From positions 482,608 through 546,607 of the forward strand of contig NZ_SZZM01000001.1 of the NCBI RefSeq assembly GCF_005281615.1: a stretch of DNA of 64,000 bases, given 5' to 3'. Made by a program: the position numbers and the translations under genes. Under the pieces are notes generated by a model. The model did no database searches, was not told where the DNA came from, and was given only the letters and a program-made list of their open reading frames with translations. Position 1 is the stretch's first letter. Each line of letters begins with the position of its first letter. Origin of the DNA: Rhodoligotrophos defluvii. GTDB taxonomy: Bacteria; Pseudomonadota; Alphaproteobacteria; Rhizobiales; Im1. Of the stretch, positions 1 to 64,000 are shown one piece after another.

Positions 1-2
1 CC

Positions 3-182
3 AAGGGCCTGCCCTTCCAAACCGAGGGCGCCAAGCTGGGCAAGGACCGCTTCCGCGCCAACCTGGCCCTCGCCGCCGAGGCCCCCCAAGCCCCCGTCAC
101 CTTCGCCATCGGCTACGGCTTCGAATACGCCTCGAGGCAGACAAACCACTATCTCTCCCTCTCAGGCCAAATCCAATGGTGA
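3..182 (+). CDS. C-terminal end of an autotransporter-like outer membrane beta-barrel protein (partial)
   Basis: Only the last 59 codons are present; the gene enters from the left edge. The translated tail alternates hydrophobic and polar residues (FAIGYGFEYASR, then HYLSLSGQIQW) and ends in an aromatic residue, as the final strands of autotransporter barrels do for recognition by the BAM complex. The passenger domain lies outside the window, so its function cannot be judged. High GC and position outside the att repeat mark it as host DNA. The family call rests on a short stretch and is an inference. Confidence 0.5.
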   Translation, partial: KGLPFQTEGAKLGKDRFRANLALAAEAPQAPVTFAIGYGFEYASRQTNHYLSLSGQIQW

Positions 183-337
183 GCCAAGCCAACGGAGGGT
201 CACGAGGGTGAAAGCACACATCCGCAAATCGCTGCCGGAGCAGCTACGCCTCTGCATCCGCCAAGTGAGCTAACGAAAAAAACATGCCTCAGACCGATCA
301 TGTTCACATTTGGCGTGATCTTATAGGAGTATGTTTC

Positions 338-832
338 ATGTATTCCAGATCGCTTCTGAAATTGATCTCCGCCATATGTGCGGCAACATTTACCCAGCTC
401 TACCCAATTTCGAGCCATGGCCAAAGCAATGATGGCGCTACACCTCCCAATGTTTCCGGCACCATCCAACTCCCAAGAATGACGCTGGATGGCTTAGGCC
501 TCAAAATTTATTATAATTTCACAAAGAAAGAGAATACCTCAAGCCTCGACAGAAACACATCCGCAGAACATTTCAACAACAGAATATTTCGCTTATTCGA
601 AGACAACAAAATCGCATATGGTCTCTATGCCTTTGATGGAGATCCGGAAAGAGATGACAGATTTACCGGATACTATCTAAATTTCCCCAATAATTCCAAA
701 GACAAGGTTCTTTATATACAGATTGATTACGACAATAAGACACGGACATTTAAAGAGAGGATCATTATGCCGGACGGCAAGAAACTCCTTGAAGAAGGCA
801 GGTTTGAAATTGTCACCCGCCATAAGCCGTAA
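338..832 (+). CDS. Small exported protein of unknown function, AT-rich
   Basis: The protein has 164 residues. The start at 338 is preceded by AGGAGT at 325-330, seven bases away, and opens a signal peptide (Lys at residue 8, a hydrophobic run, then a likely cleavage site near SHGQS). The mature part is polar and mixed alpha/beta, with no motif I recognise. Base composition is clearly poorer in GC than the flanking DNA, which suggests transfer. It lies between the autotransporter and the prophage att repeat, so it is host-side today, but may come from an older insertion at the same tRNA. Confidence 0.6.
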   Translation: MYSRSLLKLISAICAATFTQLYPISSHGQSNDGATPPNVSGTIQLPRMTLDGLGLKIYYNFTKKENTSSLDRNTSAEHFNNRIFRLFEDNKIAYGLYAFDGDPERDDRFTGYYLNFPNNSKDKVLYIQIDYDNKTRTFKERIIMPDGKKLLEEGRFEIVTRHKP

Positions 833-1021
833 GCCTCGGGCAGGCAATCCTTGCGTCGCGGGCACAGAGGCTGAGGCGTGCTCTGTTTCAAACGGACGTG
901 AGGCATGAGATCATCCGCGACACGACCAAGGCGCGGAAAAAAGGCTGTCAAAAGCCTCGCCACGCGAGCGATTAGAGCCCAAAGTTCAAACGCGCAGGCG
1001 ATGAGAGTCTAAACTTCTGGA

Positions 1022-1099
<78 letters not shown>

Positions 1100-1110
1100 A
1101 GAAAATCCTG

Positions 1111-1176
1111 AAAAATCAACGGCGGTTGAGACTTTTAAGCGCTCACTTCAGGCCCCAAAAGCGCAAAAGTTCAAAC
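1111..1176. promoter_or_regulatory. Candidate integrase arm-type sites, left arm
   Basis: Three related motifs lie just inside the left att repeat: AAAAATCAAC (1111-1120), GTTGAGACTTTT (1125-1136, whose reverse complement is AAAAGTCTCAAC) and AAAAGTTCAAAC (1165-1176). The middle one matches 11 of 12 bases of the element repeated twice at the right end, AAAAGTATCAAC. Short direct and inverted copies on both arms are what tyrosine integrases bind through their N-terminal domain. No binding data support this; it is inferred from pattern and place. Confidence 0.4.
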
Positions 1177-1314
1177 CGCTTCGCCCTGCTCCGTGCACGA
1201 AGTAATTGGCACCGTTCCAGACCAGCGGAGGTCTCATCGAAGAAAGGGCACGAGATGGGTGGCGGGAACGATGCCAGGAGCCGGCGATTGAATCGGCACA
1301 GACGAGGTGCACAC

Positions 1315-1722
1315 ATGCCAAGGCCGATCGAACCCTTGAGGATCCTGACAGATCTCTATGCGAGTGAGATCAATTGGGGGATCTCCACTTTCGCATTTTG
1401 CGGTTACCGCGCTTGGCTTGGTGACGCCCTGAACGGGTTCGAGGCTGAAGGGGAGTTCCAGAACATCACCGACGCCATCGTTTTTCTGGCCCGTGAAGCG
1501 GCCCGACGCTATCCCGATAGCCCGTTCGCGGCCAAATACGCAGAGCTGGCTCGCGGCAGCACCGCCGTGCGTGCGTCCGCTCATTCAGGTGGATTTTTCA
1601 GCAACCTCAACAAAGGACCTGGGTCAGAGCCACTATCGCTCGACGCGCCGGGCGTGGATATCGTCGCCGATGACCTGCACGGCTTGGATGAGATCATCGA
1701 AAGACGGAAGCGCAAGAACTAA
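1315..1722 (+). CDS. Hypothetical protein, 135 aa
   Basis: I chose the ATG at 1315 because GACGAGG lies about seven bases upstream and because the longer upstream frame would read through the tRNA remnant. The protein is soluble, acidic in its first half and ends in a basic RRKRKN tail. I see no known motif. It is the first gene inside the left att site and converges with the gene at 1719-2105, overlapping it by four bases. Probably a prophage cargo gene. Confidence 0.55.
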   Translation: MPRPIEPLRILTDLYASEINWGISTFAFCGYRAWLGDALNGFEAEGEFQNITDAIVFLAREAARRYPDSPFAAKYAELARGSTAVRASAHSGGFFSNLNKGPGSEPLSLDAPGVDIVADDLHGLDEIIERRKRKN

Positions 1723-2105
1723 ATGCCAGGCCGGAACCGCATCCCTCGGTGAAGCTGTTCAATAAGCTCTTGGAACTTGTCTGCTGGACGGCCTCCCAGC
1801 ATGCTCACCTCGAATTCCCCAAATTCGGGAAAAATCTGCAGGTCCACGGATCCCGATAGGACGCCACTGCTGCTCTTGAGCTGTCGATGAAGGGAAACAC
1901 GTTCCGCTCTTACCCGATGCTTTGAGCACACGAGGCGAGATGCCACATCAACGATGTTTCGTCTCGGGGTCTTGCGCCGGAGATCTGCGAAACGCCTCAA
2001 TGTGAGCGCCCGGCACTTTCCGCAGAAGAGCTCATAACCCTCCCAGCCAATCAATTCAGCTTCATCGAAATCCCTTGGCAGGTAAGGATCCTTGGCCGAC
2101 ACCAT
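1719..2105 (-). CDS. Small Cys-containing protein downstream of SRAP pseudoenzyme
   Basis: The protein has 128 residues with a possible zinc-binding set near residues 28-60: CGKC, then CSKH about 30 residues later. The rest is basic and mixed. It starts six bases after the stop of the SRAP paralogue at 2112-2612, so the two are probably one transcript and may share its LexA control. I do not recognise the family. A role in DNA damage or nucleic-acid binding would be inference from the operon alone. Confidence 0.55.
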   Translation of the reverse strand: MVSAKDPYLPRDFDEAELIGWEGYELFCGKCRALTLRRFADLRRKTPRRNIVDVASRLVCSKHRVRAERVSLHRQLKSSSGVLSGSVDLQIFPEFGEFEVSMLGGRPADKFQELIEQLHRGMRFRPGI

Positions 2106-2111
2106 GGGGTA

Positions 2112-2612
2112 TCAGATCGCGAGCGCCGCCTGCCGAGCTTTCTCGCCGAGAAGCGAAACGGCGAAGCTGCCGGCGGGCAACGGCCGCAGCAGGTCGTGCT
2201 CTGGACGCAGGTCGAGCCAGTGCATCCGGTGCTCGCGCCGGAGCACAGCCATTTGGCGCTCTTGATAAGGCGCGATGTCGGCGTTCGCTTCCACGGTCAG
2301 AATAGCAAAGGCCTCGGGCCAGCCTTCTGATGCCGGGCGCCAAATTCCCGCAAGGTAGAACCAGTCTTGGCTCCGCAGCGAAACGGTGTATCGATGCTTG
2401 GCCCGGCCAAATCGGAACTCCGACGCTGGAATGAGGCAGCGATGGCTTGGGAAATGTCGTTCCGACCGCACCAGCGCGAACGGTCGGCCTCCGGGCGGGC
2501 TTGGGTTGAGACCCCAAGGTAATTCAACCATCTCCACACCATCTCCGTCGCGTCTTATGATGACACGGCGGTGGCCGAGCGGAGCGTCAAGGTCGAAGGC
2601 GATGGCCGTCAT
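2112..2612 (-). CDS. SRAP-domain (HMCES/YedK-like) protein lacking the catalytic residues
   Basis: The 166-residue protein aligns along its length with the divergent neighbour at 2668-3258: RPFALVRSE matches RPVYNFRSE, and IAPYQERQM matches IAPYHDRQI. SRAP proteins crosslink to abasic sites through Cys2, helped by an Asn, a Glu and a His. Here Cys2 is absent, the Asn becomes Leu, the Glu of GFYEF is lost and the His becomes Gln, so it should be inactive as a crosslinker. An in-frame start at 2669 is possible, but the LexA box at 2618-2632 would then lie inside the coding region, so I prefer 2612. It may bind DNA or modulate the active paralogue. Confidence 0.72.
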   Translation of the reverse strand: MTAIAFDLDAPLGHRRVIIRRDGDGVEMVELPWGLNPSPPGGRPFALVRSERHFPSHRCLIPASEFRFGRAKHRYTVSLRSQDWFYLAGIWRPASEGWPEAFAILTVEANADIAPYQERQMAVLRREHRMHWLDLRPEHDLLRPLPAGSFAVSLLGEKARQAALAI

Positions 2613-2617
2613 GCCGA

Positions 2618-2632
2618 GAACATAGTAGGAAC
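2618..2632. promoter_or_regulatory. LexA (SOS) box, GTTC-N7-GTTC
   Basis: Reading the minus strand, GTTC is followed by seven bases and GTTC again, the direct-repeat operator bound by alphaproteobacterial LexA. It lies between the divergent SRAP genes, six bases from the start at 2612 and 36 bases from the start at 2668, so one LexA dimer could control both directions. SRAP proteins are known SOS-linked genes in bacteria, which makes a chance match less likely. Confidence 0.72.
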
Positions 2633-2667
2633 ATTCTTGAAGCGCAAGCGCGACGAGGCCTGACAGC

Positions 2668-3258
2668 ATGTGTAACGACTATCGCCTGCACGTGGATGTG
2701 TCGAAGATTGCGGAGGACTTTGCTGCCATGAACATCAAGGTCCGGTTCAGCGAGGGGAGGCCCAACGTCGAACCGCGCGATGACATAAAGATCACCGATG
2801 TTGGCCCCATCGTTCGTGAGGTTGAAGGCCAGCTCGGCGAGGGCGATCTCGTTCAGCGCCGCTGGAGCTGGCCAGGTCCCGGCGGCCGTCCGGTCTACAA
2901 CTTTCGCTCGGAGGGACGGGAGTTCACGTCCGGCCGCTGCCTGATCATCGCCGATGGCTTCTACGAGTTCACGACGCCTGCTGATCCGAAGAAAAAGCGG
3001 AAGGACAAATGGCTGTTCACGTGGCGCGGCGAAACATGGTTCTGCATCGCCGGCATCTGGCGCGCCACGCGGGAGGTCGGCGAGGCCTTCACCATGCTCA
3101 CAATGCCGCCTGGTCCGGACATCGCGCCCTATCACGACAGGCAGATCGTCATCCTCGATCGGAGCGCCTGGGCGGACTGGCTCGACCCTTCAGTCTCGGC
3201 AAAATCGCTGATAAAGCCTCTTCCCTCTGGAACGCTGCAGGTTGAACACGTCGGTTAA
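2668..3258 (+). CDS. SOS response-associated peptidase (SRAP, YedK/HMCES family)
   Basis: The 196-residue protein has the full SRAP active site: Cys2 directly after the start Met, Asn in VYNFRSE, Glu in DGFYEF, and His in YHDRQ. Family members react with abasic sites in single-stranded DNA, forming a thiazolidine crosslink that shields the lesion, and release themselves by autoproteolysis-like chemistry. Length fits the family. It diverges from an inactive paralogue and sits 36 bp from a LexA box, so expression during DNA damage is likely. On a prophage it could protect replicating phage DNA during induction. Confidence 0.9.
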   Translation: MCNDYRLHVDVSKIAEDFAAMNIKVRFSEGRPNVEPRDDIKITDVGPIVREVEGQLGEGDLVQRRWSWPGPGGRPVYNFRSEGREFTSGRCLIIADGFYEFTTPADPKKKRKDKWLFTWRGETWFCIAGIWRATREVGEAFTMLTMPPGPDIAPYHDRQIVILDRSAWADWLDPSVSAKSLIKPLPSGTLQVEHVG

Positions 3259-3297
3259 CGCCAAGACCCTCCATCCAGGCGCGCACAACAGTTCCGA

Positions 3298-5070
3298 CTA
3301 GAGAGAAGACCACCGAATTTCCGGACTATCTTTAAAAACTCCCAATGCGATGCGGCCGACCGACAAGCCGACTCCGAAAATTATCGAGAACACTAACAGA
3401 CGCAGGTCCCAGTCCCACGTTTCCCATTTGGTCGGAATGAATCGGCGTCCCTTTTTCCAAAGCGCCTTAGCGGTGCCCGAGATCCTTAATCGCCCCTGAG
3501 ACTGAAAGCCTCCCTCCAAATCGCCTATCGCCACAACTTCATCAAATAAAGATAACTGCCTGATCTCCCCATTTATATCGAAGTTCGCTACGCTGCCGAC
3601 AAAGCCCAGTAACCTCAATGCACCATTGGGCATTGCTTGCAGTTGGTCGTCACTTAGTCCGGCAGCATGAATCCATCCGGCCTCTCCTGTTATATCCAGC
3701 GTAGCCGAAACCAAGTAACTCGTGCTTGGTGATCGTGAGGAAACAAGCTCGACTAGCAAGCCAACGGCACCACCACTAGACATCCGGTCTGAGTTTCCAC
3801 CCTTTTTTAGTGTCTTCGTAGCGTCGAGCCCTCTACACTCCATCATTTTACCCTTATTTGACGAGCTCACAAGCAATTCATAAACTGACTTTCCTCCGAT
3901 TATTTTAATATCTCTCATTGTTTCAGGATCATCACCGACGAATATTGCAGTTAGATACATCTTAGTGGGCAGATCACGAGTCTCAAATCTTACGGCGCCA
4001 CGATCTCCGATGAACTGTCTGATTAAGGTCTTGCCTGCCCCATCCCGATCCAGCCCAAACTGCGTCACGTTTGTTGTCTCTACAGTGGCTTTTGCTTCTG
4101 CGTTGCGATTTAAGAAACCGAACTCTGCGTAACCGTCGCTCGCCCGGACTTCCAATCGCTGCAATCCGTGTATGGTCATTCTCGGTGCCTGGGCTGACAC
4201 CTTCTCTATGTCCTCAGGACGAGCGCAATCCGCATAGACGCTTACGATCGCGTCGAATGGAACCTCTCCTTGCCAGGTCGCCCTCAGCTCTGCTATTCCA
4301 CGCCAAGTAATTAATCCATTGGTTGCAGCGTCAGATATGAGTCGGAATGGCCCCTGTTGGTTATCGCTAACCGCTTGCCCTAGTTCATCCGCTTCTGGAG
4401 CGGCTAAAATACCTGAAACCGGCGCCTCAAGCACAGCATCAATCTTAGCTGGAATAGGATTATAAAGCACGTCTAACGACCAGAACGCAAATATTGATAC
4501 AAAAACTCCACTACCGAGAATTACTATACTGTAAATCAATCGTCTAAACAGACACTGCTCATTCCAATACTCTGATATTTTGAAGATGATTCCCAAGTTG
4601 AAGAGGAAAAAAATGACTATGAACAGCGCCCCGATTACATTGCTAATGACGTTTGTCATAATGTATGGAATGTCGATATTTTCGTGATAAATTCCAAGTA
4701 AAATATCATATATAATTAGCAGTGAAAGCGTTGTAACAAATACCTTTGCAGCCAAGTGAGGTATGGTTCTAGCGGACAGAGAAATAAATGATATTATAAT
4801 ACCTATACATAAGTAAAAACTATAAATATTACTCTGCATCCATTCGTTAAGAGATGGTAGTCTAATTATATTTTCATTGTAAATTGAACCATAAATCGAA
4901 GCAGATTCGCTACCCACTAGCGGAATAACATGTCCTTGAACCTCAGGACCTGAATTCAATACAATGCCACAGCTAATACCAAATAGCAACTTTATGTATA
5001 TCCAAGACAACGTATGGCTAGAAATCTGCCTTTCATATAGAAATCTGGCAAATTTCCATTTTCTCGGCAC
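3298..5070 (-). CDS. Large multi-pass membrane protein of unknown function, AT-rich cargo
   Basis: The protein has 590 residues. Its N-terminal third has about five hydrophobic helices (around residues 25-40, 82-100, 110-127, 140-160 and 180-202), followed by a large polar beta-rich domain of about 340 residues and one last membrane helix near residues 560-585. GC content is visibly lower than in the phage structural genes. It stands alone between the lysis genes and the SRAP locus, the usual place for lysogenic-conversion genes. I recognise no family. Exclusion of other phages or an envelope role is possible but only inferred. Confidence 0.65.
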   Translation of the reverse strand: MPRKWKFARFLYERQISSHTLSWIYIKLLFGISCGIVLNSGPEVQGHVIPLVGSESASIYGSIYNENIIRLPSLNEWMQSNIYSFYLCIGIIISFISLSARTIPHLAAKVFVTTLSLLIIYDILLGIYHENIDIPYIMTNVISNVIGALFIVIFFLFNLGIIFKISEYWNEQCLFRRLIYSIVILGSGVFVSIFAFWSLDVLYNPIPAKIDAVLEAPVSGILAAPEADELGQAVSDNQQGPFRLISDAATNGLITWRGIAELRATWQGEVPFDAIVSVYADCARPEDIEKVSAQAPRMTIHGLQRLEVRASDGYAEFGFLNRNAEAKATVETTNVTQFGLDRDGAGKTLIRQFIGDRGAVRFETRDLPTKMYLTAIFVGDDPETMRDIKIIGGKSVYELLVSSSNKGKMMECRGLDATKTLKKGGNSDRMSSGGAVGLLVELVSSRSPSTSYLVSATLDITGEAGWIHAAGLSDDQLQAMPNGALRLLGFVGSVANFDINGEIRQLSLFDEVVAIGDLEGGFQSQGRLRISGTAKALWKKGRRFIPTKWETWDWDLRLLVFSIIFGVGLSVGRIALGVFKDSPEIRWSSL

Positions 5071-5320
5071 GAACTCAACCTTTCATGTTTTTCACGAAGA
5101 CTAGGCGCGCCTCCTGCCTAGAACTCACTTGTGATTTTCCTGAGACCAACCCATTCTGATCAGTCGAGCATTACCACCTCCTGAGGTTCGCCACAATTCG
5201 CGGCGAGATTCAGCAATCGACTCGGTGTGCCGCTGACTCCCCAGACAATCGCGTCGCAACCCCAGGCTCATATCGTCTTTCCAGTAAGCCAAGTGGGCGG
5301 ATACGCGCCTTGTATTTCCC

Positions 5321-5704
5321 TCATCGCCTTAGCCTCGCCACCAGCTCGCCCCCCACCTTCCCAATGAACAACGATGCAATGATGGCCCCGATCCATTCGT
5401 CCAGCGGCGGCGGCAGAGCGGCAATGGTCCAGTTCTGAGGGAAGGCGCAAGCCCGGCACAATAGGATTGAATAGACGCACACCGCCGCAAACCAAAGGCC
5501 TGCCGGCACCAGGAACAGCAGCGGGAACCACCAGCCGCGGCCGGTGCTGATGGCGGCCTGCGCCTTCAGATACTCCGCCACCACCTCCGTCTTGATTCGC
5601 TCGCGCTCGGTCTCGTTGTCCACCTTGTGGTCGATGGATGTGAGGATCCGGTCCAACGGTCCGCTGGCCAGCCAGCCGAACAGCCAGGTGATCATGGTGA
5701 ACAT
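5321..5704 (-). CDS. Holin-like membrane protein (3TM type)
   Basis: The 127-residue protein has an N-terminal hydrophobic segment (WLFGWLASG), a charged linker rich in Asp/Glu/Arg at residues 20-50, then two further membrane segments (WWFPLLFLVPAGLWFAAVC and the IGAIIASLFIG region) and an Arg-rich tail. This fits the three-TM holins found with GTA and alphaproteobacterial phages (PF11351). It follows the endolysin gene by three bases on the same strand. Holins open the inner membrane at lysis time so that the endolysin reaches the wall. Confidence 0.72.
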   Translation of the reverse strand: MFTMITWLFGWLASGPLDRILTSIDHKVDNETERERIKTEVVAEYLKAQAAISTGRGWWFPLLFLVPAGLWFAAVCVYSILLCRACAFPQNWTIAALPPPLDEWIGAIIASLFIGKVGGELVARLRR

Positions 5705-5707
5705 CGC

Positions 5708-6526
5708 TCAGGCTCCGAAGCGGTAGCGCAGGTCCTTGCGCTTGATAACGAGCACCACGAGGGCAACCACCACGATGCCGAAGCCAGCGAGCGCCCAGGG
5801 GTTGTCGAGCGCGCCGAGCACCCCTGTGAGCAGCCCACCAGCAGCAGAGGCTATGCCGGTCCAGATCGTGGTGTCCTTGACCAGTGGCGGGCCATCTGGC
5901 TCCGCTGCGGCCGGCGAGACATCGGCCGGCGGGATGACAGCGGCCTGAGCGGCCCTGAGCGCATCGAGGAAGTTCTTGTGATAGCCGGCGATCAGCTTGG
6001 CCTTGTCGGTGCCGTTGACGACGCGCCGGGCGCCGATCGGGTCATCGGTGGTGGCATTGAAATAGTCCCCCAGCCCTTTGCCGGTGAACAGGCCCTGCGC
6101 CATGCCCTCGAACAGAATGCGGATGGACACGTCCAGGTCGAGCGCCAGGTCGGGCGCGTTCACCAGGTCGACCCCGAGCAGATCGCCCATGCGCTTGTAA
6201 TTCTTGAGCCAGGTGAGCTGAATGAGGCCACGGCCGTAATAGACCTGGCCGGTGGCCTCGGCCTTGCCGTAGCTGCGCCTGGCCACGATCTTTCGGGCGG
6301 CCTTGTCGCTCCCGGCAAAGCCCTCGCGCACCGGGGCAAAGCGCCCGCCCGTCTCGTGATGGACCTGCGCCAGCATGTTGGCGAGCCAGCGGATGTCCCT
6401 GTTCTGCGACCAGGCTTCCCAATGGGAGAGGATGGCGCTGAGGCCATCCACCTGCTGCTGGGTGAGCCTGCCGCCGAACGGTGCCCGGCGCACATAGGCA
6501 AAGAAGGTCTCGCGGTTGATGGTCAT
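5708..6526 (-). CDS. Endolysin, glycoside hydrolase family 19 with C-terminal membrane helix
   Basis: The 272-residue protein carries GH19 signatures: a catalytic Glu in HETGG near residue 58 and YYGRGLIQLTW near residue 96. GH19 phage lysins cut the peptidoglycan glycan chain. After the catalytic domain comes a proline- and alanine-rich linker, then a C-terminal hydrophobic helix (FGIVVVALVVLVI) and a basic end. I start at 6526, where TGAGGT lies upstream, rather than at an upstream in-frame Met. It lies between a small membrane protein and the holin in the lysis cassette. The membrane anchor is unusual for a soluble lysin. Confidence 0.88.
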   Translation of the reverse strand: MTINRETFFAYVRRAPFGGRLTQQQVDGLSAILSHWEAWSQNRDIRWLANMLAQVHHETGGRFAPVREGFAGSDKAARKIVARRSYGKAEATGQVYYGRGLIQLTWLKNYKRMGDLLGVDLVNAPDLALDLDVSIRILFEGMAQGLFTGKGLGDYFNATTDDPIGARRVVNGTDKAKLIAGYHKNFLDALRAAQAAVIPPADVSPAAAEPDGPPLVKDTTIWTGIASAAGGLLTGVLGALDNPWALAGFGIVVVALVVLVIKRKDLRYRFGA

Positions 6527-6533
6527 GGGAACC

Positions 6534-6725
6534 TCACGCGTTGGTACAGGCGGCAAAGACAATCACCGATCGCGGCGCGACCCAGTCCCGCGGCAGCGGG
6601 TAAGGCGGGTGTTTGAAGACGCGGGTTTCCCCCGCGACCAGATCCAGGCCACCAAGGCAAAAGGTGGCCACCACCGCCGCCCATAGGACGAATCCCAGGG
6701 CGCCGATCCACAGGCGCTTGAGCAT
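6534..6725 (-). CDS. Small single-pass membrane protein in lysis cassette
   Basis: The protein has 63 residues: a Lys/Arg-containing start, a hydrophobic helix (ALGFVLWAAVVATFCLGG) and a short polar tail with a Pro-rich stretch. GGGGAG lies upstream of the ATG at a good distance. It ends seven bases before the endolysin start, so it is probably co-transcribed with it. It could be an accessory holin or a spanin component, but there is no lipobox or coiled coil to decide. Confidence 0.6.
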   Translation of the reverse strand: MLKRLWIGALGFVLWAAVVATFCLGGLDLVAGETRVFKHPPYPLPRDWVAPRSVIVFAACTNA

Positions 6726-6829
6726 GGCTACTCCCCTGAAGAGGCCAGAAATTAGGTTTTACGGTCTGGAAGGGATGAGATCGGGGGACGCGACTGAGTG
6801 TGGATTATTTATGGCAACCACCGCGATGA

Positions 6830-7153
6830 TCACCTCTGGCCGGGGGCGGGCTCCTGTTCAATTATGACTGCACCACTGTCAGGATCCGCAACAGAGACCA
6901 CATCCGACAAAATGAAAAAATGAATCCCCTGATCTTGGTTCGAGGGATGCAGATTGGCGGTGACGTGCTCCCAAATGTCACCAGCATCTCGCCCCCATGC
7001 TACATCGCAAACTAAGAGTTCCTCGCCGGTGGCCATTCGAACAATGCTGCGCAAGCCGTTGCTTTCGCGCTGCTCTAAGACTTTGCGGATGGGAGAACCC
7101 AACCCCTCACTGATCTCACCCCAACCTTGCAATTCGGTTCTCGACTTATCCAT
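6830..7153 (-). CDS. Hypothetical protein, 107 aa
   Basis: A soluble acidic protein from the Met at 7153. It contains an SIVRMATGEELLVCDVAWG stretch that looks like a small beta-rich fold, and a C-terminal EQEPAPGQ. An upstream in-frame start at 7225 would add 24 residues; neither start has a strong ribosome site. It lies between the tail spike and the lysis genes. GC is somewhat lower than in its neighbours, so it may be cargo. No family recognised. Confidence 0.5.
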   Translation of the reverse strand: MDKSRTELQGWGEISEGLGSPIRKVLEQRESNGLRSIVRMATGEELLVCDVAWGRDAGDIWEHVTANLHPSNQDQGIHFFILSDVVSVADPDSGAVIIEQEPAPGQR

Positions 7154-7231
7154 ATCTTGCCCAAGTGCGACTTCCGTAAAAAGGCAAAGCGGCTCCAAAG
7201 CTGATCGCCTCCGCAACGTGCACACGCCAGT

Positions 7232-8674
7232 CTAAACCTCATACCACACCCCACCGCGGCGGATGAAGGAGACCACCACATTGGCGCCGACGGTCTTGTT
7301 GGCGCCGGTCTGGGTGCGCAGGTTGCCGGTCCCGTGCGCGTAGGTGGTGCCGTTCGATGCCTGCAGCCGCACCACCTGTCCGTCGACCCCGTTCAGGAGA
7401 TTGGTCACCGTCGCCGGCGGCGTGAAGTTGAGGGCGGAGACCCCGTCCACATTGATCGAGCCGCCACCAGCGTCAAAGAAGTTGGTCCAGCCGGGCGAGC
7501 CCGCATAGCCGATCGACGTGCCCGCCCCGGTCTTGGTGATGATACGCTGGGCGATGCGCGGGATGGCGGCGCTCTGGTTGGCCGTATAGATGCCGACATA
7601 CTGGTTGCGCTGATGCGCCGGCACGTTGCTTTCGTCATTGATGAAGTGTCGCACCTGGCCGGCCGTGGTGTTGAGGCTCAGGTTGACGAACAGGTTCTGC
7701 GAGCCGGTCACGCGCAGCGCGTCATAGGTGCCGTCCTGCCGGCTCGACAGGGTGATGCCGAAGCTGGCATTGGTGACCTGGTTGCGCTGCCCGGTCACCA
7801 CGAGACCTTCCTTGCCGCAGAGCTCGAAGCGACCATTGGTGATCAGGCCCGCCGTGCCTTGCCATAGGCAGCCCACGTCCGCATTCTCGGCCACGCAATT
7901 GCTCATGCGGCAGTTGGAAACCCCTGTCATGAGGAACGAGGCGATGAGCCCGGAAGGGCTATCGTTCGGCCCGGAATGGCCGGCATGTACATTGTCGAAC
8001 AGGGCATCGGGCCGGTTGTTGTAGATCACGCCGGCATAGTCGACGAGCGGCGCGCCGGCGAAGTCGACGCCGGCCATATAGCCGCGGTTCGCATACACAT
8101 CGCGCAGGAGCAGCACCTGTCCCCCGTCGTTGCGGATTGCCTCGAGGCCGATCCCCCTGAACCCGCAAGCCACCACCGCCGGGAACTTGCAGGCCCCCTC
8201 TATCCAGATGCCGCGCTGGCGCGCCGCCTCATCACCGAGGAAGAACAGGTTGCGGAACACCAGGTTGCGCCGTTCCTCCGCGGTCACCCCGTCATTGGGC
8301 ACATGGATCATGGCGCCGGTGCTGCTCGCAGCGAAGCCGCTCGCGGCCTTCAGCGTCGACACCCGCCGGCTGTTGTCGTAGACGCCGGGATTGACGAGGC
8401 CGGCGGTCAAGACCGGCACGGCGCCGAAGATGTGGGCGCAGGCCTTGTCCACCACCAAGGGTGCGGAGATCAGATAGATCCCCGGCGGCACATAGAGCGG
8501 GTCGCCATTGGCCAGGCACTTGGTGATGGCCTGCTGCAGCCGGTCGGTATCGTCGCTCTCGCCATCACCCTTGGCGCCCCACATCCTTGCATTGGGCACG
8601 CGGGCTGCATCGAACAGGTTGCCCACCACACTGAGGTTCGTCGCACCCTGAAGGACTTGCACGTAAGTGGTCAT
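7232..8674 (-). CDS. Tail spike / tail fibre with pectate-lyase-type beta-helix
   Basis: The 480-residue protein starts with a short head region, then shows the GDGESDDTDRLQQAI signature near residues 35-50, which opens the right-handed beta-helix of pectate-lyase-like phage spikes (PF12708 type). Asn- and Gly-rich repeats follow through about residue 380, and the C-terminal part is a compact beta domain. Such proteins bind, and often degrade, surface polysaccharide, and so define host range. Its start overlaps the stop of the gene before it by four bases (ATGA), so the two are translationally coupled. Confidence 0.82.
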   Translation of the reverse strand: MTTYVQVLQGATNLSVVGNLFDAARVPNARMWGAKGDGESDDTDRLQQAITKCLANGDPLYVPPGIYLISAPLVVDKACAHIFGAVPVLTAGLVNPGVYDNSRRVSTLKAASGFAASSTGAMIHVPNDGVTAEERRNLVFRNLFFLGDEAARQRGIWIEGACKFPAVVACGFRGIGLEAIRNDGGQVLLLRDVYANRGYMAGVDFAGAPLVDYAGVIYNNRPDALFDNVHAGHSGPNDSPSGLIASFLMTGVSNCRMSNCVAENADVGCLWQGTAGLITNGRFELCGKEGLVVTGQRNQVTNASFGITLSSRQDGTYDALRVTGSQNLFVNLSLNTTAGQVRHFINDESNVPAHQRNQYVGIYTANQSAAIPRIAQRIITKTGAGTSIGYAGSPGWTNFFDAGGGSINVDGVSALNFTPPATVTNLLNGVDGQVVRLQASNGTTYAHGTGNLRTQTGANKTVGANVVVSFIRRGGVWYEV

Positions 8675-9042
8675 TGATCGGCCTCGAACAGGGAAGGCTT
8701 CACCACCAGGAAGCCGCGCAGATAGGTATGGAGGCCCGGCTGCAGGCTGTCGGGCGGGTCGAGCGGTGCTGCAAGCCGCAGCTGGTAGCGGGTCAGCCGC
8801 CCCAAGGGCAGCACCCGGGTCTGGGCTGGGGTCAAGGCCGGCACGATGGTGCCGAGCGGCGCATGCACGGTGATCCCTTCGCCTTCCGTCAGCTCCAAGT
8901 AGCCGCCCGGCCAGTCGATGGCGAAGGCTACTGCGAAGCCGGTGAGGTCGATCATCGCGTCATTGCCGTCGAGCAGCACGATCTCTTGCCGCCAGTCGTC
9001 GCCCCGGGTGATGACATAGTCCGTCTTGGCCGCGCTCATCAT
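8671..9042 (-). CDS. Small tail-fibre/baseplate accessory protein
   Basis: The protein has 123 residues and is beta-rich. Its N-terminal TRGDDWRQEIVLLD followed by LTGFAVAFAI resembles the fold seen in small baseplate proteins of the BppU type that link fibres to the baseplate; I recognise this only weakly. Two start codons stand in tandem (9042 and 9039) behind AGGGGCC. The stop overlaps the tail spike start by four bases, which ties its function to that spike. Confidence 0.6.
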   Translation of the reverse strand: MMSAAKTDYVITRGDDWRQEIVLLDGNDAMIDLTGFAVAFAIDWPGGYLELTEGEGITVHAPLGTIVPALTPAQTRVLPLGRLTRYQLRLAAPLDPPDSLQPGLHTYLRGFLVVKPSLFEADQ

Positions 9043-9092
9043 GGCCCCTGTCTCAGCCTTTCCGATAATAGATCCCCCGCAGCGTACGGGGA

Positions 9093-9470
9093 TTAAGTCC
9101 AGCCCCTGGGCAGCGGCAGAACCGCTACAAGCTTGCTCCAGAAGGCGGTGAGGCCTGCGCCCACCAGCCCACCGAGAAAAGTGAGGACGAAGGCGGCGCC
9201 GATGCCCCGCTGCTTCCAGCGCTCCAGCTCGTCGGCAAAGGGGCGGATCACCCCAACCGCATGCTCCAGCACCTCGATATTGCGTTCCGCCAGTACCATG
9301 CGCTCGCCAAGCCCGCCCACCGCCTCATGCAGGTGCCGCCGGCTGTCGGCGGCCTCGCGCTCGCCCTCACGCATCGCCCGCTTGATCTCGCCGACATCGG
9401 TCTGCAGCAGGTCGAGCTTGGCGGAGAGCTGCGCAATTTCTCTATGGAGGCTTGTGTCAGGACCAGCCAT
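9093..9470 (-). CDS. Coiled-coil protein with C-terminal membrane helix (DUF1515-like)
   Basis: The 125-residue protein begins with a long heptad-patterned helix (residues 8-85), followed by a hydrophobic helix (FVLTFLGGLVGAGLTAFW) and a short basic end. The layout resembles rhizobial phage DUF1515 proteins and some phage haemolysin- or holin-like proteins. It lies inside the tail-fibre cluster, not in the lysis cassette. Function unknown; a second holin or a membrane-binding tail component are both possible. Confidence 0.6.
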   Translation of the reverse strand: MAGPDTSLHREIAQLSAKLDLLQTDVGEIKRAMREGEREAADSRRHLHEAVGGLGERMVLAERNIEVLEHAVGVIRPFADELERWKQRGIGAAFVLTFLGGLVGAGLTAFWSKLVAVLPLPRGWT

Positions 9471-9480
9471 GGCGTGGGTC

Positions 9481-10317
9481 CTAGTCCAGCCGCATCACGA
9501 CGATGTTGTCGAACAGCCGCGCGGCGCTGAGCACGGCCGTATTGGTGTTGAGCCCGATCCAGGCGGTCGCGCCCGTGGCCACGAAGGGGGCGGTCTCGAA
9601 CGCACCGGGCGGCAGCACCGTGTTGGACACCAGCTGCTGGCCGTTGGCTGCCGTGCCCACCCGGAACAAGGCATTGCCCGCGCCCACATTCTCCAGGCGC
9701 AGCACGTAGGAAGCGCCGGGCTGCGTCGTGAATGAGCGGTTGGCATTGCCGGCCGAGGCCAAGCCGTTGGTCACCAGCATGCGGCCGCTGCTCAAGGTGA
9801 GCACCGCGCCATTGTCGGCGGTCCAGGCGGCATTGAGCGCGGCATCGTCGGCATAGGACGAGAAGTCGTCGAAGAAGACCACCGTGCCCAGATTGATGTT
9901 GTCGATCACCGGCTTGCCCGTCACCTTGATGGTCACTGCGAGCGTCATGCGGTCATCGATCGGCAGGGCGGGGTTGAGCCCCGTCACCAGCCCATCGAAG
10001 ATCCAGGCCGTGGCCTGGGTGTTGGGGAACACGATGCGGTAGGAGCGCGGCGCATCGCTGTTCACGTCGGCATAGAGCAGCGCCTGAGTGTCATCGCCGG
10101 GCTTGAGCGCCAGGGTGAACGTCACCTCGCCGCCATCGCGCAGGCCGGAGATGAACTCGCGATAGGCATCAGCACTTGCCGCATGGGTGGCATCCGGCGC
10201 ATCCCGCGTCAGGCCAGGTGCTCCCGGCTCGATCAGCTCGCCGATGGCCTCATAGACGCCGGGCAAGCCCACATTGCGCTCGAACGCAACCCCATAGCCG
10301 ATGACAGCATCGGACAT
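9481..10317 (-). CDS. Tail-tube paralogue fused to a C-terminal beta-sandwich-like domain
   Basis: Residues 1-138 align without gaps to the major tail tube protein at 21474-21902, about two-thirds identical by hand (shared ELIEPGAPGL, AYREFISGLRDGGEV, LPIDDRMTLAV). Then follow about 140 further residues with FFDDFSSYAD and a beta-rich, Gly/Asn/Thr-rich domain that resembles carbohydrate-binding or adhesin modules. The gene sits among tail fibre genes, 11 kb downstream of the tube gene. It may be a decorated tube subunit or a tube-to-fibre adaptor. The duplication is seen; the role is inferred. Confidence 0.78.
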   Translation of the reverse strand: MSDAVIGYGVAFERNVGLPGVYEAIGELIEPGAPGLTRDAPDATHAASADAYREFISGLRDGGEVTFTLALKPGDDTQALLYADVNSDAPRSYRIVFPNTQATAWIFDGLVTGLNPALPIDDRMTLAVTIKVTGKPVIDNINLGTVVFFDDFSSYADDAALNAAWTADNGAVLTLSSGRMLVTNGLASAGNANRSFTTQPGASYVLRLENVGAGNALFRVGTAANGQQLVSNTVLPPGAFETAPFVATGATAWIGLNTNTAVLSAARLFDNIVVMRLD

Positions 10318-10358
10318 GTGACCCCTCCTATTGATCGAAAAGCGTTGGCCGGATCAGG

Positions 10359-11435
10359 TCAGGGCACGAGTGCCCCCCAGAAGCGGGTGTGGTTGGCGGC
10401 GAAGTTGGCGCTCTCGGCAGCAAAGAAGCCCTGCAGGGCCACCGTGTCGCCCTGCGCCAGCAAGGTGGCCACGGAGAGCCAGATGGCGGTCACCGTGGTG
10501 GTATGGGCAGCGGTGATGCCGCCGATCGAGCCGGGAATGACCGTCGTCCCATTCTTCCACAACCGCGCCCGCATGCGAGCGTTGGCGCTCACACTGATCT
10601 TGTAGAGCAGGCTTGCACCCAGGAGGTAGACGCCCGCCGCCGGTGCGGTGAACAGATGGGTGCCGGTATCAAAGGCGGCGCGGTTGTCGAACTCTTCCTG
10701 ATTCAAGGTGATGGTGGTCCAGGTATCGGCCGCGACGAGCTGGTCGGCATCGAGAAACACGGAGAATTTGGGGTTGCCCGGCAGCTCCACCAGCCCGCCC
10801 GGCTTGGCGCGCAAGGCGTCAGCCCAGGCGGAGCCATCGGCCGAGGTCTTGAGGGTGAACTCGTCATTGCCGATGAGCCCGAACTCCGCCCGGCCGGAGA
10901 AATTGTCCTGAAACAGGAACGACACCGTATTCCCAACGGCTTCCTTGTTCAGGACATAGCGAAGGTCGCCGGTGCCACCGAACCCGGCATAGCGGGCATT
11001 GAACAGGGCGGAGTTGAGCGTGGCGGAAAGCGGGTTGGTCTCGTCCGCCGTCGCCCTAAGCCCAAGCAGCTGCACATTCTGCAGCTCCGCTGTGTCGCCG
11101 GCAAACGGCACCCAGCCCGCACCGTCGAACACCAGGGCCAAATCCTCGTCCTGCACCCACGCCAGCCAGCCCTCGCGCGGCACATGGAAGGTCCAGCCAC
11201 CGGCCTGGAACGCCGCCACCTTGCCGTCCTGCCCGGTCCAGGCACCGGTTGCCCCAGTCGCCACCAAATAGCGATCGCCCTCGGCCGGGCTTCCCGGCGG
11301 CGCGGTCAGGTCACGGTCGAGCACAGCGAGCTGCACCACCGCGTCCAGCACATCCAGCGCCTCATTATGGGTCACATGCTTCTGGGCCTGGGCTGCCTCG
11401 ATATAGGGCATGCCCAGATTTGCACTATCGGCCAT
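10359..11435 (-). CDS. DUF2793 tail fibre protein with C1q-like C-terminal domain
   Basis: The 358-residue protein has an N-terminal DUF2793 region: AQAQKHVTHNEAL, then LAVLDRDLTAPPGSP, EGDRYLVA and PREGWLAWV within the first 100 residues. This domain is common at the distal tail of alphaproteobacterial phages and GTAs. The C-terminal 130 residues look like a trimeric C1q/TNF-like jelly roll (FDTGTHLFTAPAAGVYLLGA). Such heads often bind the host surface. Start at 11435, with GAGGT upstream; a longer in-frame start is less likely. Confidence 0.82.
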   Translation of the reverse strand: MADSANLGMPYIEAAQAQKHVTHNEALDVLDAVVQLAVLDRDLTAPPGSPAEGDRYLVATGATGAWTGQDGKVAAFQAGGWTFHVPREGWLAWVQDEDLALVFDGAGWVPFAGDTAELQNVQLLGLRATADETNPLSATLNSALFNARYAGFGGTGDLRYVLNKEAVGNTVSFLFQDNFSGRAEFGLIGNDEFTLKTSADGSAWADALRAKPGGLVELPGNPKFSVFLDADQLVAADTWTTITLNQEEFDNRAAFDTGTHLFTAPAAGVYLLGASLLYKISVSANARMRARLWKNGTTVIPGSIGGITAAHTTTVTAIWLSVATLLAQGDTVALQGFFAAESANFAANHTRFWGALVP

Positions 11436-11499
11436 ATTCGGGTTACCTCTTCGACGAACGCCGCCGACGGGCGGCAACGGCTATAGTCAATGCCCAGCA

Positions 11500-11712
11500 A
11501 TGCTGCACACGATCTACATTCAGCTGCTTGACGAGGGGACAGCCGTGTGGCGTCCGGTTTCCGCTGAGCGCCTGCCGGACGGCCGCTACCTGCTACCCTC
11601 GTCCAAGCAGGAGGATGAGGAGTGGGCATATCCCCCAGGTTCTATCGTCGAATGCGCGGAAAGGACCTTTGGCGACGGCACAAAAGCTCTTGTCGCTCTC
11701 AGGCCAGCCTAG
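11500..11712 (+). CDS. Small conserved phage/bacterial protein, 70 aa
   Basis: The protein contains LLDEGTAVWRPV, then DGRYLL, DEEWAYPPGSIVECAERTF: the pattern of a widespread small beta-rich protein of unknown function (LLDEGxxVWRPV family). It is on the strand opposite the late operon, between the DUF2793 fibre gene and the g15-like gene, which marks it as inserted cargo. It is followed 30 bases later by another cargo gene on the same strand. Confidence 0.7.
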   Translation: MLHTIYIQLLDEGTAVWRPVSAERLPDGRYLLPSSKQEDEEWAYPPGSIVECAERTFGDGTKALVALRPA

Positions 11713-11742
11713 CCGGCAACTCACACACAGGTCGTAACGACA

Positions 11743-12102
11743 ATGCCGAGTGACCTAGCTCGTGTTCGGCGACACCTAGCCGTTCAATCCAAGGTCCTTG
11801 AGGCAACTCTGGTCCGCTACTATCACGAGAACGATGAGAGAGCCTTCTTCGAGTGGCTCAGCCGGATCAAGTGCGTCAAAGGCTTCGACGGTCGGGGCAC
11901 CACGTTGTTCATTACTCTCTCGCGAAAGCCGAACGACAATGACCTTCGCGAACTCCTAGCGTTTTTCTATCGATACAAGATCGACATGCGTCAGCTGGCG
12001 CGGTTCGAGAACGACCTCAATCGCGCGTGGTTCAGAGATCGAAGAGCATACTGGTACCGCAGAGTGTTTGGCGTAAGCGCTTCTGCAATACAGCAGGGCT
12101 AA
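11743..12102 (+). CDS. Hypothetical cargo protein, 119 aa
   Basis: A basic, helix-rich protein containing KPNDNDLRELLAFFYRYKIDMRQLARF and a C-terminal WFRDRRAYWYRRVFG. I recognise no family. It follows the 70-residue gene on the plus strand and converges with the g15 homologue; the two stop codons overlap. Its opposite orientation and lower GC in the first half suggest a moron acquired by the prophage. Confidence 0.6.
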   Translation: MPSDLARVRRHLAVQSKVLEATLVRYYHENDERAFFEWLSRIKCVKGFDGRGTTLFITLSRKPNDNDLRELLAFFYRYKIDMRQLARFENDLNRAWFRDRRAYWYRRVFGVSASAIQQG

Positions 12103-15100
12103 TGGATTATCCCTGCCACTGCTTTTGATCCCCGCCCCACGGCTGCCGAGATCTGGTAGACCGCCACATCGAGAGTTGCCGGAGGTGAACCAAAGTCCGC
12201 CGCCTGCTGGGCTGCGGTGTAGACCGCGGAAGGCATGCTGGTGGCGATCGTCCGCTTGACCACGCCATTACCGTCGAGGATGTCCACTTCATAGGCCTCC
12301 GCTTCCTCGCCCAACGGCACCTCGATCTGTTCCCAATTGTCACCGCCTATGCGGGTGCGCCTGATCCAGGTGATGGTCACGTCACCGCTCACCGGGTCGC
12401 GGCGGCCGCGCACATGCACCGGACTGAAGGGCTTGAGCCCCCTGCCCGTGAATGTGTGCTGGCGCTCGTCATAGGTGTCGCCCTCCAGGTCCTGGCCGGC
12501 CGGCCCATAGCGGTACCAGAAGGGCAGCCCCACCTCGGCCCGGCTCAAGGCCACCTGCACCAGGGCTGACGTTGCGATGATGCACCGGGCTCCGGCCGGC
12601 ACGGGCGAGCCCGACACGGGATCGCGCATCGCCCCCTCAGTGCCGAACTGCCCACGCAGCAGCATCGACACGTCATAGAGCCCGGCCCCGACCAGCTCAG
12701 CGTTTTGGAACTGCAGCAGCTCCCATTCCCCGTCCGGGTTCTCGACCGCCAGCAGGTTCGCCCCGCCCAGGACCTGAAGCTCCGATAGCGTCTGCGCGGT
12801 CGAGCCATAGAGCCGGATGCGCAACACCGTGCCTTCGTCCCACCGTGCGGTCGGCCCGGCCGGCAGCGGGCTCACCGTCTCGCCGCAATCGCCCGGTGCT
12901 GCGATCTGCCGGTTGAAGCCGTAGTCACCCTGGCTGCTGGAGCGATAGAGGTTCACCGCCCCCGGCCAGGGTCGGGTGAAGGCCGCCACATAGCCGGCCC
13001 AATCCGCGTCCGTCTCACGGATCTGGGGCAGGTCCATGAAGGCAATGGCCGGGGCAATGAAGGTCGGCGGTGGCGGCGGCACCGGACCCGCAGACCTGGC
13101 CGGCGCTCCCGCCGGCGAGAACACCTGCACGTCGAACGCGCGCGCAGCGCAGCGCCGCTCGACCAGCTCGTCGATCTGGTTGAGCCTCAGGGTGCGCACG
13201 CCCGGCCCGTGGGCAAGGGTCACCACATCGCCCGGCTCGATCGCCATCCGCGATGCCGGCAGGCCGAAACCCGCCCCCTCGCGGCCAATCCAGATATCCT
13301 GCAGCCAGCTGTCCACCGCCGATTGCGCGCGGCCGGTGTCGATCGCCACCGCCACCTCGGCTTCCGACACCCGCTCGCTATGGGAAACCAGCTTAACCGA
13401 CTCCACCGCCGCACTGCGATAATCGGCCATGCTATCGATGAAGCGCACCTTGGCCGCCAGCGGCAGCTCACTCTCCTGCTTGCGCACCAGCTCGATCACC
13501 TTGCCCTGGCCGGAATCGGTCAGATCGTCCGTGGTGATCTCCGCAACCGGGTGAAGCCCGCGCTTGGAGATCACCCGAACCCGGGCGCCCGCCTCGACCG
13601 CATCGAAGGCGAACATCAGCTCGAGCTGGCCAAGCGCCTCGCGGAACGACATCACCCGGTCAAGGATCAGTCCGTCAACCGAGCCATAGAGCGAATCCAC
13701 GTCGATATCCGTCACGCCATAATCCGCCGCCAGCACCCGCACCAGGTCGTTGAGCGACACCATGGAGCGAGCGGACAGCCAATGGCCCAGGATCCAGTTG
13801 GGCGCATCACCCCAGGTGCCCCCATCCACCGGGAAGGTGGGGAAGGGTCGCATGTCCCACGCCCACACACAGGTGCGGTCCATCTCGATCATCCCCGGAT
13901 TATTACCGGTCGCCGGATCCCAATGGGTGATCAGCGCGTCGAGATAGACCCGCTGCATGAAGTCGTCGCGCAGCCCATTGGAGAAGTAAGGCAGGAAGCT
14001 CTCGGACGATTTAGGGTCGAAGAACACGTTCGGCTGGTTAGTGCCCTTGTCCACCGCCGGGCAGCCGCATTCGGTGAACCAGATGGGCTTGGAGCCCGGC
14101 ACCCAGACCGTGGGGGCGCCGCTCTCCACCCCGCCCGGCCGGTTGATGTGCTGGTTGCTCCACCAGCTCCGGATGTCCTTGTTGCGGAACACCCAGGGCT
14201 TGCCATGGGCACCATCGGTGATGGCCGTGCGCACCTGGTTACGCCGGTCTTCCGGGCTCGCATAGAACCAGTCATAGTATTCCCCGCCCTCGATATTCCC
14301 CTGGAGATAGTCCTGCACATAGATGGCGGTGTGCCCGGCCTCGGCGTCATAGTCCAGCTGCTCAAGCCCCTCGCGCCAGTCAGACATGGGCAGGTAATTG
14401 TCGATCCCGATGAAGTCGATATTCGCGTCAGCCCAGAGCGGATCGAGGTGAAAGTAAACATCGCCCGAGCCGTCGCCCGGCCGATAGCTGTGATATTCCG
14501 ACCAGTCGGCGGCATAGCCGATCTTGACGGCAGGCCCCAGCACGGTGCGCACGTCAGCCGCCAAGGCAATCAGCGCGTCAACGAAGGGGAAGCTCGCCGA
14601 CCCGTCCCGCACGGTCGATAGCCCCACCATCTCCGAGCCGATCAGGAACCCGTCCGCGCCGGCGGCCTTGGCCAGCTGCGCATTGTGCAGAATGAACCGG
14701 CGATAGCTCCATTCCACCGGCCCGGAATAGTTGATTTGGCTGCCATTGATGGTGAACTGTGCCGGCACCGCCGTGCCCACGAAGGTCGCCACCTGGTCGC
14801 CCGCCGCCGCCGTCTTGTCCACCGTGCCCGGCTGCCCCGGTGCCGGGTCGCAGGTGATGCGCCCGCGCCAGGGATAGGCGGGCTGCCCCGCTTCGCCGGT
14901 ATAGGGGTCGGGCAAGGTGTTGTCGGCTGGCACATCCATCATGATGAACGGCATCACGTTCACATGCAGCCCAAGGGACTTCAGCTCCTGAATGGCTGAG
15001 ATGACCGAGGTATCATTCGGCGTGCCGCCATAGGCCGGCCGGCCATTCACCAGCGACACCGCCTCGGCGTCTGCCCGCTCCAGCCCGGCCACCCGCCAGC

Positions 15101-16034
15101 GGATCGGCATGGTGTCCTTCTCTTTGTTGTCGACCTTGGGCCTGAGGGTGCAGGTGCCGCAGCGCAGGTCATCGCCGAACCACGCCACCACCAGGTTCAC
15201 GGTCTTGAGGTTCGGCGCCATGGCGCGCAGATGCGCGAGCGCCACCGTCCAATCGCTCGGTCCCCCGGTGACATGCCGGTTCTCGGGGCCGACGAAGATC
15301 GCGCCCCAGCTGCCCGTGCTCACCTGCTTGACCGTTTGAGCCTCATAGCCGAACTCGGTGGCGCCGGGGATGAGGTTGACCCCGAGCACCTTTTCCTCGA
15401 CCCGGCCCGGCAACGGCTTCAAGATCTCGAAATTGAGCTGTGGAATGCGGTTGCCGAAGCGCTCCAGCGGCAGGCGCTCGAAGACGACATAGGCCACACC
15501 GCGATAGGCTGGCACATTGCCCGCCCCTTCCTTGGCCTCGATCAGGGCATCGGGCAGCTGGTCCTCGCTGCCGGTATAGACGCGATAGGTGACGGCGGTG
15601 AGGTCCAGTTCCTTGCCGTCCGCCCAGATGCGGTTGACGTGCGCGATGTCGCCTTCGCACAGGGCCACGGCGAAGTTGGCAAAATAGCGATAGGTGATGG
15701 TGGTGACGGTCTGCTCGCCTATACCGAGCACGCCGCCCACCTCGTCCTCGTCCTTATCGATCTTCTCTTCGAGGCGGGTTGCCCAGATGATCTCGCCGCC
15801 GGTGCGCACCCGGCCATAGATGCGGGGAATGGGGCTGCCCTCGGTGGCGGAGAGCACGTCGAGCTCAGTGAGCCGAGGGCCGATCTGGGTGGTGCCGCCC
15901 CCGCCGAACAGGGCCGCATCGATCGCCTGACCGGCCACGAACGCACCCGCCTGCAAGAGCGCTGTGGCAAACGCGTTCAGGCCCATCGACGAGCCGATCG
16001 CCGATGCCGCTGTTGTGAGCAGAAGAGTTGCCAT
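12099..16034 (-). CDS. Baseplate/host-specificity protein with TIM-barrel-like domain (GTA g15 homologue)
   Basis: At 1311 residues this is the largest gene of the prophage. The opening (MATLLLTTAASAIGSSMG, then an Ala/Gly-rich helix) and domain order match GTA g15, the baseplate hub called Megatron: an N-terminal hub part, a glycoside-hydrolase-like TIM barrel around residues 225-700 (WFTECGCPAVD, DFIGIDNYLPMSDW), then tail-hub and fibronectin-like parts to the end. It closes the tail tip and carries cell-wall contacts. The last gene of the g12-g15 block, it is separated from g14 only by a cargo gene. Confidence 0.92.
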   Translation of the reverse strand: MATLLLTTAASAIGSSMGLNAFATALLQAGAFVAGQAIDAALFGGGGTTQIGPRLTELDVLSATEGSPIPRIYGRVRTGGEIIWATRLEEKIDKDEDEVGGVLGIGEQTVTTITYRYFANFAVALCEGDIAHVNRIWADGKELDLTAVTYRVYTGSEDQLPDALIEAKEGAGNVPAYRGVAYVVFERLPLERFGNRIPQLNFEILKPLPGRVEEKVLGVNLIPGATEFGYEAQTVKQVSTGSWGAIFVGPENRHVTGGPSDWTVALAHLRAMAPNLKTVNLVVAWFGDDLRCGTCTLRPKVDNKEKDTMPIRWRVAGLERADAEAVSLVNGRPAYGGTPNDTSVISAIQELKSLGLHVNVMPFIMMDVPADNTLPDPYTGEAGQPAYPWRGRITCDPAPGQPGTVDKTAAAGDQVATFVGTAVPAQFTINGSQINYSGPVEWSYRRFILHNAQLAKAAGADGFLIGSEMVGLSTVRDGSASFPFVDALIALAADVRTVLGPAVKIGYAADWSEYHSYRPGDGSGDVYFHLDPLWADANIDFIGIDNYLPMSDWREGLEQLDYDAEAGHTAIYVQDYLQGNIEGGEYYDWFYASPEDRRNQVRTAITDGAHGKPWVFRNKDIRSWWSNQHINRPGGVESGAPTVWVPGSKPIWFTECGCPAVDKGTNQPNVFFDPKSSESFLPYFSNGLRDDFMQRVYLDALITHWDPATGNNPGMIEMDRTCVWAWDMRPFPTFPVDGGTWGDAPNWILGHWLSARSMVSLNDLVRVLAADYGVTDIDVDSLYGSVDGLILDRVMSFREALGQLELMFAFDAVEAGARVRVISKRGLHPVAEITTDDLTDSGQGKVIELVRKQESELPLAAKVRFIDSMADYRSAAVESVKLVSHSERVSEAEVAVAIDTGRAQSAVDSWLQDIWIGREGAGFGLPASRMAIEPGDVVTLAHGPGVRTLRLNQIDELVERRCAARAFDVQVFSPAGAPARSAGPVPPPPPTFIAPAIAFMDLPQIRETDADWAGYVAAFTRPWPGAVNLYRSSSQGDYGFNRQIAAPGDCGETVSPLPAGPTARWDEGTVLRIRLYGSTAQTLSELQVLGGANLLAVENPDGEWELLQFQNAELVGAGLYDVSMLLRGQFGTEGAMRDPVSGSPVPAGARCIIATSALVQVALSRAEVGLPFWYRYGPAGQDLEGDTYDERQHTFTGRGLKPFSPVHVRGRRDPVSGDVTITWIRRTRIGGDNWEQIEVPLGEEAEAYEVDILDGNGVVKRTIATSMPSAVYTAAQQAADFGSPPATLDVAVYQISAAVGRGSKAVAGIIH

Positions 16035-16113
16035 GTTTAGCGATTTTGCTAGAGTATCACAACAATATCAGCACTTTAGATCAACAAAAATGGACCATTC
16101 AGTGGGGGGATGA

Positions 16114-16440
16114 ATGATGTCTAGGATCAAGATGCGACTCAAGTCATTGAGAAGAATCATTTTTACCTTCTGGGATCCGCTCCGCCTGGCCACATATTTT
16201 AATCGCAACCCGGAGACCAGCGTGTCCGGAGAATATGACTATTATATCTTCCTGGTGGTGACTCGGCTGATGGACGGGCAATGCGTTGAAGATGTTGCCG
16301 AATTCCTCTTTCTTATGGAAACCGAGCGCTTCGGCTTGCCCGCGACGCCTCAGGCCCGCGAACGCGCGTTGAAGACGGTTCGCGAGCTTCAACGCGAGAT
16401 CGCCCTAATGCCGCAGCAGGCGTTCGTATCGGCGCTGTAA
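16114..16440 (+). CDS. DUF1871-like cargo protein, 108 aa
   Basis: After a basic start the protein reads FWDPLRLATYF, EYDYYIFLVV and VAEFLFLMETERFGLP. This is the spacing of DUF1871-type proteins (WDP, then EYD, then a helix pair ending MGL/FGL), also seen among contact-system immunity-like proteins. It is on the opposite strand, between the g14 and g15 homologues, and overlaps the end of g14 by about 50 bases. Function unknown; the immunity link is a weak inference. Confidence 0.6.
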   Translation: MMSRIKMRLKSLRRIIFTFWDPLRLATYFNRNPETSVSGEYDYYIFLVVTRLMDGQCVEDVAEFLFLMETERFGLPATPQARERALKTVRELQREIALMPQQAFVSAL

Positions 16441-16868
16441 GGGAAGCGGAAAGCCCCCACCGCCCGTTCCCACCACCAATCCGTCAGATGCACCTCGCAC
16501 AGTGGCGCGCGCTCGTATGCGTGGATCATTCTGTCCGCTGCGCTCATGATCCCGGCATGCCTCGCAAAGCCACCCTCTCGCGCCCGGAAGCACAGCACGT
16601 CGGCCGACCGGGCGTGCTCAATCGGGATCTCCATCAGGTGCCGCCGCAAACCCTCAAGCAGCCGCTCGCGGCCAGCTAGGTGCCACTTGCGCCCATAGAC
16701 CGGCGACGGTTCGGGCTCCAAGCCATAGACGTCGCGCCACACCCCGCGGATCAGGCCAAGGCAGTCGCAGCCCACCCCGCGCAGGCTGGCGCCATGGTGA
16801 AACGGCGTGCCAATCCAGGCGCGGGCAGCGGCGAGGCTAGCCTCCGCGATATCGTCAGGACCCGGCAA
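16389..16868 (-). CDS. NlpC/P60 tail peptidase (GTA g14 homologue)
   Basis: The protein has 159 residues from the TTG at 16868, which has GGGGG upstream; an ATG at 16928 has no ribosome site and would overlap g13 more. The motif ARAWIGTPFHHGASLRGVG is followed by CDCLGLIRGVW, placing the catalytic Cys, and a His comes in RHAGIM. NlpC/P60 peptidases in GTA and phage tails cut peptidoglycan stem peptides during DNA entry. Its C-terminal codons overlap the convergent cargo gene, so the real end may have been altered by that insertion. Confidence 0.85.
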   Translation of the reverse strand: MPGPDDIAEASLAAARAWIGTPFHHGASLRGVGCDCLGLIRGVWRDVYGLEPEPSPVYGRKWHLAGRERLLEGLRRHLMEIPIEHARSADVLCFRAREGGFARHAGIMSAADRMIHAYERAPLCEVHLTDWWWERAVGAFRFPYSADTNACCGIRAISR

Positions 16869-17754
16869 AGTTGCTGCCCCCGTCAAGGCCGGGATCACCG
16901 GGGAAAGGATAGGAGATGACGAAGTCATTGGTCGGCATGTGCGGGAAGCCGCGGAAGCGAAGCACATTGTCGAACTTGGCCTTGCAGGTCACGAATTGCT
17001 TATCGCAGCCGGCACGGATGATAAAGCCGTCGCCCTCTGCAATAGGCGCCGCCGCCGGCACCCAGAGCTCGACCACGACAATCGGGCCATCCTTGGCATG
17101 GGCCTTCACCTCGCCGCGCGTGCCCACATTGGCGCCGCTCGTCCAGTCGAGCGTGCCGCGCGAGAACCAACGGTCAGCAAAGGCATCGAGCCCCGTCGCC
17201 GTGAACCGCCGGTTGCCGCTCACCACATCAACCGCGCCCGATCCCTTGAAGGCGGCCTGCTCGAGATCGATGCCGCAGCGGGCGTCACCCAGGGTCGCAT
17301 CGCAGCTGCGCTGATAAATCCGGCCCATGGTCTGGTTGAGCTTGTGCGCCAGGCTGCGGATCTCCGCCATGAAGGCCGTGGTGCCCCGCTTCACCTCGCC
17401 GAGATTACCCTTGCGCAGCAGGATGCGTTGCGCAACGTCCGCCCAGTTCACCCGCCAGATCTCGACTTCGGCATCGTCATAGAGCCCGGCGAGAATATCC
17501 CGCTCGGTGATCGCATCCGCCTGCAGCGCGCCTTGGGCTTCCAGATTGTCGACCGACAGCCCCAGGCTGGTCGAGATCTCGCTCGCCGAAAATCCGGTCA
17601 TCGCCGCGTAGGTCACGCCATCGAACATCAGGTCGTGGTCGTGGTCGGTGAAGCCCAGCACAACCCCGTCATTGCGTGCCAGCTTCCAACACCAGGCGAG
17701 CGTGGTGGCGCCGCTGTCCAGGTGATCCTGCATCCCCGCGGGCAGCTGCCTCAT
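16855..17754 (-). CDS. Tail hub protein, DUF2163 (GTA g13 homologue)
   Basis: The 299-residue protein has the usual DUF2163 layout: an N-terminal beta domain with LGFTDHDHDLMFDGVTYAA, a middle part, and a C-terminal Cys-containing region (CDATLGDARCGIDL near residue 148, then GCDKQFVTCKAKFDNVLRF...P) that in GTA g13 binds an iron-sulfur cluster or metal. It forms part of the tail tip between the distal tail protein and the peptidase. Its start lies 12 bases from the operator of the divergent toxin-antitoxin genes. Confidence 0.9.
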   Translation of the reverse strand: MRQLPAGMQDHLDSGATTLAWCWKLARNDGVVLGFTDHDHDLMFDGVTYAAMTGFSASEISTSLGLSVDNLEAQGALQADAITERDILAGLYDDAEVEIWRVNWADVAQRILLRKGNLGEVKRGTTAFMAEIRSLAHKLNQTMGRIYQRSCDATLGDARCGIDLEQAAFKGSGAVDVVSGNRRFTATGLDAFADRWFSRGTLDWTSGANVGTRGEVKAHAKDGPIVVVELWVPAAAPIAEGDGFIIRAGCDKQFVTCKAKFDNVLRFRGFPHMPTNDFVISYPFPGDPGLDGGSNFAGS

Positions 17755-17766
17755 GGCATGCTCATC

Positions 17767-17813
17767 TGTGAACTATAGTTGACATTGGCCCTCACTGTGA
17801 ACTATAGTTCACA
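17767..17813 (+). promoter_or_regulatory. Double palindromic operator and promoter of the toxin-antitoxin operon
   Basis: Two 18-bp palindromes lie in tandem: TGTGAACTATAGTTGACA (17767-17784, one mismatch) and TGTGAACTATAGTTCACA (17796-17813, perfect). A -35 TTGACA (17779-17784) and a -10 TATAGT (17803-17808) are embedded in them. The second palindrome ends one base before the toxin ATG at 17815, leaving no room for a ribosome site, so the message is predicted to be leaderless. The antitoxin's HTH domain probably binds here and represses its own operon. Confidence 0.75.
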
Positions 17814-17814
17814 T

Positions 17815-18102
17815 ATGATCGAAGTGCGCCAAACCGTCGAATTTAGCAAATGGCTTAGAGGCTTGGCCGATATCCGCGCTGCCAAGCGGATTGCCCAGCG
17901 CATCGTTCGGCTGGAAGCCGGCCTGTTGGGCGACGTCAAGTTCTTCGACGGCATTGGCGAACTCCGCATAGATTACGGTCCCGGATACAGGGTGTACTTC
18001 GTCCGACGCGGCAACCAGCTGATCATCCTGCTGTGCGGCGGTGACAAGTCCTCGCAACCCCGAGACATCAAGAAGGCCATTACCATGGCCAAGGAGGTCT
18101 GA
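17815..18102 (+). CDS. RelE/ParE-superfamily (HigB/Gp49-like) toxin
   Basis: A 95-residue basic protein with the fold order of RelE/HigB toxins: EFSKWLRGLADIRAAKRIAQRI, then GDVKFFDGIGELRIDYGPGYRVYF and LLCGGDKSSQPRDIKKA. The conserved Arg and Tyr of the GPGYRVYF strand are present. Such toxins cut mRNA on the ribosome or otherwise block growth. It comes first in the operon, one base before the antitoxin ATG, which is the HigBA order. The pair stabilises the prophage or acts in phage exclusion; which of these cannot be told. Confidence 0.88.
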   Translation: MIEVRQTVEFSKWLRGLADIRAAKRIAQRIVRLEAGLLGDVKFFDGIGELRIDYGPGYRVYFVRRGNQLIILLCGGDKSSQPRDIKKAITMAKEV

Positions 18103-18103
18103 C

Positions 18104-18388
18104 ATGCCCCTCAAAACCATCCCATTCGACGCAGCCGAATATCTCGATGATCCGGAATCCCAGGCGGAGCTGCTGGCCGACGCCTTCGAGACCGGGGACG
18201 CCGCCTACATCACCCATGCGCTCGGCGTCGTGGCTCGCGCCCGGGGAATGACCCAGGTGGCGAAGGAAGCCGGCGTCACGCGGGAAGCGCTATACAAAGC
18301 CCTTAGCGAGGACGGCGATCCCAGGCTCTCGACCCTGATGGGTGTGATGAAAGCGCTCGGGCTCCGGCTGACAGCAACTGCCGCTTGA
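18104..18388 (+). CDS. HigA-like antitoxin, HTH domain
   Basis: A 94-residue protein with an acidic N-terminus and a helix-turn-helix (GMTQVAKEAGVTREALYKAL, residues 43-63) typical of addiction-module antidote proteins. Its ATG follows AAGGAGGT at five bases, stronger than the toxin start, as expected if antitoxin must be made in excess. It should bind the toxin and the palindromes at 17767-17813. The two genes fill the gap between the g12 and g13 homologues and run against them. Confidence 0.88.
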   Translation: MPLKTIPFDAAEYLDDPESQAELLADAFETGDAAYITHALGVVARARGMTQVAKEAGVTREALYKALSEDGDPRLSTLMGVMKALGLRLTATAA

Positions 18389-19021
18389 TCACAGCCTGAT
18401 CTCCACGATCGGAATGTTGGGGATCTCGCCGACCTCGAAACTGGCGAGATTCACCTGGATCAGGTCGGTATCGAACCGCACCGGCACATCGAATTCGAAG
18501 CCGGCGGTAATGGCGGCACCATTGGCAGGTGCTACCGCGAACGTTACCAGGCCGGTGGTGTCATCCACGGTGAAGTCGGCCCCGGCGGCCAGCTCGATCC
18601 CATTCGCCGCCACCCGCACGCTGGCCGCGAGCGGCTTTCTGATTTCGCGCACGGAGTCGACGTTGCCCGAGCTGTAGCGCTTCACCAGCTGGAACGCTGT
18701 CGCGCTGCCGTCCCCCTCCCCGATCGGCTGGTTATTAGGCGCAATCTCATCGATCGGCGGACAGGACTTGAAGTCGGCATAGTCCTTGAAGCGGAAGCCG
18801 TGCAGCCGGCCGTTGCGCGCCTCGAAGAAGGCAATCACCTCATGCAGGTGATTCAGGGTGCGGATGCCATAGCCCACGTCATAGCGGCGCCGGGAATTCG
18901 CCCAGCGGGCATTGCGCTCCTCGAACCCCGAGCCCAGCACCACCACGTCGGTTCGCCGCTCCGGGCCGCCGGTCGAGCCATAGGCAATCTCGATCGGAAA
19001 CCTAACCTCGTGGAAGGCCAT
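18389..19021 (-). CDS. Distal tail protein, DUF2460 (GTA g12 homologue)
   Basis: The 210-residue protein begins MAFHEVRFP, a near-constant start in this family, and contains the GGPERRTDVVVLGSGFEERNARWA signature and RLHGFRFKDYADFK in the first half. In GTA structures g12 forms the ring joining tail tube and baseplate. Its start overlaps the tape measure stop (TGATG). Its end abuts the toxin-antitoxin insertion, which separates it from g13. Confidence 0.92.
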   Translation of the reverse strand: MAFHEVRFPIEIAYGSTGGPERRTDVVVLGSGFEERNARWANSRRRYDVGYGIRTLNHLHEVIAFFEARNGRLHGFRFKDYADFKSCPPIDEIAPNNQPIGEGDGSATAFQLVKRYSSGNVDSVREIRKPLAASVRVAANGIELAAGADFTVDDTTGLVTFAVAPANGAAITAGFEFDVPVRFDTDLIQVNLASFEVGEIPNIPIVEIRL

Positions 19022-20799
19022 CAGAGGTTCCTCTGTCCGCGCGCAACCGCACGGGTCAGCATGGCGGCAATCTGGCTTTCCGATCGGCGGAAGCTCTCGG
19101 CATCATTGGCCATCACGTTGAATGTGATGCGCGGTGCGGCCACAACGCGGCCGGGCTGATCGCCCGCCTCCGGCCCGCGGCGGTCATCTACGGTCACCAG
19201 CTCGCCCGGGGTTGCCTTGAACACCACCAGCTGACTGTCAATACCGCCGGCCCCGCCCACCTCGAAACTGCCGCCGCGGGCAAAGCCGGTCGGCACGATA
19301 TTGGTCGGCCCGCCCGTCTGGCCGCGCGAGAACGCATTGAGAATGCCACCGAGCGAGCCGCCGCTTTGCGCCGTTCCGAACAACCCGGCCAAAGGGCCTT
19401 CGCCCAGCAGCGCTGCCTTGAGCGCCGCCAGGCCCAGCTCCTGCGCCAGGTTCCTGATGGCATCAGAGAAGCTCTCGGTGCCCGACACGAGACTTGCGAA
19501 GGTGTCGACCCCGATCTCCCCGAGATAGCGCATGCTGTCATTGAAGGCCTCTTGCGCCAACCTCGCATCCATCATCGCCTGGCGCTGTTGTTCGATCTGC
19601 GTCACCAGCTCGGCAATGCGCTGGCCTTGCTTGCTGGTGAGGTCCACACCCGCCGCGCGCAGCTGATTGTGGATCTCCTGGTCCAGAGCCGAACGCTGCA
19701 GCTGCGCCTGCTCAAACTCAAGCGCCGAGATGACCCGGGCGATCGCCTCCGCTTGCCGGTCGCGTTCGTCATTGCCATCGCGGCGGTCTGGGTCTGGCGG
19801 TGGTGGCAGCTTCGGCGGTGTGATCCGGTTGCCCTTGGCGGCCGTGTTCACCACCTGCCGCTGTTCCGGCGACAGCAGCTCGACCTCCGGGGCCAGCGGA
19901 TCCTTGGGCAAGGCATCGATCAGCTTCGTCCAGAGGCTCCAGCTGTTGATGTTCTGCTTGAGTTGGCTGCCCACATCGCTCAGCGCATCCGCCAGTGTGG
20001 AGACCCAGTCCGCCCCGTTCAGCAAAGCCACCTTCAGCCGCGTCTCGATCGTCGCCGTCAGCCGATCCAGGGCATCGTCGAACGCGCGCGCCTGCTTGAT
20101 CAGATCGTCCTCGATCACCACCCCCAGATCGCGCGCTTCCCGGGCGGCGGACTTCAGGCCCGTGGCGCCATCCTTGAGCATCAGGACGAGGTCTTGGCCC
20201 GTGCGGCCGAAGGCGGAATAGACCAGCTGCAGCCGCTCTTGCTCGCTGCGCGCCCCCGCCACGAGATCGGCATAGTCGCGCAACAGATCATTCAACGGCC
20301 GCACGCGTCCCTCGGCATCCCTGAGCGCTATGCCGTTCGCCTCCAGGATCTCCTTGAGCTTGCCCGAACCATCGGCCGCCTTGCCGATCTCCAGGGCAAA
20401 GCGCTGCAGGCCGTCATTCAGGGTCTGAACATCCGATCCGCTCTGCCGGGCTGCATATTGCAGCTGCTGCACCTCCTCCGCCGTCATGCCGATACGATCG
20501 GCCAGATCGCCGACCCCCGCCGCCTCGGCGACCATCTCGCGCAACAGGCGGGGTAGCTCGGCAAGTCCGGTCGTTGCGATGCCGAGCCCGAGCCCGCCGG
20601 CGAAGGCGCGGCCCACCGAGGCGAGCCTGTTGATCGAGGCGGAGGCCGCATCCATCTGCGCCTTGGCCCGCGCCATGGAGGCCTGCATGCCACGGGCCGC
20701 CTCCTGCACGGCGCGGCGTGCCCGGCCCATGTCCTCCTCGAACTGCGCCGCATTGGCCGACATCTCGGCCCTGAGCGCGCCGATCGGTTCAGCGGCCAT
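19021..20799 (-). CDS. Tail tape measure protein (GTA g11 position)
   Basis: The 592-residue protein starts at 20799 behind GGAAGGGAC; a longer frame begins at 20838. It has an N-terminal coiled-coil region (residues 8-75), a hydrophobic stretch around 80-105, the LADRIGMTAEEVQQLQYAARQSG motif typical of tape measures, a long charged helix (350-430) and a Gly-rich C-terminus. It sets tail length during assembly. By the lambda ratio of residues to length, the tail would be somewhat under 100 nm, clearly longer than a GTA tail; this is a rough inference. Confidence 0.88.
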   Translation of the reverse strand: MAAEPIGALRAEMSANAAQFEEDMGRARRAVQEAARGMQASMARAKAQMDAASASINRLASVGRAFAGGLGLGIATTGLAELPRLLREMVAEAAGVGDLADRIGMTAEEVQQLQYAARQSGSDVQTLNDGLQRFALEIGKAADGSGKLKEILEANGIALRDAEGRVRPLNDLLRDYADLVAGARSEQERLQLVYSAFGRTGQDLVLMLKDGATGLKSAAREARDLGVVIEDDLIKQARAFDDALDRLTATIETRLKVALLNGADWVSTLADALSDVGSQLKQNINSWSLWTKLIDALPKDPLAPEVELLSPEQRQVVNTAAKGNRITPPKLPPPPDPDRRDGNDERDRQAEAIARVISALEFEQAQLQRSALDQEIHNQLRAAGVDLTSKQGQRIAELVTQIEQQRQAMMDARLAQEAFNDSMRYLGEIGVDTFASLVSGTESFSDAIRNLAQELGLAALKAALLGEGPLAGLFGTAQSGGSLGGILNAFSRGQTGGPTNIVPTGFARGGSFEVGGAGGIDSQLVVFKATPGELVTVDDRRGPEAGDQPGRVVAAPRITFNVMANDAESFRRSESQIAAMLTRAVARGQRNL

Positions 20800-21112
20800 G
20801 GGCTTGTCCCTTCCGGCGGTCCTCTCCACCGAAGGCATTGTTCAGCATGGTAATCATCCGCAGTTGATCATCCGGGCTCATCCTGCGCGGCTTGCGCCCG
20901 TCCACCCGGTCGAGCACGGTCGTCAGCGAAGGCATGCGCTTGGCCCGAGCAAAGCCTGCCTGGTGCCAGGCTGCCCACACCGCGCGGCGATATCTGGCCC
21001 GTTCTCGATCGGCAGCGCCGGCAAGGAAGAGTCTGAGCTCATGTGGAGTCAGCTCCCAAAATTGGCCCGGCTGAAGGCCTGCCACGGCAGCCGCCTTGAG
21101 AGCTTGCGCCAC
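20789..21112 (-). CDS. Tail assembly chaperone, TAC_6 type (GTA g10.1 homologue)
   Basis: The motif LQPGQFWELTPHEL near the N-terminus is the signature of the TAC_6 family (PF09550). I place the start at a GTG at 21112, preceded by GGAGG at five bases; another GTG at 21124 opens four codons earlier without a ribosome site. The coding frame overlaps the end of g10 by 64 bases and the tape measure start by 11. Such chaperones coat the tape measure during tail assembly. It could also be made as a frameshift fusion with g10. Confidence 0.85.
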   Translation of the reverse strand: MAQALKAAAVAGLQPGQFWELTPHELRLFLAGAADRERARYRRAVWAAWHQAGFARAKRMPSLTTVLDRVDGRKPRRMSPDDQLRMITMLNNAFGGEDRRKGQAHGR

Positions 21113-21477
21113 CAGGTCCTCCACCGGGCCGGCTGAGGGTTTGCCTTGGTCTCGCGATCCTCAGTGCCTAGGCCTTGCGGCCCGTGGAACGCCAGGTTCA
21201 GAGCCTCGGTCACCTTGGCGGCCACAGTCACCATCGGTGGCGATGAGGCCATGATCTTATCCGCCGTCATCTCCGGGTGCCGCTCCGCAAGGCCGATGGC
21301 CAGCACCTCCGCCATGGTGGCGACGTCATAGCTCGCAAGCGCCTGGGAGACGGTCGCCGCAAAGCCCTGGCCATAGCGGGCCTGCAGCGCGGCGATGGCA
21401 TGCCAGCTGAACCGCACAAGGTGCGGCTCGCCGTCCAAGCTCACCACCACCTCGCCGCGATAGGGATTGGCGATCAT
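21049..21477 (-). CDS. Tail assembly chaperone (GTA g10 homologue, TAC_11 type)
   Basis: The 142-residue protein opens MIANPYRGEVVVSLDGEPHLVRFSWHAIAALQARYG, the typical start of GTA g10-like proteins. The last ~30 residues (from about residue 113) are Trp- and Arg-rich, overlap the next gene's reading frame and look unconserved, so they may simply be read-through into overlapping sequence. It starts four bases inside the tail tube stop (ATGA type). It acts with the next gene to chaperone the tape measure. Confidence 0.85.
   Translation of the reverse strand: MIANPYRGEVVVSLDGEPHLVRFSWHAIAALQARYGQGFAATVSQALASYDVATMAEVLAIGLAERHPEMTADKIMASSPPMVTVAAKVTEALNLAFHGPQGLGTEDRETKANPQPARWRTWWRKLSRRLPWQAFSRANFGS
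21136..21142 (-). other. Possible -1 slippery heptamer in the g10/g10.1 overlap
   Basis: On the minus strand the bases A AAC CCT lie in the g10 frame as X XXY YYZ. A -1 slip would join g10 to g10.1 as an open frame, like lambda G-GT. The pattern and frame are seen; whether slippage occurs is inference, since CCC is a poor second triplet and g10.1 has its own GTG with a GGAGG site. Confidence 0.3.
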
Positions 21478-21902
21478 GCGGCATCCGCCAGCACGGGTTT
21501 GCCCGATACCTTCACGGTGACCGCAAGGGTCATCCGGTCATCGATCGGCAGCGCCGGCGTTAGCGCGGTAATGAGGCCGTCGAACGACCAGCTGGTCTGC
21601 TCAACGTTCGGGAACAGCACCTTGTATTTGTGCGCCGCATTATCGTTGAAGTCGTCATAGAGCCGGCGTTGCGCCGCATTGGTGGGCAGCAGGGCCAGAG
21701 TGAGCGCCACCTCGCCCCCGTCGCGCAGCCCAGAGATGAACTCGCGATAGGCATCGGGGCTGGCGGCATGGGTGGCGTCAACCGCATCGCGCGCAAGCCC
21801 CGGGGCTCCCGGCTCGATCAGCTCGCCGATATCCTCGTAAGTACCGGGCGTCGTCGTCTCGCGCTGGAACTTGACGCCATAGCCGATCCTGGCATTCGCC
21901 AT
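21474..21902 (-). CDS. Major tail tube protein (GTA g9 homologue)
   Basis: A 142-residue protein with the TP901-1/GTA-type tail tube signatures: GELIEPGAPGL near residue 26, AYREFISGLRDGGEV, YKVLFPN and the C-terminal LPIDDRMTLAVTVKVSGKP. Subunits stack as rings around the DNA channel. It is translationally coupled to g10 and follows the g8 terminator gene by three bases. A second copy of this domain is fused to another module at 9481-10317. Confidence 0.92.
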   Translation of the reverse strand: MANARIGYGVKFQRETTTPGTYEDIGELIEPGAPGLARDAVDATHAASPDAYREFISGLRDGGEVALTLALLPTNAAQRRLYDDFNDNAAHKYKVLFPNVEQTSWSFDGLITALTPALPIDDRMTLAVTVKVSGKPVLADAA

Positions 21903-21905
21903 CCC

Positions 21906-22304
21906 TCAATCCTCCTGCCAAACAAAATAGTCCTGGGCGATCCGGTATTGCTTGGGCTCGGGCTCCGCCCCGAACAGATCACGCTCGCTGTCGAAGAACA
22001 GGCCCTGCACGATGCGGCCGTCCGCTTCAGATCCGAGCTGGGCACGCTTGCCGTCCAGCGCCCGCTTCACGGCAGCCGCCAAGACCCGCGCCTGATCGTA
22101 GGTCTCAGCCCAGCAATCGACCTGGATGCGCGGCCGCGACAGCTTGAGCGGCCCGCCCGATCCGTGCTGGCCGATATCGCTGATGGTGGTGTAGGTGAGC
22201 GCCGGCAGCCTCGGCTTTTGCGGCAGCACCACCGGATAGATCCGGCTGCCCACGAGACCGGTCACCGTCGCGTCGGCCGTGAGCAGCGCCGCAAGCGGGA
22301 TCAT
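21906..22304 (-). CDS. Tail terminator protein, DUF3168 (GTA g8 homologue)
   Basis: The 132-residue protein has the DUF3168 pattern: an opening helix, VGSRIYPVVLPQKPRLPALTY, a SRPRIQVDCWAETYDQAR stretch and a C-terminal DYFVWQED. It forms the ring that ends tail growth and docks the tail to the head. It overlaps the HK97-gp10-like stop by four bases. Confidence 0.9.
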   Translation of the reverse strand: MIPLAALLTADATVTGLVGSRIYPVVLPQKPRLPALTYTTISDIGQHGSGGPLKLSRPRIQVDCWAETYDQARVLAAAVKRALDGKRAQLGSEADGRIVQGLFFDSERDLFGAEPEPKQYRIAQDYFVWQED

Positions 22305-22822
22305 CCGCCCAAGTGCCTCCGGGCACTTTTGCCGAGCTTGCCCGAGACGGCCCGCTTGGCCAGCCGCCGCGCCGCCCGGTATAGTGCCATCCAGGCTTCC
22401 TCACGCAGGATTGCCAACGCCTGATCCTTGCTGGCATCCCAGGCCGGCCGCATGAACGGCTTGGGCGGCATCTGTCCCACATACTTGCCATTCTTGTGGT
22501 AACGCGGCCCGGTGCCGAACTCGACGAGATGGGCATTATTGCCCGGGGGATAGGTCGCGCCAATGAAGATCTCGACCGCGCCACGCTTCACGCGCCCACG
22601 CCGCTGGCTCTCCTTGAGCCTGGTCGAGACCCGAATGCTCCCACGCAGCTTGCGATTCGGCCCCTCCGGCGCCCGTGCCCGGGCCGCGTCCGCCACCGGT
22701 TTGGCCGCCTTCTTCAGCATGTCGCGCAAGGCCGATTTGGCATAGGCCTTGGGCAGCTCGGCGAGGGCACGGTCGAGCTCCTTCGCTCCCTCGAGCTTGA
22801 AAGTAAAGGACGATTTAGTCAT
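22301..22822 (-). CDS. HK97 gp10-family head-tail joining protein
   Basis: A 173-residue, very basic protein with LEGAKELDRALAELPKAYAK at the N-terminus and HLVEFGTGPRYHKNG followed by PPKPFMRPAWD, the core HK97-gp10 motifs. Such proteins sit at the neck between connector and tail terminator. The extended Arg/Lys-rich C-terminus (RRLAKRAVSGKLGKSARRH) is longer than usual. Two cargo genes separate it from the head closure gene upstream. Confidence 0.9.
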   Translation of the reverse strand: MTKSSFTFKLEGAKELDRALAELPKAYAKSALRDMLKKAAKPVADAARARAPEGPNRKLRGSIRVSTRLKESQRRGRVKRGAVEIFIGATYPPGNNAHLVEFGTGPRYHKNGKYVGQMPPKPFMRPAWDASKDQALAILREEAWMALYRAARRLAKRAVSGKLGKSARRHLGG

Positions 22823-22930
22823 GACTAGTGTTCTGACCCTGACAGACGAGTCACACCGTACGCTTGATGGTTGCTAGTCGCTGGCCGCGAAGGCGATTGG
22901 CAGCAAATCACAAGCACTTCTACGAGAGCC

Positions 22931-23509
22931 ATGAGCAAAGTCGAAATCATAACCAAAGCAGACCAGCTTTTGAAACCGCTGGGCTTCAAAAGGCATAAGG
23001 CGACGTGGAACCGCCGCATGGATGGCTTTATCGATGTTGTCGACCTGCAGGCGAGCAAATCGGGTGACAGCTTCCTTATCAACAGCGGCGTTCTTGATCT
23101 TGAAGTAGAGGCTATCTACCGGGGACACTCGATCTCCGGGTTTGTTTATGAACCTTACTGTACATTGAGGATGCAGTTCGGTGAGCTGCGCACTGGTAGA
23201 CCTGCATGGTGGGATTTTGGAAACCCCGCGGCTCCTGTCGAAATTTCCTCCGATATGCAGAGATATGTGCTGCCAAATTTGGACATCATGCGTGATCGAG
23301 AATTTATGAAAAACCGGCTGGGAAGGAACGTTGGGAGAAAGAGCGGGTATGTTCCCGATTTCCTTCGCTATTCCATCTTGGAGGCCCTTACTGGGCGCGC
23401 TGACATCGCCTGCAAAACCTTAGAGGAATTGGCTCAAAAATTTGTCGGCTGGCGAGAGAATGTGTTCCAAGTTGCGGAGCGATTGCACTGCCCGTGCCTC
23501 CGGCAGTAG
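22931..23509 (+). CDS. DUF4304-like cargo protein, 192 aa
   Basis: From the ATG at 22931 the protein reads LLKPLGFKRHKATWNRR, then VVDLQASKSGDSFLINSGV, the DUF4304 signature. Family members occur near polymorphic toxins and phages, often as predicted immunity proteins. It runs opposite to the late operon between the head closure and HK97-gp10-like genes, and its GC is lower than theirs. Defence or toxin immunity is only inferred from the family. The C-terminus carries a CPCLRQ end with no known meaning. Confidence 0.78.
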   Translation: MSKVEIITKADQLLKPLGFKRHKATWNRRMDGFIDVVDLQASKSGDSFLINSGVLDLEVEAIYRGHSISGFVYEPYCTLRMQFGELRTGRPAWWDFGNPAAPVEISSDMQRYVLPNLDIMRDREFMKNRLGRNVGRKSGYVPDFLRYSILEALTGRADIACKTLEELAQKFVGWRENVFQVAERLHCPCLRQ

Positions 23510-23526
23510 GTGCTCACAAATCGACA

Positions 23527-23883
23527 CTATGATTTCTGGTATTCCCCAGGAGTTGGCTGACTTCCAAACGGGCCGATATCACATCCCGTGTTTATGATAT
23601 CGAGTTGCCGCTGGACGGCCTCGTCAAGCCGATACTGTGACGCCTCGTATCGCTCGATCAACCCGTACCGGGACCAAGGCGAAAGGCCAAAACCGTGCTC
23701 GAACGGATTGTAATAGATCACCGTTGAACCAATCAGTGCCACGACCCAGCACCGGCCATAGCCTCGCAATTCCCATTCTTCTGGCGGGCGTTTAATTGCC
23801 TCCCACAAGCATCGTTGTGTGAAGGACATGAGTGTCCAGCCTTGATTGATCTCATCCCACAATTGTTCTTCTGGAAATGACAT
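23527..23883 (-). CDS. Hypothetical cargo protein, 118 aa
   Basis: An acidic, Trp-rich protein (WDEINQGWTLMSF, WELRGYGRCWVVALIG) with no motif I recognise. It ends in a polar tail. It lies 17 bases past the end of the DUF4304 gene, converging with it, and on the same strand as the late operon, so late transcription would read through it. Its lower GC and the absence of a counterpart in GTA order suggest an acquired gene, perhaps functionally paired with the DUF4304 protein. Confidence 0.55.
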   Translation of the reverse strand: MSFPEEQLWDEINQGWTLMSFTQRCLWEAIKRPPEEWELRGYGRCWVVALIGSTVIYYNPFEHGFGLSPWSRYGLIERYEASQYRLDEAVQRQLDIINTGCDIGPFGSQPTPGEYQKS

Positions 23884-23952
23884 TCATGCCTTCGTCAGTC
23901 GTGGCAAGCGGACGTTCAGCTGTCGAACGCTACCACCGGATGCATCGCTGCA

Positions 23953-24300
23953 CTAGCGGTCGCTCAACGGCTCCTCGCTGCGCGCGGTCGCATCGATCTC
24001 GATCCCCTCGTGGCGGCCGATCTCCCGCATATCGGTGATGTCGAAGCGCCGGCCGTCATAGAGGATCGAATGCAAGACCGAGATCTCGGACACCTCGGGC
24101 GACCAGCGAATGCGGAAGGTCACCACTGCCTTGCCGATCATCTGCTGCGCAGCGAACCGCTCGGAGCCGCGGCCATAGACCACTTGAGCCCAGACACAGG
24201 CGACCGTCTGCCAGTTCTCGACCTGCTGCCCCGACTCGAGCTGGCTGGGATTCTGCCGCTGAATGGTGATGTGGCGGTCCAGTCGTCCAGCCCGCATCAT
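23953..24300 (-). CDS. Head closure protein (head-tail joining, GTA g7 position)
   Basis: A 115-residue protein with the Phage_H_T_join layout: AGRLDRHITIQRQ at the start, then WAQVVYGRGSERFAAQQMIGKAVVTFRIRW, and YDGRRFDITDMREIGRHEGIEI near the end. It plugs the connector after DNA packaging. It follows the connector gene by ten bases. In close relatives HK97 gp10 would follow directly; here cargo intervenes. Confidence 0.88.
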   Translation of the reverse strand: MMRAGRLDRHITIQRQNPSQLESGQQVENWQTVACVWAQVVYGRGSERFAAQQMIGKAVVTFRIRWSPEVSEISVLHSILYDGRRFDITDMREIGRHEGIEIDATARSEEPLSDR

Positions 24301-24310
24301 GGCGAGGAAC

Positions 24311-24907
24311 CTAGACTCGGAGCCAACGATAGGGCGTGATCATCGCGGCAACCGAAAACGGCATCTCGCTTGGCGTCGTGCCCACCACCACCGCCGCCCG
24401 ATGGTCGTACCAATAGGCGATAAGCTGCAGCATCGCCTGTTTCAGGGCGACCGGAATGGTGCTCATACCCCCAACCGTCGGGTACCCCGCCGAATAAGTC
24501 ACCGCGACCGCACCGGTCTCATAGAGATCGCTTGGAAAGCTGAAGCCGTCTTTGAACCGGAGATATGACCGGCCCGCCGGGTCGGTCTTGAGGCCGTAAT
24601 CGCTGCTGTTCACTGTCGCGATCTGCCCGGCCGCGTTCCGCCAGGTCGCGGACGTGATGCCGATCACCGGGCCGAGCAGCAGCGGCAGGACACGGGCGAA
24701 GCCGTCGAAGTCCTGCCGCCACACCTGTTCGACCAGGCAGCGCCCGCCCAGAATGCCGGTCCAGCCGTCGAAAAGCTCGGTCGCCGTGGCAATGAGCCCG
24801 ATGATCAGCCCATCCTCATGCCCGTGCTCGACGCGCAGATGGACCTTTGCCTCTTCGAGACTCACCGGGCTTGTTGCCGGTGGCGTGATTAGAACCGGAC
24901 GGTGCAT
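24311..24907 (-). CDS. Head-tail connector protein (GTA g6 homologue)
   Basis: The 198-residue protein has the connector pattern: SLEEAKVHLRVEHGHEDGLI, then LLLGPVIGITSATWRN, and VTYSAGYP followed by an IPVALKQAMLQLIAYWYDHR helix. Family proteins form the adaptor ring under the portal. Starts at 24907 (ATG) or 24913 (GTG, overlapping the previous stop) are both possible; I use the ATG. Confidence 0.88.
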   Translation of the reverse strand: MHRPVLITPPATSPVSLEEAKVHLRVEHGHEDGLIIGLIATATELFDGWTGILGGRCLVEQVWRQDFDGFARVLPLLLGPVIGITSATWRNAAGQIATVNSSDYGLKTDPAGRSYLRFKDGFSFPSDLYETGAVAVTYSAGYPTVGGMSTIPVALKQAMLQLIAYWYDHRAAVVVGTTPSEMPFSVAAMITPYRWLRV

Positions 24908-24909
24908 GC

Positions 24910-25062
24910 TCACTTCTTCGCGTAACCGTAGCAGGCTGGATCGAGGCCGAGCTGCCTCAACTCCTCACGGGTGAATTTCGGCTGCTTTGCCGCTACTTTG
25001 GCTTTTCGGTTCTTGGCGGGTGATTCGGGGGTCGTTTCAGCTTGCTTCTTTTCTTCGGTCAT
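24910..25062 (-). CDS. Small Lys/Ala-rich protein, 50 aa
   Basis: A short frame from ATG to TGA encodes a highly charged, Lys-rich N-terminus, then FTREELRQLGLDPACYGYAKK. Its stop overlaps a possible GTG start of the connector gene, and it keeps late-operon orientation, both arguing for a real gene. Small lysine-rich proteins between capsid and connector are common in HK97-type phages. Function unknown. Confidence 0.5.
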   Translation of the reverse strand: MTEEKKQAETTPESPAKNRKAKVAAKQPKFTREELRQLGLDPACYGYAKK

Positions 25063-25083
25063 TGGATGCCTCCAACAAGGGCA

Positions 25084-25407
25084 ATGGCCGCCTGGCTGGT
25101 GCCGCTGTGCTTATTCGCGTGCAGCCGCTCGGAGAATGCCTTCGAGATTGATATTGGCTCTCGCGAGGTGACCGCAGCGACGCTGAACCTCTGCGGCAGA
25201 CAGACGAGCCTCAGTCGATCCGGGAACCTGCTCGTCACCACGCGGGCCATCGACTGCGAGGGCTCCGGGGAGATCATCGTCAGTTTCCCGGATCGATCCT
25301 TGGTCAGGTGTCCCGTTGGCTACGTGACACACGGTTTGGTTCAAACGTTCCGGTTCGAGATCGACGGCCAGACCTGCCGTGACATCAGGCAGCGGCCATC
25401 TTCATGA
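25084..25407 (+). CDS. Predicted small lipoprotein, cargo gene
   Basis: From the ATG at 25084 the protein has a short signal peptide ending in a lipobox-like LFAC at Cys13, so it should be lipid-anchored. The mature part is about 95 residues with four further Cys (CGRQ, DCEG, RCPVG, TCRD) and beta-rich, so it probably forms disulfides in the periplasm. It runs opposite to the late genes between capsid and connector, its last 23 bases overlapping the capsid gene. Small prophage lipoproteins often block superinfection; here that is inference. Confidence 0.6.
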   Translation: MAAWLVPLCLFACSRSENAFEIDIGSREVTAATLNLCGRQTSLSRSGNLLVTTRAIDCEGSGEIIVSFPDRSLVRCPVGYVTHGLVQTFRFEIDGQTCRDIRQRPSS

Positions 25408-26623
25408 CCTTGATGGTTTCCGGATTGAGCACGCCACCACCAACCCGCTTTGTCGTGTAGAAGTGGACGTATGGCTTGTTGGTGAAGGGATCGCGCAGAA
25501 CCCGTATGCCCACCCGGTCGATGATGAGATAGCCACGGCGGAAATCGCCAAAGGCGAGCGGCAGAGCGTCGACTGCCAGATCAGGCATGCCGGGCATCTC
25601 CGTGACGGGATAGCCGAGAATAGTGGCCGGCTGGCCGGCGACGAACGATGGTTGCCAGAGATAGTTGCCGTCGCCGTCCTTCAGCTTGCGGATGGTCCCT
25701 TGCGATGTACGGTTCATCACCCAGTGAGCATTCTGAGTGAATGCCGACGGCAACATGTAGACCATATCGATCAGCTCATCGGGATCGATCGCGGTGGCCG
25801 AGGCGGCCGTCTTGATCTGGATCGCACCAAGCGGATTAGTGGCCGCATGGGCGCCGCCAGTGACAAAGGTCAGAAAGCCGTAGGGTTTGTTGGTTCCATT
25901 GCCGGCGATGAAAGCGAGCCCTTCCTGGTAGGCAAACTCGGTCTCCACCTCGTTCGCCAGCCACTGCTCGAGATTGACCTCCGCATCATCCAGCATGCCC
26001 TGGGTCGCCGCCGGATTGGCGTAGATCTCGCCAGGCCGGTACTCCATCTGCCCGAAGGTCGCTGTATTGGTCTGCCCCCGAGCTGCCGTTTCGCCAACCC
26101 AGCCCGATGCGGTGCCCCGCAGGTTGAACAGCTTGGTGAAGCCAGCGGTCGAGATGGTCTGCACCGAAGATATCTGCCGCATCGGCGAGACTTCGATCAG
26201 CTTGTCGGTGATGGTCCGGTCCCATTCGATGGGTGCGAGATAGCCGCCTTCTGCAGCAGCCCCCTTGTTCAGCGCGGCCTGGATATCGCCCTTGCGAAAG
26301 TGTGCCCGGAAGGCTTCGGTATATTCCCTGTCCCGCACTTCCCCGACGCCACCGGCTCCGATCGCCATGGCGGCGAGCTTGGCGTTGGCCTGGTCGATAG
26401 CGGCCTGCATATCGCCGACGCTGGCGTTGATCCGCTCCAGCTTGTCCGTGGTCACCACGTCGTCGAACCTGCGGGCGAGCTCCTTGTCCTTCTCCGCCAT
26501 GGCGGCCTTGAAGACGTGGAAGTCCCGGTTCACCGCCTCGATCAGCGCCTTGATGTCGCCGCTTACGTCAGCGCGCACGGCGAGGATGCCGCGCAGCTTG
26601 CGCGGGCTCATATGCTTGGTCAT
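25385..26623 (-). CDS. Major capsid protein, HK97 fold
   Basis: The 412-residue protein starts at 26623 behind AAGGAG. An N-terminal scaffold-like delta domain with heptads (residues 12-95) is followed by the HK97 core: AAAEGGYLAPIEWDRTI, AYQEGLAFIAGNGTNKPYGFL, ILGYPVTEMPGMP and a closing FGDFRRGYLIIDRVGIRVLRDPF. The delta domain is probably removed by the protease encoded just upstream. It builds the T-number shell. No crosslinking motif can be asserted. Confidence 0.95.
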   Translation of the reverse strand: MTKHMSPRKLRGILAVRADVSGDIKALIEAVNRDFHVFKAAMAEKDKELARRFDDVVTTDKLERINASVGDMQAAIDQANAKLAAMAIGAGGVGEVRDREYTEAFRAHFRKGDIQAALNKGAAAEGGYLAPIEWDRTITDKLIEVSPMRQISSVQTISTAGFTKLFNLRGTASGWVGETAARGQTNTATFGQMEYRPGEIYANPAATQGMLDDAEVNLEQWLANEVETEFAYQEGLAFIAGNGTNKPYGFLTFVTGGAHAATNPLGAIQIKTAASATAIDPDELIDMVYMLPSAFTQNAHWVMNRTSQGTIRKLKDGDGNYLWQPSFVAGQPATILGYPVTEMPGMPDLAVDALPLAFGDFRRGYLIIDRVGIRVLRDPFTNKPYVHFYTTKRVGGGVLNPETIKVMKMAAA

Positions 26624-26638
26624 GAAAGCTCCTTAGGT

Positions 26639-27484
26639 CTATGACCGGATTGTTTGGGAAAGCCGCGCAAGAGCGGCCCTGAGATCGTCAGCGTCGTGCA
26701 TGACGGAAGCGGCAGCGTCCTGCTTGCCGCCCTTCATTTCGGCAATGAGGCTACGGCGCTCACTGCGCGTAATTCCTGATCTGGCGAGCAGCGCGTCCAC
26801 CCGCCGGACGGCGTTCATGGAGCGGAAGGCCTCCGCCCGAGCACCGTCCTCGTTCACCTGATCGGCCGGCAGGAAGGCATCCGCCAGTCCCTCGGCAACC
26901 GCCTGCTCGCCATTGAACCATGCCTCCGCATCCATCCATTCGGACGCCTTTGCCTTTTCCACGCCGGCACGCTCGGCATAGACGGTTGCCATGGCATCGT
27001 CGAACGGCTCCATCCGCTGGGCTGCCTCGCGCAGGTCATGGCGATTGCCGACCGCGATCACCCAGGCATTGTGCACCATGAGGAAGCTGGCTTTGCCGAT
27101 CTGGATCTCATCCCCTGCCATGGCGATGATCGAGGCCGCCGATGCGGCAAGGCCGAGGATGCGAACCGTCACCTTCCTGGGATGCGCCCTGAGCGCGTTG
27201 TAGATCGCGACTCCCTCGAAGAAATCACCGCCAGGCGAGTTGATGTCCACGAACACATCATCATCGCCGATCGACCGCAGGGCGGCGGCCACTCGCTTGG
27301 ACGTGACACCGGCCCCGCTCCAGAAATCCTCGCCGATCACATCGAGGATGGAGATGGTATTGTCCCCCGTCTGGGCAGCCGTGATGCCGGCATTCCAGCG
27401 CTCGACCGCGTTCGGGTCCGGCTCGAACGCGCAGATCGTCGGCAGGCGCTCGGCCCTGATCTCAGGCAGCTTGCGAAGGCTCAT
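26639..27484 (-). CDS. Prohead protease, ClpP-like (S14/S49 type)
   Basis: The 281-residue protein starts at 27484 with GGAG six bases upstream. It has a ClpP fold: INSPGGDFFEGVAIYNAL, the nucleophile Ser in GLAASAASIIAMAGDEI, and the catalytic His in FLMVHNAW. It matures the capsid by cutting the delta domain. The C-terminal ~70 residues are charged and may be scaffold. It overlaps the portal end by 23 bases and precedes the capsid by 15. Confidence 0.92.
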   Translation of the reverse strand: MSLRKLPEIRAERLPTICAFEPDPNAVERWNAGITAAQTGDNTISILDVIGEDFWSGAGVTSKRVAAALRSIGDDDVFVDINSPGGDFFEGVAIYNALRAHPRKVTVRILGLAASAASIIAMAGDEIQIGKASFLMVHNAWVIAVGNRHDLREAAQRMEPFDDAMATVYAERAGVEKAKASEWMDAEAWFNGEQAVAEGLADAFLPADQVNEDGARAEAFRSMNAVRRVDALLARSGITRSERRSLIAEMKGGKQDAAASVMHDADDLRAALARLSQTIRS

Positions 27485-28772
27485 TGCCCGCTCCATTGCG
27501 TTGAGTGATTGGCATCGGCAGGTTGTCGCTATGTGGCAGGTCCAGCCAGTCGCGCACTTCATCGACTTCCAGGAAGGGCTGATGCCCGCCGGCACCCAAG
27601 CCCTTGGCGAAGAAGTCAGCCTGGTCCTTCATCGAGCCGCGCAGGAGCCCGCCGGCATTGAACTTGGCCTCGTAGAGATCGGCTTCCCGTTCGGTCAGCA
27701 GCGAACGCTCGATCGCCTGCTGCCACGCCTCGAACCACGGGTTTAGGGCGAAGCGCACGAAGAACTGCCCGAGCACGTCAATGCCCGAACCCCATGAGGT
27801 CTCATCCACATTGAGCAGCGGCCTCGGCACCCCGAATGGACGGGAGATTTCTTCAACCTGGTGTGCACGCGTCTCAAGGTGCTGGCTGTCGCGGCCGGTC
27901 TGGGCAAAGGGGTTCGCCTCCATGCCCTCTTCGAGGATCATCCACCGGTGCGCGTTCTGCGCGCCTTCCCGCTCCGCCATGCTCTCCCTGAGCCGTTCAT
28001 AGGCTTCGGCAGAGAGCGTGTTCTTGTGCTTCAAAGCGCCGCCGACCAGCATGCCGTTGCGGAACAATCGCGCAGCACCAGTGTCCGCCTGTATGGCCAG
28101 CGCGATGGCTTCTGCTGCCTGCTTCACGAGCGACAGCCCGGTGATGCCGTCTTCCGAGAGTCCGTAGCGAAGGTGGAAGATGTCCGATTGCGGCAGGGTC
28201 ACCGTGCCGCCGGTCGGCCGCTGATAGACATAGTCGAGCGACCAGTCGCTGTTCTGCTGCGGAGTTACCCGATCGGTCTCAAGGGGCACCAGCTGAAGAA
28301 TGCGCGACCCGCTCCGCACGATCAGCGCATAGGCATCACCCTTGGTGCCCGAGCCGCTTGCCCCCAACGCCCGTTGCTGCATCAGCGAGCGGAACTCGAA
28401 GGCGGTCTGCCAGGCATTCGGGCGCCGGTGCAGGATGCGAAACAGCGGGTGATCGGTGGCATTTTCCTTGGTGTTCTTCCGCTGCAGGTGCAGGGGCAAC
28501 ATGCCAATGGCGAAGGAGATCAGCGAGACGCAGCGCAACACGGTGGTGTTGCGCATGGCGATCTTGGGCGAGATCGAAATCCCCGCCTCGGTCATCGCGC
28601 CGCCGCCATGGCGGATGAACTCCAGGAACCGCGGATCGTCCAGCCCGTGAAACATGGCGCACTCGCCAGCCATGGCGCGCACCAGCGGCAATGCCGGCAC
28701 CAACGGCATCGGCGGCAATTCCGGCACCGCGGCCTTAGGCTCGGCGCGGCGGAAGAGATCGAGAATGCCCAT
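27462..28772 (-). CDS. Portal protein, HK97 family
   Basis: The 436-residue protein has the HK97 portal pattern: RNTTVLRCVSLISFAIGMLPLHL, FRILHRRPNAWQTAFEFRSLM, then DIFHLRYG and a C-terminal PRPLLNVDETSWGSGIDVLGQFFVRFAL. The dodecameric ring sits at one capsid vertex and passes DNA. The C-terminus (RNGAGNEPSQAA) is short and polar. It follows the large terminase by three bases. Confidence 0.94.
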   Translation of the reverse strand: MGILDLFRRAEPKAAVPELPPMPLVPALPLVRAMAGECAMFHGLDDPRFLEFIRHGGGAMTEAGISISPKIAMRNTTVLRCVSLISFAIGMLPLHLQRKNTKENATDHPLFRILHRRPNAWQTAFEFRSLMQQRALGASGSGTKGDAYALIVRSGSRILQLVPLETDRVTPQQNSDWSLDYVYQRPTGGTVTLPQSDIFHLRYGLSEDGITGLSLVKQAAEAIALAIQADTGAARLFRNGMLVGGALKHKNTLSAEAYERLRESMAEREGAQNAHRWMILEEGMEANPFAQTGRDSQHLETRAHQVEEISRPFGVPRPLLNVDETSWGSGIDVLGQFFVRFALNPWFEAWQQAIERSLLTEREADLYEAKFNAGGLLRGSMKDQADFFAKGLGAGGHQPFLEVDEVRDWLDLPHSDNLPMPITQRNGAGNEPSQAA

Positions 28773-28775
28773 CCG

Positions 28776-30473
28776 CTACACCATCAGAATGCCGCGGTCT
28801 TCATAGACCGACTTGCCAACAGCCTGAGGATTCCGGCTCATCAGCTGAAACGCATTGAACGACGCCATCAGCGGGTCGATCTTGGCCTTGCCGGCCGCCT
28901 GTTTGGTAATGATCACCGCGTTGCCGGTTTGCTGTGGCTTGGCGTTTCCGACGCACCAGGCCATCATCGGCGAGCCCGAATGCCAGAGCGTGCCGTCCTT
29001 CAGCTTGCGTTCCATACCCCAGACGGCTGACGACAGGCGGTATCCTTGCGGAACGCTGCGTACGAGCGGATCTTTCATCTGGCGAAGGTCGAGCTCATCC
29101 ACCAAAGCAGATATGGACTGGGGATCCAATCCGACCGCGTCTTCGTTCGGCAGCAGACCCGTCCCGAAGACCATTTCCGCAATATCGGCGATCTCCTCGA
29201 TGTCCTGGGTCGGGTGCTCGCAAATGGTCAAGTCGCCCTGGCGCTCGAAATCGCGCAGCCGCTCGGCAATGTCCTTGCGCAGCTCAAGCACGTCGCTCTG
29301 CACCCAGGCATGGGTCCATAACAGCCAATCTCGGGTCACCTTGCAGCGGCCCAAGACCGCCAGCCCGAACAGGTCATCGAGCCCGCCGCCGTCGTTGCCG
29401 ATCGTCACCACCTCCGAGCGATCGAGCAGCGCGTGCAGGGTGAGCGACGTGTCGGCCGCACCTTGCCAATAATCCGCGCCGCGCCAGCGGTCCGTGTGCA
29501 GCGCGAGCCCGATCTCCACGTTGAGGTGCTGGCTCGCCCAGCGCCGCAGCTCGTCCTCACCCTTTTCCTTGGCCTGGGCAAAGTCGGTCTTGAGCGCGTC
29601 CAGCGTGATCGATAGCCCCAGGTTCGGCAGCACCATCGGCCACGCCGCCGGATTCTCCCACGGCCGGCCGGGGTCGGTCTGCATGCGCTCCGGGAACTCG
29701 TAGAGGATCGGCAGCATGGAGGCGGCATCGCCCTTGATCCGCCCATCGCGGATGCCGCGCGCCAGCTGCAGCTCCGCCTTGAAGCAGCCCGCCGGCGGCT
29801 CGTCGCTCTGGGTGGTGATGAAGATCAGGAAGCCGTCTGGCCGGGGCAGCAGTCCGCCGCGAATCTGGCCGATGACCCGCGAGGCGTAAGACATGGCGCT
29901 CATCACATGCAGCTCGTCCACCAGCACGCCCGTGGGCTTGGCTCCGGTCATCACCTTCATGTCGAACGTCTTGATCTTCAGCATCGCGCCGTTGGTGCGG
30001 TCGATGATGGTCTTCAGGTGATCCTTCACCGCGAAGCGCTTCTGCAGGTAGCTTTCAGGGTCGCCCTCGATCATGCCCGAGGCCTGCTGAAAGGCGAGGT
30101 CGGCAATCTCCTGGGTTGGCCCCACCAGCAGGAACTCCGCCCGCGGTCGCTTGTTGAGGATCAAGGCCGTCACCATGATCCCGCCGCCGCCGGTGGTCTT
30201 CGAGTTCTTCTTCGGCACCAGGGCGAACACTTCGCGCACCCGGCGCACGCTGTCCTCATCGATCGAGCCGAACACCGCCCGCACGATGTCGCGGAACCAG
30301 TCCCCCGCCGCATCCGCCATGGCCGGCTGGCCCGGCACGTCGGGAAGCCGCAGCTTGTTGAACACGCGCACGGCGCGGCCCGCCTCCTCCTGATCCAGCG
30401 GCAGGTCCGGCACCAGCGGGCGCCCGTCGCGCAGTCGGCTTTCCCAATCGGGACAGGAGAAATCCCAGTGCAT
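28776..30473 (-). CDS. Terminase large subunit
   Basis: The 565-residue protein has an ATPase domain with a deviant Walker A (LVPKKNSKTTGGGG near residue 86) and a Walker B (GVLVDELHVM), followed by a nuclease domain opening with IGNDGGGLDDLFGLAVLG, which carries metal-binding Asp. This is the HK97-type terminase (Terminase_1). It pumps DNA into proheads and cuts it. Its start overlaps the TerS stop by one base. With an adjacent HNH gene, cos-type packaging is likely. Confidence 0.94.
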   Translation of the reverse strand: MHWDFSCPDWESRLRDGRPLVPDLPLDQEEAGRAVRVFNKLRLPDVPGQPAMADAAGDWFRDIVRAVFGSIDEDSVRRVREVFALVPKKNSKTTGGGGIMVTALILNKRPRAEFLLVGPTQEIADLAFQQASGMIEGDPESYLQKRFAVKDHLKTIIDRTNGAMLKIKTFDMKVMTGAKPTGVLVDELHVMSAMSYASRVIGQIRGGLLPRPDGFLIFITTQSDEPPAGCFKAELQLARGIRDGRIKGDAASMLPILYEFPERMQTDPGRPWENPAAWPMVLPNLGLSITLDALKTDFAQAKEKGEDELRRWASQHLNVEIGLALHTDRWRGADYWQGAADTSLTLHALLDRSEVVTIGNDGGGLDDLFGLAVLGRCKVTRDWLLWTHAWVQSDVLELRKDIAERLRDFERQGDLTICEHPTQDIEEIADIAEMVFGTGLLPNEDAVGLDPQSISALVDELDLRQMKDPLVRSVPQGYRLSSAVWGMERKLKDGTLWHSGSPMMAWCVGNAKPQQTGNAVIITKQAAGKAKIDPLMASFNAFQLMSRNPQAVGKSVYEDRGILMV

Positions 30474-30913
30474 CAGTTCAGCAGCTCGCCCCAGGCGGTA
30501 TGCTCATGCGCGGTGTGCGCATCGCGCATGGCCGCTTCCTTCTTGCCGAGCTTCGGCGGCTTGGGCGCCTTCACCCTCGGCAGCCTGTCGAGGTCGTTGC
30601 GGTCCAGGCGCTTGAAGTATTTATCGATCGCCGTGACGTTGCCGGCCTCGGCCTGGCACATGAGCGCGTTGAGCAGCTTGGCCTCAACCCGCGCCCGCGC
30701 CTCCGCCCTCGCCTTGAGTTCCCGAAAATAATTCTTGCGCAGCGTGGGCGGGCTGCAGTTCAGCGCCGCCGCGATCTTCTCCAGCGACCAGTCGAAGGCC
30801 AGTAACTGTATGACCAGCCTACGTTTTTCCGCGGTCGCCATATGCGGCGGCCGACCACGCTTGCCCCAGTTCTCCGGAATCGGATCACCCAGAAGGTCAA
30901 AATCCGTGGCCAT
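30473..30913 (-). CDS. Terminase small subunit
   Basis: The 146-residue basic protein has a helix-turn-helix near residues 30-60 (LLAFDWSLEKIAAALNCSPPTLRKNY) and a helical oligomerisation region after it (ELKARAEARARVEAKLL). Small terminases bind the packaging start site and load TerL. The next gene upstream encodes an HNH nuclease, separated by a 183-bp gap. The C-terminus is Lys/Pro-rich. Confidence 0.85.
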   Translation of the reverse strand: MATDFDLLGDPIPENWGKRGRPPHMATAEKRRLVIQLLAFDWSLEKIAAALNCSPPTLRKNYFRELKARAEARARVEAKLLNALMCQAEAGNVTAIDKYFKRLDRNDLDRLPRVKAPKPPKLGKKEAAMRDAHTAHEHTAWGELLN

Positions 30914-31096
30914 CAGAAAAAAATCTCCGAATGAGGGGGGCTGCGGTTTCAGGGCCGGGCCGGCTCCGAACTTTTGACCACCCCCCTACCTCAGGAAAAT
31001 TGCTCCGATGCCTGAGGATATACCAGATCGTCCGCTCGCAGACCTTCGGTCACCGGATCAACCCATCGCACAGGCATGGAGCAGAAGCGGTCCACC
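30914..31096. other. Possible cos/packaging region between TerS and HNH genes
   Basis: This 183-bp gap has no gene I can support. It includes runs of G and C (GAGGGGGG, CCACCCCCC) and direct CTCCGA repeats. In HK97-like phages with an HNH protein, cos lies beside terS, so this is the natural candidate; no cut site can be read from sequence. Confidence 0.3.
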
Positions 31097-31408
31097 CTAC
31101 CCTATTTGCCCGCGCGCCCGTCGCGCTCGTGCTAGAGCCGTCTTGCGTTGATGGCAGGTGAAGCACAGCAGCATGACGTTGGCCGGATCCAAATCCGCGC
31201 CGCCGTCCCTGCGCTCGACGATATGGTCACCGATGATGCGGTGACTGGATCCGCATTGTTCACACCAGTTGCCCCGCTCGCGCTTCAGCCGCGCAACCAG
31301 CGCCCGCCACTCGCGTGACAGATAGAACCGATCGGCGACCTTCGGCGGCGGATGCAGGCGCGGAGCGATGGTGCCAAGCATCGGTTTTATGTTGGATAGC
31401 TTGCCCAT
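31097..31408 (-). CDS. HNH endonuclease, phage packaging type
   Basis: The 103-residue protein has CEQCG, then a DHI motif (RIIGDHIVERRDGG), Asn in PANVMLLC and a final CFTCHQRK, giving the two zinc Cys pairs and the HNH core. Phage HNH proteins next to terminase genes act with TerL in cos cleavage. The start at 31408 gives a compact protein; an upstream frame to 31522 adds Arg-rich sequence with no clear ribosome site. Confidence 0.9.
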   Translation of the reverse strand: MGKLSNIKPMLGTIAPRLHPPPKVADRFYLSREWRALVARLKRERGNWCEQCGSSHRIIGDHIVERRDGGADLDPANVMLLCFTCHQRKTALARARRARGQIG

Positions 31409-31555
31409 TGTAGCGTCGGAAGTACGAGACCGTCGTGGCCGGGCCTGGAGGGAAGCGAAAAACGGCATACGATCACTCTCTTGCTCGATAATGGGACCGT
31501 TTTTGCCCGAGTTCACATCCAATCAACCTGCGCACCTGAATGACGAGATGGGGTA

Positions 31556-31900
31556 ATGCAGGAAATTGATCGCAATGCGAACCAGGAACACCAGTTGGCT
31601 GAATTCAACCAACTTCATGGCCACAATTTCACGATAAAAGATGTAAAAAATTTGAGATCGTTTATTATCAGAAGGTTAGAATACGAAGAGAATTCTTCGA
31701 ACGACGTAACCATAAATAATTCAGATCAAGAGAAATATAAAAATCAAGTTGATGAATACAACAAGACGTACAACACATCCTTCACGCTGGATCAGCTTTC
31801 TGCTCTAACCCAATTAAGCTTCTCCACGGAAGAACGCTGCTTCAGAAGCACACCCGAAGAGGTTATACAAGTCGACTGCAACTCAGTGAGCTGGATGTGA
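31556..31900 (+). CDS. AT-rich cargo protein of unknown function, 114 aa
   Basis: A highly polar, Asn/Gln/Glu-rich helical protein (NANQEHQLAEFNQLHGHNFTIKD, then YKNQVDEYNKTYNTSF): two related segments of the form EYN-Q-YNxSFT/HNFT suggest an internal repeat of roughly 70 residues. GC is far below that of the flanks. It runs against the late operon, immediately upstream of the HNH gene. No known family; clearly foreign to the phage backbone. Confidence 0.62.
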   Translation: MQEIDRNANQEHQLAEFNQLHGHNFTIKDVKNLRSFIIRRLEYEENSSNDVTINNSDQEKYKNQVDEYNKTYNTSFTLDQLSALTQLSFSTEERCFRSTPEEVIQVDCNSVSWM

Positions 31901-32010
31901 CGACAAAAGTCCGACGGCTCTGTTGATATCGGGAGTGCAGCCCCAAACCAAGCGCATCAATTCACTGGATGCTGGCCTAAGCTCGCCTGTGCTTGGTGAT
32001 CCAAAACATA

Positions 32011-32039
32011 AACCCCTCGCGGATCTCTCCGGAGGGGTT
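32011..32039. terminator. Inverted repeat, possible terminator
   Basis: AACCCCTC (32011-32018) pairs with GAGGGGTT (32032-32039) across a 13-base loop that can pair further. No T run follows on either strand, so it may act weakly or in an attenuating role. It lies between the AT-rich cargo gene ending at 31900 and the leftward gene ending at 32096, converging transcripts. Confidence 0.45.
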
Positions 32040-32095
32040 CGCCACACGCGCTTCGCGCTTAGCATGCGGACAGTGTCAACTTTTTTCCGCAATTG

Positions 32096-32815
32096 TCAAG
32101 CGGCAGCTTCCCTGCTCGCGTAATATCCCTTCCAGGGCTCCACAACCAGCCATTTTCCCAGGGGCTGGCCGTCATGGTCCAGGTCCAGGAACAGCGCCAC
32201 CAGCAGGTCCCCGAATCGGTCGACGCGCGCGTCCGCCTCGGCATGCGCCTTGGCGATCTCATCGGCCGAATAGCCGGTGAACTCCACCGGGCAGAACAAC
32301 GGGCGCTTGCTCACGGGATCATAGACCACCTTCGGCTTGGGACCGGCGGGCGTCTTCCGCATCACCGGCCGGCACTTGAGCGGGGGCAGCTTGACGGCGC
32401 GGCTCGGCATCTCACCGCGTCCAGCATGGTCCACGATCAGCCAGTAATCGGCGCGCGCCAACGTCCGCACCCAAGCATCGACGGCAAGCGCGTCCTCGTG
32501 CACATCGAGATGGCCATTGATCAGCCCGCCACGGCGTTCAGCCATGCACAGGGACGAACGACCGGAGCTCAACACCCAATCTGTCGTTCCGCCTGCCGCA
32601 GCCCGCACGCATTCGGTCCTATAAGCCCAGACCAGCAGGCTCCAGGCGTCGGTTTCCCGGCGCAGATCCGGCTTGATCTGGCACGTGCGAGGGTTGCGAG
32701 GCATCTGCGATGGTTGCAAACCAACCCTCGCAGGTCTTTTTGTCTTTTGAATTAATGGCTTACTTGTCTCTTGCGAGACTTGCGAGGGTTTTTCCATACT
32801 GTTACGTGAAAACAT
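32096..32815 (-). CDS. Hypothetical early phage protein, 239 aa
   Basis: I start at the ATG at 32815, preceded by AAGGGGG at eight bases. Residues 1-45 are low-complexity Ser/Gln/Lys and are encoded by DNA that carries the AACCCTCGCA-type repeats. The folded part from about residue 55 (AWSLLVWAYRTECVRAA) to the end (LVVEPWKGYYASREAA) is conserved-looking but unknown to me. It follows the primase-helicase in the leftward early operon, so a replication accessory role is possible. Confidence 0.7.
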   Translation of the reverse strand: MFSRNSMEKPSQVSQETSKPLIQKTKRPARVGLQPSQMPRNPRTCQIKPDLRRETDAWSLLVWAYRTECVRAAAGGTTDWVLSSGRSSLCMAERRGGLINGHLDVHEDALAVDAWVRTLARADYWLIVDHAGRGEMPSRAVKLPPLKCRPVMRKTPAGPKPKVVYDPVSKRPLFCPVEFTGYSADEIAKAHAEADARVDRFGDLLVALFLDLDHDGQPLGKWLVVEPWKGYYASREAAA

Positions 32816-32967
32816 TTCCAAAACCCCCTTTTCCCCTCAATCTTCATACGTGCGGCGCGCGTAAACCCTCGCAACCCTCGCAAAGCAGGCCTAACACCTT
32901 GCGGCCAAAGCCATTTCAGACACGCGAGGACTTGCAAAACCCTCGCAAAACCCTCGCAACCCTCGCA
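32686..32967. repeat. Cluster of AACCCTCGCA repeats (iteron-like)
   Basis: The 10-bp word AACCCTCGCA occurs at 32723-32732, 32864-32873, 32873-32882, 32938-32947, 32949-32958 and 32958-32967, and in reverse (TGCGAGGGTT) at 32686-32695 and 32781-32790, with several degenerate copies between. Spacing is 9-11 bp inside the tight groups, about one helical turn. It lies directly after the primase-helicase gene. P4-type replication proteins bind such repeats at their origin, so this is a candidate origin, or else a regulator array. Confidence 0.6.
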
Positions 32968-32970
32968 AGA

Positions 32971-35805
32971 TCAGCCACTATCCTCGTCAGCATCGGCCGG
33001 GTGTGGCGGCTGCGGCGGGCCGGATTCCCTACGTTTCGGCACGTCATGCAACCGCACGTCGAGATAGCGTCGGATCCGCTCGTTGGTCTTTATGAAGCCC
33101 TTCTGCGGCATCACCCGGCCGAAGGTCGCTTCCTTCCACGGCCGCACCGCATTGGCGTGGCACCAGGCCACGAAGGCCTCATACATCTCCCGCGCCGTCA
33201 CCGAGGCATTGGCGCTCTTAGGCACCCGTTCCACGCAATCGGTGGTGAAGCCGCCAACCGGGTCCATCTCCTCGCGATAGGCCAGTGTTGCCGCCAGCAC
33301 CTCGGGCGGCGCGTGCAGGCCCTGCGTCATGTATTTGCGCAAACCCTCGATGAGCCAATTGAGTATGCCCGCGCGTTCCGCCTCGAACTCGGCAAGCACC
33401 TGCTCCATGGGCCGCCGCTCGGCATCGGTGATGGTCACCGTCCACGGGATAAGCCGCAATCGTCGCCAGATGCCATGGTCGACACCGCCCACCTGCGGCA
33501 GGTCGTTGCCCGACATCACCGCCTTGAAGGTCGGATACATGTCGAAGAACCCTTTGTGCAGATGGCGCACCTGGGTGGGCTCGCCGCCGGTCAGCGCCTT
33601 GATCAGCCCTTCGCGCAAGGGCTCGCCGCGCGGCAGCTCGGAGACGCGCACCAGCCGGGCACCGGTGAGGCGCGCCAGCTCGGGCGTGGCCTGGTCGCCC
33701 CGCCGCTGCCCCATGCCGGTCACAGCCTCGGGGTTGAGCGACTGCGCATAGGCGCCCATCAGCCGGCATAGGGCCTCGATGAAGGTGCTCTTGCCATTGG
33801 CCCCGGTGCCATACATGAACACCAGCACCTGCTCGCCGGTGAGCCCGGTGAGGCCGTATCCCGAATAGACCTGCACGAACTCGCGCACCGCCGCATCCGG
33901 CAGGAACCGGTTGAGGAACGCCATCCATCTTGGGCAAGTCGCAGCCCTGTCATAGCGCACCGGCGCCACCTTGGTGATGAGGTCGGCCCGGGCATGCGGC
34001 TTGAGCTCGACCGTCATGTCCCAGCGCGGCTCATCGAGATCCGGTCCTTCCGGATCCTCGACCTTGTGGAACACCAGCGTGCCATTCTGCACGTTGAACC
34101 TCAGCGGGTCCGGGTCGAGGTCTTCCGGCGCCACGGTCTTGTGTGGCAGTGCCTGGCTGATCATGCCCATGATCCGGGAGTTGTTGCCCGAGGAGACCGC
34201 AAACCGCCGCCGCGCAATCTGGCGCTTCTCCACCGCGTCGCGGATCTCGCCGGCCGATCGGACCAGGGCTTGCTCATCCTCGGTCCAGTCCTTCTCGGGC
34301 TTGTCCCGCAGCGGCTTGGCCGCCTCCATCAATCTGCGCTCCGCGGGCGAAGCGCTGATCAGGTCCGCCTCATAGGCGATGCGCTCCGCCACCTCCTGCG
34401 CGCAGCGGGTCACATATTCGTCGCCGCCCTTGACCTCCCAATGGCTCGCAGCCCAGGCATGCCAGCCCACGTCGCGCACCTGCAGCAGGTCTTCGCCGAA
34501 CCATTCGAGTAGCCGCTGGCCATTGCCGGTATCGTTTTGCGGCTGCTCGGCACAACGGCCCAGCTTCTCCGGGTCGAGATCATCGCCATCTCCACCAGGT
34601 GGGCCGCCGTAGCCACCATCGTCTGGCCATGCGCCATCAAACGGGGTTCCGGGGTCGGGATCGTCGTCTGGATCGAACGGCAGAGCCTCATGCCAGTCCG
34701 GCGGCCCTCGGTGCGAGCGCGCCGCGCGCGCGGCGCGGGCCCGGGCCTTGCGTTCGACTTCGGAAAGGTCGCGCGGCGAGGCCATGCCTTCCCGCACCGA
34801 TCGCTCGATATTGGCGTTCACCAGGCGCCAGCCGTCCGCCGCCGGCAGGCCGTTGCGGGCGCAGGCATCCTTCAGCGCGGCAATCACCACCGCGTGCGAA
34901 AGGGCGCCGGCTGCCACCAGCTGCCCCAGCACATAGCCGCATTTGTTCAGGGTGAAGCCGCGCCGGCCCTTCGGGCAGCTGGCCAGTTCCTGTGTCTCGC
35001 GGTCGAGCGCGGCCAGCCCATAGCGGCGCACCGCCTCGTCCGCCTGTGCCTGTGGAGCAGCATCGATCGCCGGCGGCCGGCCATCTCGGGAGCCGCCACG
35101 GGCAAGCCCGTGCGGGGCAAGCCCCTCAGGAGCAAGCCCCTCGGGGGCGAGCCCCCGGGCGAACGCGCCGCGCCGCAACACCAGGTCCAGCAGCCGCGGC
35201 GGGGCTTCGGGGATGGGCGCCCCGTCCGGCTCCTGCTCCCAAGCGTAGGCCGCGCCATCCCCCATCACCGAAGGCGGCACGATCACATAGCCGCCTTCGC
35301 CGCGGATATCCACATGCTCGGCTATGGCAGCGTCGACCTGCGCGAGCTTGCCGAACAGGTTGGCCCGGTTGCCCAGGCGCTCACCGTCCGGCATCTCGGG
35401 ATAGGCAAACCACAGGTGCAGCCCGCCCGATTGCGTGCGCACCACCGGGCACGGCGGCAGCGCGCCCTGGCCGCAGAAAGCGGCCAGCGCGGCCAGCATC
35501 TCGTCCGCGGGAAACTTCCGCGGGTCGAGGTCCACCACGAACAGGCCGGAGCGAATCCCGGTCGGCATGCCGATCAGCGCATGGGGAAAGCGTTGCCACC
35601 AAGCGCGAATCTGCTCCTCGTCGGTCGTGGCAAGATAGAGGCCGCCATCCTTCTTGCCGGGCGAAGACTTCGGCGTCAGCGGCTGCTTGCTTTCGCTTTT
35701 CTTTTGCGAAGGCGAACACGGAAACACCGGCCAGCCCCGGCGCGCATAGTCCAGCGCGGCAACAAGCAAACCGCCGCGGCCCTCACCCCCCGGATGAGTG
35801 GTCAT
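32971..35805 (-). CDS. P4-type primase-helicase (Prim-Pol plus D5/SF3 helicase)
   Basis: The 944-residue protein has an N-terminal bifunctional primase-polymerase domain (ALDYARRGWPVFPC, then FVVDLDPRKFPADE with the metal-binding DLD) and a C-terminal D5-type helicase with Walker A VLVFMYGTGANGKSTFIEAL near residue 645 and FKAVMSGNDLP behind it. A Pro/Gly/Asp-rich linker joins the two. This is the architecture of P4 alpha-like replication initiators, which melt and unwind their own origin. Its start overlaps the small gene before it by four bases. Confidence 0.92.
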   Translation of the reverse strand: MTTHPGGEGRGGLLVAALDYARRGWPVFPCSPSQKKSESKQPLTPKSSPGKKDGGLYLATTDEEQIRAWWQRFPHALIGMPTGIRSGLFVVDLDPRKFPADEMLAALAAFCGQGALPPCPVVRTQSGGLHLWFAYPEMPDGERLGNRANLFGKLAQVDAAIAEHVDIRGEGGYVIVPPSVMGDGAAYAWEQEPDGAPIPEAPPRLLDLVLRRGAFARGLAPEGLAPEGLAPHGLARGGSRDGRPPAIDAAPQAQADEAVRRYGLAALDRETQELASCPKGRRGFTLNKCGYVLGQLVAAGALSHAVVIAALKDACARNGLPAADGWRLVNANIERSVREGMASPRDLSEVERKARARAARAARSHRGPPDWHEALPFDPDDDPDPGTPFDGAWPDDGGYGGPPGGDGDDLDPEKLGRCAEQPQNDTGNGQRLLEWFGEDLLQVRDVGWHAWAASHWEVKGGDEYVTRCAQEVAERIAYEADLISASPAERRLMEAAKPLRDKPEKDWTEDEQALVRSAGEIRDAVEKRQIARRRFAVSSGNNSRIMGMISQALPHKTVAPEDLDPDPLRFNVQNGTLVFHKVEDPEGPDLDEPRWDMTVELKPHARADLITKVAPVRYDRAATCPRWMAFLNRFLPDAAVREFVQVYSGYGLTGLTGEQVLVFMYGTGANGKSTFIEALCRLMGAYAQSLNPEAVTGMGQRRGDQATPELARLTGARLVRVSELPRGEPLREGLIKALTGGEPTQVRHLHKGFFDMYPTFKAVMSGNDLPQVGGVDHGIWRRLRLIPWTVTITDAERRPMEQVLAEFEAERAGILNWLIEGLRKYMTQGLHAPPEVLAATLAYREEMDPVGGFTTDCVERVPKSANASVTAREMYEAFVAWCHANAVRPWKEATFGRVMPQKGFIKTNERIRRYLDVRLHDVPKRRESGPPQPPHPADADEDSG

Positions 35806-36023
35806 AGCCCCTCCAGCCGCTTCTGTTTGGGCAGCGCTTCAGGCGCAGAGCGCGAGCCCCGCTCCTCCGCCTCCCGCGCCTGCCGCGCTTCAAGTTCCTT
35901 CCAGTGCTCCCAGCAGTACCAACGGCCCCGCTTGCCACGGAGGCCAGACCAGCCGATGCCGATGCACGTGTGCTCCGTGCAGCCCGGCACCTCGCATGGG
36001 AATGGCGGGTAATAGTCCGTCAT
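35802..36023 (-). CDS. Small zinc-binding-type phage protein, 73 aa
   Basis: Contains CEVPGC, then EHTC and WYCWEHW within the first 45 residues, so it could hold one zinc ion, followed by a charged helix. It overlaps both neighbours by four bases (ATGA), so it is coupled between the methylase and primase genes. Such small Cys-rich proteins are common next to phage primases. Function unknown. Confidence 0.7.
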   Translation of the reverse strand: MTDYYPPFPCEVPGCTEHTCIGIGWSGLRGKRGRWYCWEHWKELEARQAREAEERGSRSAPEALPKQKRLEGL

Positions 36024-36820
36024 GCCCGTCGCTCCGTGCCGAGTATCGAAAGCTGTTCAGCCTTCCGAGGCGGCTCCACGAACATGTCAGGCTGGGCATA
36101 GGCCTGCTCAATGCGTTTGCAGGCGATGTCGAAGTACGTAGGCTCGATCTCAATGCCGATGAACTTGCGGCCGAGCTTGGCGCAGGCAACACCAGTGGTT
36201 CCAGAGCCCATGAACGGATCGAGGATTGTGTTGCCACGCTCAGAGAATAGATGAATGAGCTCACGAATGAGAGAGACGGGCTTCTCTGTCGGATGAGCAC
36301 CGTGCCGGCTGGGACCGTTAGTCCTGTGAGTGAATAAGCCCCGCCTGCCCCCGCCACTCCAAACACTAAAGCTTCGGCCGCACCAGAAAACCCCAATGCA
36401 CTCAAAGGCGGTCGCCGGCTTCTGCCCGTTAAACTGCGGCGCGCAATCAGGCTTTATCCACAGGCAAACGCTTTTGCTCTTGCCACCTGCGTTAAGAACC
36501 GCCTCACGCCATCTCGGAAGCGCGAAAATATCGCTAAACGCAAGGAACCAACCAGAGCATGACTTGCAAATGAGTTGGGCTGTTCGCTCCTGAATATCTT
36601 CAATTGAAGAGAAGCTAAGTGCATGCAGGTTTGGTCCCCCATCCCGGCGGAGGTCGTTTCCCCGCCGGCCTCTGTTTTGGTGGACAATCTCCGAGTAGGG
36701 CGGGTCCGTTATCGTGTGATCCACCGTGCGCAGCGTCGGCATGACCTCAAGGCAGTCCCCCAGGTACAGCACGCAATCGCCGATCACTTCCTTGCGCCGG
36801 TAGCAGCTGGGCTCAGCCAT
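36020..36820 (-). CDS. DNA methyltransferase, beta-class N6-adenine/N4-cytosine type
   Basis: In the 266-residue protein the catalytic motif DPPYS (near residue 40) comes before the SAM-binding motif DPFMGSGTTGVAC (near residue 205), which is the beta-class order shared with CcrM. It begins with YLGDCLEVMPTL, typical of this group. No restriction gene is near, so it is a solitary methylase, used for modification or regulation. The target sequence cannot be read off. It sits two genes from a GcrA-like regulator, whose known relative reads CcrM methylation. Confidence 0.92.
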   Translation of the reverse strand: MAEPSCYRRKEVIGDCVLYLGDCLEVMPTLRTVDHTITDPPYSEIVHQNRGRRGNDLRRDGGPNLHALSFSSIEDIQERTAQLICKSCSGWFLAFSDIFALPRWREAVLNAGGKSKSVCLWIKPDCAPQFNGQKPATAFECIGVFWCGRSFSVWSGGGRRGLFTHRTNGPSRHGAHPTEKPVSLIRELIHLFSERGNTILDPFMGSGTTGVACAKLGRKFIGIEIEPTYFDIACKRIEQAYAQPDMFVEPPRKAEQLSILGTERRA

Positions 36821-37032
36821 CAGGCTAGCGCCTCCGCCATGATCTTGATGGCCGAAATCAGCTCATGCCGGGTCAGCGGCACCCGCACCGTCGTGCGGCC
36901 CGTGGCGACCACCATCACCAGGTCCGCCGTGCTTTCCCGCGCGCTCGCCTTCGGTGCATCGAAATAGGCGAGATGCCCGATGCGAGGCTCTGACGGATCA
37001 GCGGGTTTGCGCGGGGTCACCTGCAGCATCAT
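36820..37032 (-). CDS. Small hypothetical protein between GcrA-like and methylase genes, 70 aa
   Basis: Starts at tandem ATGs (37032/37029) behind GGAGGG. The protein is small and mixed (IGHLAYFDAPKAS, TTVRVPLTRHELISAIKIMAEAL), possibly a beta-alpha fold. Its stop overlaps the methylase start (TGATG), and its start overlaps the GcrA-like stop. No family recognised; coupling suggests a partner of the methylase or regulator. Confidence 0.6.
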   Translation of the reverse strand: MMLQVTPRKPADPSEPRIGHLAYFDAPKASARESTADLVMVVATGRTTVRVPLTRHELISAIKIMAEALA

Positions 37033-37655
37033 GCAGCCCTCCGCAGCTTGGCGGGCCGAGCCACTGGTGGCCGAGCCACGCGTGGCTGCACCGGCACATA
37101 GGCGTGGGCGCAATGCTCAGGGCAATACGATCGCCCGTCCTGCGCCGCCTCTCCACAGAACACATGCCCGCGCCCATCCCGGCCGATCGGCCACTTGCAG
37201 GCGTCGGGTTGCAGCTCGAGAAGGCTCACCCCACCCGCCACGGAAGCGGGCGGGGTGAGAAGTTCGGCCGCGTCCTGGGAGGTAGGAGACGCGACCGTCG
37301 GGTGGCTAGCCACAGAAACAATCCGGATCTTGCGCGACCTTGGCCGCGAGCGGCTTGGCGTGGCGTTCTGGAAGTGGACACCCAGCGCCAGCGCGATGTT
37401 CCGCAGCTTGCGCGGGCGCAGGCCCAGGAGCGCGGCGGCTGCCTCGCAGGTGAGCTGGTCGGCCGCCATGGCGCGGATGCGGTCGTTTCGCTCGACCCGT
37501 GCCAGATCCCTCGGCTTGACGAGCCCAAGCTCGCGGATGCGCCGCGAAACCATCTCGAGGCTGGTGCGAAAGTGCTGTCGCATCAGCTTGAGGCTCAGGC
37601 CCTCCGCCACCAGCCGCCGCAGCAGGTCATCATCGATTGGGTTGCGCTCCCGCAT
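37029..37655 (-). CDS. GcrA-like cell-cycle transcription regulator
   Basis: The 208-residue protein starts at 37655 behind GAGG. N-terminal HTH-like helices (DDDLLRRLVAEGLSLKLMRQHF) lead to an Arg-rich linker and a C-terminal zinc-type domain with CKWPIG, VFCGE, and YCPEHCAHAY. That C-terminal block is the hallmark of GcrA, which binds sigma70 and is guided by CcrM-methylated GANTC sites in Caulobacter and relatives. A phage copy could redirect host RNA polymerase to methylated promoters. The N-terminus is divergent from host GcrA. Confidence 0.8.
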   Translation of the reverse strand: MRERNPIDDDLLRRLVAEGLSLKLMRQHFRTSLEMVSRRIRELGLVKPRDLARVERNDRIRAMAADQLTCEAAAALLGLRPRKLRNIALALGVHFQNATPSRSRPRSRKIRIVSVASHPTVASPTSQDAAELLTPPASVAGGVSLLELQPDACKWPIGRDGRGHVFCGEAAQDGRSYCPEHCAHAYVPVQPRVARPPVARPAKLRRAA

Positions 37656-37662
37656 GGCGCCC

Positions 37663-38169
37663 TCAATCACAACCGCGGCCACGAGTGGCGCCGCCATCAT
37701 CCGGATTGGTGAACACGCGCCAGTGCCGCCAGCCTCGCGGGCACCAATAACCCCAGGAGCGCACCACCGGCCCGGTGAGGAACAGAGACCAGCACGGCAC
37801 CGGCGCGCCATCGATCTTGTCCAGCGCGATGCGATGCGCCGACTCAGGCCGCCGCACCACAATCGAGCCAGCCGTGCGATAGCGCACCAGCACCGGCCCG
37901 GTGGGGTTGCTGGCCACGACCGGCATGATCTCGTGATAAGCTCCGTCCAGCAGGATCGAGCAGTTCACCCACGGGTGGTCATGCAAGGCGCGGTCATCGT
38001 CATCGCGCAGGAACTGGTGGAGATAGACGTTGAGCCAGCGATTGCGCGGGATGATCCACCAGCGCCTGAGATAGGGCCGCTCGGCACCGCCGATGATCAC
38101 ATCGGGCTTGCGCTGCTGAATGCGCGCGATCAGCCGCCAGCCGAACGCGCGAATGGCTCTGCGCATCAT
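37663..38169 (-). CDS. Cupin-like phage protein with LHDHPW motif
   Basis: The 168-residue protein contains YLHQFLRDDDDRALHDHPW near residues 50-68, then ESAHRI later: His residues placed like the metal site of cupins. Trp-rich at the end (SWGYWCPRGWRHWR). Such LHDHPW proteins are common in phages of Proteobacteria, but their substrate is not known. It overlaps the CII-like stop (TGATG) and precedes the GcrA-like gene by seven bases. Confidence 0.75.
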   Translation of the reverse strand: MMRRAIRAFGWRLIARIQQRKPDVIIGGAERPYLRRWWIIPRNRWLNVYLHQFLRDDDDRALHDHPWVNCSILLDGAYHEIMPVVASNPTGPVLVRYRTAGSIVVRRPESAHRIALDKIDGAPVPCWSLFLTGPVVRSWGYWCPRGWRHWRVFTNPDDGGATRGRGCD

Positions 38170-38651
38170 CAAGCGCCCTCCCCCCTGGCAACCGCCATGG
38201 CGAGTCCGTAAAGCGCCGCCGTCGCTTTGATGGCTTCCTCGATTTCGGGCAGCATCTTGGCGGCCTCACGCGGCGAAACCCGCTGCCCGCTTTCGCCCTT
38301 CGGATCGAGCGCCATGGCGCAGCCGCGCATCACATCGGCATGGGCGGCAGCCGTTTGCGCGGTGGCGCTGGCCAACGCGTCGCAGAAATCCGCCTTGGGC
38401 AGCAGCCAGAACGCTCCCCCGACGCGCAGTGCCAAGTGCTCAACCGCAGCAGTCGCGCCGAAATGCTCTGTAATCTGGGCCACCACCGCGAATGGCGGCC
38501 CATCCGTCTGGTCAGGGTCCGTCCACTTATAGACGGTTGAAGGCGAACGGCCGGTGAAGTCCGAGACCCGCTCGACGCCCCCGCTCTGCTCGATCATTCG
38601 AACAACAGCCGCGAAAGGCGAGCCAGCCTTACGCGGCCGCACCGGGCTCAT
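38169..38651 (-). CDS. CII-like phage regulator with HTH
   Basis: The 160-residue protein begins with a short helix, then an HTH near residues 20-45 (GGVERVSDFTGRSPSTVYKWTDPDQ), the pattern of CII/regulatory proteins that read the phage early promoters. A helical C-terminus with FCDALASATAQTAAAHADVM follows, for oligomerisation. GGGAGGT lies at seven bases. The start overlaps the Cro-like stop by four bases. It is the second gene of the leftward early operon, the place of cII-type regulators. Confidence 0.78.
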   Translation of the reverse strand: MSPVRPRKAGSPFAAVVRMIEQSGGVERVSDFTGRSPSTVYKWTDPDQTDGPPFAVVAQITEHFGATAAVEHLALRVGGAFWLLPKADFCDALASATAQTAAAHADVMRGCAMALDPKGESGQRVSPREAAKMLPEIEEAIKATAALYGLAMAVARGEGA

Positions 38652-38983
38652 GGTAAAACCTCCCGCTCATTACCAGTGAACTGGCAGGCGGTCTGGAGTA
38701 GCGTCTCCTGTGCATCGCGGTCACAACCCGCCATGCAGTCCTCACGGCCCGCGCCCGCCCCCATAACGGCGCGGGCCACCTGCGCGGATTTGACGACATG
38801 CATGCTTAGGCGAGTCGCCATGAATGCATTGACGCGCTCAGCGGTGGCGAGGGTCACGGTCCTGCCCCGTTCCAAGCGGGACACCAGCTCGGAATTCCCG
38901 CAAGCTGCTTTACCGAAATAGGATTTCCCCATGCCGGTGCGTTGCAGGAAGTCTTGAATGTTAGAAAGGAGATGCGACGACAT
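38648..38983 (-). CDS. Cro-like HTH repressor
   Basis: The 111-residue protein has an HTH (TGMGKSYFGKAACGNSELVSRLERGRTVTLATAERV) in the first half. It is the first gene of the leftward early operon, divergent from the CI-like gene across an 88-bp operator region. Promoter elements TTGACG (39019-39014) and TAAACG (38996-38991) precede it on the minus strand with a 17-bp spacer that contains the operator. A longer in-frame start at 39019 would cover those sites. Confidence 0.82.
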   Translation of the reverse strand: MSSHLLSNIQDFLQRTGMGKSYFGKAACGNSELVSRLERGRTVTLATAERVNAFMATRLSMHVVKSAQVARAVMGAGAGREDCMAGCDRDAQETLLQTACQFTGNEREVLP

Positions 38984-38990
38984 GGCAGAA

Positions 38991-39070
38991 CGTTTATCCG
39001 CAATAGCGGAGAACGTCAATAGCCGCTATCAAGGACGTGCACTGGTCCCCGCATTAACCGATATTGCGGG
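38991..39070. promoter_or_regulatory. Lysis-lysogeny operator region
   Basis: Palindrome O1, TCCGCAATAGCGGA (38997-39010), fills the spacer between the -35 and -10 of the leftward promoter. O2, ACCGATATTGCGGG (39057-39070), matches the same site at 11 of 14 and ends one base before the CI-like ATG at 39072, so that gene is probably self-regulated and leaderless. O1 recurs exactly, in reverse orientation, at 40196-40209. Confidence 0.7.
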
Positions 39071-39071
39071 C

Positions 39072-39380
39072 ATGGAGACGGGATGGCGGGACCGGCTTGA
39101 GGAAGCTCTCAGGCGTGCTGGACGATCAAAGCGAAGCGTGTCTCTGGCTGCAGGGTGCGGACCGGGATACCTTCACGATGTCTTGAATGCGGGAAAAGAA
39201 CCGACAATAGACCGCCTTCTGCGTATAGCGGATGTTATTGGTGTAAGTGTTTCTTGGATTATATACGGTATTGAGCTCGACAAATCTGGCGAGGAGCTCC
39301 TTAGGTTGTATTCAGGGATGTCTGCGAAGCAGAGGAAAGCTTTTCTTGATCTGGCGCGCTCGACTGCTGAGACAGAATGA
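39072..39380 (+). CDS. Short CI-like repressor, HTH only
   Basis: From the ATG at 39072 the protein has about 102 residues: an XRE-type HTH (RAGRSKRSVSLAAGCGPGYLHDVL) and a short helical C-terminus. There is no LexA-like peptidase domain, so RecA-driven self-cleavage is not expected and induction must work another way. An in-frame start at 38982 would extend it over the operators and overlap Cro's start, so I reject that. It should bind the TCCGCAATAGCGGA-type sites. Confidence 0.78.
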   Translation: METGWRDRLEEALRRAGRSKRSVSLAAGCGPGYLHDVLNAGKEPTIDRLLRIADVIGVSVSWIIYGIELDKSGEELLRLYSGMSAKQRKAFLDLARSTAETE

Positions 39381-39770
39381 AGCCATCTTTAATGATTGAA
39401 AGTAGAATCTTCTTCTGGGCAATAGACAGTTTATCTGTTGCTTGCTTGAAAGTGCGAGCGTGTTCATCGATAGTCATTTGTCCGCGCGACATAATCCGCC
39501 CCCGGGGATCAGATCAAGCGATTCCGAACCGATATCGCTGTTGATCGGCAGCCGGCTATCAAGTTGACCGCTTCGTGTGGCCCAAGCGCACTACTGCCCG
39601 GCAGCTAAACAAGCCACCCGCGAATGTGGGATTTGGGAATGGACAGGAGTGGATAGAGCTAATCCGCACACTGTCGACGAAACATTTCTTAGTATCCATC
39701 CCTGGCGTGCCCCCGCTTCCGATGTGACAACTAAGTTACGCCAGTGCCGTTCACGCTCAAAGCGGAAAGA

Positions 39771-39787
39771 TGTCAGCCACACTGACA
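39771..39787 (+). promoter_or_regulatory. Inverted repeat over the start of the second XRE regulator
   Basis: TGTCAG (39771-39776) and CTGACA (39782-39787) are perfect inverted arms, five bases apart; the last base is the A of the ATG at 39787. This looks like an autoregulatory operator for the HTH gene that follows. Confidence 0.5.
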
Positions 39788-40116
39788 TGGCTCATCCAAC
39801 CTACATTAGGGAATGGCGTGAATTCCGCGGTCTAAAGCAGCAAACCGTCGCGGAGATCACCGGACTTTCCCGTTCAACCATTTCCATGATGGAGACCGGC
39901 AAAGTCGGCTACACCCAGCACAGCCTAGAAGCTATTGCTCGCGCACTCCACACCGAGCCCGGCTACCTTCTCCTCCACGACCCCAGAGCAGATCGACCAT
40001 TTTGGAAGCGATGGCTTGAGCTGTCGGCCGAACAGCGGGACCAACTCGCTAGCTCGGCCCGACGGCACATTTTGCGATTAGCCGTCAAGGCACCGAGGCC
40101 GAACCGTCCGCTATAG
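39787..40116 (+). CDS. XRE-family HTH regulator
   Basis: From the ATG at 39787 the 109-residue protein is a clear XRE HTH: IREWREFRGLKQQTVAEITGLSRSTISMMETGK in the first 50 residues. A helical tail ends in ILRLAVKAPRPNRP. A palindrome overlaps its start. It lies between the CI-like gene and the rightward early promoter, so it may be an antirepressor, a second repressor or a modulator of that promoter; sequence does not decide. A 290-bp stretch before it (39493-39786) has no gene I support. Confidence 0.82.
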   Translation: MAHPTYIREWREFRGLKQQTVAEITGLSRSTISMMETGKVGYTQHSLEAIARALHTEPGYLLLHDPRADRPFWKRWLELSAEQRDQLASSARRHILRLAVKAPRPNRPL

Positions 40117-40163
40117 CGCGGGCAGGGCCATTGCCCTTCATGCATCTGGACGCCCCAAGCGTA

Positions 40164-40215
40164 TCCGCAATTGCAAATATTCTCTATTGTCATACTCCGC
40201 TATTGCGGATATTGT
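40164..40215 (+). promoter_or_regulatory. Rightward early promoter with repressor operators
   Basis: TTGTCA (40187-40192) and TATTGT (40210-40215) are spaced 17 bp, and the spacer contains TCCGCTATTGCGGA (40196-40209), the exact reverse complement of O1. A weaker copy, TCCGCAATTGCAAA, lies at 40164-40177. The geometry copies that of the Cro promoter, so one repressor should shut both operons. Confidence 0.68.
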
Positions 40216-40250
40216 CCGCCCATGCTCGCCATCCTTTGGGGATAGTCGCC

Positions 40251-40775
40251 ATGCAGCTCGGCATCACCGTTCGCGACCGCGTCACGGCGCGCGCCACTGA
40301 CCACGCCTACGGGCTGAGCCCCGCGCCCGAGCCGGCGGTTCGCATCTGCCGCCTGAGGCGGTTGGCGCGGGCAGTCATCGGAATTTGGCGCAGATGCCGG
40401 CGCGCGTTGCTGGAACCGTCACCCGATCCCTTCGAGGTCACGTGCGCCTTGCTCAGCGCCGCCAAGCCGGGCGACCTGGTGCACCTGCCGAGAGGCATCT
40501 GGGTTGAGAGATTAGATCAAGATGACGCGGAGCAAGCCGCATCCGGCCAAGCAGCCTCCAATCAGGTCGAGGACGAGCCCGGTGCGGCGCTGCTTACGCG
40601 AACGGCCGTGCACCCGCAAGACCGGCTCCCCAAAACTGGACAGGATCGCTACACGATAAGGATGATTGATGAATTCGCCAATACCGGCAAGGATCATCCC
40701 CAGCCCAATAAGGAAAATGCTCTCATTCCCCACAGTAATGGCGGGAACAACGATGGCGGCTCCGGCAGCCATTAG
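40251..40775 (+). CDS. Hypothetical protein of the rightward early region
   Basis: The first ~85 residues (RDRVTARATDHAYGLSPAPEPAVRICRLRRLARAV) are related to the product of 41513-41857 and look real; GGGGA lies upstream of the ATG. The last ~90 residues overlap a membrane-protein gene on the other strand and are low-complexity, so the true protein may have ended earlier before the neighbour was acquired. It is the first gene behind the operator-containing promoter. Function unknown. Confidence 0.5.
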   Translation: MQLGITVRDRVTARATDHAYGLSPAPEPAVRICRLRRLARAVIGIWRRCRRALLEPSPDPFEVTCALLSAAKPGDLVHLPRGIWVERLDQDDAEQAASGQAASNQVEDEPGAALLTRTAVHPQDRLPKTGQDRYTIRMIDEFANTGKDHPQPNKENALIPHSNGGNNDGGSGSH

Positions 40776-40838
40776 GGCGGTATACCATGCCGTGTATTTC
40801 CCAATTGCCTGGGCTATGCCGGCCCCGTGATCACCCAT
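40512..40838 (-). CDS. Small membrane protein, three to four helices
   Basis: The 108-residue protein starts at 40838 with AAGGAG six bases upstream. Hydrophobic segments are at residues 14-36 (WYTALMAAGAAIVVPAITVG), 38-52 (IFLIGLGMILAGIG) and near the C-terminus (LVLDLIGGCLAGCGLLRVILI). Orientation opposes the early operon. In similar phages such genes are exclusion or lysogenic membrane proteins, but I know no close family. A perfect inverted repeat lies 36 bp upstream. Confidence 0.7.
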   Translation of the reverse strand: MGDHGAGIAQAIGKYTAWYTALMAAGAAIVVPAITVGNESIFLIGLGMILAGIGEFINHPYRVAILSSFGEPVLRVHGRSRKQRRTGLVLDLIGGCLAGCGLLRVILI

Positions 40839-40873
40839 TGGGCTCTCCTTTGCTGTTTCCAAAGGGGGGTTCA

Positions 40874-40907
40874 GGACCACCCCGCGTGCCTTCGCGCGGG
40901 GTGGTCC
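40874..40907. repeat. Perfect 13-bp inverted repeat
   Basis: GGACCACCCCGCG (40874-40886) pairs fully with CGCGGGGTGGTCC (40895-40907) around an 8-base loop. No T run follows. It lies upstream of the membrane gene starting at 40838 and downstream of the leftward gene ending at 41077, so it may end or insulate transcription there. Confidence 0.6.
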
Positions 40908-40956
40908 AAAGTCCAGTCAAGCAAAGCGCATCATAATACAGTCGGAGCAGGAACCC

Positions 40957-41090
40957 ATGCATGTCATCCCGGGGTTATCCGCCGTTGAATCCCTTGCGCA
41001 GTCAGATGTGCGCACCACGATGCCTCATCATGAGAGCGGCCCGGCTCGGATTGAGCCCACGCAGCCGCAGGCCGGATCAATTCCCGTGGT
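40957..41090 (+). pseudogene. Degraded 5' copy of the 41513 gene
   Basis: Bases 40974-41018 match 41530-41574 at 40 of 45 positions and encode the same SAVE/DxLAQSDVRTT stretch. After about 25 codons similarity fades and the region runs into a gene on the other strand. It seems to be a duplicated gene start whose remainder was replaced. The surrounding 200-bp gap holds only this and the hairpin. Confidence 0.5.
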
Positions 41091-41379
41091 CGGCGTCGAT
41101 GATCCGTTGCTTGGCTTCCTGCGTAATCTCGCGAACCATCTGGGCAGCTGCGACCTGAACGGAGACGGTCTCCCGTTTGCCTTCACCTGCCAGGGCGCCG
41201 AACTGCTTCAGGCTGTCGACAACGCGAAGCTCGATGTCGGTGACCAGCTGGCGGGCTCCCCTGGCGTCGTAGCGGCTGAGGGCCACGGCCATGTCCTTGA
41301 AGGCCTCGCCAAGGATTTTCGCCGCGAGCTGAGCAGCGATGCTCTGCATCTCTACCGGGCTTATTGGCTTTTCTGCCAC
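41077..41379 (-). CDS. Helical protein of unknown function, 100 aa
   Basis: Starts at a GTG (41379) behind GGGGAGG. The sequence is almost wholly helical and charged (IAAQLAAKILGEAFKDMAVALSRYDARGARQLVTDIELRVVDSL), suggesting a coiled or bundled protein. It opposes the rightward early genes and separates the degraded copy from the intact gene at 41513. No family recognised. Confidence 0.62.
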   Translation of the reverse strand: MAEKPISPVEMQSIAAQLAAKILGEAFKDMAVALSRYDARGARQLVTDIELRVVDSLKQFGALAGEGKRETVSVQVAAAQMVREITQEAKQRIIDADHGN

Positions 41380-41512
41380 CAGCGAAACCTCCCCATTTTG
41401 ATCTCTGCCGTGCTGTTTGCGACGGAAACCGGAGCGGCGCCGCGCACCGCCAACGCGGCGAGCCCAACATGAGTCAAGAAGACCTTAGTCTTACTATTCA
41501 GGAGGGGGACAA

Positions 41513-41857
41513 GTGAGCCTCATCTTTCAGTTATCCGCAGTAGACTTGCTTGCGCAGTCAGATGTGCGCACCACCGCATGCCATTGGGAGGCAGCCCGCG
41601 CTTATGATCGCGCCCATGGCCTGAGCCACGCGCCGAAGTCCGCGGCCCGCATCGGTCGCGTCACCATCCGCGAGACTGCGCTGCTCAACCTGATGGCCGC
41701 GGTGATCGTCGAGGCTGCCGTGAAGCGGGGCCGCGTCACTCAGCACGATTTCGATCAGGCCGGCATCACCGAGCAAGTCGCCAAGCGATATCGCGATAGC
41801 GCCTATGCCCGCGCCATGGCCATGGAGCCGCGCCTGCCCGCCATGCTGGAGGCGTGA
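41513..41857 (+). CDS. Hypothetical phage protein, 114 aa
   Basis: GTG start behind GGAGGGGG. The N-terminal 45 residues are shared with two other sites in the prophage (40251 and 40957): AQSDVRTT, then RAHGLSHAPKSAARIGRV. The C-terminal part is helical (LLNLMAAVIVEAAVKRGRVTQHDFDQAGI). It opens the rightward run of coupled genes that ends in integrase; the next gene overlaps it by four bases. Function unknown. Confidence 0.68.
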   Translation: MSLIFQLSAVDLLAQSDVRTTACHWEAARAYDRAHGLSHAPKSAARIGRVTIRETALLNLMAAVIVEAAVKRGRVTQHDFDQAGITEQVAKRYRDSAYARAMAMEPRLPAMLEA

Positions 41858-42045
41858 ACCCGGCCATGAACACGGTCACGACCTGGCTCACCCCGTGGTT
41901 TTCGATCTCGGTGGACTATGGCTGGCAATCCGTGGGCTTGGGGTTCACCGTCTACCACTGGCCGCAAGACCCGCCTCAGCTCGCCTTGCATCTCGGTCCG
42001 CTCGAGATCTGGTTCAATCTTGGCCCTCGGAGCCGCGAGCCATGA
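41854..42045 (+). CDS. Small hypothetical phage protein, 63 aa
   Basis: Trp- and Pro-rich (WLTPWFSISVDYGWQ, HWPQDPPQLALHLGPLEIWFNLGP), beta-like. Its GTG overlaps the previous stop; an ATG four codons later is also possible. The next gene's ATG overlaps its stop. Coupling on both sides supports a real gene. No family recognised. Confidence 0.6.
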   Translation: MNPAMNTVTTWLTPWFSISVDYGWQSVGLGFTVYHWPQDPPQLALHLGPLEIWFNLGPRSREP

Positions 42046-42347
42046 GCCAGGGCGCACGGATCATCAGCTTTGCCGGCGCCCGCGCCGCGCGCGGCTTACC
42101 ACCAGTGGAAAAGCGCGCGGCGATCCAAGCGCCACGCAAATGGCGCGTAGGAGACGAGTGCCTTGTGCCGCGGCTTGACGGCCAAGGCTACGCTCCTGCC
42201 GTGATCACCGTCATTGACCGCACAATCTATGGCGGCCGGGCGATCGTCTGCCCCCTGCGCGGCTATGGCGCCGCGCTCAACTCGCAGCCGTTCGACGCAC
42301 TGCGGCCGCGTCCAGGGCGAGACCAGCGAAACACCAGAACGAGGTAA
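42042..42347 (+). CDS. Hypothetical protein, 101 aa, SH3-like
   Basis: The central part reads [45 protein letters not shown], the rhythm of a small SH3/Tudor-like barrel that could bind nucleic acid or protein. Basic tail. It starts inside the previous stop (ATGA) and precedes the GapR-like gene by four bases, so it may work with it. Confidence 0.62.
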
Positions 42348-42351
42348 CGCC

Positions 42352-42978
42352 ATGTCCATCGGTTCCACCGCGCAAAAGCAGCTACGCTCCTATGTCGAGC
42401 GCATCGAACGTCTGGAAGAGGAAAAGCAGGCCGCAGCCGGCGACATCAAGGAAGTCTACGCCGAGGCTAAGGCCATGGGCTTCAATGCCAAGATCCTCCG
42501 TAAGGTGGTGGCGCTGCGCAGAAAGGATCCCCGTGAACGCGAGGAGGAAGAGACGATCCTCGACCTCTACATGGGCGCCCTCGGCATGCTGCCGCTGTTC
42601 GAGGCGGCCGAGCAGCGCGACATGGAAATGCGGGAAAGCTTCACCCCGTCGGGGCCCCTGCTGATCGAGCATGATCCGGAAGAGCCCATCGTCGGCAGCC
42701 GCGAAATCAAGCTGCTCGAATACAAGCCGATCAACGAGCCCGAGGCGGCCGTGAGCTCCGCCGAGGAAAAGCCGAAGCGGAAGCCCGCCAGACGCAAGGC
42801 GAAGGCGAAGGACAGGGCGGCGGCGAGCAAGCAGCCAGGTCGTAGCAAGCGCACGGCATCACGCGCCCGCAAGCCCAAGATCGACGCGAAATCACCGGCC
42901 GATCTGCCCGAGCGCAGCGGCACCGCCGATTACCGCCGGCACGACGATTCCGGCATGGGAGCACCGGCCGATGCTTAA
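42352..42978 (+). CDS. GapR-like nucleoid protein (DUF2312) with extra Lys/Arg-rich tail
   Basis: Residues 8-95 carry the GapR core: [59 protein letters not shown]. GapR in Caulobacter clamps overtwisted DNA ahead of forks and RNA polymerase and helps topoisomerases. Host GapR is about 90 residues; this one has 208, with a linker and a tail rich in Lys, Arg, Ala and Pro ([14 protein letters not shown]), like histone tails. The tail probably adds DNA binding. GAGGT lies at seven bases. Confidence 0.85.
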
Positions 42979-43162
42979 ACGTCATGACCTCATCGACATT
43001 GCCGTGCAGGTCCGCCGCACCACTGAGCGTGCTGCCCTGGTGCAAGACGGCATCCGCGAGGCCTGGGTGCCGCTCGCACTGGTCGAACTCGCCGCCCAAG
43101 GCGACGGCACCCACACCCTCACCTGCCCGGAATGGCTGGCGCAAGAAAAGGGGCTGATCTGA
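42971..43162 (+). CDS. Small hypothetical protein, 63 aa
   Basis: A short protein ([34 protein letters not shown], then a Trp in [10 protein letters not shown]). Its ATG lies inside the GapR-like stop region and the next ATG overlaps its own stop (TGATG), so it is coupled on both sides. The [10 protein letters not shown] pattern occurs in small phage proteins of unknown role. Confidence 0.6.
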
Positions 43163-43461
43163 TGGCAAAGACCTATAGCCTCGATCCCGAGCACGTCTTG
43201 CAGGATTGCGATGCCACGGTAATCGGCAGCGGCCAGAATATTCTTGTCGGCTACGAATACGACCGCGACTCGATCATCATCGTCATAAAGGCCACACCAG
43301 ACGATTGCCTCCGAGCTCAGCCGTCCTCAAACGGTCGATCGCGGATACTCGCCAGCACGAGAGGCTTCATCCCCCTGGATGTCGAGCGCCGGGGCGTCGA
43401 GGGATTCGAATACATTCGCGGGGCGAAGCTCAGCCTCAACCTCATCCTACCCAAACGCTGA
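43162..43461 (+). CDS. Hypothetical protein, 99 aa
   Basis: Beta-rich, acidic first half ([21 protein letters not shown]) and a mixed second half. No family recognised. It overlaps the preceding stop and ends seven bases before SSB, so it belongs to the same transcript. It could be a replication accessory, by context only. Confidence 0.58.
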
Positions 43462-43468
43462 GGATCAC

Positions 43469-43984
43469 ATGGCTGGATCACTCAACAAGGTCACGCTGAT
43501 CGGCCGCTTGGGCAGGGATCCCGAAATTCGCCACACCAGGGATGGCCGTCCGGTTGCTTCCTTCAGCCTCGCCACGTCGGAACACTGGCGCGACAAAGCC
43601 ACCGGCGAGCGGAAGGAACGCACCGAATGGCACAATGTGGTGGTGTTCTCGGAAGCCCTGGCCAAGGTGGCGGAGCAGTACCTCCGCAAGGGATCGCTGA
43701 TCTATGTGGAAGGCCAGCTGCAAACGCGCAAATGGCAGCACCAGGACGGCAGCGACCGCTACTCAACCGAGGTGGTGCTGCAGGGTTTCAATGCCGCCAT
43801 CACCATGCTGGACAAGCGGGACGACGGCGGCCGTTATGACCCGGCCACCCGCGGCATGGACCCCGGCCGCGCCGCCGGCACGAGCACGAGCGCAGTCGAC
43901 CGCGCCTTCGCCGCCCAAGCACCGGCCCGCCGGGCTCACGCACCGGGCGCCTTGGCCGACCTTGATGATGAGATCCCGTTCTAA
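43469..43984 (+). CDS. ssb: Single-stranded DNA-binding protein
   Basis: The 171-residue protein has the SSB OB fold: [19 protein letters not shown], then [37 protein letters not shown] flexible Ala/Arg-rich linker follows, ending in the acidic tip DDEIPF, through which SSB recruits repair and replication enzymes. GAGG lies six bases upstream. A phage copy protects single strands during its own replication and can stand in for host SSB. Confidence 0.96.
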
Positions 43985-43998
43985 CTGGAGTTCACGCC

Positions 43999-44295
43999 AT
44001 GGCTCTCCGGTACCGCATCGACCCCGCTGATATTCACCCGGAAAAGGCAGCGCGCCGGCTGGGCCTGACATTGCCGGAGTTTGAGACGCAGCTGCCAAGG
44101 CTGCTGTCCCGCGGCTTCCCGGCACCGGATATGGACACCGGCATGTACGATCTCGAGGCGATTGATCGTTGGCGGCGCCGACGTCATCCGCACCTGTTTC
44201 CCGAGCAGGCGAGCGTCTTGACAGCTCAACCTGTTGCTCGCGATGCTGCCGACGTTGTCGGCGGGCGCATCGCGAGGCTCAGAGCACGTGGGTAA
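43999..44295 (+). CDS. Excisionase/AlpA-like DNA-binding protein
   Basis: A 98-residue basic protein with winged-helix-like sequence (AARRLGLTLPEFETQLPRLLSRGFPAPDMDTGMYDLEAIDRWRRRRH), the pattern of Xis/AlpA proteins: an HTH, a proline-containing wing and an Ile-x-x-Trp end. It directly precedes integrase and overlaps its start, as excisionases usually do. It should bend att DNA and direct excision. Confidence 0.72.
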   Translation: MALRYRIDPADIHPEKAARRLGLTLPEFETQLPRLLSRGFPAPDMDTGMYDLEAIDRWRRRRHPHLFPEQASVLTAQPVARDAADVVGGRIARLRARG

Positions 44296-45490
44296 GGTGA
44301 AGATCCCTTATTACGTGGTGGTGAAGGGTCGTGGCTACTGGCGGCCGACGGCTCGAATGCGCTCGCTTGGGTTTACGATTGTGCGATGCGGGGCCGACGG
44401 CCCGGCCGCCTGGGCGATCGCAGCCCAGTGGAATCAGCGTTGGCAAGCTGCCCGCCGTGGCCTCGCAGGTTCTCTGGTCGCAACCGCGGCCGAGAACCCA
44501 TCCTCGGAAGAGGCAGAGGAAAAGGCAATCTACCCGGCCGAATCCTTAGGCGATGCCTTTCGACGCTACCGACGCACAAATGAGTGGCGGCTGAAAAAAC
44601 CGAGAACCCGGGAAGATTGGTGGCGTGGTTGGAGGCGGATCAGGCTGGTATTCGGTGATGTGGATCCACGCAGCGTCAAGATGGAGGATATCAGTGCCTG
44701 GCGAGCGGCGATCGAAGAGACTGTATCACTGCGGGAGGCGCACCGCGCTCTGAAGATCTGGCGCGCGCTGTGGAAGGTGGCCGCGGCGATGAAGTATTGC
44801 GAGCGAGACGAGGATCCGTCGCTCGTTGTACGCAACAGAGCTGAAAGGGGCCGCTCCGCCACCTGGACCGAAGGCGAGGTCGTTCGCCTTGTAAAACAGG
44901 CTTGGCGAGAGGGATACCGCGGTTTGGCAGCAGCTATGGCCGTGATGTGGGACACGCAGTTCTCTCCGGGAGACGTCAGATCGCTCACGGCCGGCCAAAT
45001 CGCCTGTCGGGAGGTCGGCGGTATCTTTTTCACCGAGCGCGGCAAGACAGGCGCGTCGGTTGGCGGAATTCTATCGAAGCGGTCCGCCAAACTACTGGAT
45101 GCCTATGTGAAGACGTTGGGCTTCGCGTTGCACGATGACGCGCCAGTGTTCCGGACCCGCGGATTGACGGCTGTTGGTGCTGGCGGCGGCCGTCCCCGTC
45201 CACCTTCGCCGTACACAAAAGACCGATTTGCCGCCGATTTCAGAGTGATTCGATCATTGACTTTCGGGGAAGGTGAAGACAGGCAGCTCCTGGACTTTCG
45301 TCGTTCCGGAGCTGTCGAAGCGATTGCCGGCGGCGCCGAAGCGGAGCAGTTGTCGCGCGCCATGGGTAACAGCCTGTCGGCTTCCAACAGCCTCTTCGAG
45401 ACTTACGTGCCCGTGAAGCACGGCATTGTTCGGGAGGTGACCCAAGCCAGGAAGAAAGGTCGGCGAAAACTTCGCTCCGAGAACGAATAA
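44288..45490 (+). CDS. int: Tyrosine recombinase integrase, divergent active site
   Basis: About 400 residues from the GTG at 44288 (other starts lie at 44234 and 44243). An N-terminal arm-binding and core-binding region (DAFRRYRRTNEWRLKKPRTREDWWRGW) precedes the catalytic domain. There the first box reads MWDTQFSPGDVRSL, the Arg box reads LLDFRRSGAVE without the usual His, and the nucleophile Tyr lies in FETYVPV. This matches a subgroup seen in alphaproteobacterial phages. It ends 48 bp from the att repeat, as integrases of tRNA-sited elements do. Confidence 0.9.
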   Translation: MGKVKIPYYVVVKGRGYWRPTARMRSLGFTIVRCGADGPAAWAIAAQWNQRWQAARRGLAGSLVATAAENPSSEEAEEKAIYPAESLGDAFRRYRRTNEWRLKKPRTREDWWRGWRRIRLVFGDVDPRSVKMEDISAWRAAIEETVSLREAHRALKIWRALWKVAAAMKYCERDEDPSLVVRNRAERGRSATWTEGEVVRLVKQAWREGYRGLAAAMAVMWDTQFSPGDVRSLTAGQIACREVGGIFFTERGKTGASVGGILSKRSAKLLDAYVKTLGFALHDDAPVFRTRGLTAVGAGGGRPRPPSPYTKDRFAADFRVIRSLTFGEGEDRQLLDFRRSGAVEAIAGGAEAEQLSRAMGNSLSASNSLFETYVPVKHGIVREVTQARKKGRRKLRSENE

Positions 45491-45496
45491 TGCACG

Positions 45497-45536
45497 AAAA
45501 GTATCAACTCGCCGGTCCGAAAAGTATCAACTTTTC
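45497..45536. promoter_or_regulatory. Integrase arm-type sites, right arm, with hairpin
   Basis: AAAAGTATCAAC occurs twice, at 45497-45508 and 45520-45531, 23 bp apart (about two helical turns). GAAAAGT (45519-45525) and ACTTTTC (45530-45536) form a hairpin over the second copy. A near copy on the opposite strand lies at 1125-1136 on the left arm. They lie between int and the core repeat, where integrases bind arm sites. Confidence 0.45.
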
Positions 45537-45538
45537 AG

Positions 45539-45642
<104 letters not shown>

Positions 45643-45866
45643 GTCCCGAGGACGGGCCGGACGATTATGCCCGTCCGGATGGCGCTCATGTAGGCGATTG
45701 GCGGTCATGAAGTCAAGCGACGATCACCAAGATCTTCCTACATTTTTTCCATATCTGGCGAGAATGCCCGCCGCCCGGCGCCACGCATCTGGGGAAGCCC
45801 ACGCGCCACAGGTTTGACAACTTTAGATTGCACAGACCGCATCGTGTTCAATATCAGTGGCGAGCC

Positions 45867-46448
45867 ATGAAACCTCTTCCGACTGAAGTGCCCAGCGGGA
45901 CGCATCTTCCCATGGGCGAAATGCCTGCCCCCACTCTCCCGGCCGCGCATTCTGCGGCCGCCCAGCCGCAATTCCTCCCCTTTCCACCGCTCACCGGCAT
46001 CTTCGAGCAGGCCATCGAGACGTCGACTCCCCCCAAGTTCATCGGCGAGGCAGTCGAACAAAGGCTCGTCGACTATCTCAAGCTGTTCGTGGACCAAAAG
46101 CTTCATGAGATCCCAGGGTTCGAGGCAAGGGCCATCGATTCAATCCTGAACGCGTTGCAGTCTGCATCGCACCAGGCAGCGCAGCAGGACGGCGCGATTC
46201 CCCTCACCGAGCACGAGATCCAGCTCTGGCGCGCAGAGCTTGCGCCTGAACTGCAGCACTTGATGGACGTCGCCAAGACCGCAGCCCAGTCGGGCTCGCG
46301 TGCCGGCGCCACGGCGGAGCCGAGCATGGAACCGTCCCTTCCCGCAGCGCATGGCGAGGGCGGTTCGGCGGAGCACGCCGCCGCGCTCGCACTGGACGGC
46401 CACGGGCATATCGACCCAAGCCAGCAAGACTTCTCAACCCCTTTCTGA
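45867..46448 (+). CDS. Hypothetical protein, 193 aa, Pro/Ala-rich ends
   Basis: From the ATG at 45867: a Pro/Ala/Thr-rich first 50 residues, a helical core (IGEAVEQRLVDYLKLFVDQKLHEIPGFEARAIDSILNALQSA, then LTEHEIQLWRAELAPELQHLM), and an Ala/His/Gly-rich tail. The protein looks like a helical bundle with disordered ends; no family recognised. It is the first host gene right of the tRNA. The ribosome site is weak. Confidence 0.55.
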   Translation: MKPLPTEVPSGTHLPMGEMPAPTLPAAHSAAAQPQFLPFPPLTGIFEQAIETSTPPKFIGEAVEQRLVDYLKLFVDQKLHEIPGFEARAIDSILNALQSASHQAAQQDGAIPLTEHEIQLWRAELAPELQHLMDVAKTAAQSGSRAGATAEPSMEPSLPAAHGEGGSAEHAAALALDGHGHIDPSQQDFSTPF

Positions 46449-46632
46449 GAGGCAACGGCGCTCGCAACCCCTTTCGCCACAGCCCGCCTCGGGATCGCGG
46501 GAGAAGGGCGCAAAAGGCCGATATGGCTGTGGTGGATTTCACCGCCTGCCCGGAGGATGCCCGAGTTGCTCCCCAAAAAGGGCACGATGTCCGCCTATGG
46601 GATTATCGGGGCCTCAGCATCGAGGAGCAGCA

Positions 46633-46776
46633 ATGGTGCTATATGGAATGCTGGCCGTGTCCGCGTCAGTGGCCCTCTATCTCGGCATCGACTGGGCCTG
46701 GGATCGGGTCAAGCGCAAGCACAACCGCCGCGCGATGCGCCGGATCGTCGAGCGGGAGGAAGCGGACGTCAGGTGA
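46633..46776 (+). CDS. Small membrane protein, 47 aa
   Basis: A single hydrophobic helix (VLYGMLAVSASVALYLGIDWAW) followed by a strongly basic tail (KRKHNRRAMRRIVEREE). GAGGAG lies seven bases upstream. The N-out/C-in topology is set by the basic tail. An inverted repeat follows the stop. Too short for family assignment, but codon use and ribosome site support it. Confidence 0.5.
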   Translation: MVLYGMLAVSASVALYLGIDWAWDRVKRKHNRRAMRRIVEREEADVR

Positions 46777-46791
46777 AGCTCCGGCTTGGGA

Positions 46792-46829
46792 CCGCCGGGC
46801 CGATGCACCGCCGGGCCGATGCCCGGCGG
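46792..46829. terminator. Stem-loop terminator with duplicated arm
   Basis: CCGCCGGGC occurs at 46792-46800 and again at 46808-46816; GCCCGGCGG at 46821-46829 can pair with either. It lies between the convergent small membrane gene and the SPW gene, so it can serve both directions. No T run follows. Confidence 0.5.
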
Positions 46830-46868
46830 AGACATCGTCGAGCTGCACGGGAAGCGCCGCGCTTCCTC

Positions 46869-47246
46869 CTACATGCGGTGTCCTATCTCTTGTGCCGACT
46901 GGTAGGGGGTCGTGCTGGTCATCAGGCCCGCTCCAACCTCCAGGATGCCGAATATCAGATGCGGCCAGAGCACCTGGTCCGCGAAACCGAAAAGCCAGGG
47001 GGATATGGCCAGAAACAGCCCGCCGACGACGTCCAGCCCGAGATGGGCCGTCATGGGGATCGCAGAGACCACGCCCAGCTCATAGTCGGTGAAGAGGCTG
47101 TAGACGATGACCCCCGCACCCAGCAGGATCGGGATCCATTGCGCTGCGCCTCCATTGGCGAAACCAAACAGCCAAGGCGACACGATCAGGACGATGCCCA
47201 GCACGTAATCCAAAGCGCCATGTATCTTTGTCGGAATAAACCGCAT
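46869..47246 (-). CDS. SPW-repeat membrane protein
   Basis: The 125-residue protein has two copies of the motif I-SPWLFGFA (near residues 20 and 82), each in a pair of membrane helices, four helices in all: the SPW repeat family (PF03779). Family members are small integral membrane proteins common in Rhizobiales and linked by expression to stress, but their activity is unknown. Starts MRFIPTKIHGALDYV, typical of the family. Confidence 0.9.
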   Translation of the reverse strand: MRFIPTKIHGALDYVLGIVLIVSPWLFGFANGGAAQWIPILLGAGVIVYSLFTDYELGVVSAIPMTAHLGLDVVGGLFLAISPWLFGFADQVLWPHLIFGILEVGAGLMTSTTPYQSAQEIGHRM

Positions 47247-47366
47247 CTCCGCCCTCCTCGCATGAAGATCTCATCACCACCCAACCGCACTTTCGGCTCG
47301 CGGGTTCCCCTGTCGGGCGAAGCGATGTCGAGCTGAGAACGCTGCGGGCTCGGCGACGTCTCCCGG

Positions 47367-47840
47367 CTACTGCTCGGAGACCGGCATGCCTTCGGGCGAG
47401 ACCAGATACCAGGTTCCGCCGAATTCCTGCTTGCCGTGGCCGCTCAGCTCGCTTTCCCTGCCGGTCTGGGCGCCGCCGCCTCCGGTCTTCTTCACGTAGC
47501 GATAGAGCGGCCAGCCGTTGAAGGTGAGCTGGACCGAGCCGTCCCGCCTCTCCATTCTGCCGATCAGGCTCCGGTCAACTGGGCCGTCGGTCTTCACGCC
47601 ATCGTCCGCGATCACCGGCGGCCAGACTTCGGCGCAGGCGTCGTAGCAGTTCGAGACCGGCAGCTGCGTGCTCGTGCCCTGTTGGTCCGCCGTGAACAGG
47701 TAGTATTCATGCTTGCCCTCGTCGGTCAGGTGGGGGCCATATCGACCGGCGTTGAAGATTGTCATGGTGACATCCGCCTGGGCGGCCGGTGAAAGGCCAA
47801 CCACGAGTGCGAGGGCCAGAAGAAATCTCCGATGTGCCAT
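47367..47840 (-). CDS. Predicted secreted protein with Yx(FWY)xxD motif (COG4315)
   Basis: From the ATG at 47840 a signal peptide (RRFLLALALVVGLSPAAQA) precedes a 130-residue mature domain containing YYLFTADQQGTST, then CYDACAEVWPPV and FNGWPLYRYVKK: the repeat pattern of PF03640/COG4315 secreted proteins. They are found in many soil bacteria, often beside cytochrome or copper genes; function unknown. A second, partial motif (WPLYRY) is near residue 118. Confidence 0.85.
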   Translation of the reverse strand: MAHRRFLLALALVVGLSPAAQADVTMTIFNAGRYGPHLTDEGKHEYYLFTADQQGTSTQLPVSNCYDACAEVWPPVIADDGVKTDGPVDRSLIGRMERRDGSVQLTFNGWPLYRYVKKTGGGGAQTGRESELSGHGKQEFGGTWYLVSPEGMPVSEQ

Positions 47841-48010
47841 ACGCGATCCGTCCATGCTGGAGCTCCGGTATCAACGTCGGCCGCGACGAAGGGTTCAGAT
47901 GGCAGATCGGAAAGCGCGGGCGCGGGCGGAGAGAGTCGATCGGCCGAACACCCCGCAACCTGCGATGGCCCGCGCAGTTGATAGGGATCATTGCCGTGAG
48001 GAGGACGAGC

Positions 48011-48358
48011 ATGACCGAACGGGCCGGCAAGCCGATGATCGCCCGCATCTGGCGGGGCCGCACCCGCCGCGAACGGGCAGACGAATACGAGGCCTACAAC
48101 TACGAGGTCGGGGTCAAACCGCTGATCGAAAAGGCCCTGGGGGTGCAGTGCCTGCGGGAGGACCGGGGGGATGAGAGCGAGTTCGTCACCATCTCCTATT
48201 GGGAGAGCATCGAGGCCATGTCGCGGTTCACGGGAGGGGATCCCACCAAGATCCATCATCTCGACCGCGATGCGGAGTTCCTGATCGCGCTGCCCGAGCG
48301 GGTGCAGGTCCTGCGCATCCGGGCGAGTCACGGAAACACGGGCGCAGACGGCCGATAG
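48011..48358 (+). CDS. Antibiotic biosynthesis monooxygenase-like (ABM) protein
   Basis: The 115-residue protein starts at 48011 behind AGGAGG. The sequence (MIARIWRGRTRRERADEYEAYN, then FVTISYWESIEAMSRFTGGD) has the dimeric alpha/beta ABM layout, with conserved Trp and His in HHLDRDAEFL. Family members oxidise aromatics or bind haem or other ligands. No pathway genes are nearby, so the substrate is open. Converges with the LivF-type gene two bases away. Confidence 0.8.
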   Translation: MTERAGKPMIARIWRGRTRRERADEYEAYNYEVGVKPLIEKALGVQCLREDRGDESEFVTISYWESIEAMSRFTGGDPTKIHHLDRDAEFLIALPERVQVLRIRASHGNTGADGR

Positions 48359-48360
48359 CC

Positions 48361-49098
48361 CTACCCTGCCCCGCCAGATGCGCTGCTCTCTCCGGGCACA
48401 GGTGCCTTGCCGAGATAGACGTCGTTCAGCCCGGGATGCTCCAGCAGCTCCGGGCCGGGCGCGGACAGCACGTTGCGCCCCACCTGCAGCGCATAGGCGT
48501 AGTCGGACAGGGGCAGCGCCACCTTCACGTTCTGCTCGACCAGCAGCACGGCGATGCCTGAGCGGGCGATCGCCACGATGCGTTCGAACACGGCCGAGAC
48601 GACCTGCGGGGCGAGCGCGGCCGAGGGTTCGTCCAGCAGGAGCAGGCGCGGCTTCAGGATCAGGGCGCGGGCGATGGCCAGCATTTGGCGCTCGCCGCCG
48701 GACAGCACGGAGGCCATTTTTCCGAGTCGTGGCTCGAGTTGCGGGAAGAAGCTCAGGATCCGGGCGAGCTCGTCGGCCGGCGGGGATGCCTGCATGATGC
48801 GGAAATGCTCGGCCACGGTGAGGCTCGGGAAGATGTTCTCGACCTGGGGCACGTAACCCACGCCGGCGGCGACAATCTCCTCCACCTCGCGGCCGGCGAG
48901 TTCCTGGCCGGCGAGGCGCACGCTGCCGCCGCGCGGCTTGAGCAGGCCCATGATGGCCTTGAGCACGGTGGATTTGCCGGCGCCGTTCGGGCCGATGAGC
49001 GTCACGATCTTGCCCGCATCCGCCTCCAGCGAGACCCCTTGCAGGATGTTGGTGTCGCCGTAACCGGCCACGAGATCGCGCACTTTGAGCAGGCTCAT
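48361..49098 (-). CDS. livF: Branched-chain amino-acid-type ABC transporter ATPase (LivF type)
   Basis: The 245-residue protein has Walker A GPNGAGKST near residue 38, signature LSGGERQMLAIARAL, Walker B LLLLDEPSAAL and the H-loop region LLVEQNV. The short C-terminus and the GYGDTNILQGVSLEA opening are of the LivF type. Its start overlaps the LivG stop (ATGA). With LivG, LivM, LivH and a periplasmic binding protein it forms an importer of amino acids, amides or urea-like compounds. Confidence 0.93.
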   Translation of the reverse strand: MSLLKVRDLVAGYGDTNILQGVSLEADAGKIVTLIGPNGAGKSTVLKAIMGLLKPRGGSVRLAGQELAGREVEEIVAAGVGYVPQVENIFPSLTVAEHFRIMQASPPADELARILSFFPQLEPRLGKMASVLSGGERQMLAIARALILKPRLLLLDEPSAALAPQVVSAVFERIVAIARSGIAVLLVEQNVKVALPLSDYAYALQVGRNVLSAPGPELLEHPGLNDVYLGKAPVPGESSASGGAG

Positions 49099-49853
49099 GC
49101 GGGCGCGCTCCCGAGATAGGCGCTGAGCACGCGCGGGTCGCGCTGCACCTCGCCCGGTGTTCCCTCGATCAGGATCGTGCCTTCCACCATCACGCAGATG
49201 CGGTCGCTGATCTCCATCACGGCTTCGATGTCGTGCTCGATGACGAGAACGCAGATGCCCTCGGCGCGCAAGGTCTTAAGATGCGTAAGCAGCTGGTCGC
49301 GCAAGGCGGGCGCCACGCCGGCGAAGGGCTCGTCGACCAGCAGCACGCGCGGGCCCACCATGAGGGTGCGGCCCAGCTCCAGGAGCTTCTTCTGGCCGCC
49401 GGAGAGCGCGCGGGCGGCATTGCCGGCAACTCCCGTCAGGTTCAGGCGCTCGAGCATCTCGCGGGCGCGCGCCGTCACCCGGGCCTCCGCCTGGGCAGTG
49501 CGGCGCCAGAACAGCAGCGCGGCCACGATGCCTTCGTCAGCCATGTGCGAGCCGGCCACGCGCAGATTGTCGAGTACGCTCAGATCGCCGAACTCGCGCG
49601 GCACCTGGAAGGTGCGGACAAGGCCACGCTCGGCGATGACATCGGGCCTGAGCCGGTCGATCCGCTCGCCATCGAGGCTCACGCTGCCCGCGTCCGGGCG
49701 GATGAAGCCGCTGATCACGCTGAACAGGGTGCTCTTGCCCGCCCCGTTCGGGCCGATGATGCCGGTGATGGTGCCGGGCTGCGCCGTAAGCGAGACGTCC
49801 TGCAGCACCTTGAGGCCGCCGAAGCTCTTGTGGATGCCGTCGACCTTCAGCAT
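49095..49853 (-). CDS. livG: Branched-chain amino-acid-type ABC transporter ATPase (LivG type)
   Basis: The 252-residue protein has Walker A GPNGAGKSTLF near residue 36, the LivG-type AERGLVRTFQVPREF and LSVLDNLRVAG, signature ALSGGQKKLLELGRTL and Walker B VLLVDEPFAG. Its C-terminal ILIEGTPGEVQRDPRVLSAYLG is typical. It follows the LivM gene by three bases and pairs with LivF as the nucleotide-binding half of the importer. Confidence 0.93.
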   Translation of the reverse strand: MLKVDGIHKSFGGLKVLQDVSLTAQPGTITGIIGPNGAGKSTLFSVISGFIRPDAGSVSLDGERIDRLRPDVIAERGLVRTFQVPREFGDLSVLDNLRVAGSHMADEGIVAALLFWRRTAQAEARVTARAREMLERLNLTGVAGNAARALSGGQKKLLELGRTLMVGPRVLLVDEPFAGVAPALRDQLLTHLKTLRAEGICVLVIEHDIEAVMEISDRICVMVEGTILIEGTPGEVQRDPRVLSAYLGSAPA

Positions 49854-49856
49854 GGG

Positions 49857-50744
49857 CTAGCCGCTCCGGGTGGATGGCGGCAGCAGGCCGGAGGGCCTGA
49901 ACAGCATGCACAGGACGAGCGCGGCACCGATGAGCATGAAGCGCAGGGCGCCGAGCTGCGATCCATCGAGGGCAAGGCCGAGGTCGTTGAGGAAGCGCGT
50001 GCCTTCCAGGAACAGGATGAGCAGGAAGGTACCGAGAATCGTGCCGAGATTGCTGCCGCTGCCGCCGACGATCACGGCGATCCACACGTTGAAGGTCACC
50101 TCCGGGGTGAACTGTTCCGGCGAGACGAAGGTGAGGTAATGGGCATAGAAGGCGCCGGCAAGGCCGGCAATGGCAGCGCCCAGGACCAGCGAGCGCGTCT
50201 TGAAGCTGACGATGTTCTTGCCCAGCGCCGCGGCCGCCATCTCGTTGTCGCGGATGGCGCGGAGCGCGCGGCCGAAGGGGGCACGGGTCAGTCGTTCCAG
50301 CAGCAGGAAGACGATGGCCGCGGCGATCACCAGAGCGGCGAGGATGGCGGCGCCCCGCTCCGTGGCGGGCAGTCCGGCGAACAGGCTGGGAATGCCGGGC
50401 ACGCCGGAGGGCCCGCGGGTGAGCCACATCTCGTTTTCGAGCACGCTGCGCACCACCTCGCTGAAGCCGATGGCGGTTATGGCGAGGTAGTCTTCCTTGA
50501 GGGTGACGGTGAGGCGTCCGAGCGGCCAGGCCGCCAGGCCCGCCAGAAGCGCGCCCGCTGCCATGGCCAGCGGGATTGGCAGGCCGGTCAGCGATAACAG
50601 GCCCGATGTATAGGCACCGATGGCGAAGGAAGCCACATGGCCGAAATTGATGAGCCCGGTCTGGCCCCATTGCAGGTTCAGCGCCAGGCCGAGCAGCACA
50701 TAGATCAGGCCGATGATGGCGATGGCGATGAGATAGCTGATCAT
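49857..50744 (-). CDS. livM: Branched-chain amino-acid-type ABC permease (LivM type)
   Basis: About 295 residues from the ATG at 50744, which overlaps the LivH stop (ATGA). Eight to nine hydrophobic helices; it contains LQWGQTGLINFGHVASFAIGAY and the permease motif RALRAIRDNEMAAAALGKNI. A long upstream frame is not conserved sequence. It forms the membrane channel with LivH. Confidence 0.92.
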   Translation of the reverse strand: MISYLIAIAIIGLIYVLLGLALNLQWGQTGLINFGHVASFAIGAYTSGLLSLTGLPIPLAMAAGALLAGLAAWPLGRLTVTLKEDYLAITAIGFSEVVRSVLENEMWLTRGPSGVPGIPSLFAGLPATERGAAILAALVIAAAIVFLLLERLTRAPFGRALRAIRDNEMAAAALGKNIVSFKTRSLVLGAAIAGLAGAFYAHYLTFVSPEQFTPEVTFNVWIAVIVGGSGSNLGTILGTFLLILFLEGTRFLNDLGLALDGSQLGALRFMLIGAALVLCMLFRPSGLLPPSTRSG

Positions 50745-51610
50745 TTCGCCACCGCCTTCGCACCGAACAGGCCTTGCGGCCGGATGAGCAGCACCAGCAC
50801 GATCATGGCGAACACCGCGGCGACCCGGTAGGTGGGCAGCCAGTAGATCGCGGCAAGCTCGCCGACAATGCCGATGATGAGGGCACCGGCTAGGGTGCCC
50901 GTGACGCTGCCGACGCCGCCGAGAATGACGGCGGCGAAGGCGGGCAGCAGAAGCTGCCAGCCGAGATAAGGAGTGAGCACCGCCTTGATGCCGAGCAGGA
51001 TGCCGCCGAGCCCGGCAAGGCCGGCACCGATCAGCCACATCAGGCTCACCACCCGCTCCGAGGCAACGCCTGCCACACGGGCGAGGCTCGGATTGTCCGA
51101 GACCGCGCGTAAGGACCGGCCGAATGCCGTGTAGCGCAGCGTGATATGGAGGGCGGCAAACACGGCCAGCGTCGCCAGGATGATCATCAGATCATAGGGC
51201 GAGATACGGAAGCCCGCGAAGCGATAGGCCCTGAGCAGCGGCAGGTCGAAAGCCTGCTGATTGCTGCTCCAGATGAAGGTCACGAGGTAGCGCAGGAAGA
51301 AGGATACGCCCACCGAGGCGATGATCAGGGTGATGGCGCGCTCGCTGCGCAGCCTGCGGTAGACGAGCTTGTAGGCCCCAAAGCCAGTGGCCGCGACTGC
51401 GGCGATGCCGATGAGCGCGGCAAGCGGAAACGGCGTGGCGAGGCTCGAGGCGAACAGCAGGGTCACATAGGCGCCGATGGTGGCGAGGTCCACATGCGCC
51501 ACATTGACGAAGCGGGAAATCCGGAACACCAGCGACAGGCCGACCGCCACCAGCGCGATGATTGCGCCGGTGGAGATGCCATCGATCACCGTCTGGATGA
51601 ACAGCTGCAA
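50741..51610 (-). CDS. livH: Branched-chain amino-acid-type ABC permease (LivH type)
   Basis: The 289-residue protein has nine or so helices. It opens with IQTVIDGISTGAIIALVAVGLSLVFRISRFVNVAHVD, matching LivH, and carries RSLRAVSDNPSLARVAGVASERVV. It starts about 110 bp after the binding-protein stop and heads the permease/ATPase group. Confidence 0.92.
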   Translation of the reverse strand: MQLFIQTVIDGISTGAIIALVAVGLSLVFRISRFVNVAHVDLATIGAYVTLLFASSLATPFPLAALIGIAAVAATGFGAYKLVYRRLRSERAITLIIASVGVSFFLRYLVTFIWSSNQQAFDLPLLRAYRFAGFRISPYDLMIILATLAVFAALHITLRYTAFGRSLRAVSDNPSLARVAGVASERVVSLMWLIGAGLAGLGGILLGIKAVLTPYLGWQLLLPAFAAVILGGVGSVTGTLAGALIIGIVGELAAIYWLPTYRVAAVFAMIVLVLLIRPQGLFGAKAVAK

Positions 51611-51718
51611 GGAGTATACTCGGCTTGATCACTGCACGGGCGCATGCGGATGCGCCAGGGTACATCCGCCGCCAAAGGCCCGGAAACATGAATTCCCGGG
51701 CCGTTCTGCTGCGACGTG

Positions 51719-52948
51719 CTAGCCTTTGACCGGGCCCTTGAAGTCGAGCTTGCCGTTCTCGGCAATCCAGTAGCCGAAATAGGGTTTGGCCTCGCCGGTC
51801 TCGTCGAAGTTCATGTTGCCGCCGACGCCTTCATAGTCGATCTCCTCGCCGGCGCGGATCGCATCGAGCGCTTCCTTGATGGTGTAGACCTTCTTGCCGG
51901 GCGGGCTCGCCACCGCGCGGATCTTCTTGCGGAACTCCTCGGCGACCGCGCTCTTGGCCGCTTCGATGGCGAGCGCGCAGGTCACCACCATGTCATAGCC
52001 CATGGCCGAGAATGGATTGGCGAGCACCGGCTGGCCCGTCGCCTTCTCGTAGCGCTCCTTGAACGCGGCATAGGCGGGCGAGTCGAAATTGGGCACGGCA
52101 CCGATCGACACGATGCCTTCGGCCGCCTCGGCGCCCACCGCATCGACCAGAGCGGGCGAGACCGCCCAGATCGGGCCGATCCACTTGGTCGGCTCGCCAA
52201 GCGCATACCACTCCTTGAGGATGATGGTGGTGTCGGGCAGGTAGGAGCCCAGGGCGATCACCTCCGGATTGGTGGACAGGGCCTTGGTCAGCTCTGCCCG
52301 GTAGCTGGGCTGGTTGGGGTTGTAGACGATGACGTTGCAGGTTCCGCCGGCGGCTTCGAACACCCGCTTGAACTCCTCGCCGAGGGTGAGGCCGGACGGG
52401 TTGTTGAAGGCCATGAAGGAGGCGTTCTTGTAGCCCTGCTGGATGGCGTAGGTGCCCATCATCTCGCCATAGGCGAGGTTGGAGCCGGCCACGGGCCAGA
52501 TCCACTCGTCCTTCTTCATGTCGCGCAGGTCGGTCGTGCCGGAGAAGTTCATGTTCACGACCTTGCTCTCCATGACGATCGGGGCGACCGCCATGGTCAC
52601 GCCGCTCGACCAGGTGCCGAGCACGGTCTGTACCTGGTTGACCTCGATGAGCTTCTTGGCGGCACGCACGCCGGCATCCGGGTCGGACTGGCTGTCTTCG
52701 CTGTAGAGGCGGATCTTGCGGCCGCCGAGCAGCCCGCCAAGCTCGTTGACATCAGCGGCGGCGAATTCCATGGCCTTCTGCGCGCCCGGGCCGAAGATGC
52801 TGCCCGCGCGGGTGATCGGGCATAACGTGCCGAAGCGGATCTCCTCCGCCTCCTGCGCCACGCTGATCCTCAGGCCGCCGGCCGTCGTCGCCAACAACGC
52901 GCCGAGGCCAGCGCTCCTCTGCAACAGATCGCGCCTTGAGATTCCCAT
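51719..52948 (-). CDS. Periplasmic substrate-binding protein of the Liv-type transporter
   Basis: The 409-residue protein starts at 52948 with a twin-arginine signal (GISRRDLLQRSAGLGALL), cleaved after the AQ region near residue 35. The mature protein has the Periplasmic_binding_6 pattern: IRFGTLCPITRAGSIFGPGAQ, KIRLYSEDSQSDPDAGVRAAKKLI, GTWSSGVTMAVAPI. Such proteins bind leucine/valine-like amino acids, amides or urea; the pocket residues do not let me choose. It heads the liv-type operon, in the same direction. Confidence 0.92.
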   Translation of the reverse strand: MGISRRDLLQRSAGLGALLATTAGGLRISVAQEAEEIRFGTLCPITRAGSIFGPGAQKAMEFAAADVNELGGLLGGRKIRLYSEDSQSDPDAGVRAAKKLIEVNQVQTVLGTWSSGVTMAVAPIVMESKVVNMNFSGTTDLRDMKKDEWIWPVAGSNLAYGEMMGTYAIQQGYKNASFMAFNNPSGLTLGEEFKRVFEAAGGTCNVIVYNPNQPSYRAELTKALSTNPEVIALGSYLPDTTIILKEWYALGEPTKWIGPIWAVSPALVDAVGAEAAEGIVSIGAVPNFDSPAYAAFKERYEKATGQPVLANPFSAMGYDMVVTCALAIEAAKSAVAEEFRKKIRAVASPPGKKVYTIKEALDAIRAGEEIDYEGVGGNMNFDETGEAKPYFGYWIAENGKLDFKGPVKG

Positions 52949-53167
52949 CACACCCCCTCCTTCTCCCTGGTCTTGTGACCCCTCATTGTGCGAGGAAGCG
53001 ATGATAAGGGCAAGCCCGGCAGCGTCAAGTGCATACACATTTGTCTTCAAGCATCGATGCGACGGCGTCGCCGACCCGACCGCGCGACATCGCGGCGCAG
53101 CGCCTCGTCCGGCATTTGCGGGGCGGGACAAGCATGCTAGCGACGGCAGGATGATGGAAGAGATCCC

Positions 53168-53548
53168 GTGAAAATGCTGCAGGCAGGACGGACGCGGTGG
53201 GTGGCGGTGTGTGCTGCCTACCTGCTGCTCGTCCAGACGCTGATCACGGCCTTCGCCTTGGGCGCGGCGGCTCTGGGGGCGCCCGAGCATGTGGCGCCGA
53301 TCTGTACCAGCAGCACGGGCCCGTTACCGTCTCCCGCCAACGACGACAGGTCGTGGCCGCTGCCCAGCTGCTGTCTCGCGGGCTGCGGCCTTTCGGTTAC
53401 CACGGCTCCGCTGCTCTCCCCGATCGGATCCTTGGGTCGGCCGCAACAGGTTGCCGTGGGGCGGCTGAACGCTGTCGCCACCGAAATCCCGATTTCGCCG
53501 CGCGAGCGAAGTCCGGGCAGGCCGCGCGCTCCCCCGGCCGCACGCTGA
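53168..53548 (+). CDS. DUF2946-like Cys-rich membrane protein
   Basis: The 126-residue protein has an N-terminal hydrophobic helix (VAVCAAYLLLVQTLITAFALGAA), then CTSSTG and CCLAGCG, a Cys cluster that could bind copper. This is the look of DUF2946 proteins, which lie next to copper chaperones in alphaproteobacteria. It precedes the PCu(A)C gene by 80 bp. A role in copper handling is inferred. Confidence 0.65.
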   Translation: MKMLQAGRTRWVAVCAAYLLLVQTLITAFALGAAALGAPEHVAPICTSSTGPLPSPANDDRSWPLPSCCLAGCGLSVTTAPLLSPIGSLGRPQQVAVGRLNAVATEIPISPRERSPGRPRAPPAAR

Positions 53549-53628
53549 GCAAAGCTGCCTTGTCACCTTCTGCCAGCAAGACGACGGGCTGCCGCTCGCC
53601 GCGGCGAGCTCGCGAAAATGGAGTTTCT

Positions 53629-54141
53629 ATGGTGTCTGCTGTTCAAACCTTCTGCGGCCTTGCAAGGTCAACCGCCACTGCCGCCTGTCTCGCGGCGCTC
53701 ACGGTGCTCGCGCCGAGCGCGAGCTGGTCCCACGAATACAAGGTCGGCCCCCTGGTGGTCGATCAGCCTTGGTCGCGCGCCACGGCCGCCAAGGTCGGGG
53801 CCGGCTACGTCACGATCCGCAACCAGGGCGAGGCTGCCGATCGCCTGGTTTCCGCCAGCGCGGAGGTCGCCACATCGGTCGAGATCCACGCGATGAGCAT
53901 GAAGGACGGGGTCATGACCATGCGCGCGCTGCCGCAAGGGCTCGAAATCCCCGCCGGCCAAGACGTGGCGCTCAAGCCCGGCGGCCATCACCTGATGCTG
54001 CTGGGACTGAAGCAGCCGCTGAAGCGGGGCGAAACGTTCCCCGGCACGCTCACCTTCGAGAAGGCAGGAACCGTGGCCGTCGAGTTTTTGGTCGAGGGGC
54101 CGGGCGCTGCTGCCAGCGGCCACGATCACAAGAGCCACTGA
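53629..54141 (+). CDS. Periplasmic copper chaperone PCu(A)C
   Basis: From the ATG at 53629 (GGAG six bases upstream) a signal peptide of about 33 residues precedes the chaperone domain. The copper-binding set is HAMSMKDGVMTM and later HHLMLLGL, matching the H-M-x10-M-x21-H-x-M pattern. A His-rich end (GHDHKSH) may add metal sites. PCu(A)C delivers Cu(I) to the CuA site of cytochrome oxidase. The upstream DUF2946-like gene supports the role. Confidence 0.93.
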   Translation: MVSAVQTFCGLARSTATAACLAALTVLAPSASWSHEYKVGPLVVDQPWSRATAAKVGAGYVTIRNQGEAADRLVSASAEVATSVEIHAMSMKDGVMTMRALPQGLEIPAGQDVALKPGGHHLMLLGLKQPLKRGETFPGTLTFEKAGTVAVEFLVEGPGAAASGHDHKSH

Positions 54142-54287
54142 CGCGGTATCCGCGACGCGGGGCACCCCCGCGTCGCTCCAATTCGACACCGCCTCCGTCC
54201 AGAAAAAGTCCGAAGCCTGGGCCAGATTGGCTCGCCGGGGGACCTTGCCCAGTCGGCCCCGGGGATCAGCATTTGGTGGAGTTGATC

Positions 54288-55193
54288 GTGGATACATTGA
54301 CGAGACGGACATTCTCAATCGCAGCGGCTTCAATGTTTGCGGCCGGGCTGCTCGCGCGCAACGCGCGCGGAGCTGCGGCCGCCGAATCCGACGATCCCCT
54401 GTCCCAGAAGCTAGATGACATCGAGAAGCGGCTCGGCGGGCGTCTGGGTGCGGTGGTCATCGATACCGCAACGGGGAGACAATGGTCCCGTCGCGCCAAC
54501 GAGCGCTTTCCGCTCAACAGCACGTTTAAGGCATTCGCATGCGCCGCGACTCTCGCCCGCGTCGATGCCGGCGAGGAGGATCTCACCAAGTCGATCACCT
54601 TCGATGCGAAGGACCTCGTCACCTATTCTCCGGTCACGGAGAAGCGGGTCGGCGGGAAGGGCATGACACTGTTCGAACTGTGCGATGCAACCATGTCGAT
54701 GAGCGACAACAGCGCTGCCAATATGGTGCTTGGCAGTTTGGGCGGCCCGCAGGGGCTTACATCCTTCATGCGGTCCATCGGGGACGACGTGACCAGGCTC
54801 GATCGCTGGGAAACCGAGCTCAACGAGGCGACCCCCGGCGATCTCCGCGACACCACGACGCCAAAGGCGATTGCGGCGAGCTTCCAAAACCTCCTTGTGG
54901 GTGACGTGCTTTCGCCGCGCTCCCGCCAGCAGCTCGAGGACTGGCTGATCGGCAACGAGGTCAGCGGTCCGATGCTTCGCGCCGGCCTGCCGGCAGGCTG
55001 GCGCATCGGCGACAGGACCGGCGCGGGGGGCCATGGCTCGCGGAGCATCGTCGCGGTGATCTGGCCGCCGCGGCGCGACCCGCAGAAGCCCGTCATCGCG
55101 GCAATCTACATGACCGAAGTCCAAGCTTCCATGCAAGACCGCAACGCGGCCTTTGCCGAGCTTGGCCGCGCCTTGGTGCAAACCCTCGGCTGA
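54288..55193 (+). CDS. Class A beta-lactamase
   Basis: The 301-residue protein uses a GTG start (54288) and a twin-arginine signal (RRTFSIAAASMFAAGLLA). All active-site elements are present: Ser70-x-x-Lys (STFK), the SDN loop (MSDNSAAN), Glu166 with Asn170 (ETELNEA) and the KTG-equivalent, here RTG (GDRTGAGG). It should hydrolyse penicillins and perhaps some cephalosporins. Arg at the KTG Lys is also found in CARB/PSE-type enzymes. No regulator such as AmpR lies next to it, so expression may be constitutive. Confidence 0.95.
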   Translation: MDTLTRRTFSIAAASMFAAGLLARNARGAAAAESDDPLSQKLDDIEKRLGGRLGAVVIDTATGRQWSRRANERFPLNSTFKAFACAATLARVDAGEEDLTKSITFDAKDLVTYSPVTEKRVGGKGMTLFELCDATMSMSDNSAANMVLGSLGGPQGLTSFMRSIGDDVTRLDRWETELNEATPGDLRDTTTPKAIAASFQNLLVGDVLSPRSRQQLEDWLIGNEVSGPMLRAGLPAGWRIGDRTGAGGHGSRSIVAVIWPPRRDPQKPVIAAIYMTEVQASMQDRNAAFAELGRALVQTLG

Positions 55194-55230
55194 TCGCATT
55201 CCGGTGATGCGCTTGGGCAAGCCCGCCCAA

Positions 55231-56025
55231 TCACATAGGGGCGGGCTGCACCAGGGAGAACATCACCCCTTGCGGGTCCTGGCACTGGATGATCCAGCTG
55301 CCGCCCGGCACCTGCATCGGCCCGTTGAGCACCTGGCCGCCAGTCCCGGTGACGGTTTCCAGCGCCTTGCGGATGTCGGGGACGTTGAAATAGAAGCCCC
55401 AATACGGCGCCGGCATTTCCTTGAACTTGGTCATCATGCCGCCGATCGGCTGTCCCTTCCAGGCGAACAGCTGGTAGGTGCCCATCTCGCCCATGTCCAT
55501 GGCGTCCCCCTTGGTCCAGCCGAACAGGTCGGCATAGAACGGGAATACCGTCTCCCAATCGCCTGCCATCAGTTCATGCCACCCGGTGTAGCCGGGCGTG
55601 CCGGGACTGGGAGCCGCCGGGTGATCACAGTCCCGCCCCTTGAACAGGGCGAAGACCGCGCCCTGCGGATCGGCGACGATCGCGAAGCGGCCCACATCCG
55701 GAATGTCCTCCGGCGCCCGATGAACCGCGCCGCCCGCATCCCCGATCCGCTTGGCGGTGGCATCCACATCATCAACCGCGATGAAGCCGATCCAGCCGGG
55801 GCGGGCACCCTCGTTGCAGGCTTCCGCCGGCATGGTCATCACACCGCCGATCGGCTCGTTGCCCGTCTTGAACTCGTTGCCCGTCTTGAATATGTGATAG
55901 CCGATCTCCGGATTGCCGAAGGGTTCGTTGCTCCAGCCAATGACCTTGCCGTAGAAACCGGCCGCCGCATCGCGGTCGGTGGTCAGGAGCTCGTACCAGA
56001 CGAATTTGCCGTGCGCATCGGACAT
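55231..56025 (-). CDS. VOC-family protein with two glyoxalase-like domains
   Basis: The 264-residue protein has two related halves: residues 1-125 (FVWYELLTTDRDAAAGFYGKVIGW) and 135-264 (GYTGWHELMAGDWETVFPFYADLFGW), each a beta-alpha-beta-beta-beta unit with candidate metal ligands (His/Glu). Such proteins act in resistance or aromatic metabolism, or as general stress proteins; the substrate is unclear. It is followed by the DUF899 gene upstream in the same direction, with a MarR regulator divergent from both. Confidence 0.85.
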   Translation of the reverse strand: MSDAHGKFVWYELLTTDRDAAAGFYGKVIGWSNEPFGNPEIGYHIFKTGNEFKTGNEPIGGVMTMPAEACNEGARPGWIGFIAVDDVDATAKRIGDAGGAVHRAPEDIPDVGRFAIVADPQGAVFALFKGRDCDHPAAPSPGTPGYTGWHELMAGDWETVFPFYADLFGWTKGDAMDMGEMGTYQLFAWKGQPIGGMMTKFKEMPAPYWGFYFNVPDIRKALETVTGTGGQVLNGPMQVPGGSWIIQCQDPQGVMFSLVQPAPM

Positions 56026-56079
56026 GAGTTCGCTCCCTGCGTTCTACTGCTGTTAGATTAATCCGAGACTTAGACATTC

Positions 56080-56820
56080 TCATGAGGCGCAGCAGCAGGC
56101 GTGCGGCTGTGCGGATTCGTATTCGTCGTGGCGCTTGACCCAGTTCATGATCGAGCTCTCGTTGCGGCCCTTCGGGACACGGTCGAGGATCATGAAGGCG
56201 GTGAGCACTTCTTCATATCCGCGCGCGTAGGTGGAGTATGTATGGAAAATGCCGCGGTGATCCCGATAAAACACGCTCAGGCCGGGCAATTCCTCGGGGA
56301 TCGCGCTGTCGGCGGTGTCAAGCTCCCGGAAATTGTAGAACACTTTGCCCTTGGCCAGGTCTTCCTTCCGGAACGAGACATGGAAGTCGTAGTTGAAGTC
56401 GCTGTCATAGGAGGACACCCAGGGGAAACGCCAGCCCATGCGCTGCTTATACGCCTCGATCTGAGGCAGTGGCGCGCGGGATATGGCGACAAAGGATGCA
56501 TCCGCCTGCTGAACGTGAACCAGCGCGGCGTCGATGTGATCAGCGCCGAAGGAGCAGCCTACGCAGCCCGCCTCCCAGTCGGGGCCCAGCATGAAGTGGT
56601 TGACGATGAGCTGGGTCTTGCCGTCGAACAGATCGCCCAGGCTCTTCTTGCCCGCGGGCGTGTCGAAGACATAGGCCTTCTCCACCTTCACCCAGGGCAG
56701 CGCCCGGCGTTGCTCGTTCAGTTGGTCGCGCGCCTTCGTGTGTTCTTTCTCCTTCTCGAGGAGCGCCTTGCGCGCGGCGAGCCACGCCTCGCGCGTTACG
56801 ATGGGATGGTCTTGCAGCAT
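56080..56820 (-). CDS. DUF899 thioredoxin-like protein
   Basis: About 246 residues from the ATG at 56820, behind GGAGG. A charged coiled N-terminus leads to a thioredoxin-like domain with GCVGCSFGADHID, which holds the CxxC pair, and WRFPWVSSYDSDFNYDFHVSF. DUF899 proteins are redox-type proteins of unknown substrate. It ends 55 bases before the VOC gene and diverges from the MarR gene, so it is a likely target of that regulator. Confidence 0.88.
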   Translation of the reverse strand: MLQDHPIVTREAWLAARKALLEKEKEHTKARDQLNEQRRALPWVKVEKAYVFDTPAGKKSLGDLFDGKTQLIVNHFMLGPDWEAGCVGCSFGADHIDAALVHVQQADASFVAISRAPLPQIEAYKQRMGWRFPWVSSYDSDFNYDFHVSFRKEDLAKGKVFYNFRELDTADSAIPEELPGLSVFYRDHRGIFHTYSTYARGYEEVLTAFMILDRVPKGRNESSIMNWVKRHDEYESAQPHACCCAS

Positions 56821-56867
56821 CTCTCGCCTCCTCTCCTCAACTTTTCGCACGATCCTGCGGCTTTGCC

Positions 56868-56896
56868 CTTGACTTTTTGTGTTGATATCAACATTA
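56868..56896 (+). promoter_or_regulatory. MarR promoter with palindromic operator
   Basis: TTGACT (56868-56873) and CATTAT (56891-56896) are spaced 17 bp; TGTTGATATCAACA (56879-56892) is a perfect palindrome in the spacer. The predicted start of transcription falls at the MarR ATG (56904), so the message may be leaderless. MarR dimers bind such sites; here it would repress itself and probably the divergent DUF899-VOC pair. Confidence 0.62.
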
Positions 56897-56903
56897 TTTG
56901 GTT

Positions 56904-57380
56904 ATGTCAAACGCACAAACCGTCCCATTGCAGACAACGATCCACGTACGCGATACCTGCCTCTGCCTCCATGTGCAGCGCGCGGCGCGGGCGCTGGCAC
57001 GGCGCTTCGACGAGGCGTTCCGCTCGCTCGACCTGACCAGCGGCCAATTCTCGTTGCTGATGTCGCTGAACCGTCCCTCGCCGCCCAAGATGCGCGAGGT
57101 GGCGAGCCTCCTCGCCATGGACCGCACCACCCTGACCGCGGCCCTAAAGCCATTGGAGCGGCGCGGCCTCGTGTCGATCGCAGTCGACCCCAAGGATCGG
57201 CGCAGCAGGCTTTTGTCGCTCACGCTGGCCGGCCATAGGTTATTGGCCGCCGCAGCCCCGATCTGGCTCCGCACCCATGCGCAGCTCGAATCTCAGCTCG
57301 CCGGCGGCGGCGACAGCCTGCGCAAGGCCCTCGGCGAGCTCTACGAGCCGGTCACCGTGGAGCCTGAATGCGCTCTGTGA
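56904..57380 (+). CDS. MarR-family transcription regulator
   Basis: The 158-residue protein from the ATG at 56904 has a winged HTH: SGQFSLLMSL, MREVASLLAMDRTTLTAALKPLERRGLVSI and the wing DPKDRRSRLLSLTLAGH. Two Cys near the N-terminus (DTCLCLHV) could be redox sensors, as in OhrR-like MarR proteins; this is inference. It is divergent from the DUF899 and VOC genes and probably controls them. Confidence 0.92.
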   Translation: MSNAQTVPLQTTIHVRDTCLCLHVQRAARALARRFDEAFRSLDLTSGQFSLLMSLNRPSPPKMREVASLLAMDRTTLTAALKPLERRGLVSIAVDPKDRRSRLLSLTLAGHRLLAAAAPIWLRTHAQLESQLAGGGDSLRKALGELYEPVTVEPECAL

Positions 57381-57422
57381 TAGGCTCCGGCTGCATCCAG
57401 GATCGCGTCAGGAGTTGAGGTG

Positions 57423-58178
57423 ATGCAGGCAGCGTCGCACCCCAGGATCCGCGTCGGCATCGGCGGCTGGACCTATGAGCCGTGGCGGGGCACCTTCTAT
57501 CCGGCCGACCTGCCGCAGCGGCGCGAGCTCGAATATGCCAGCCGCAAGCTCACCTCCATCGAGATCAACGGCACCTATTACGGCTCGCAGAAGCCTGAGA
57601 GCTTCCGGAAATGGCGCGATGAGGCGCCGGACGGGTTCGTGTTCTCGGTGAAGGGACCGCGCTTTGCCACGAACCGGCGGGTGCTCGCGGAGGCGGGCGA
57701 ATCGATCGACCGGTTCTTCGCCAGCGGGGTGACGGAGCTCGGCGATAAGCTGGGGCCGGTCAACTGGCAGCTCCCCGCGACCAAGCGGTTCGATGCTGCA
57801 GATTTCGACGCGTTTCTCAAGCTCTTGCCGAAGGAGGTAGGCGGGGTGGCGCTCCGGCATGTGGTGGAGCTGAGGCATGACAGCTTCATGGTGCCGGAAT
57901 GTGTGGATTTGCTGCGCGCTCATGACGTGGCGGTGGTGCTCACCGACCACGCCACCTATCCCAATTTCGCGGAGAGCCCGGCGTCCTTCATCTATGCGCG
58001 CCTGCAGCAGGCGTCGGAAGACGAGGCCCTCGGCTATTCTTCGGATGCTCTCGACGGCTTTGCCAAGCGCGCTGAAGCCTGGTCGGACCGCGGCCGGCGG
58101 GACGTGTTCATCTACATGATCAATGGCTTCAAGCCGAAGGCGCCGGCAGCCGCCATGGCGTTGATCGAGCGGCTTTAG
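57423..58178 (+). CDS. DUF72 family protein
   Basis: The 251-residue TIM-barrel-like protein carries the family motifs: IRVGIGGWTYEPWRGTFYP at the start, EINGTYYGSQKPESF, WQLP and VELRHDSF. DUF72 (YecE-like) proteins are widespread, and their substrate is unknown. GTG/ATG starts at 57420/57423 with AGGAG upstream. The last four bases overlap the sulfotransferase stop, convergent. Confidence 0.9.
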   Translation: MQAASHPRIRVGIGGWTYEPWRGTFYPADLPQRRELEYASRKLTSIEINGTYYGSQKPESFRKWRDEAPDGFVFSVKGPRFATNRRVLAEAGESIDRFFASGVTELGDKLGPVNWQLPATKRFDAADFDAFLKLLPKEVGGVALRHVVELRHDSFMVPECVDLLRAHDVAVVLTDHATYPNFAESPASFIYARLQQASEDEALGYSSDALDGFAKRAEAWSDRGRRDVFIYMINGFKPKAPAAAMALIERL

Positions 58179-58978
58179 CCGGCCGCCGCCGCCAGTTTTC
58201 TCTGAAGCGCAGGGCGCGGCGCCTGCGCGCCTGTCGTCTGCCCATAGCGCTCGAGCAGCGCATCGCAATAGGCCAGGTCCTCGTCGTCGAGCATGTCGGC
58301 ATAGCCGCCGATCACCCCTCGACGGACCGTCATGGCCGAGTCGCTGTCGGTGCCGGACACAAACCGCGCGCCAAAACGCTTTGCAAGCTCGCCGGACCTC
58401 TCCTTTTCCTTCATCTTGGAAAATTCATACGCCGCGACCACCTGGCGGATCCGAGGTTCCGGAAGATGGCGCGCGCCGAGGAACCGTGTGACGGCCGTAA
58501 GCCCCGCCACCGGGTCGGCGCGCATGGCCTCATAACTCATCTCTAGGTAGCTCCGGTAGTTGGCGCGATCCCTCCGCACCGCTTGGTCGAAGGCCAGAAT
58601 GCGCGCAAAGCCGTGGCGCTCGTCGCGAATCATGTCCTTGAGGGATCCCTGCCAACGGCCACTTGCCGTGAGGTGATGGTAGTAGGACACCATCACATCA
58701 CGCGGTTCCCGCACGAGATGCAGGATACGCTGGTCATGGAGGCGCCGATTATAGGCCAACATCTGCGCGGGCGTGAGCGCAAGCCCCGGTTTCGAGGCCG
58801 CGTGCGTGAAGCGTGGATCAAGTCTGAGGTCATGCAGCATCACCCTGAGCCATGTGCGGCCTGACCTGGGATAGGACACGACCCTGAAGCGGTTTGCGAA
58901 CAGCCGGCTGTTGTGGATAAGCCGCTCCAGGCTGAAGTCCTGGAGCAACAGAATGGTGTTGCCTCGTTTGTCGCGCAT
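58175..58978 (-). CDS. Sulfotransferase
   Basis: The 267-residue protein has the PAPS-binding 5'-loop SYPRSGRTWLRVML near residue 35 and the 3'-phosphate motif REPRDVMVSYYHHL near residue 92, as in cytosolic-type sulfotransferases. It transfers sulfate from PAPS to a hydroxyl or amine, perhaps of a lipid or polysaccharide; the acceptor is not predictable. It stands alone between DUF72 and the TonB receptor. Confidence 0.88.
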   Translation of the reverse strand: MRDKRGNTILLLQDFSLERLIHNSRLFANRFRVVSYPRSGRTWLRVMLHDLRLDPRFTHAASKPGLALTPAQMLAYNRRLHDQRILHLVREPRDVMVSYYHHLTASGRWQGSLKDMIRDERHGFARILAFDQAVRRDRANYRSYLEMSYEAMRADPVAGLTAVTRFLGARHLPEPRIRQVVAAYEFSKMKEKERSGELAKRFGARFVSGTDSDSAMTVRRGVIGGYADMLDDEDLAYCDALLERYGQTTGAQAPRPALQRKLAAAAG

Positions 58979-59162
58979 GGTGCCCTCCTCCGTTAACGGA
59001 GCATGCGCGGCTTTGCTTTCAGTCGTATGACACGAGTGTGCTGGCTTGCCCGAGCGATTGGCAGGCGCCGTTACAACTTCTGGTAAGTTGAATGCTTCTT
59101 ACAATTTTGATTCACATTGTCGTGGCAAGCCGTTGATGCTGAGACCGTTTCGACGGGTGGGA

Positions 59163-61421
59163 CTAAAACTTCACCGAGGCGAACAGCTTGGCGCTGGCGC
59201 CGGGCAGCAGCACCTCGTTCTTCTTGAACGAGGCGGAGTTGCGGATGCGGTCATTGAGCAAGTTGCTGCCGGTTATGCCGACAGTGACCCAAGGCGCGGT
59301 GGCGTTGCCGCCGAGCTGGCCGGTATAGCTCACCTCCACATTGAGCAGATCGTAGGCGGGCGTATCGGTCTCGAAATCGCTGGTCTGGTCTTGCTTGAAG
59401 GCGTGGAGCAGGTCGGCCCGGGCGCGCCATTGGCCATCGCTCCAGTAGAGGCCGCCGCCCAGCCGGTGCGGGGGCATGCGCGGGACATATTCGCCATTCG
59501 AGAAGGTGGCGTGGACGAAATCATACTGTCCGGCAATGCCGAAGGTGCCGCCGCCGATCTCCAGCAGATCGTATTGGGCCTTGAGCTCCACGCCATAGAA
59601 CTCGGCATTGCGTTGGTCATAGACCACCTGGTCGAACTCGCCATCCGGCTCGCCGCAGGAGGCGAAGTCCTCATCACAGGTGAGACCGGTGAGCCGCTTG
59701 TAGATGAAGCCATCGAATCGGGTGTAGTAGGCGCTGGCGTCGAACCGGAAGGCGCCAAGGGCTTTGGCGAAGCCCACCTCGGCGGTTATCGCCCCCTCTT
59801 CATCGAGGTCAGGGTTGCCGATCTCGAACGTGCCGGAGGCATGGTGGGCGCCTTTGGAGAACAGCTCCGGTGCGGCCGGCGCCCGCTCCACATATTGGGC
59901 GGTCAGGCGGCCCACCACGCGGAAAGGCAGCTCATGCAGCAAGCCGATGCTGACGCTGCCGGGCAGGAAATTGCGCGTGGCCGCATGGGTTTCGAGCTCA
60001 TCGGGCGGCGGCACGTAATCGGGCGGCACGATCGGCGCGCGGCCGTCCACTCGCACGCCCTCCAACCGGCCGGCCACCTGCAGCCGCGTCGCCGGCGTGA
60101 GGCTGAGCTCCTCGAAGATATAGCCGGCGATCTGCGTGGTCTCGGCGGGCGCGATGAAGGCGCGCGCCTCCCCTTTGGTCGAGAGGTTGCGATGGTCGAC
60201 CTGAAGCCCCCAGGCGCCGGTCACGTCACCGAGGCCGGTTGCGAACGGCCGATGCTGCGTCTCGATGCGGCCCTCATATTCCCGGTTCTCGAAGGTGCCA
60301 TGCACATGCGGCTCCTCCTGACCGTGGTCATGGTCATGATCGTGATCGTGACCATGGTCGTGACGATGGTCATCATCATGGGCCGCGTGATGGTCGTGGT
60401 CGTGATCGTGGTCATGATCATGGCCGTGATCGTGCGGCAGGCCGATCTCGTCATGGGCATAGCGCGATATGCCGAACCAGAGGCGCACCGCGTCGAGAAA
60501 GCCGCCGACCGGATAGTACTCGCCCTTCCCCGTCCATTTGAGCTGCTCCATGTCGATCTTGGTCTTGAGCTCCGCTTCTTCGCCGCCGGGAATTTCATAG
60601 ATGCTGGCGAAGCGTGTGAGCGCCGAACCGATGAAGCCACGTCCGAAGAAATAGGCCATGCCGAGGGACTGGCCGTTGGTCTCGACCGCGCTGTTCTTCT
60701 GGATGCCGTCCGGCGTGTCATAGCTCTTCGCCTTGCGTCCGAAGGCATCCGCATGGATAGCGGCGGTGGTGCTGCGCTGGTCCAGCAGCAATGCGCCTTC
60801 CAGTCCCTCATCCACGCTGGAAAAGGCGCCGTTCAGCACCGCGTCGAAGGTGCCGGGCGCGATGTTCACCGGGATGCGGTTGTTGGTGGCGTTCACCACG
60901 CCGCCAATGGCCTCCGAGCCCCATCTCAGCGTCGCCGGCCCGCGGATCACCTCGATCTGCCGGGTGGCCAGCGGGTCGATCGGCACGCCGTGGTCCTCGC
61001 CGAGCGCCGAGACGTCGTGGGCGCCGATGCCGTTCTCCTGGATGCGCACGCGGTAATTGTCGAGACCACGGATGATGGGCCGGCTCGCCCCCGGCGCGAA
61101 GGTGGATGAGATGATGCCGGGCTCGGTGAACAGCACGTCGCCCAGGGTGAAGCCGGGCCGCTGCTCGATCTCCTGGGCGGTGACCACCGTCATCGGCACG
61201 AAACTCGTGAGGGGGTAGGCCTCCGGCAGCGCGGGCGCGCCCGGCGCTTCCTCCTGCTCCGCCCCCGGCCGGTCAGCTTCCGGCACGGGCATGATGGGGC
61301 TCGCGGTGGTGACCGTGATCGGCGGCAGTTCCACCACCTGCGCCGCTACCCGCCCGCCAACCGAGAACAGCGCCGCCATGGCGACGCTGCCGAGCAAAAT
61401 CTGCCGAGAGAATTTCATCAT
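59163..61421 (-). CDS. TonB-dependent receptor with His-rich loop (zinc uptake type)
   Basis: The 752-residue protein has a signal peptide, an N-terminal TonB box/plug region (FTLGDVLFTEPGIISSTFAPGASRPIIRGLDNYRVRIQENGIG) and a 22-strand-type barrel ending in LFASVKF with a terminal Phe. In the barrel, around residues 330-370, lies a long loop of alternating His and Asp, like the zinc-capturing loop of ZnuD. It probably takes up zinc. It is divergent from the CobW-type GTPase across a Zur-box-like palindrome. Confidence 0.92.
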   Translation of the reverse strand: MMKFSRQILLGSVAMAALFSVGGRVAAQVVELPPITVTTASPIMPVPEADRPGAEQEEAPGAPALPEAYPLTSFVPMTVVTAQEIEQRPGFTLGDVLFTEPGIISSTFAPGASRPIIRGLDNYRVRIQENGIGAHDVSALGEDHGVPIDPLATRQIEVIRGPATLRWGSEAIGGVVNATNNRIPVNIAPGTFDAVLNGAFSSVDEGLEGALLLDQRSTTAAIHADAFGRKAKSYDTPDGIQKNSAVETNGQSLGMAYFFGRGFIGSALTRFASIYEIPGGEEAELKTKIDMEQLKWTGKGEYYPVGGFLDAVRLWFGISRYAHDEIGLPHDHGHDHDHDHDHDHHAAHDDDHRHDHGHDHDHDHDHGQEEPHVHGTFENREYEGRIETQHRPFATGLGDVTGAWGLQVDHRNLSTKGEARAFIAPAETTQIAGYIFEELSLTPATRLQVAGRLEGVRVDGRAPIVPPDYVPPPDELETHAATRNFLPGSVSIGLLHELPFRVVGRLTAQYVERAPAAPELFSKGAHHASGTFEIGNPDLDEEGAITAEVGFAKALGAFRFDASAYYTRFDGFIYKRLTGLTCDEDFASCGEPDGEFDQVVYDQRNAEFYGVELKAQYDLLEIGGGTFGIAGQYDFVHATFSNGEYVPRMPPHRLGGGLYWSDGQWRARADLLHAFKQDQTSDFETDTPAYDLLNVEVSYTGQLGGNATAPWVTVGITGSNLLNDRIRNSASFKKNEVLLPGASAKLFASVKF

Positions 61422-61467
61422 GTACGCCCCCTACGCGACTCGAAACCTTAGGAGGTTGATAAATGTA

Positions 61468-61479
61468 ATGTTATAACAT
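61468..61479. promoter_or_regulatory. Zur box between the TonB receptor and CobW-type GTPase
   Basis: ATGTTATAACAT is a perfect 12-bp palindrome within TAATGTTATAACATAT, matching the AT-rich operators of alphaproteobacterial Zur. It lies 47 bp from the receptor start and 55 bp from the GTPase start, so zinc-bound Zur would repress both. A near copy occurs at 62823. Confidence 0.7.
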
Positions 61480-61534
61480 ATCAAGTCGGAAACACAGGTG
61501 GCGCCATTGGCGCCGGTAGCCTCATGAGGTGCTC

Positions 61535-62749
61535 ATGTCCGACGACCGTCTGCCCGTCACCGTTCTGTCCGGCTTTCTCGGCGCGGGAAAGACCACTTTG
61601 CTCAATCACATCCTCAACAATCGGCAGCAACTGCGCGTGGCGGTGATCGTCAACGACATGAGCGAGGTGAATATCGACGCCGATCTCGTGCGCAACGGCA
61701 GCGACTTGTCGCGCACCGAGGAGCAGCTTGTGGAAATGACCAATGGCTGCATCTGCTGCACCTTGCGCGGCGACCTTCTGGCGGAGGTCAAGCGGCTCGC
61801 CGCGGAAGCGCGGTTCGACTACCTGGTGATCGAAGGCACCGGCATCGCCGAGCCGCTGCCGATTGCGGCCACGTTCGAATTCCGCGACGAGGACGGTTTC
61901 TCCCTCTCCGACATCGCGCGGCTGGACACGATGGTCACGGTGGTGGACGCGGTGAACCTGCTCGAGAGCTTCAGCAGTTTCGAGCGCCTGCGCGACCGCG
62001 GCGAGGTCGCGGGCGAGAATGACGAGCGCACCCTTGTCGATCTGCTGGTGGACCAGATCGAGTTCGCCAATGTGATCGTGCTGAACAAGGTCTCGGACGT
62101 CTCCGCAGAGGACCTGGCCAAGGTTCGCGCGATCATTCGCGGCCTCAATGCGGATGCCCGCATTCATGAGACGGACTTTTCTCGCGTACCGCTCATGTCG
62201 GTGCTGAATACCGGCCTCTTCGACTATGAGGAGGCGCAACAGCATCCCACCTGGTTCAAGGAACTCCATGGCTTTGCCGAGCACACGCCGGAGACCGAGG
62301 AATACGGCATATCGAGCTTCGTCTATCGGGCGCGGCGGCCGTTCCATCCCGCGAAGTTCGCCGCGTTCCTGAAGCAGACATGGCCCGGGCTGATCCGCGC
62401 CAAGGGCCATTTCTGGATCGCCACCCGCCCCGCCTGGGTCGCGGAGCTCAGCATTGCCGGGGCCATCTGCCGCACGGAGCCCATGGGCCGGTGGTGGAGT
62501 GCCGTGCCCAGGGAGCGCTGGCCCGACCATCCAGAATGGCGGGCGACATTGCGCAAGCATTGGGTGCCCGGCTGGGGCGACCGGCGGCAGGAGCTCGTGT
62601 TCATCGGGCAAGGTATGGACGAGGCCGCCATCCGGGCCGCCCTCGACGAGTGCCTGGTCGGCCCGGTCACGCGGGGAACGGTGGATTTCGCCCGCTACAG
62701 GCACCTGCCGGACCCGTTCCCGCACTGGGGGCCGGCGGACGCGGCCTGA
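61535..62749 (+). CDS. CobW/COG0523 zinc chaperone GTPase (ZigA type)
   Basis: About 404 residues from the ATG at 61535, behind GAGG. It has the P-loop [10 protein letters not shown], the metal-binding CICC ([11 protein letters not shown] near residue 73), Walker B-like [12 protein letters not shown] and NKVSD. COG0523 GTPases under Zur hand zinc to enzymes when zinc is scarce. The C-terminal CobW_C domain ([18 protein letters not shown]) is present. Confidence 0.93.
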
Positions 62750-62822
62750 TAGTGGGCATGGGCCGCGGCATCCCGCCCTTCCCCTTGAGATTGCCGCGGC
62801 AGAGGAGTATGAGGAAGGTGAA

Positions 62823-62834
62823 ATGTTATATCAT
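62823..62834 (+). promoter_or_regulatory. Second Zur-like box
   Basis: ATGTTATATCAT matches the perfect box at 61468 in 11 of 12 bases; its first three bases are the start codon of the small frame at 62823. TTGAGA (62785-62790) and TATGAG (62808-62813), 17 bp apart, could be its promoter. It should control the zinc ABC genes downstream. Confidence 0.5.
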
Positions 62835-62954
62835 AGCGAAAAGACGGCGCGGGTTTCGGCTCTGCGCAGCTCCATCTGGGACCGTCTGCTGGTCGCAGCG
62901 GCGGCAAGCCTTGCGTCCTGGGCGCTGATCGCCTGGGCGTTGGATTGGTGGTGA
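62823..62954 (+). CDS. Small membrane protein of the zinc operon, 43 aa
   Basis: A short frame with one hydrophobic helix (WDRLLVAAAASLASWALIAWALDWW) and a start behind GAGGAAGGTG. It ends one base before the ZnuC-type ATG. Small membrane proteins often accompany zinc transporters. The Zur box over its start codon means either a leaderless message or that this frame is not translated from that promoter. Confidence 0.5.
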   Translation: MLYHSEKTARVSALRSSIWDRLLVAAAASLASWALIAWALDWW

Positions 62955-62955
62955 C

Positions 62956-63702
62956 ATGGCCGGGCCCGCACTCAAGCTCGTGGATGTGACCCTCGCCTAT
63001 GGCCGCCAGCCGGCGGTGCGCGGGGTCACGGGCACGTTCGCCCCGGGGTCGCTCACCGCGGTGGTCGGTCCGAACGGCGCCGGCAAGTCCACCTTGCTCA
63101 AGGGCATCATCGGTTCGCTTCGGCCCATCAAGGGGCGCATCGAGATCGAGGGCGTGAAGCGCCGCGAGATCGCCTATCTCCCGCAATCGGCCGATATCGA
63201 CCGCAGCTTCCCGATCACCGTGCTCGACCTGGTCGCCCTGGGCACCTGGTCGGTCGCCGGCATGTTCCGGCGCATTGCCGGCCGCGAGATGGAACGGGTG
63301 ATGCAGGCGATCCAGGCGGTGGGGCTCGACGGGCTGCAGCACCGGACCATCGGCACTCTGTCGGGCGGCCAGCTGCAGCGCGCCCTGTTCGCGCGCATGC
63401 TGCTGCAGGATGCCAAGCTGTTGCTGCTGGACGAGCCATTCACCGCCATCGACAGCAAGACCACGGCCGATCTGCTCGACCTGATCCATCGCTGGCACGG
63501 AGAGCAGCGCACGGTGATTGCGGTGCTGCACGACTTGGACCTGGTCCGCGAGCATTTCCCGGAAGCGCTGCTTTTGGCGCGCGATCCGGTCGACTGGGCT
63601 GATACCCCGAAGGTGCTCACCCCGGAGAACCTCCTGAGCGCACGGCGCATGTGCGAAGCGTGGGAGGAGGAAGTCTCCGCAAGCCTGCGCAAGGTGGCGT
63701 GA
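62956..63702 (+). CDS. Zinc ABC transporter ATPase (ZnuC/AztA type)
   Basis: The 248-residue protein has Walker A GPNGAGKSTLL near residue 40, signature TLSGGQLQRALFARML, Walker B LLLLDEPFTAID and H-loop AVLHDLDLV. Family motifs fit metal-type (manganese/zinc) importers; the Zur box and neighbouring zinc genes point to zinc. Its last base overlaps the permease start. The cognate binding protein lies outside the window. Confidence 0.9.
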   Translation: MAGPALKLVDVTLAYGRQPAVRGVTGTFAPGSLTAVVGPNGAGKSTLLKGIIGSLRPIKGRIEIEGVKRREIAYLPQSADIDRSFPITVLDLVALGTWSVAGMFRRIAGREMERVMQAIQAVGLDGLQHRTIGTLSGGQLQRALFARMLLQDAKLLLLDEPFTAIDSKTTADLLDLIHRWHGEQRTVIAVLHDLDLVREHFPEALLLARDPVDWADTPKVLTPENLLSARRMCEAWEEEVSASLRKVA

Positions 63703-64000
63703 TGAGCCTCGCGGGCCTGCTGCTCGACCCGTTTCTCGATTACGGCTTCATGCGCCGGGCGCTGGCCGGCTGCGTGGCCTTGAGCCTGGGTTCGGCGCCC
63801 ATTGGCGTGCTGCTGGTGTTGCGCCGCATGAGCCTGATCGGCGATGCCATGGCGCATGCGATCCTGCCCGGCGCGGCGGTCGGGTTCCTGGTGGCGGGGC
63901 TTTCGCTTTTCGCCATGACCCTTGGCGGGCTCATCACCGGCATCGCGGTGGCGTTGCTGTCGGGCCTCGTTTCGCGCTTCACCCTGATCCGCGAGGATGC
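63702..64000 (+). CDS. Zinc ABC transporter permease (ZnuB/AztB type), partial
   Basis: The start (TGATG overlap with ZnuC-type gene) and the first 99 codons are present; the gene runs off the right edge. At least three hydrophobic helices are seen, with the motif RRMSLIGDAMAHAILPGAAVGFL typical of ABC-3 family metal permeases. It should be the membrane partner of the ATPase. Confidence 0.9.
   Translation, partial: MSLAGLLLDPFLDYGFMRRALAGCVALSLGSAPIGVLLVLRRMSLIGDAMAHAILPGAAVGFLVAGLSLFAMTLGGLITGIAVALLSGLVSRFTLIRED

Follow-up and report, generated by a model that had tools for sequence, protein, structure and literature searches.

Introduction

Why does a prophage of Rhodoligotrophos defluvii carry its own versions of three host cell-cycle proteins? 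In alphaproteobacterial hosts, three such proteins have the tasks of marking DNA, reading it and untwisting it as the cell cycle proceeds; here they are represented by a beta-class DNA methyltransferase (MTase), a GcrA-like protein and a GapR-like protein, all encoded in the window, the 64,000-nucleotide stretch analyzed in this study. An earlier note on this DNA read the three genes as a module with which the phage steers S-phase-linked transcription. Our analyses point to a recurring phage kit that is loosely assembled and linked to replication modules.

Results

The prophage and its gene order

The prophage, of about 44.6 kb, sits in a tRNA-Asp gene of the host. The two copies of its 78-bp att repeat differ by one mismatch, and the sequences diverge past the repeat. 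The gene content includes terminase, portal, protease, capsid and tail genes and an integrase.

about 1022-1099: att repeat, left copy (partial tRNA-Asp), 78-bp direct repeat
32971-35805, minus: primase/D5-type helicase (Prim-Pol, D5_N), last of the GcrA-MTase gene string
35802-36023, minus: small ORF of 73 aa, lying between the MTase and primase genes; homologs in relatives G055 and G004
36020-36820, minus: beta-class DNA MTase, 266 aa (N6_N4_Mtase)
36820-37032, minus: small ORF that overlaps both the stop of the GcrA-like gene and the start of the MTase gene; homolog in G004
37029-37655, minus: GcrA-like protein, 208 aa (ATG frame; PF07750)
37663-38172, minus: PHROG 4786 match ("cysteine dioxygenase"), between the CII-like and GcrA-like genes
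38169-38651, minus: CII-like activator (PF06892, PHROG 101), upstream in the GcrA-MTase gene string
42352-42978, plus: GapR-like protein, 208 aa (PF10073)
43379-43984, plus: single-strand DNA-binding protein (SSB), 0.4 kb after GapR
44234-45490, plus: integrase adjoining the tRNA-Asp att site (PHROG 1)
about 45539-45616: att repeat, right copy, 78-bp direct repeat extending into the tRNA-Asp gene
45566-45642, minus: tRNA-Asp gene, intact

The analysis confirms the three genes at the positions given in the earlier note, all three families scoring above their Pfam cut-offs. That note gave no strands: the GcrA-like and MTase genes are on the minus strand and GapR on the plus strand. The small ORF at 36820-37032 appears as 36820-37113 in the ORF list. 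A minus-strand string of overlapping genes runs from the CII-like gene to the primase and includes the GcrA-like and MTase genes. GapR lies in a divergent plus-strand group, directly ahead of SSB; on the opposite strand from its presumed partners, it leaves the trio split here rather than forming one unit. The host genome encodes its own GcrA, GapR and CcrM outside the prophage. Two same-genus relatives, G055 and G004, share the order CII-like, GcrA-like, MTase, small ORF, primase, and the MTase slot of their prophages holds an unrelated enzyme, 68% identical to p027 of phiLM21 (p027-type hereafter). The 60-kb stretches examined in G055 and G004 yielded no GapR counterpart at a threshold of 1e-8.

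A GcrA-like protein with an altered DNA-reading half

The expectation that the GcrA-like domain would survive a family search was borne out for the C-terminal part of the protein, to which the PF07750 match is confined: 51 bits against a cut-off of 26.9 at profile positions 66-150 (hmmscan, longer 277-aa frame) and 51.2 bits at positions 55-150 in the genome search. The model comprises a helix-turn-helix (HTH) at about residues 9-43, a second HTH at about 48-91, a low-confidence linker at about 95-140 and a sigma-interacting domain (SID) at about 141-190. The SID is recognized by PF07750, by phmmer matches to 7ye1 and 5yix and by Foldseek, whose top three matches are GcrA chains (5yix, TMt 0.80, 41% identity over 49 aligned columns), with the GcrA chains at E 0.0044 to 0.026 and none of the 798 matches passing E 0.001. 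Both HTHs are modeled confidently and both segments are found in relatives too; the second aligns to the DNA-binding domain of host GcrA (hhalign 90.4%). Duplication of that domain as the origin of the first HTH was considered and rejected (hhalign 5.8%).

The GcrA-type HTH lacks the TRNAVIGK-type recognition helix, 0 of 11 residues being identical in a hand alignment, whereas 7 of 11 are retained in G004 by the same kind of alignment. This weakens, for the window copy, the earlier premise that GcrA reads methylated GANTC; the protein probably no longer needs methylated GANTC or recognizes it differently. It scores 42.7 bits, below the NCBIfam GcrA equivalog cut-off of 280, and as a single query (P0004) it retrieved no relatives from phage records or IMG/VR, where canonical GcrA queries found some. 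A mixed phage GcrA alignment held no stretch conserved enough to scan, and an alignment with host GcrAs (A6) was used instead. The recognition motif occurred in 69 of 71 GcrA proteins, a biased count that is not used as evidence because the scan pattern itself contained the motif.

The methyltransferase and its putative target

The open 266-aa frame on the minus strand at 36020-36820 matches N6_N4_Mtase at 100.4 bits (Pfam cut-off 26.7). Its assignment as a beta-class enzyme of the CcrM order holds: DPPY precedes FMGSGTT, and the best Foldseek match is CcrM (6pbd, TMq 0.68), for a model with a mean pLDDT of only 70.9. The enzyme lacks the CcrM C-terminal domain, scores 76.2 bits against an NCBIfam CcrM equivalog cut-off of 830, under which host CcrM (622.5) also falls, and is no homolog of phiLM21 p027 by the searches made. 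Its recognition region is unlike that of the GcrA-adjacent MTase in viral locus L013. The only hint that it may target GANTC is an indirect one, the p027-type enzyme in its slot in the relatives. Enrichment of GANTC in the prophage was considered and rejected: base composition predicts 153 sites for the 44.6-kb prophage, which has 58, and 59 for 18.4 kb of flanking host DNA, which has 19, making prophage and flanks about equally poor in the motif, with no sign of site enrichment.

A GapR-like protein with a long basic tail

The GapR-like protein contains the full-length GapR DNA-binding domain at residues 7-78 (PF10073, 105.9 bits, profile positions 1-72 of 72). It scores 110.4 against the NCBIfam PRK13694 subfamily (cut-off 94) and 100.9 against the Caulobacter GapR equivalog, below the cut-off of 140. 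The long basic tail without a host counterpart, which had been pointed out before, is confirmed: 128 of the 208 residues lie past residue 80 and include a 40-residue stretch of 45% Lys+Arg, and host GapR is 88 aa long. C-terminal extensions of at least 40 aa occur in 34 of 133 distinct GapR ORFs from the fetched viral loci, among which the most basic 40-residue stretch reaches 35%.

Recurrence among viral loci

Four scans confirmed 267, 422, 292 and at least 545 relatives, from each of which the best 80 were retained, and the beta-MTase set comprises all 54 found with one query; scanning genome contigs for the primase yielded 10 loci, two of them tabulated (Sphingomonas L103 and L104). P values assume uniform placement within flanks, with neither phylogeny nor an operon model. 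Clustering by anchor protein reduced the GapR and p027 sets to an uninformative 1 and 3 clusters; the adjacency tests, the p027-SSB test excepted, were then clustered by partner.

In the GapR set, 8 of the 14 partner clusters had GcrA less than 1 kb from GapR, against 3.0 expected (P = 0.0036). GcrA lay equally close to p027-type MTases in 5 of 9 clusters of the p027 set (P = 0.018; 1.8 expected) and in all 4 clusters of the GcrA set (P = 0.0015; 0.8 expected). Its adjacency to these partners thus exceeds uniform placement in three of four tests, the fourth being GapR-GcrA anchored on GcrA, with no excess (1 of 6; 1.3 expected). For beta-MTases, proximity to GcrA did not exceed chance expectation (P = 0.26; 4 of 12 clusters against 2.7 expected), and GapR showed no excess beside p027-type MTases (3 of 15; 3.2 expected). 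Of the 80 GapR loci, 16 contained GcrA, as did 14 of the 80 p027 loci; in the control sets the figures were 3 of 80 and 2 of 54. These counts include doubtful ORFs such as the long minus-strand frame in L388. GapR occurred in 33 of the 80 p027 loci, yet 21 of the 80 primase-anchored loci, which are longer, had it as well; in 17 of those 21 it lay less than 1 kb from SSB on the same strand, the 17 representing 4 to 10 GapR clusters and including two overlapping ORF calls.

All three functions came together on 14 distinct contigs among 240 anchor-centered viral loci (15 loci, one contig having been found twice, as L269 and L285), about 8 lineages by by-eye grouping of sequences, but in none of the 134 control loci (54 in one set and 80, which are longer, in the other). 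Weak members are the GapR of L239 (9e-5), the GcrAs of L292 and L295 (DNA-binding part only) and the distant beta-MTases of L399, L401, L425 and L438. L269 packs GcrA, a p027-type MTase, GapR and a 345-aa ORF inside 3.3 kb (GcrA and GapR by Pfam). The proposal of a module therefore holds in part: the trio recurs in other phages, but in the window prophage it is split over two strands. In another locus, L376, a 76-aa SID-only GcrA-like ORF overlaps GapR. Literature searches found no description of a GcrA-MTase-GapR trio.

Discussion

We give an even chance to the trio being a replication-and-transcription kit of a temperate phage, working as follows. The gene string from the CII-like gene to the primase, if co-transcribed, would yield the GcrA-like protein and an MTase that probably methylates adenine. 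The C-terminal domain of the former would bind region 2 of host sigma-70, its two HTHs would pick promoters, and the MTase would mark freshly copied phage DNA, to which the reader may be coupled. The divergent group would yield GapR together with SSB, and these would bind overtwisted duplex and single strands, respectively, near phage forks. The SID matches, the gene overlaps, the synteny with G055 and G004, the GapR-SSB and GcrA adjacencies and the trio clusters count for this model. Against it count the position of GapR outside the string and its lack of a counterpart in the G055 and G004 stretches, the Foldseek E values above 0.001, the null adjacency tests, the presence of GapR in primase loci as well, and the dissimilarity of the MTase recognition region to that of the L013 enzyme.

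Could the three genes simply be independent passengers, an anti-restriction MTase, a methylation-indifferent GcrA-like activator and a GapR replication accessory, that co-occur because they belong to a gene pool on which alphaproteobacterial phages draw in common? This is possible, if less probable than the kit. The MTase has relatives in many phages (1759 records at E 1e-5), and its best PADLOC matches are type II and orphan MTases; the recognition helix of the window GcrA-like protein is lost, many phages carry GapR with SSB and primase and no detected GcrA, and several adjacency tests were null. The higher frequency of GcrA in GapR and p027 loci than in control sets and the tight same-strand adjacency in three tests count against this reading.

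Steering of the host S-phase program, with the trio marking and reading GANTC sites of the host chromosome, which it would also package, appears improbable to us. It would fit the retained SID, the p027-type MTase in the syntenic slot of both relatives and the host-replication role that Gill et al. proposed for phiCbK GcrA (PMC3556154). Yet the host already encodes all three proteins, the window recognition helix is lost, the GANTC target is putative, and the genes adjoin phage primase and SSB genes, a linkage that many phage GapRs share and that points to phage replication over host S phase. Least probable of all is a GcrA-like decoy whose SID would block host GcrA at sigma-70 region 2 while its HTHs hold polymerase off methylated host promoters: an SID kept while the recognition helix was lost, and the SID-only ORF of L376, would suit it, but two HTHs kept in the model and in relatives argue for DNA binding.

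Returning to the replication-and-transcription kit, we speculate, tentatively, that alphaproteobacterial phages share an interchangeable write-read-clamp set (GapR, a sigma-70 cofactor of the GcrA type and an MTase drawn from one of two or more unrelated families), of which varying pairs sit in the replication module, so that phage promoters would fire with phage DNA copying and re-methylation; the window reader may have gained a second HTH and a changed helix and been retargeted off the host GcrA code. The occurrence of the three genes near one another in some other phages of related bacteria hints at a common timing of viral expression and DNA copying. Should the kit function as one system, it would amount to a CcrM-GcrA epigenetic circuit of the phage's own, coupled to viral replication and not to the host cycle, in which the methylation state of phage DNA sets when genes are expressed. 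Natural GcrA variants in which the sigma-binding half is kept and DNA reading is altered could help separate the two functions, and the synteny suggests that gene slot may predict the target of unstudied phage methylases.

How does the window trio compare with known systems? As had been anticipated, its parts are known singly: phage-borne GcrA in phiCbK (PMC3556154), phage GANTC MTases, including the reportedly GANTC-specific p027 of phiLM21 (PMC5537653, PMC7139368), and phage GapR (PMC12185513). With Caulobacter GcrA, a sigma-70 cofactor (7ye1, 5yix), the window protein shares the SID and the domain order; it differs in its added N-terminal HTH, which is not clearly related, in its recognition helix and in falling under the equivalog cut-off. 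GcrA is likewise phage-borne in phiCbK (gp222), in Brevundimonas jumbo phages and in Atu_ph08 (gp5). Unlike the window copy, phiCbK GcrA covers nearly the whole Pfam profile, including the DNA-binding part, and its gene does not adjoin that of the "putative DNA methylase"; no GapR was found in phiCbK or Rogue. In the jumbo phages Gurke, Domovoi, Papperlapapp and Kikimora, all from Brevundimonas, GapR, a distant p027-like MTase and a GcrA match limited to the DNA-binding part lie dispersed across the genome, and Atu_ph08 has its GapR and GcrA genes next to each other. Like the window MTase, phiLM21 p027 and phage MTases of CcrM-like specificity lie in a replication module; GANTC specificity is reported for p027, to which the window enzyme, a beta-class protein with DPPY, shows no homology by the searches made. 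With GapR (UPF0335; PDB 6cfy, 6ozz) the window protein has the full DNA-binding domain in common, and to it adds the long tail with its Lys/Arg-rich stretch.

The prophage and its gene order

In the 5.49-Mb genome of R. defluvii the window occupies positions 482608-546607 of contig C1 and contains a prophage about 44.6 kb long. A 78-bp repeat flanks it, with a left copy at about 1022-1099 and a right copy at about 45539-45616, the right copy extending into an intact tRNA-Asp gene. All three genes named in the earlier note are present in the window, and its observation of a GcrA-like gene, a DNA methyltransferase (MTase) gene and a GapR-like gene in one prophage is sound. The host genome encodes its own GcrA, GapR and CcrM.

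Main genes of the prophage (window positions, strand)
Within the prophage, minus: terminase, portal, protease, capsid and tail genes
38651-38169, minus: CII-like, first of the minus-strand series
38172-37663, minus: PHROG 4786 ('cysteine dioxygenase') protein, between the CII-like and GcrA-like genes
37655-37029, minus: GcrA-like
ATG at 37032, minus: small ORF between GcrA-like and MTase
36820-36020, minus: MTase
36023-35802, minus: 73-aa ORF, between MTase and primase
35805-32971, minus: primase, last of the series
39577-40116, plus: repressor-type HTH protein
42352-42978, plus: GapR
43379-43984, plus: SSB, followed by integrase
44234-45490, plus: integrase

From the CII-like to the primase gene, neighbours overlap with one exception, a 7-base gap, and this spacing suggests a single transcript.

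Individual members of the trio

Pfam and phmmer matches of the GcrA-like protein are confined to its C-terminal part. Its AlphaFold2 model (26 related sequences as input; mean pLDDT 81.3, pTM 0.41) folds residues at about 9-43 and 48-91 into two helix-turn-helix units, followed by a linker of low confidence and then by a C-terminal domain. GcrA chains are the top three Foldseek matches (E 0.0044 to 0.026), with none of 798 matches reaching E 0.001; the sigma-interacting domain 5yix aligns over 49 columns (TMt 0.80, 41% identity). Caulobacter GcrA is divided into a DNA-binding domain (1-45), a linker (46-107) and a sigma-interacting domain (108-173) (PMC7403470). Profile comparison aligns the second HTH with the DNA-binding domain of host GcrA at 90.4% (E 1.4e-6); the match of the first, at 5.8%, was unconvincing. 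By hand alignment, the recognition helix TRNAVIGKVHR keeps 0/11 identities in the window copy, 0/11 in G055 and 7/11 in G004, two prophage relatives from the same genus. The window's GcrA-like protein looks retargeted. Second HTH-like segments of other phage GcrAs (e.g. L015, L227, L256) gave no significant profile match, the best being L015 (i-E 0.14).

The MTase has the beta-class motif order and belongs to PHROG 67. CcrM is the best fold match of its model, followed by M1.HpyAVI (Foldseek); the model has a pLDDT of 70.9, and its target-recognition region is largely of low confidence. Its closest relatives among isolates come from Rhizobium and Sinorhizobium phages (50-51%), and one IMG/VR contig carries a 69% relative. 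G055 and G004 keep the order CII-like, GcrA-like, primase, with an ORF 68% identical to phiLM21 p027 in the MTase slot; p027 is reported to be GANTC-specific (PMC5537653, citing a J. Virol. paper). At viral locus L013 (9423-10717), GcrA and a beta-class MTase share a one-base stop/start overlap and are likely translationally coupled, and the recognition region of this MTase differs from that of the window enzyme.

The window GapR has a complete domain plus a long basic tail. With host GapR as query, phage GapRs are frequent (154 of 50,697 phage records), and DUF2312 (GapR-type) annotations exist in other phage records, e.g. PBC5; PMC12185513 describes its own GapR as the first in any phage genome. 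Several phage GapRs (L103, L104, L135, L144, L147, L153 and others) are extended at the N terminus by some 80 to 110 aa and lie directly before SSB and primase. A third GapR of the window genome, a 121-aa frame at G000:C4:20725-20934 (L099), may belong to a second mobile element: by eye, its neighbours look phage-like, including helicase- and polymerase-like ORFs.

Recurrence in viral loci

We surveyed IMG/VR with local-profile scoring in five sets of 54 to 80 loci (GcrA, p027-type MTase, GapR, beta-MTase, primase), comprising all 54 beta-MTase loci from one query and otherwise the best 80 each of 267, 422, 292 and at least 545 relatives; p027-type enzymes are unrelated to the window MTase, and the beta-MTase and primase sets served as controls. 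The trio occurs on 14 distinct contigs among the 240 best-80 loci of the first three sets and in none of the 134 control loci. GcrA is present in 16/80 GapR, 14/80 p027, 2/54 beta-MTase and 3/80 primase loci (four contrasts, Fisher P 0.0025 to 0.016). GapR is found in 33/80 p027, 7/80 GcrA, 1/54 beta-MTase and 21/80 primase loci, with P 3e-8 for the p027 versus beta-MTase contrast and P 0.14 for GcrA versus beta-MTase.

Adjacency was counted in clusters by partner protein, with P values assuming uniform placement in the flanks. In the GapR set, GapR and GcrA lie within 1 kb in 8 of 14 clusters, always on the same strand (3.0 expected, P 0.0036); anchored on GcrA, the result is null (1/6, P 0.78). 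Adjacency of p027 and GcrA is supported in the p027 set (5/9, P 0.018) and the GcrA set (4/4, P 0.0015). Null results were obtained for beta-MTase-GcrA (4/12, P 0.26), GapR-p027 (3/15, P 0.64; 2/5, P 0.28), GapR-beta-MTase (5/10, P 0.09) and, within the GapR set, GapR-SSB (3/5, P 0.06). Among the 21 GapR-positive loci of the best-80 primase set, 19 also have SSB, and in 17 the two genes share a strand and are at most 1 kb apart (as overlapping ORF calls in two cases); the 17 form 4, 6 and 10 clusters at 60, 70 and 80% identity.

The clearest trio locus is L269, with GcrA (5989-6483), an HNH-like ORF (by eye), a p027-type MTase (7255-7977; 70% identical to p027), GapR (7910-8197) and then a 345-aa ORF; Pfam confirms GcrA and GapR. 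At L262 the genes are GcrA, an ORF that looks helicase-like by eye, a beta-MTase with 44% identity to that of the window, another MTase and GapR. At L376 (4428-4933), GapR overlaps an ORF of 76 aa whose GcrA match covers the sigma-interacting part alone, with no DNA-binding domain.

Comparison with known phages

GcrA, GapR and PF01555 occurred together in none of 48 whole records (15 phage, 33 IMG/VR). In each of the four Brevundimonas jumbo phages covered, GapR, a protein matching GcrA in its DNA-binding part and an MTase distantly similar to p027 (about 30 bits; annotated 'DNA methylase' in Gurke) are widely separated along the genome. For Ochrobactrum OC the whole-record search gave matches to GapR and to a PF01555 MTase but none to GcrA, and the phage is reported to encode a GANTC MTase (PMC7139368). 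In Agrobacterium phage Atu_ph08 (MF403009, L448), GapR (1027-1422, annotated as hypothetical) directly precedes GcrA (1426-2013), followed by one ORF and a C5 methylase; GcrA is named in the paper on this phage, whose main text does not mention GapR (PMC6630229). Five GcrA ORFs and one UPF0335 ORF are listed for phiLM21-like prophages, with no link drawn between them in the part consulted (PMC12429752). In titles, abstracts and consulted passages of open-licence PMC literature, we found no account of GcrA, MTase and GapR together in one phage.

The three genes recur in phage replication modules as a kit of loose assembly, which strengthens the hunch of the earlier note. The GANTC circuit that the earlier note proposed is unproven for the window prophage. 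The gene layout of this prophage appears to resemble that of lambda-like phages, with their divergent early operons.
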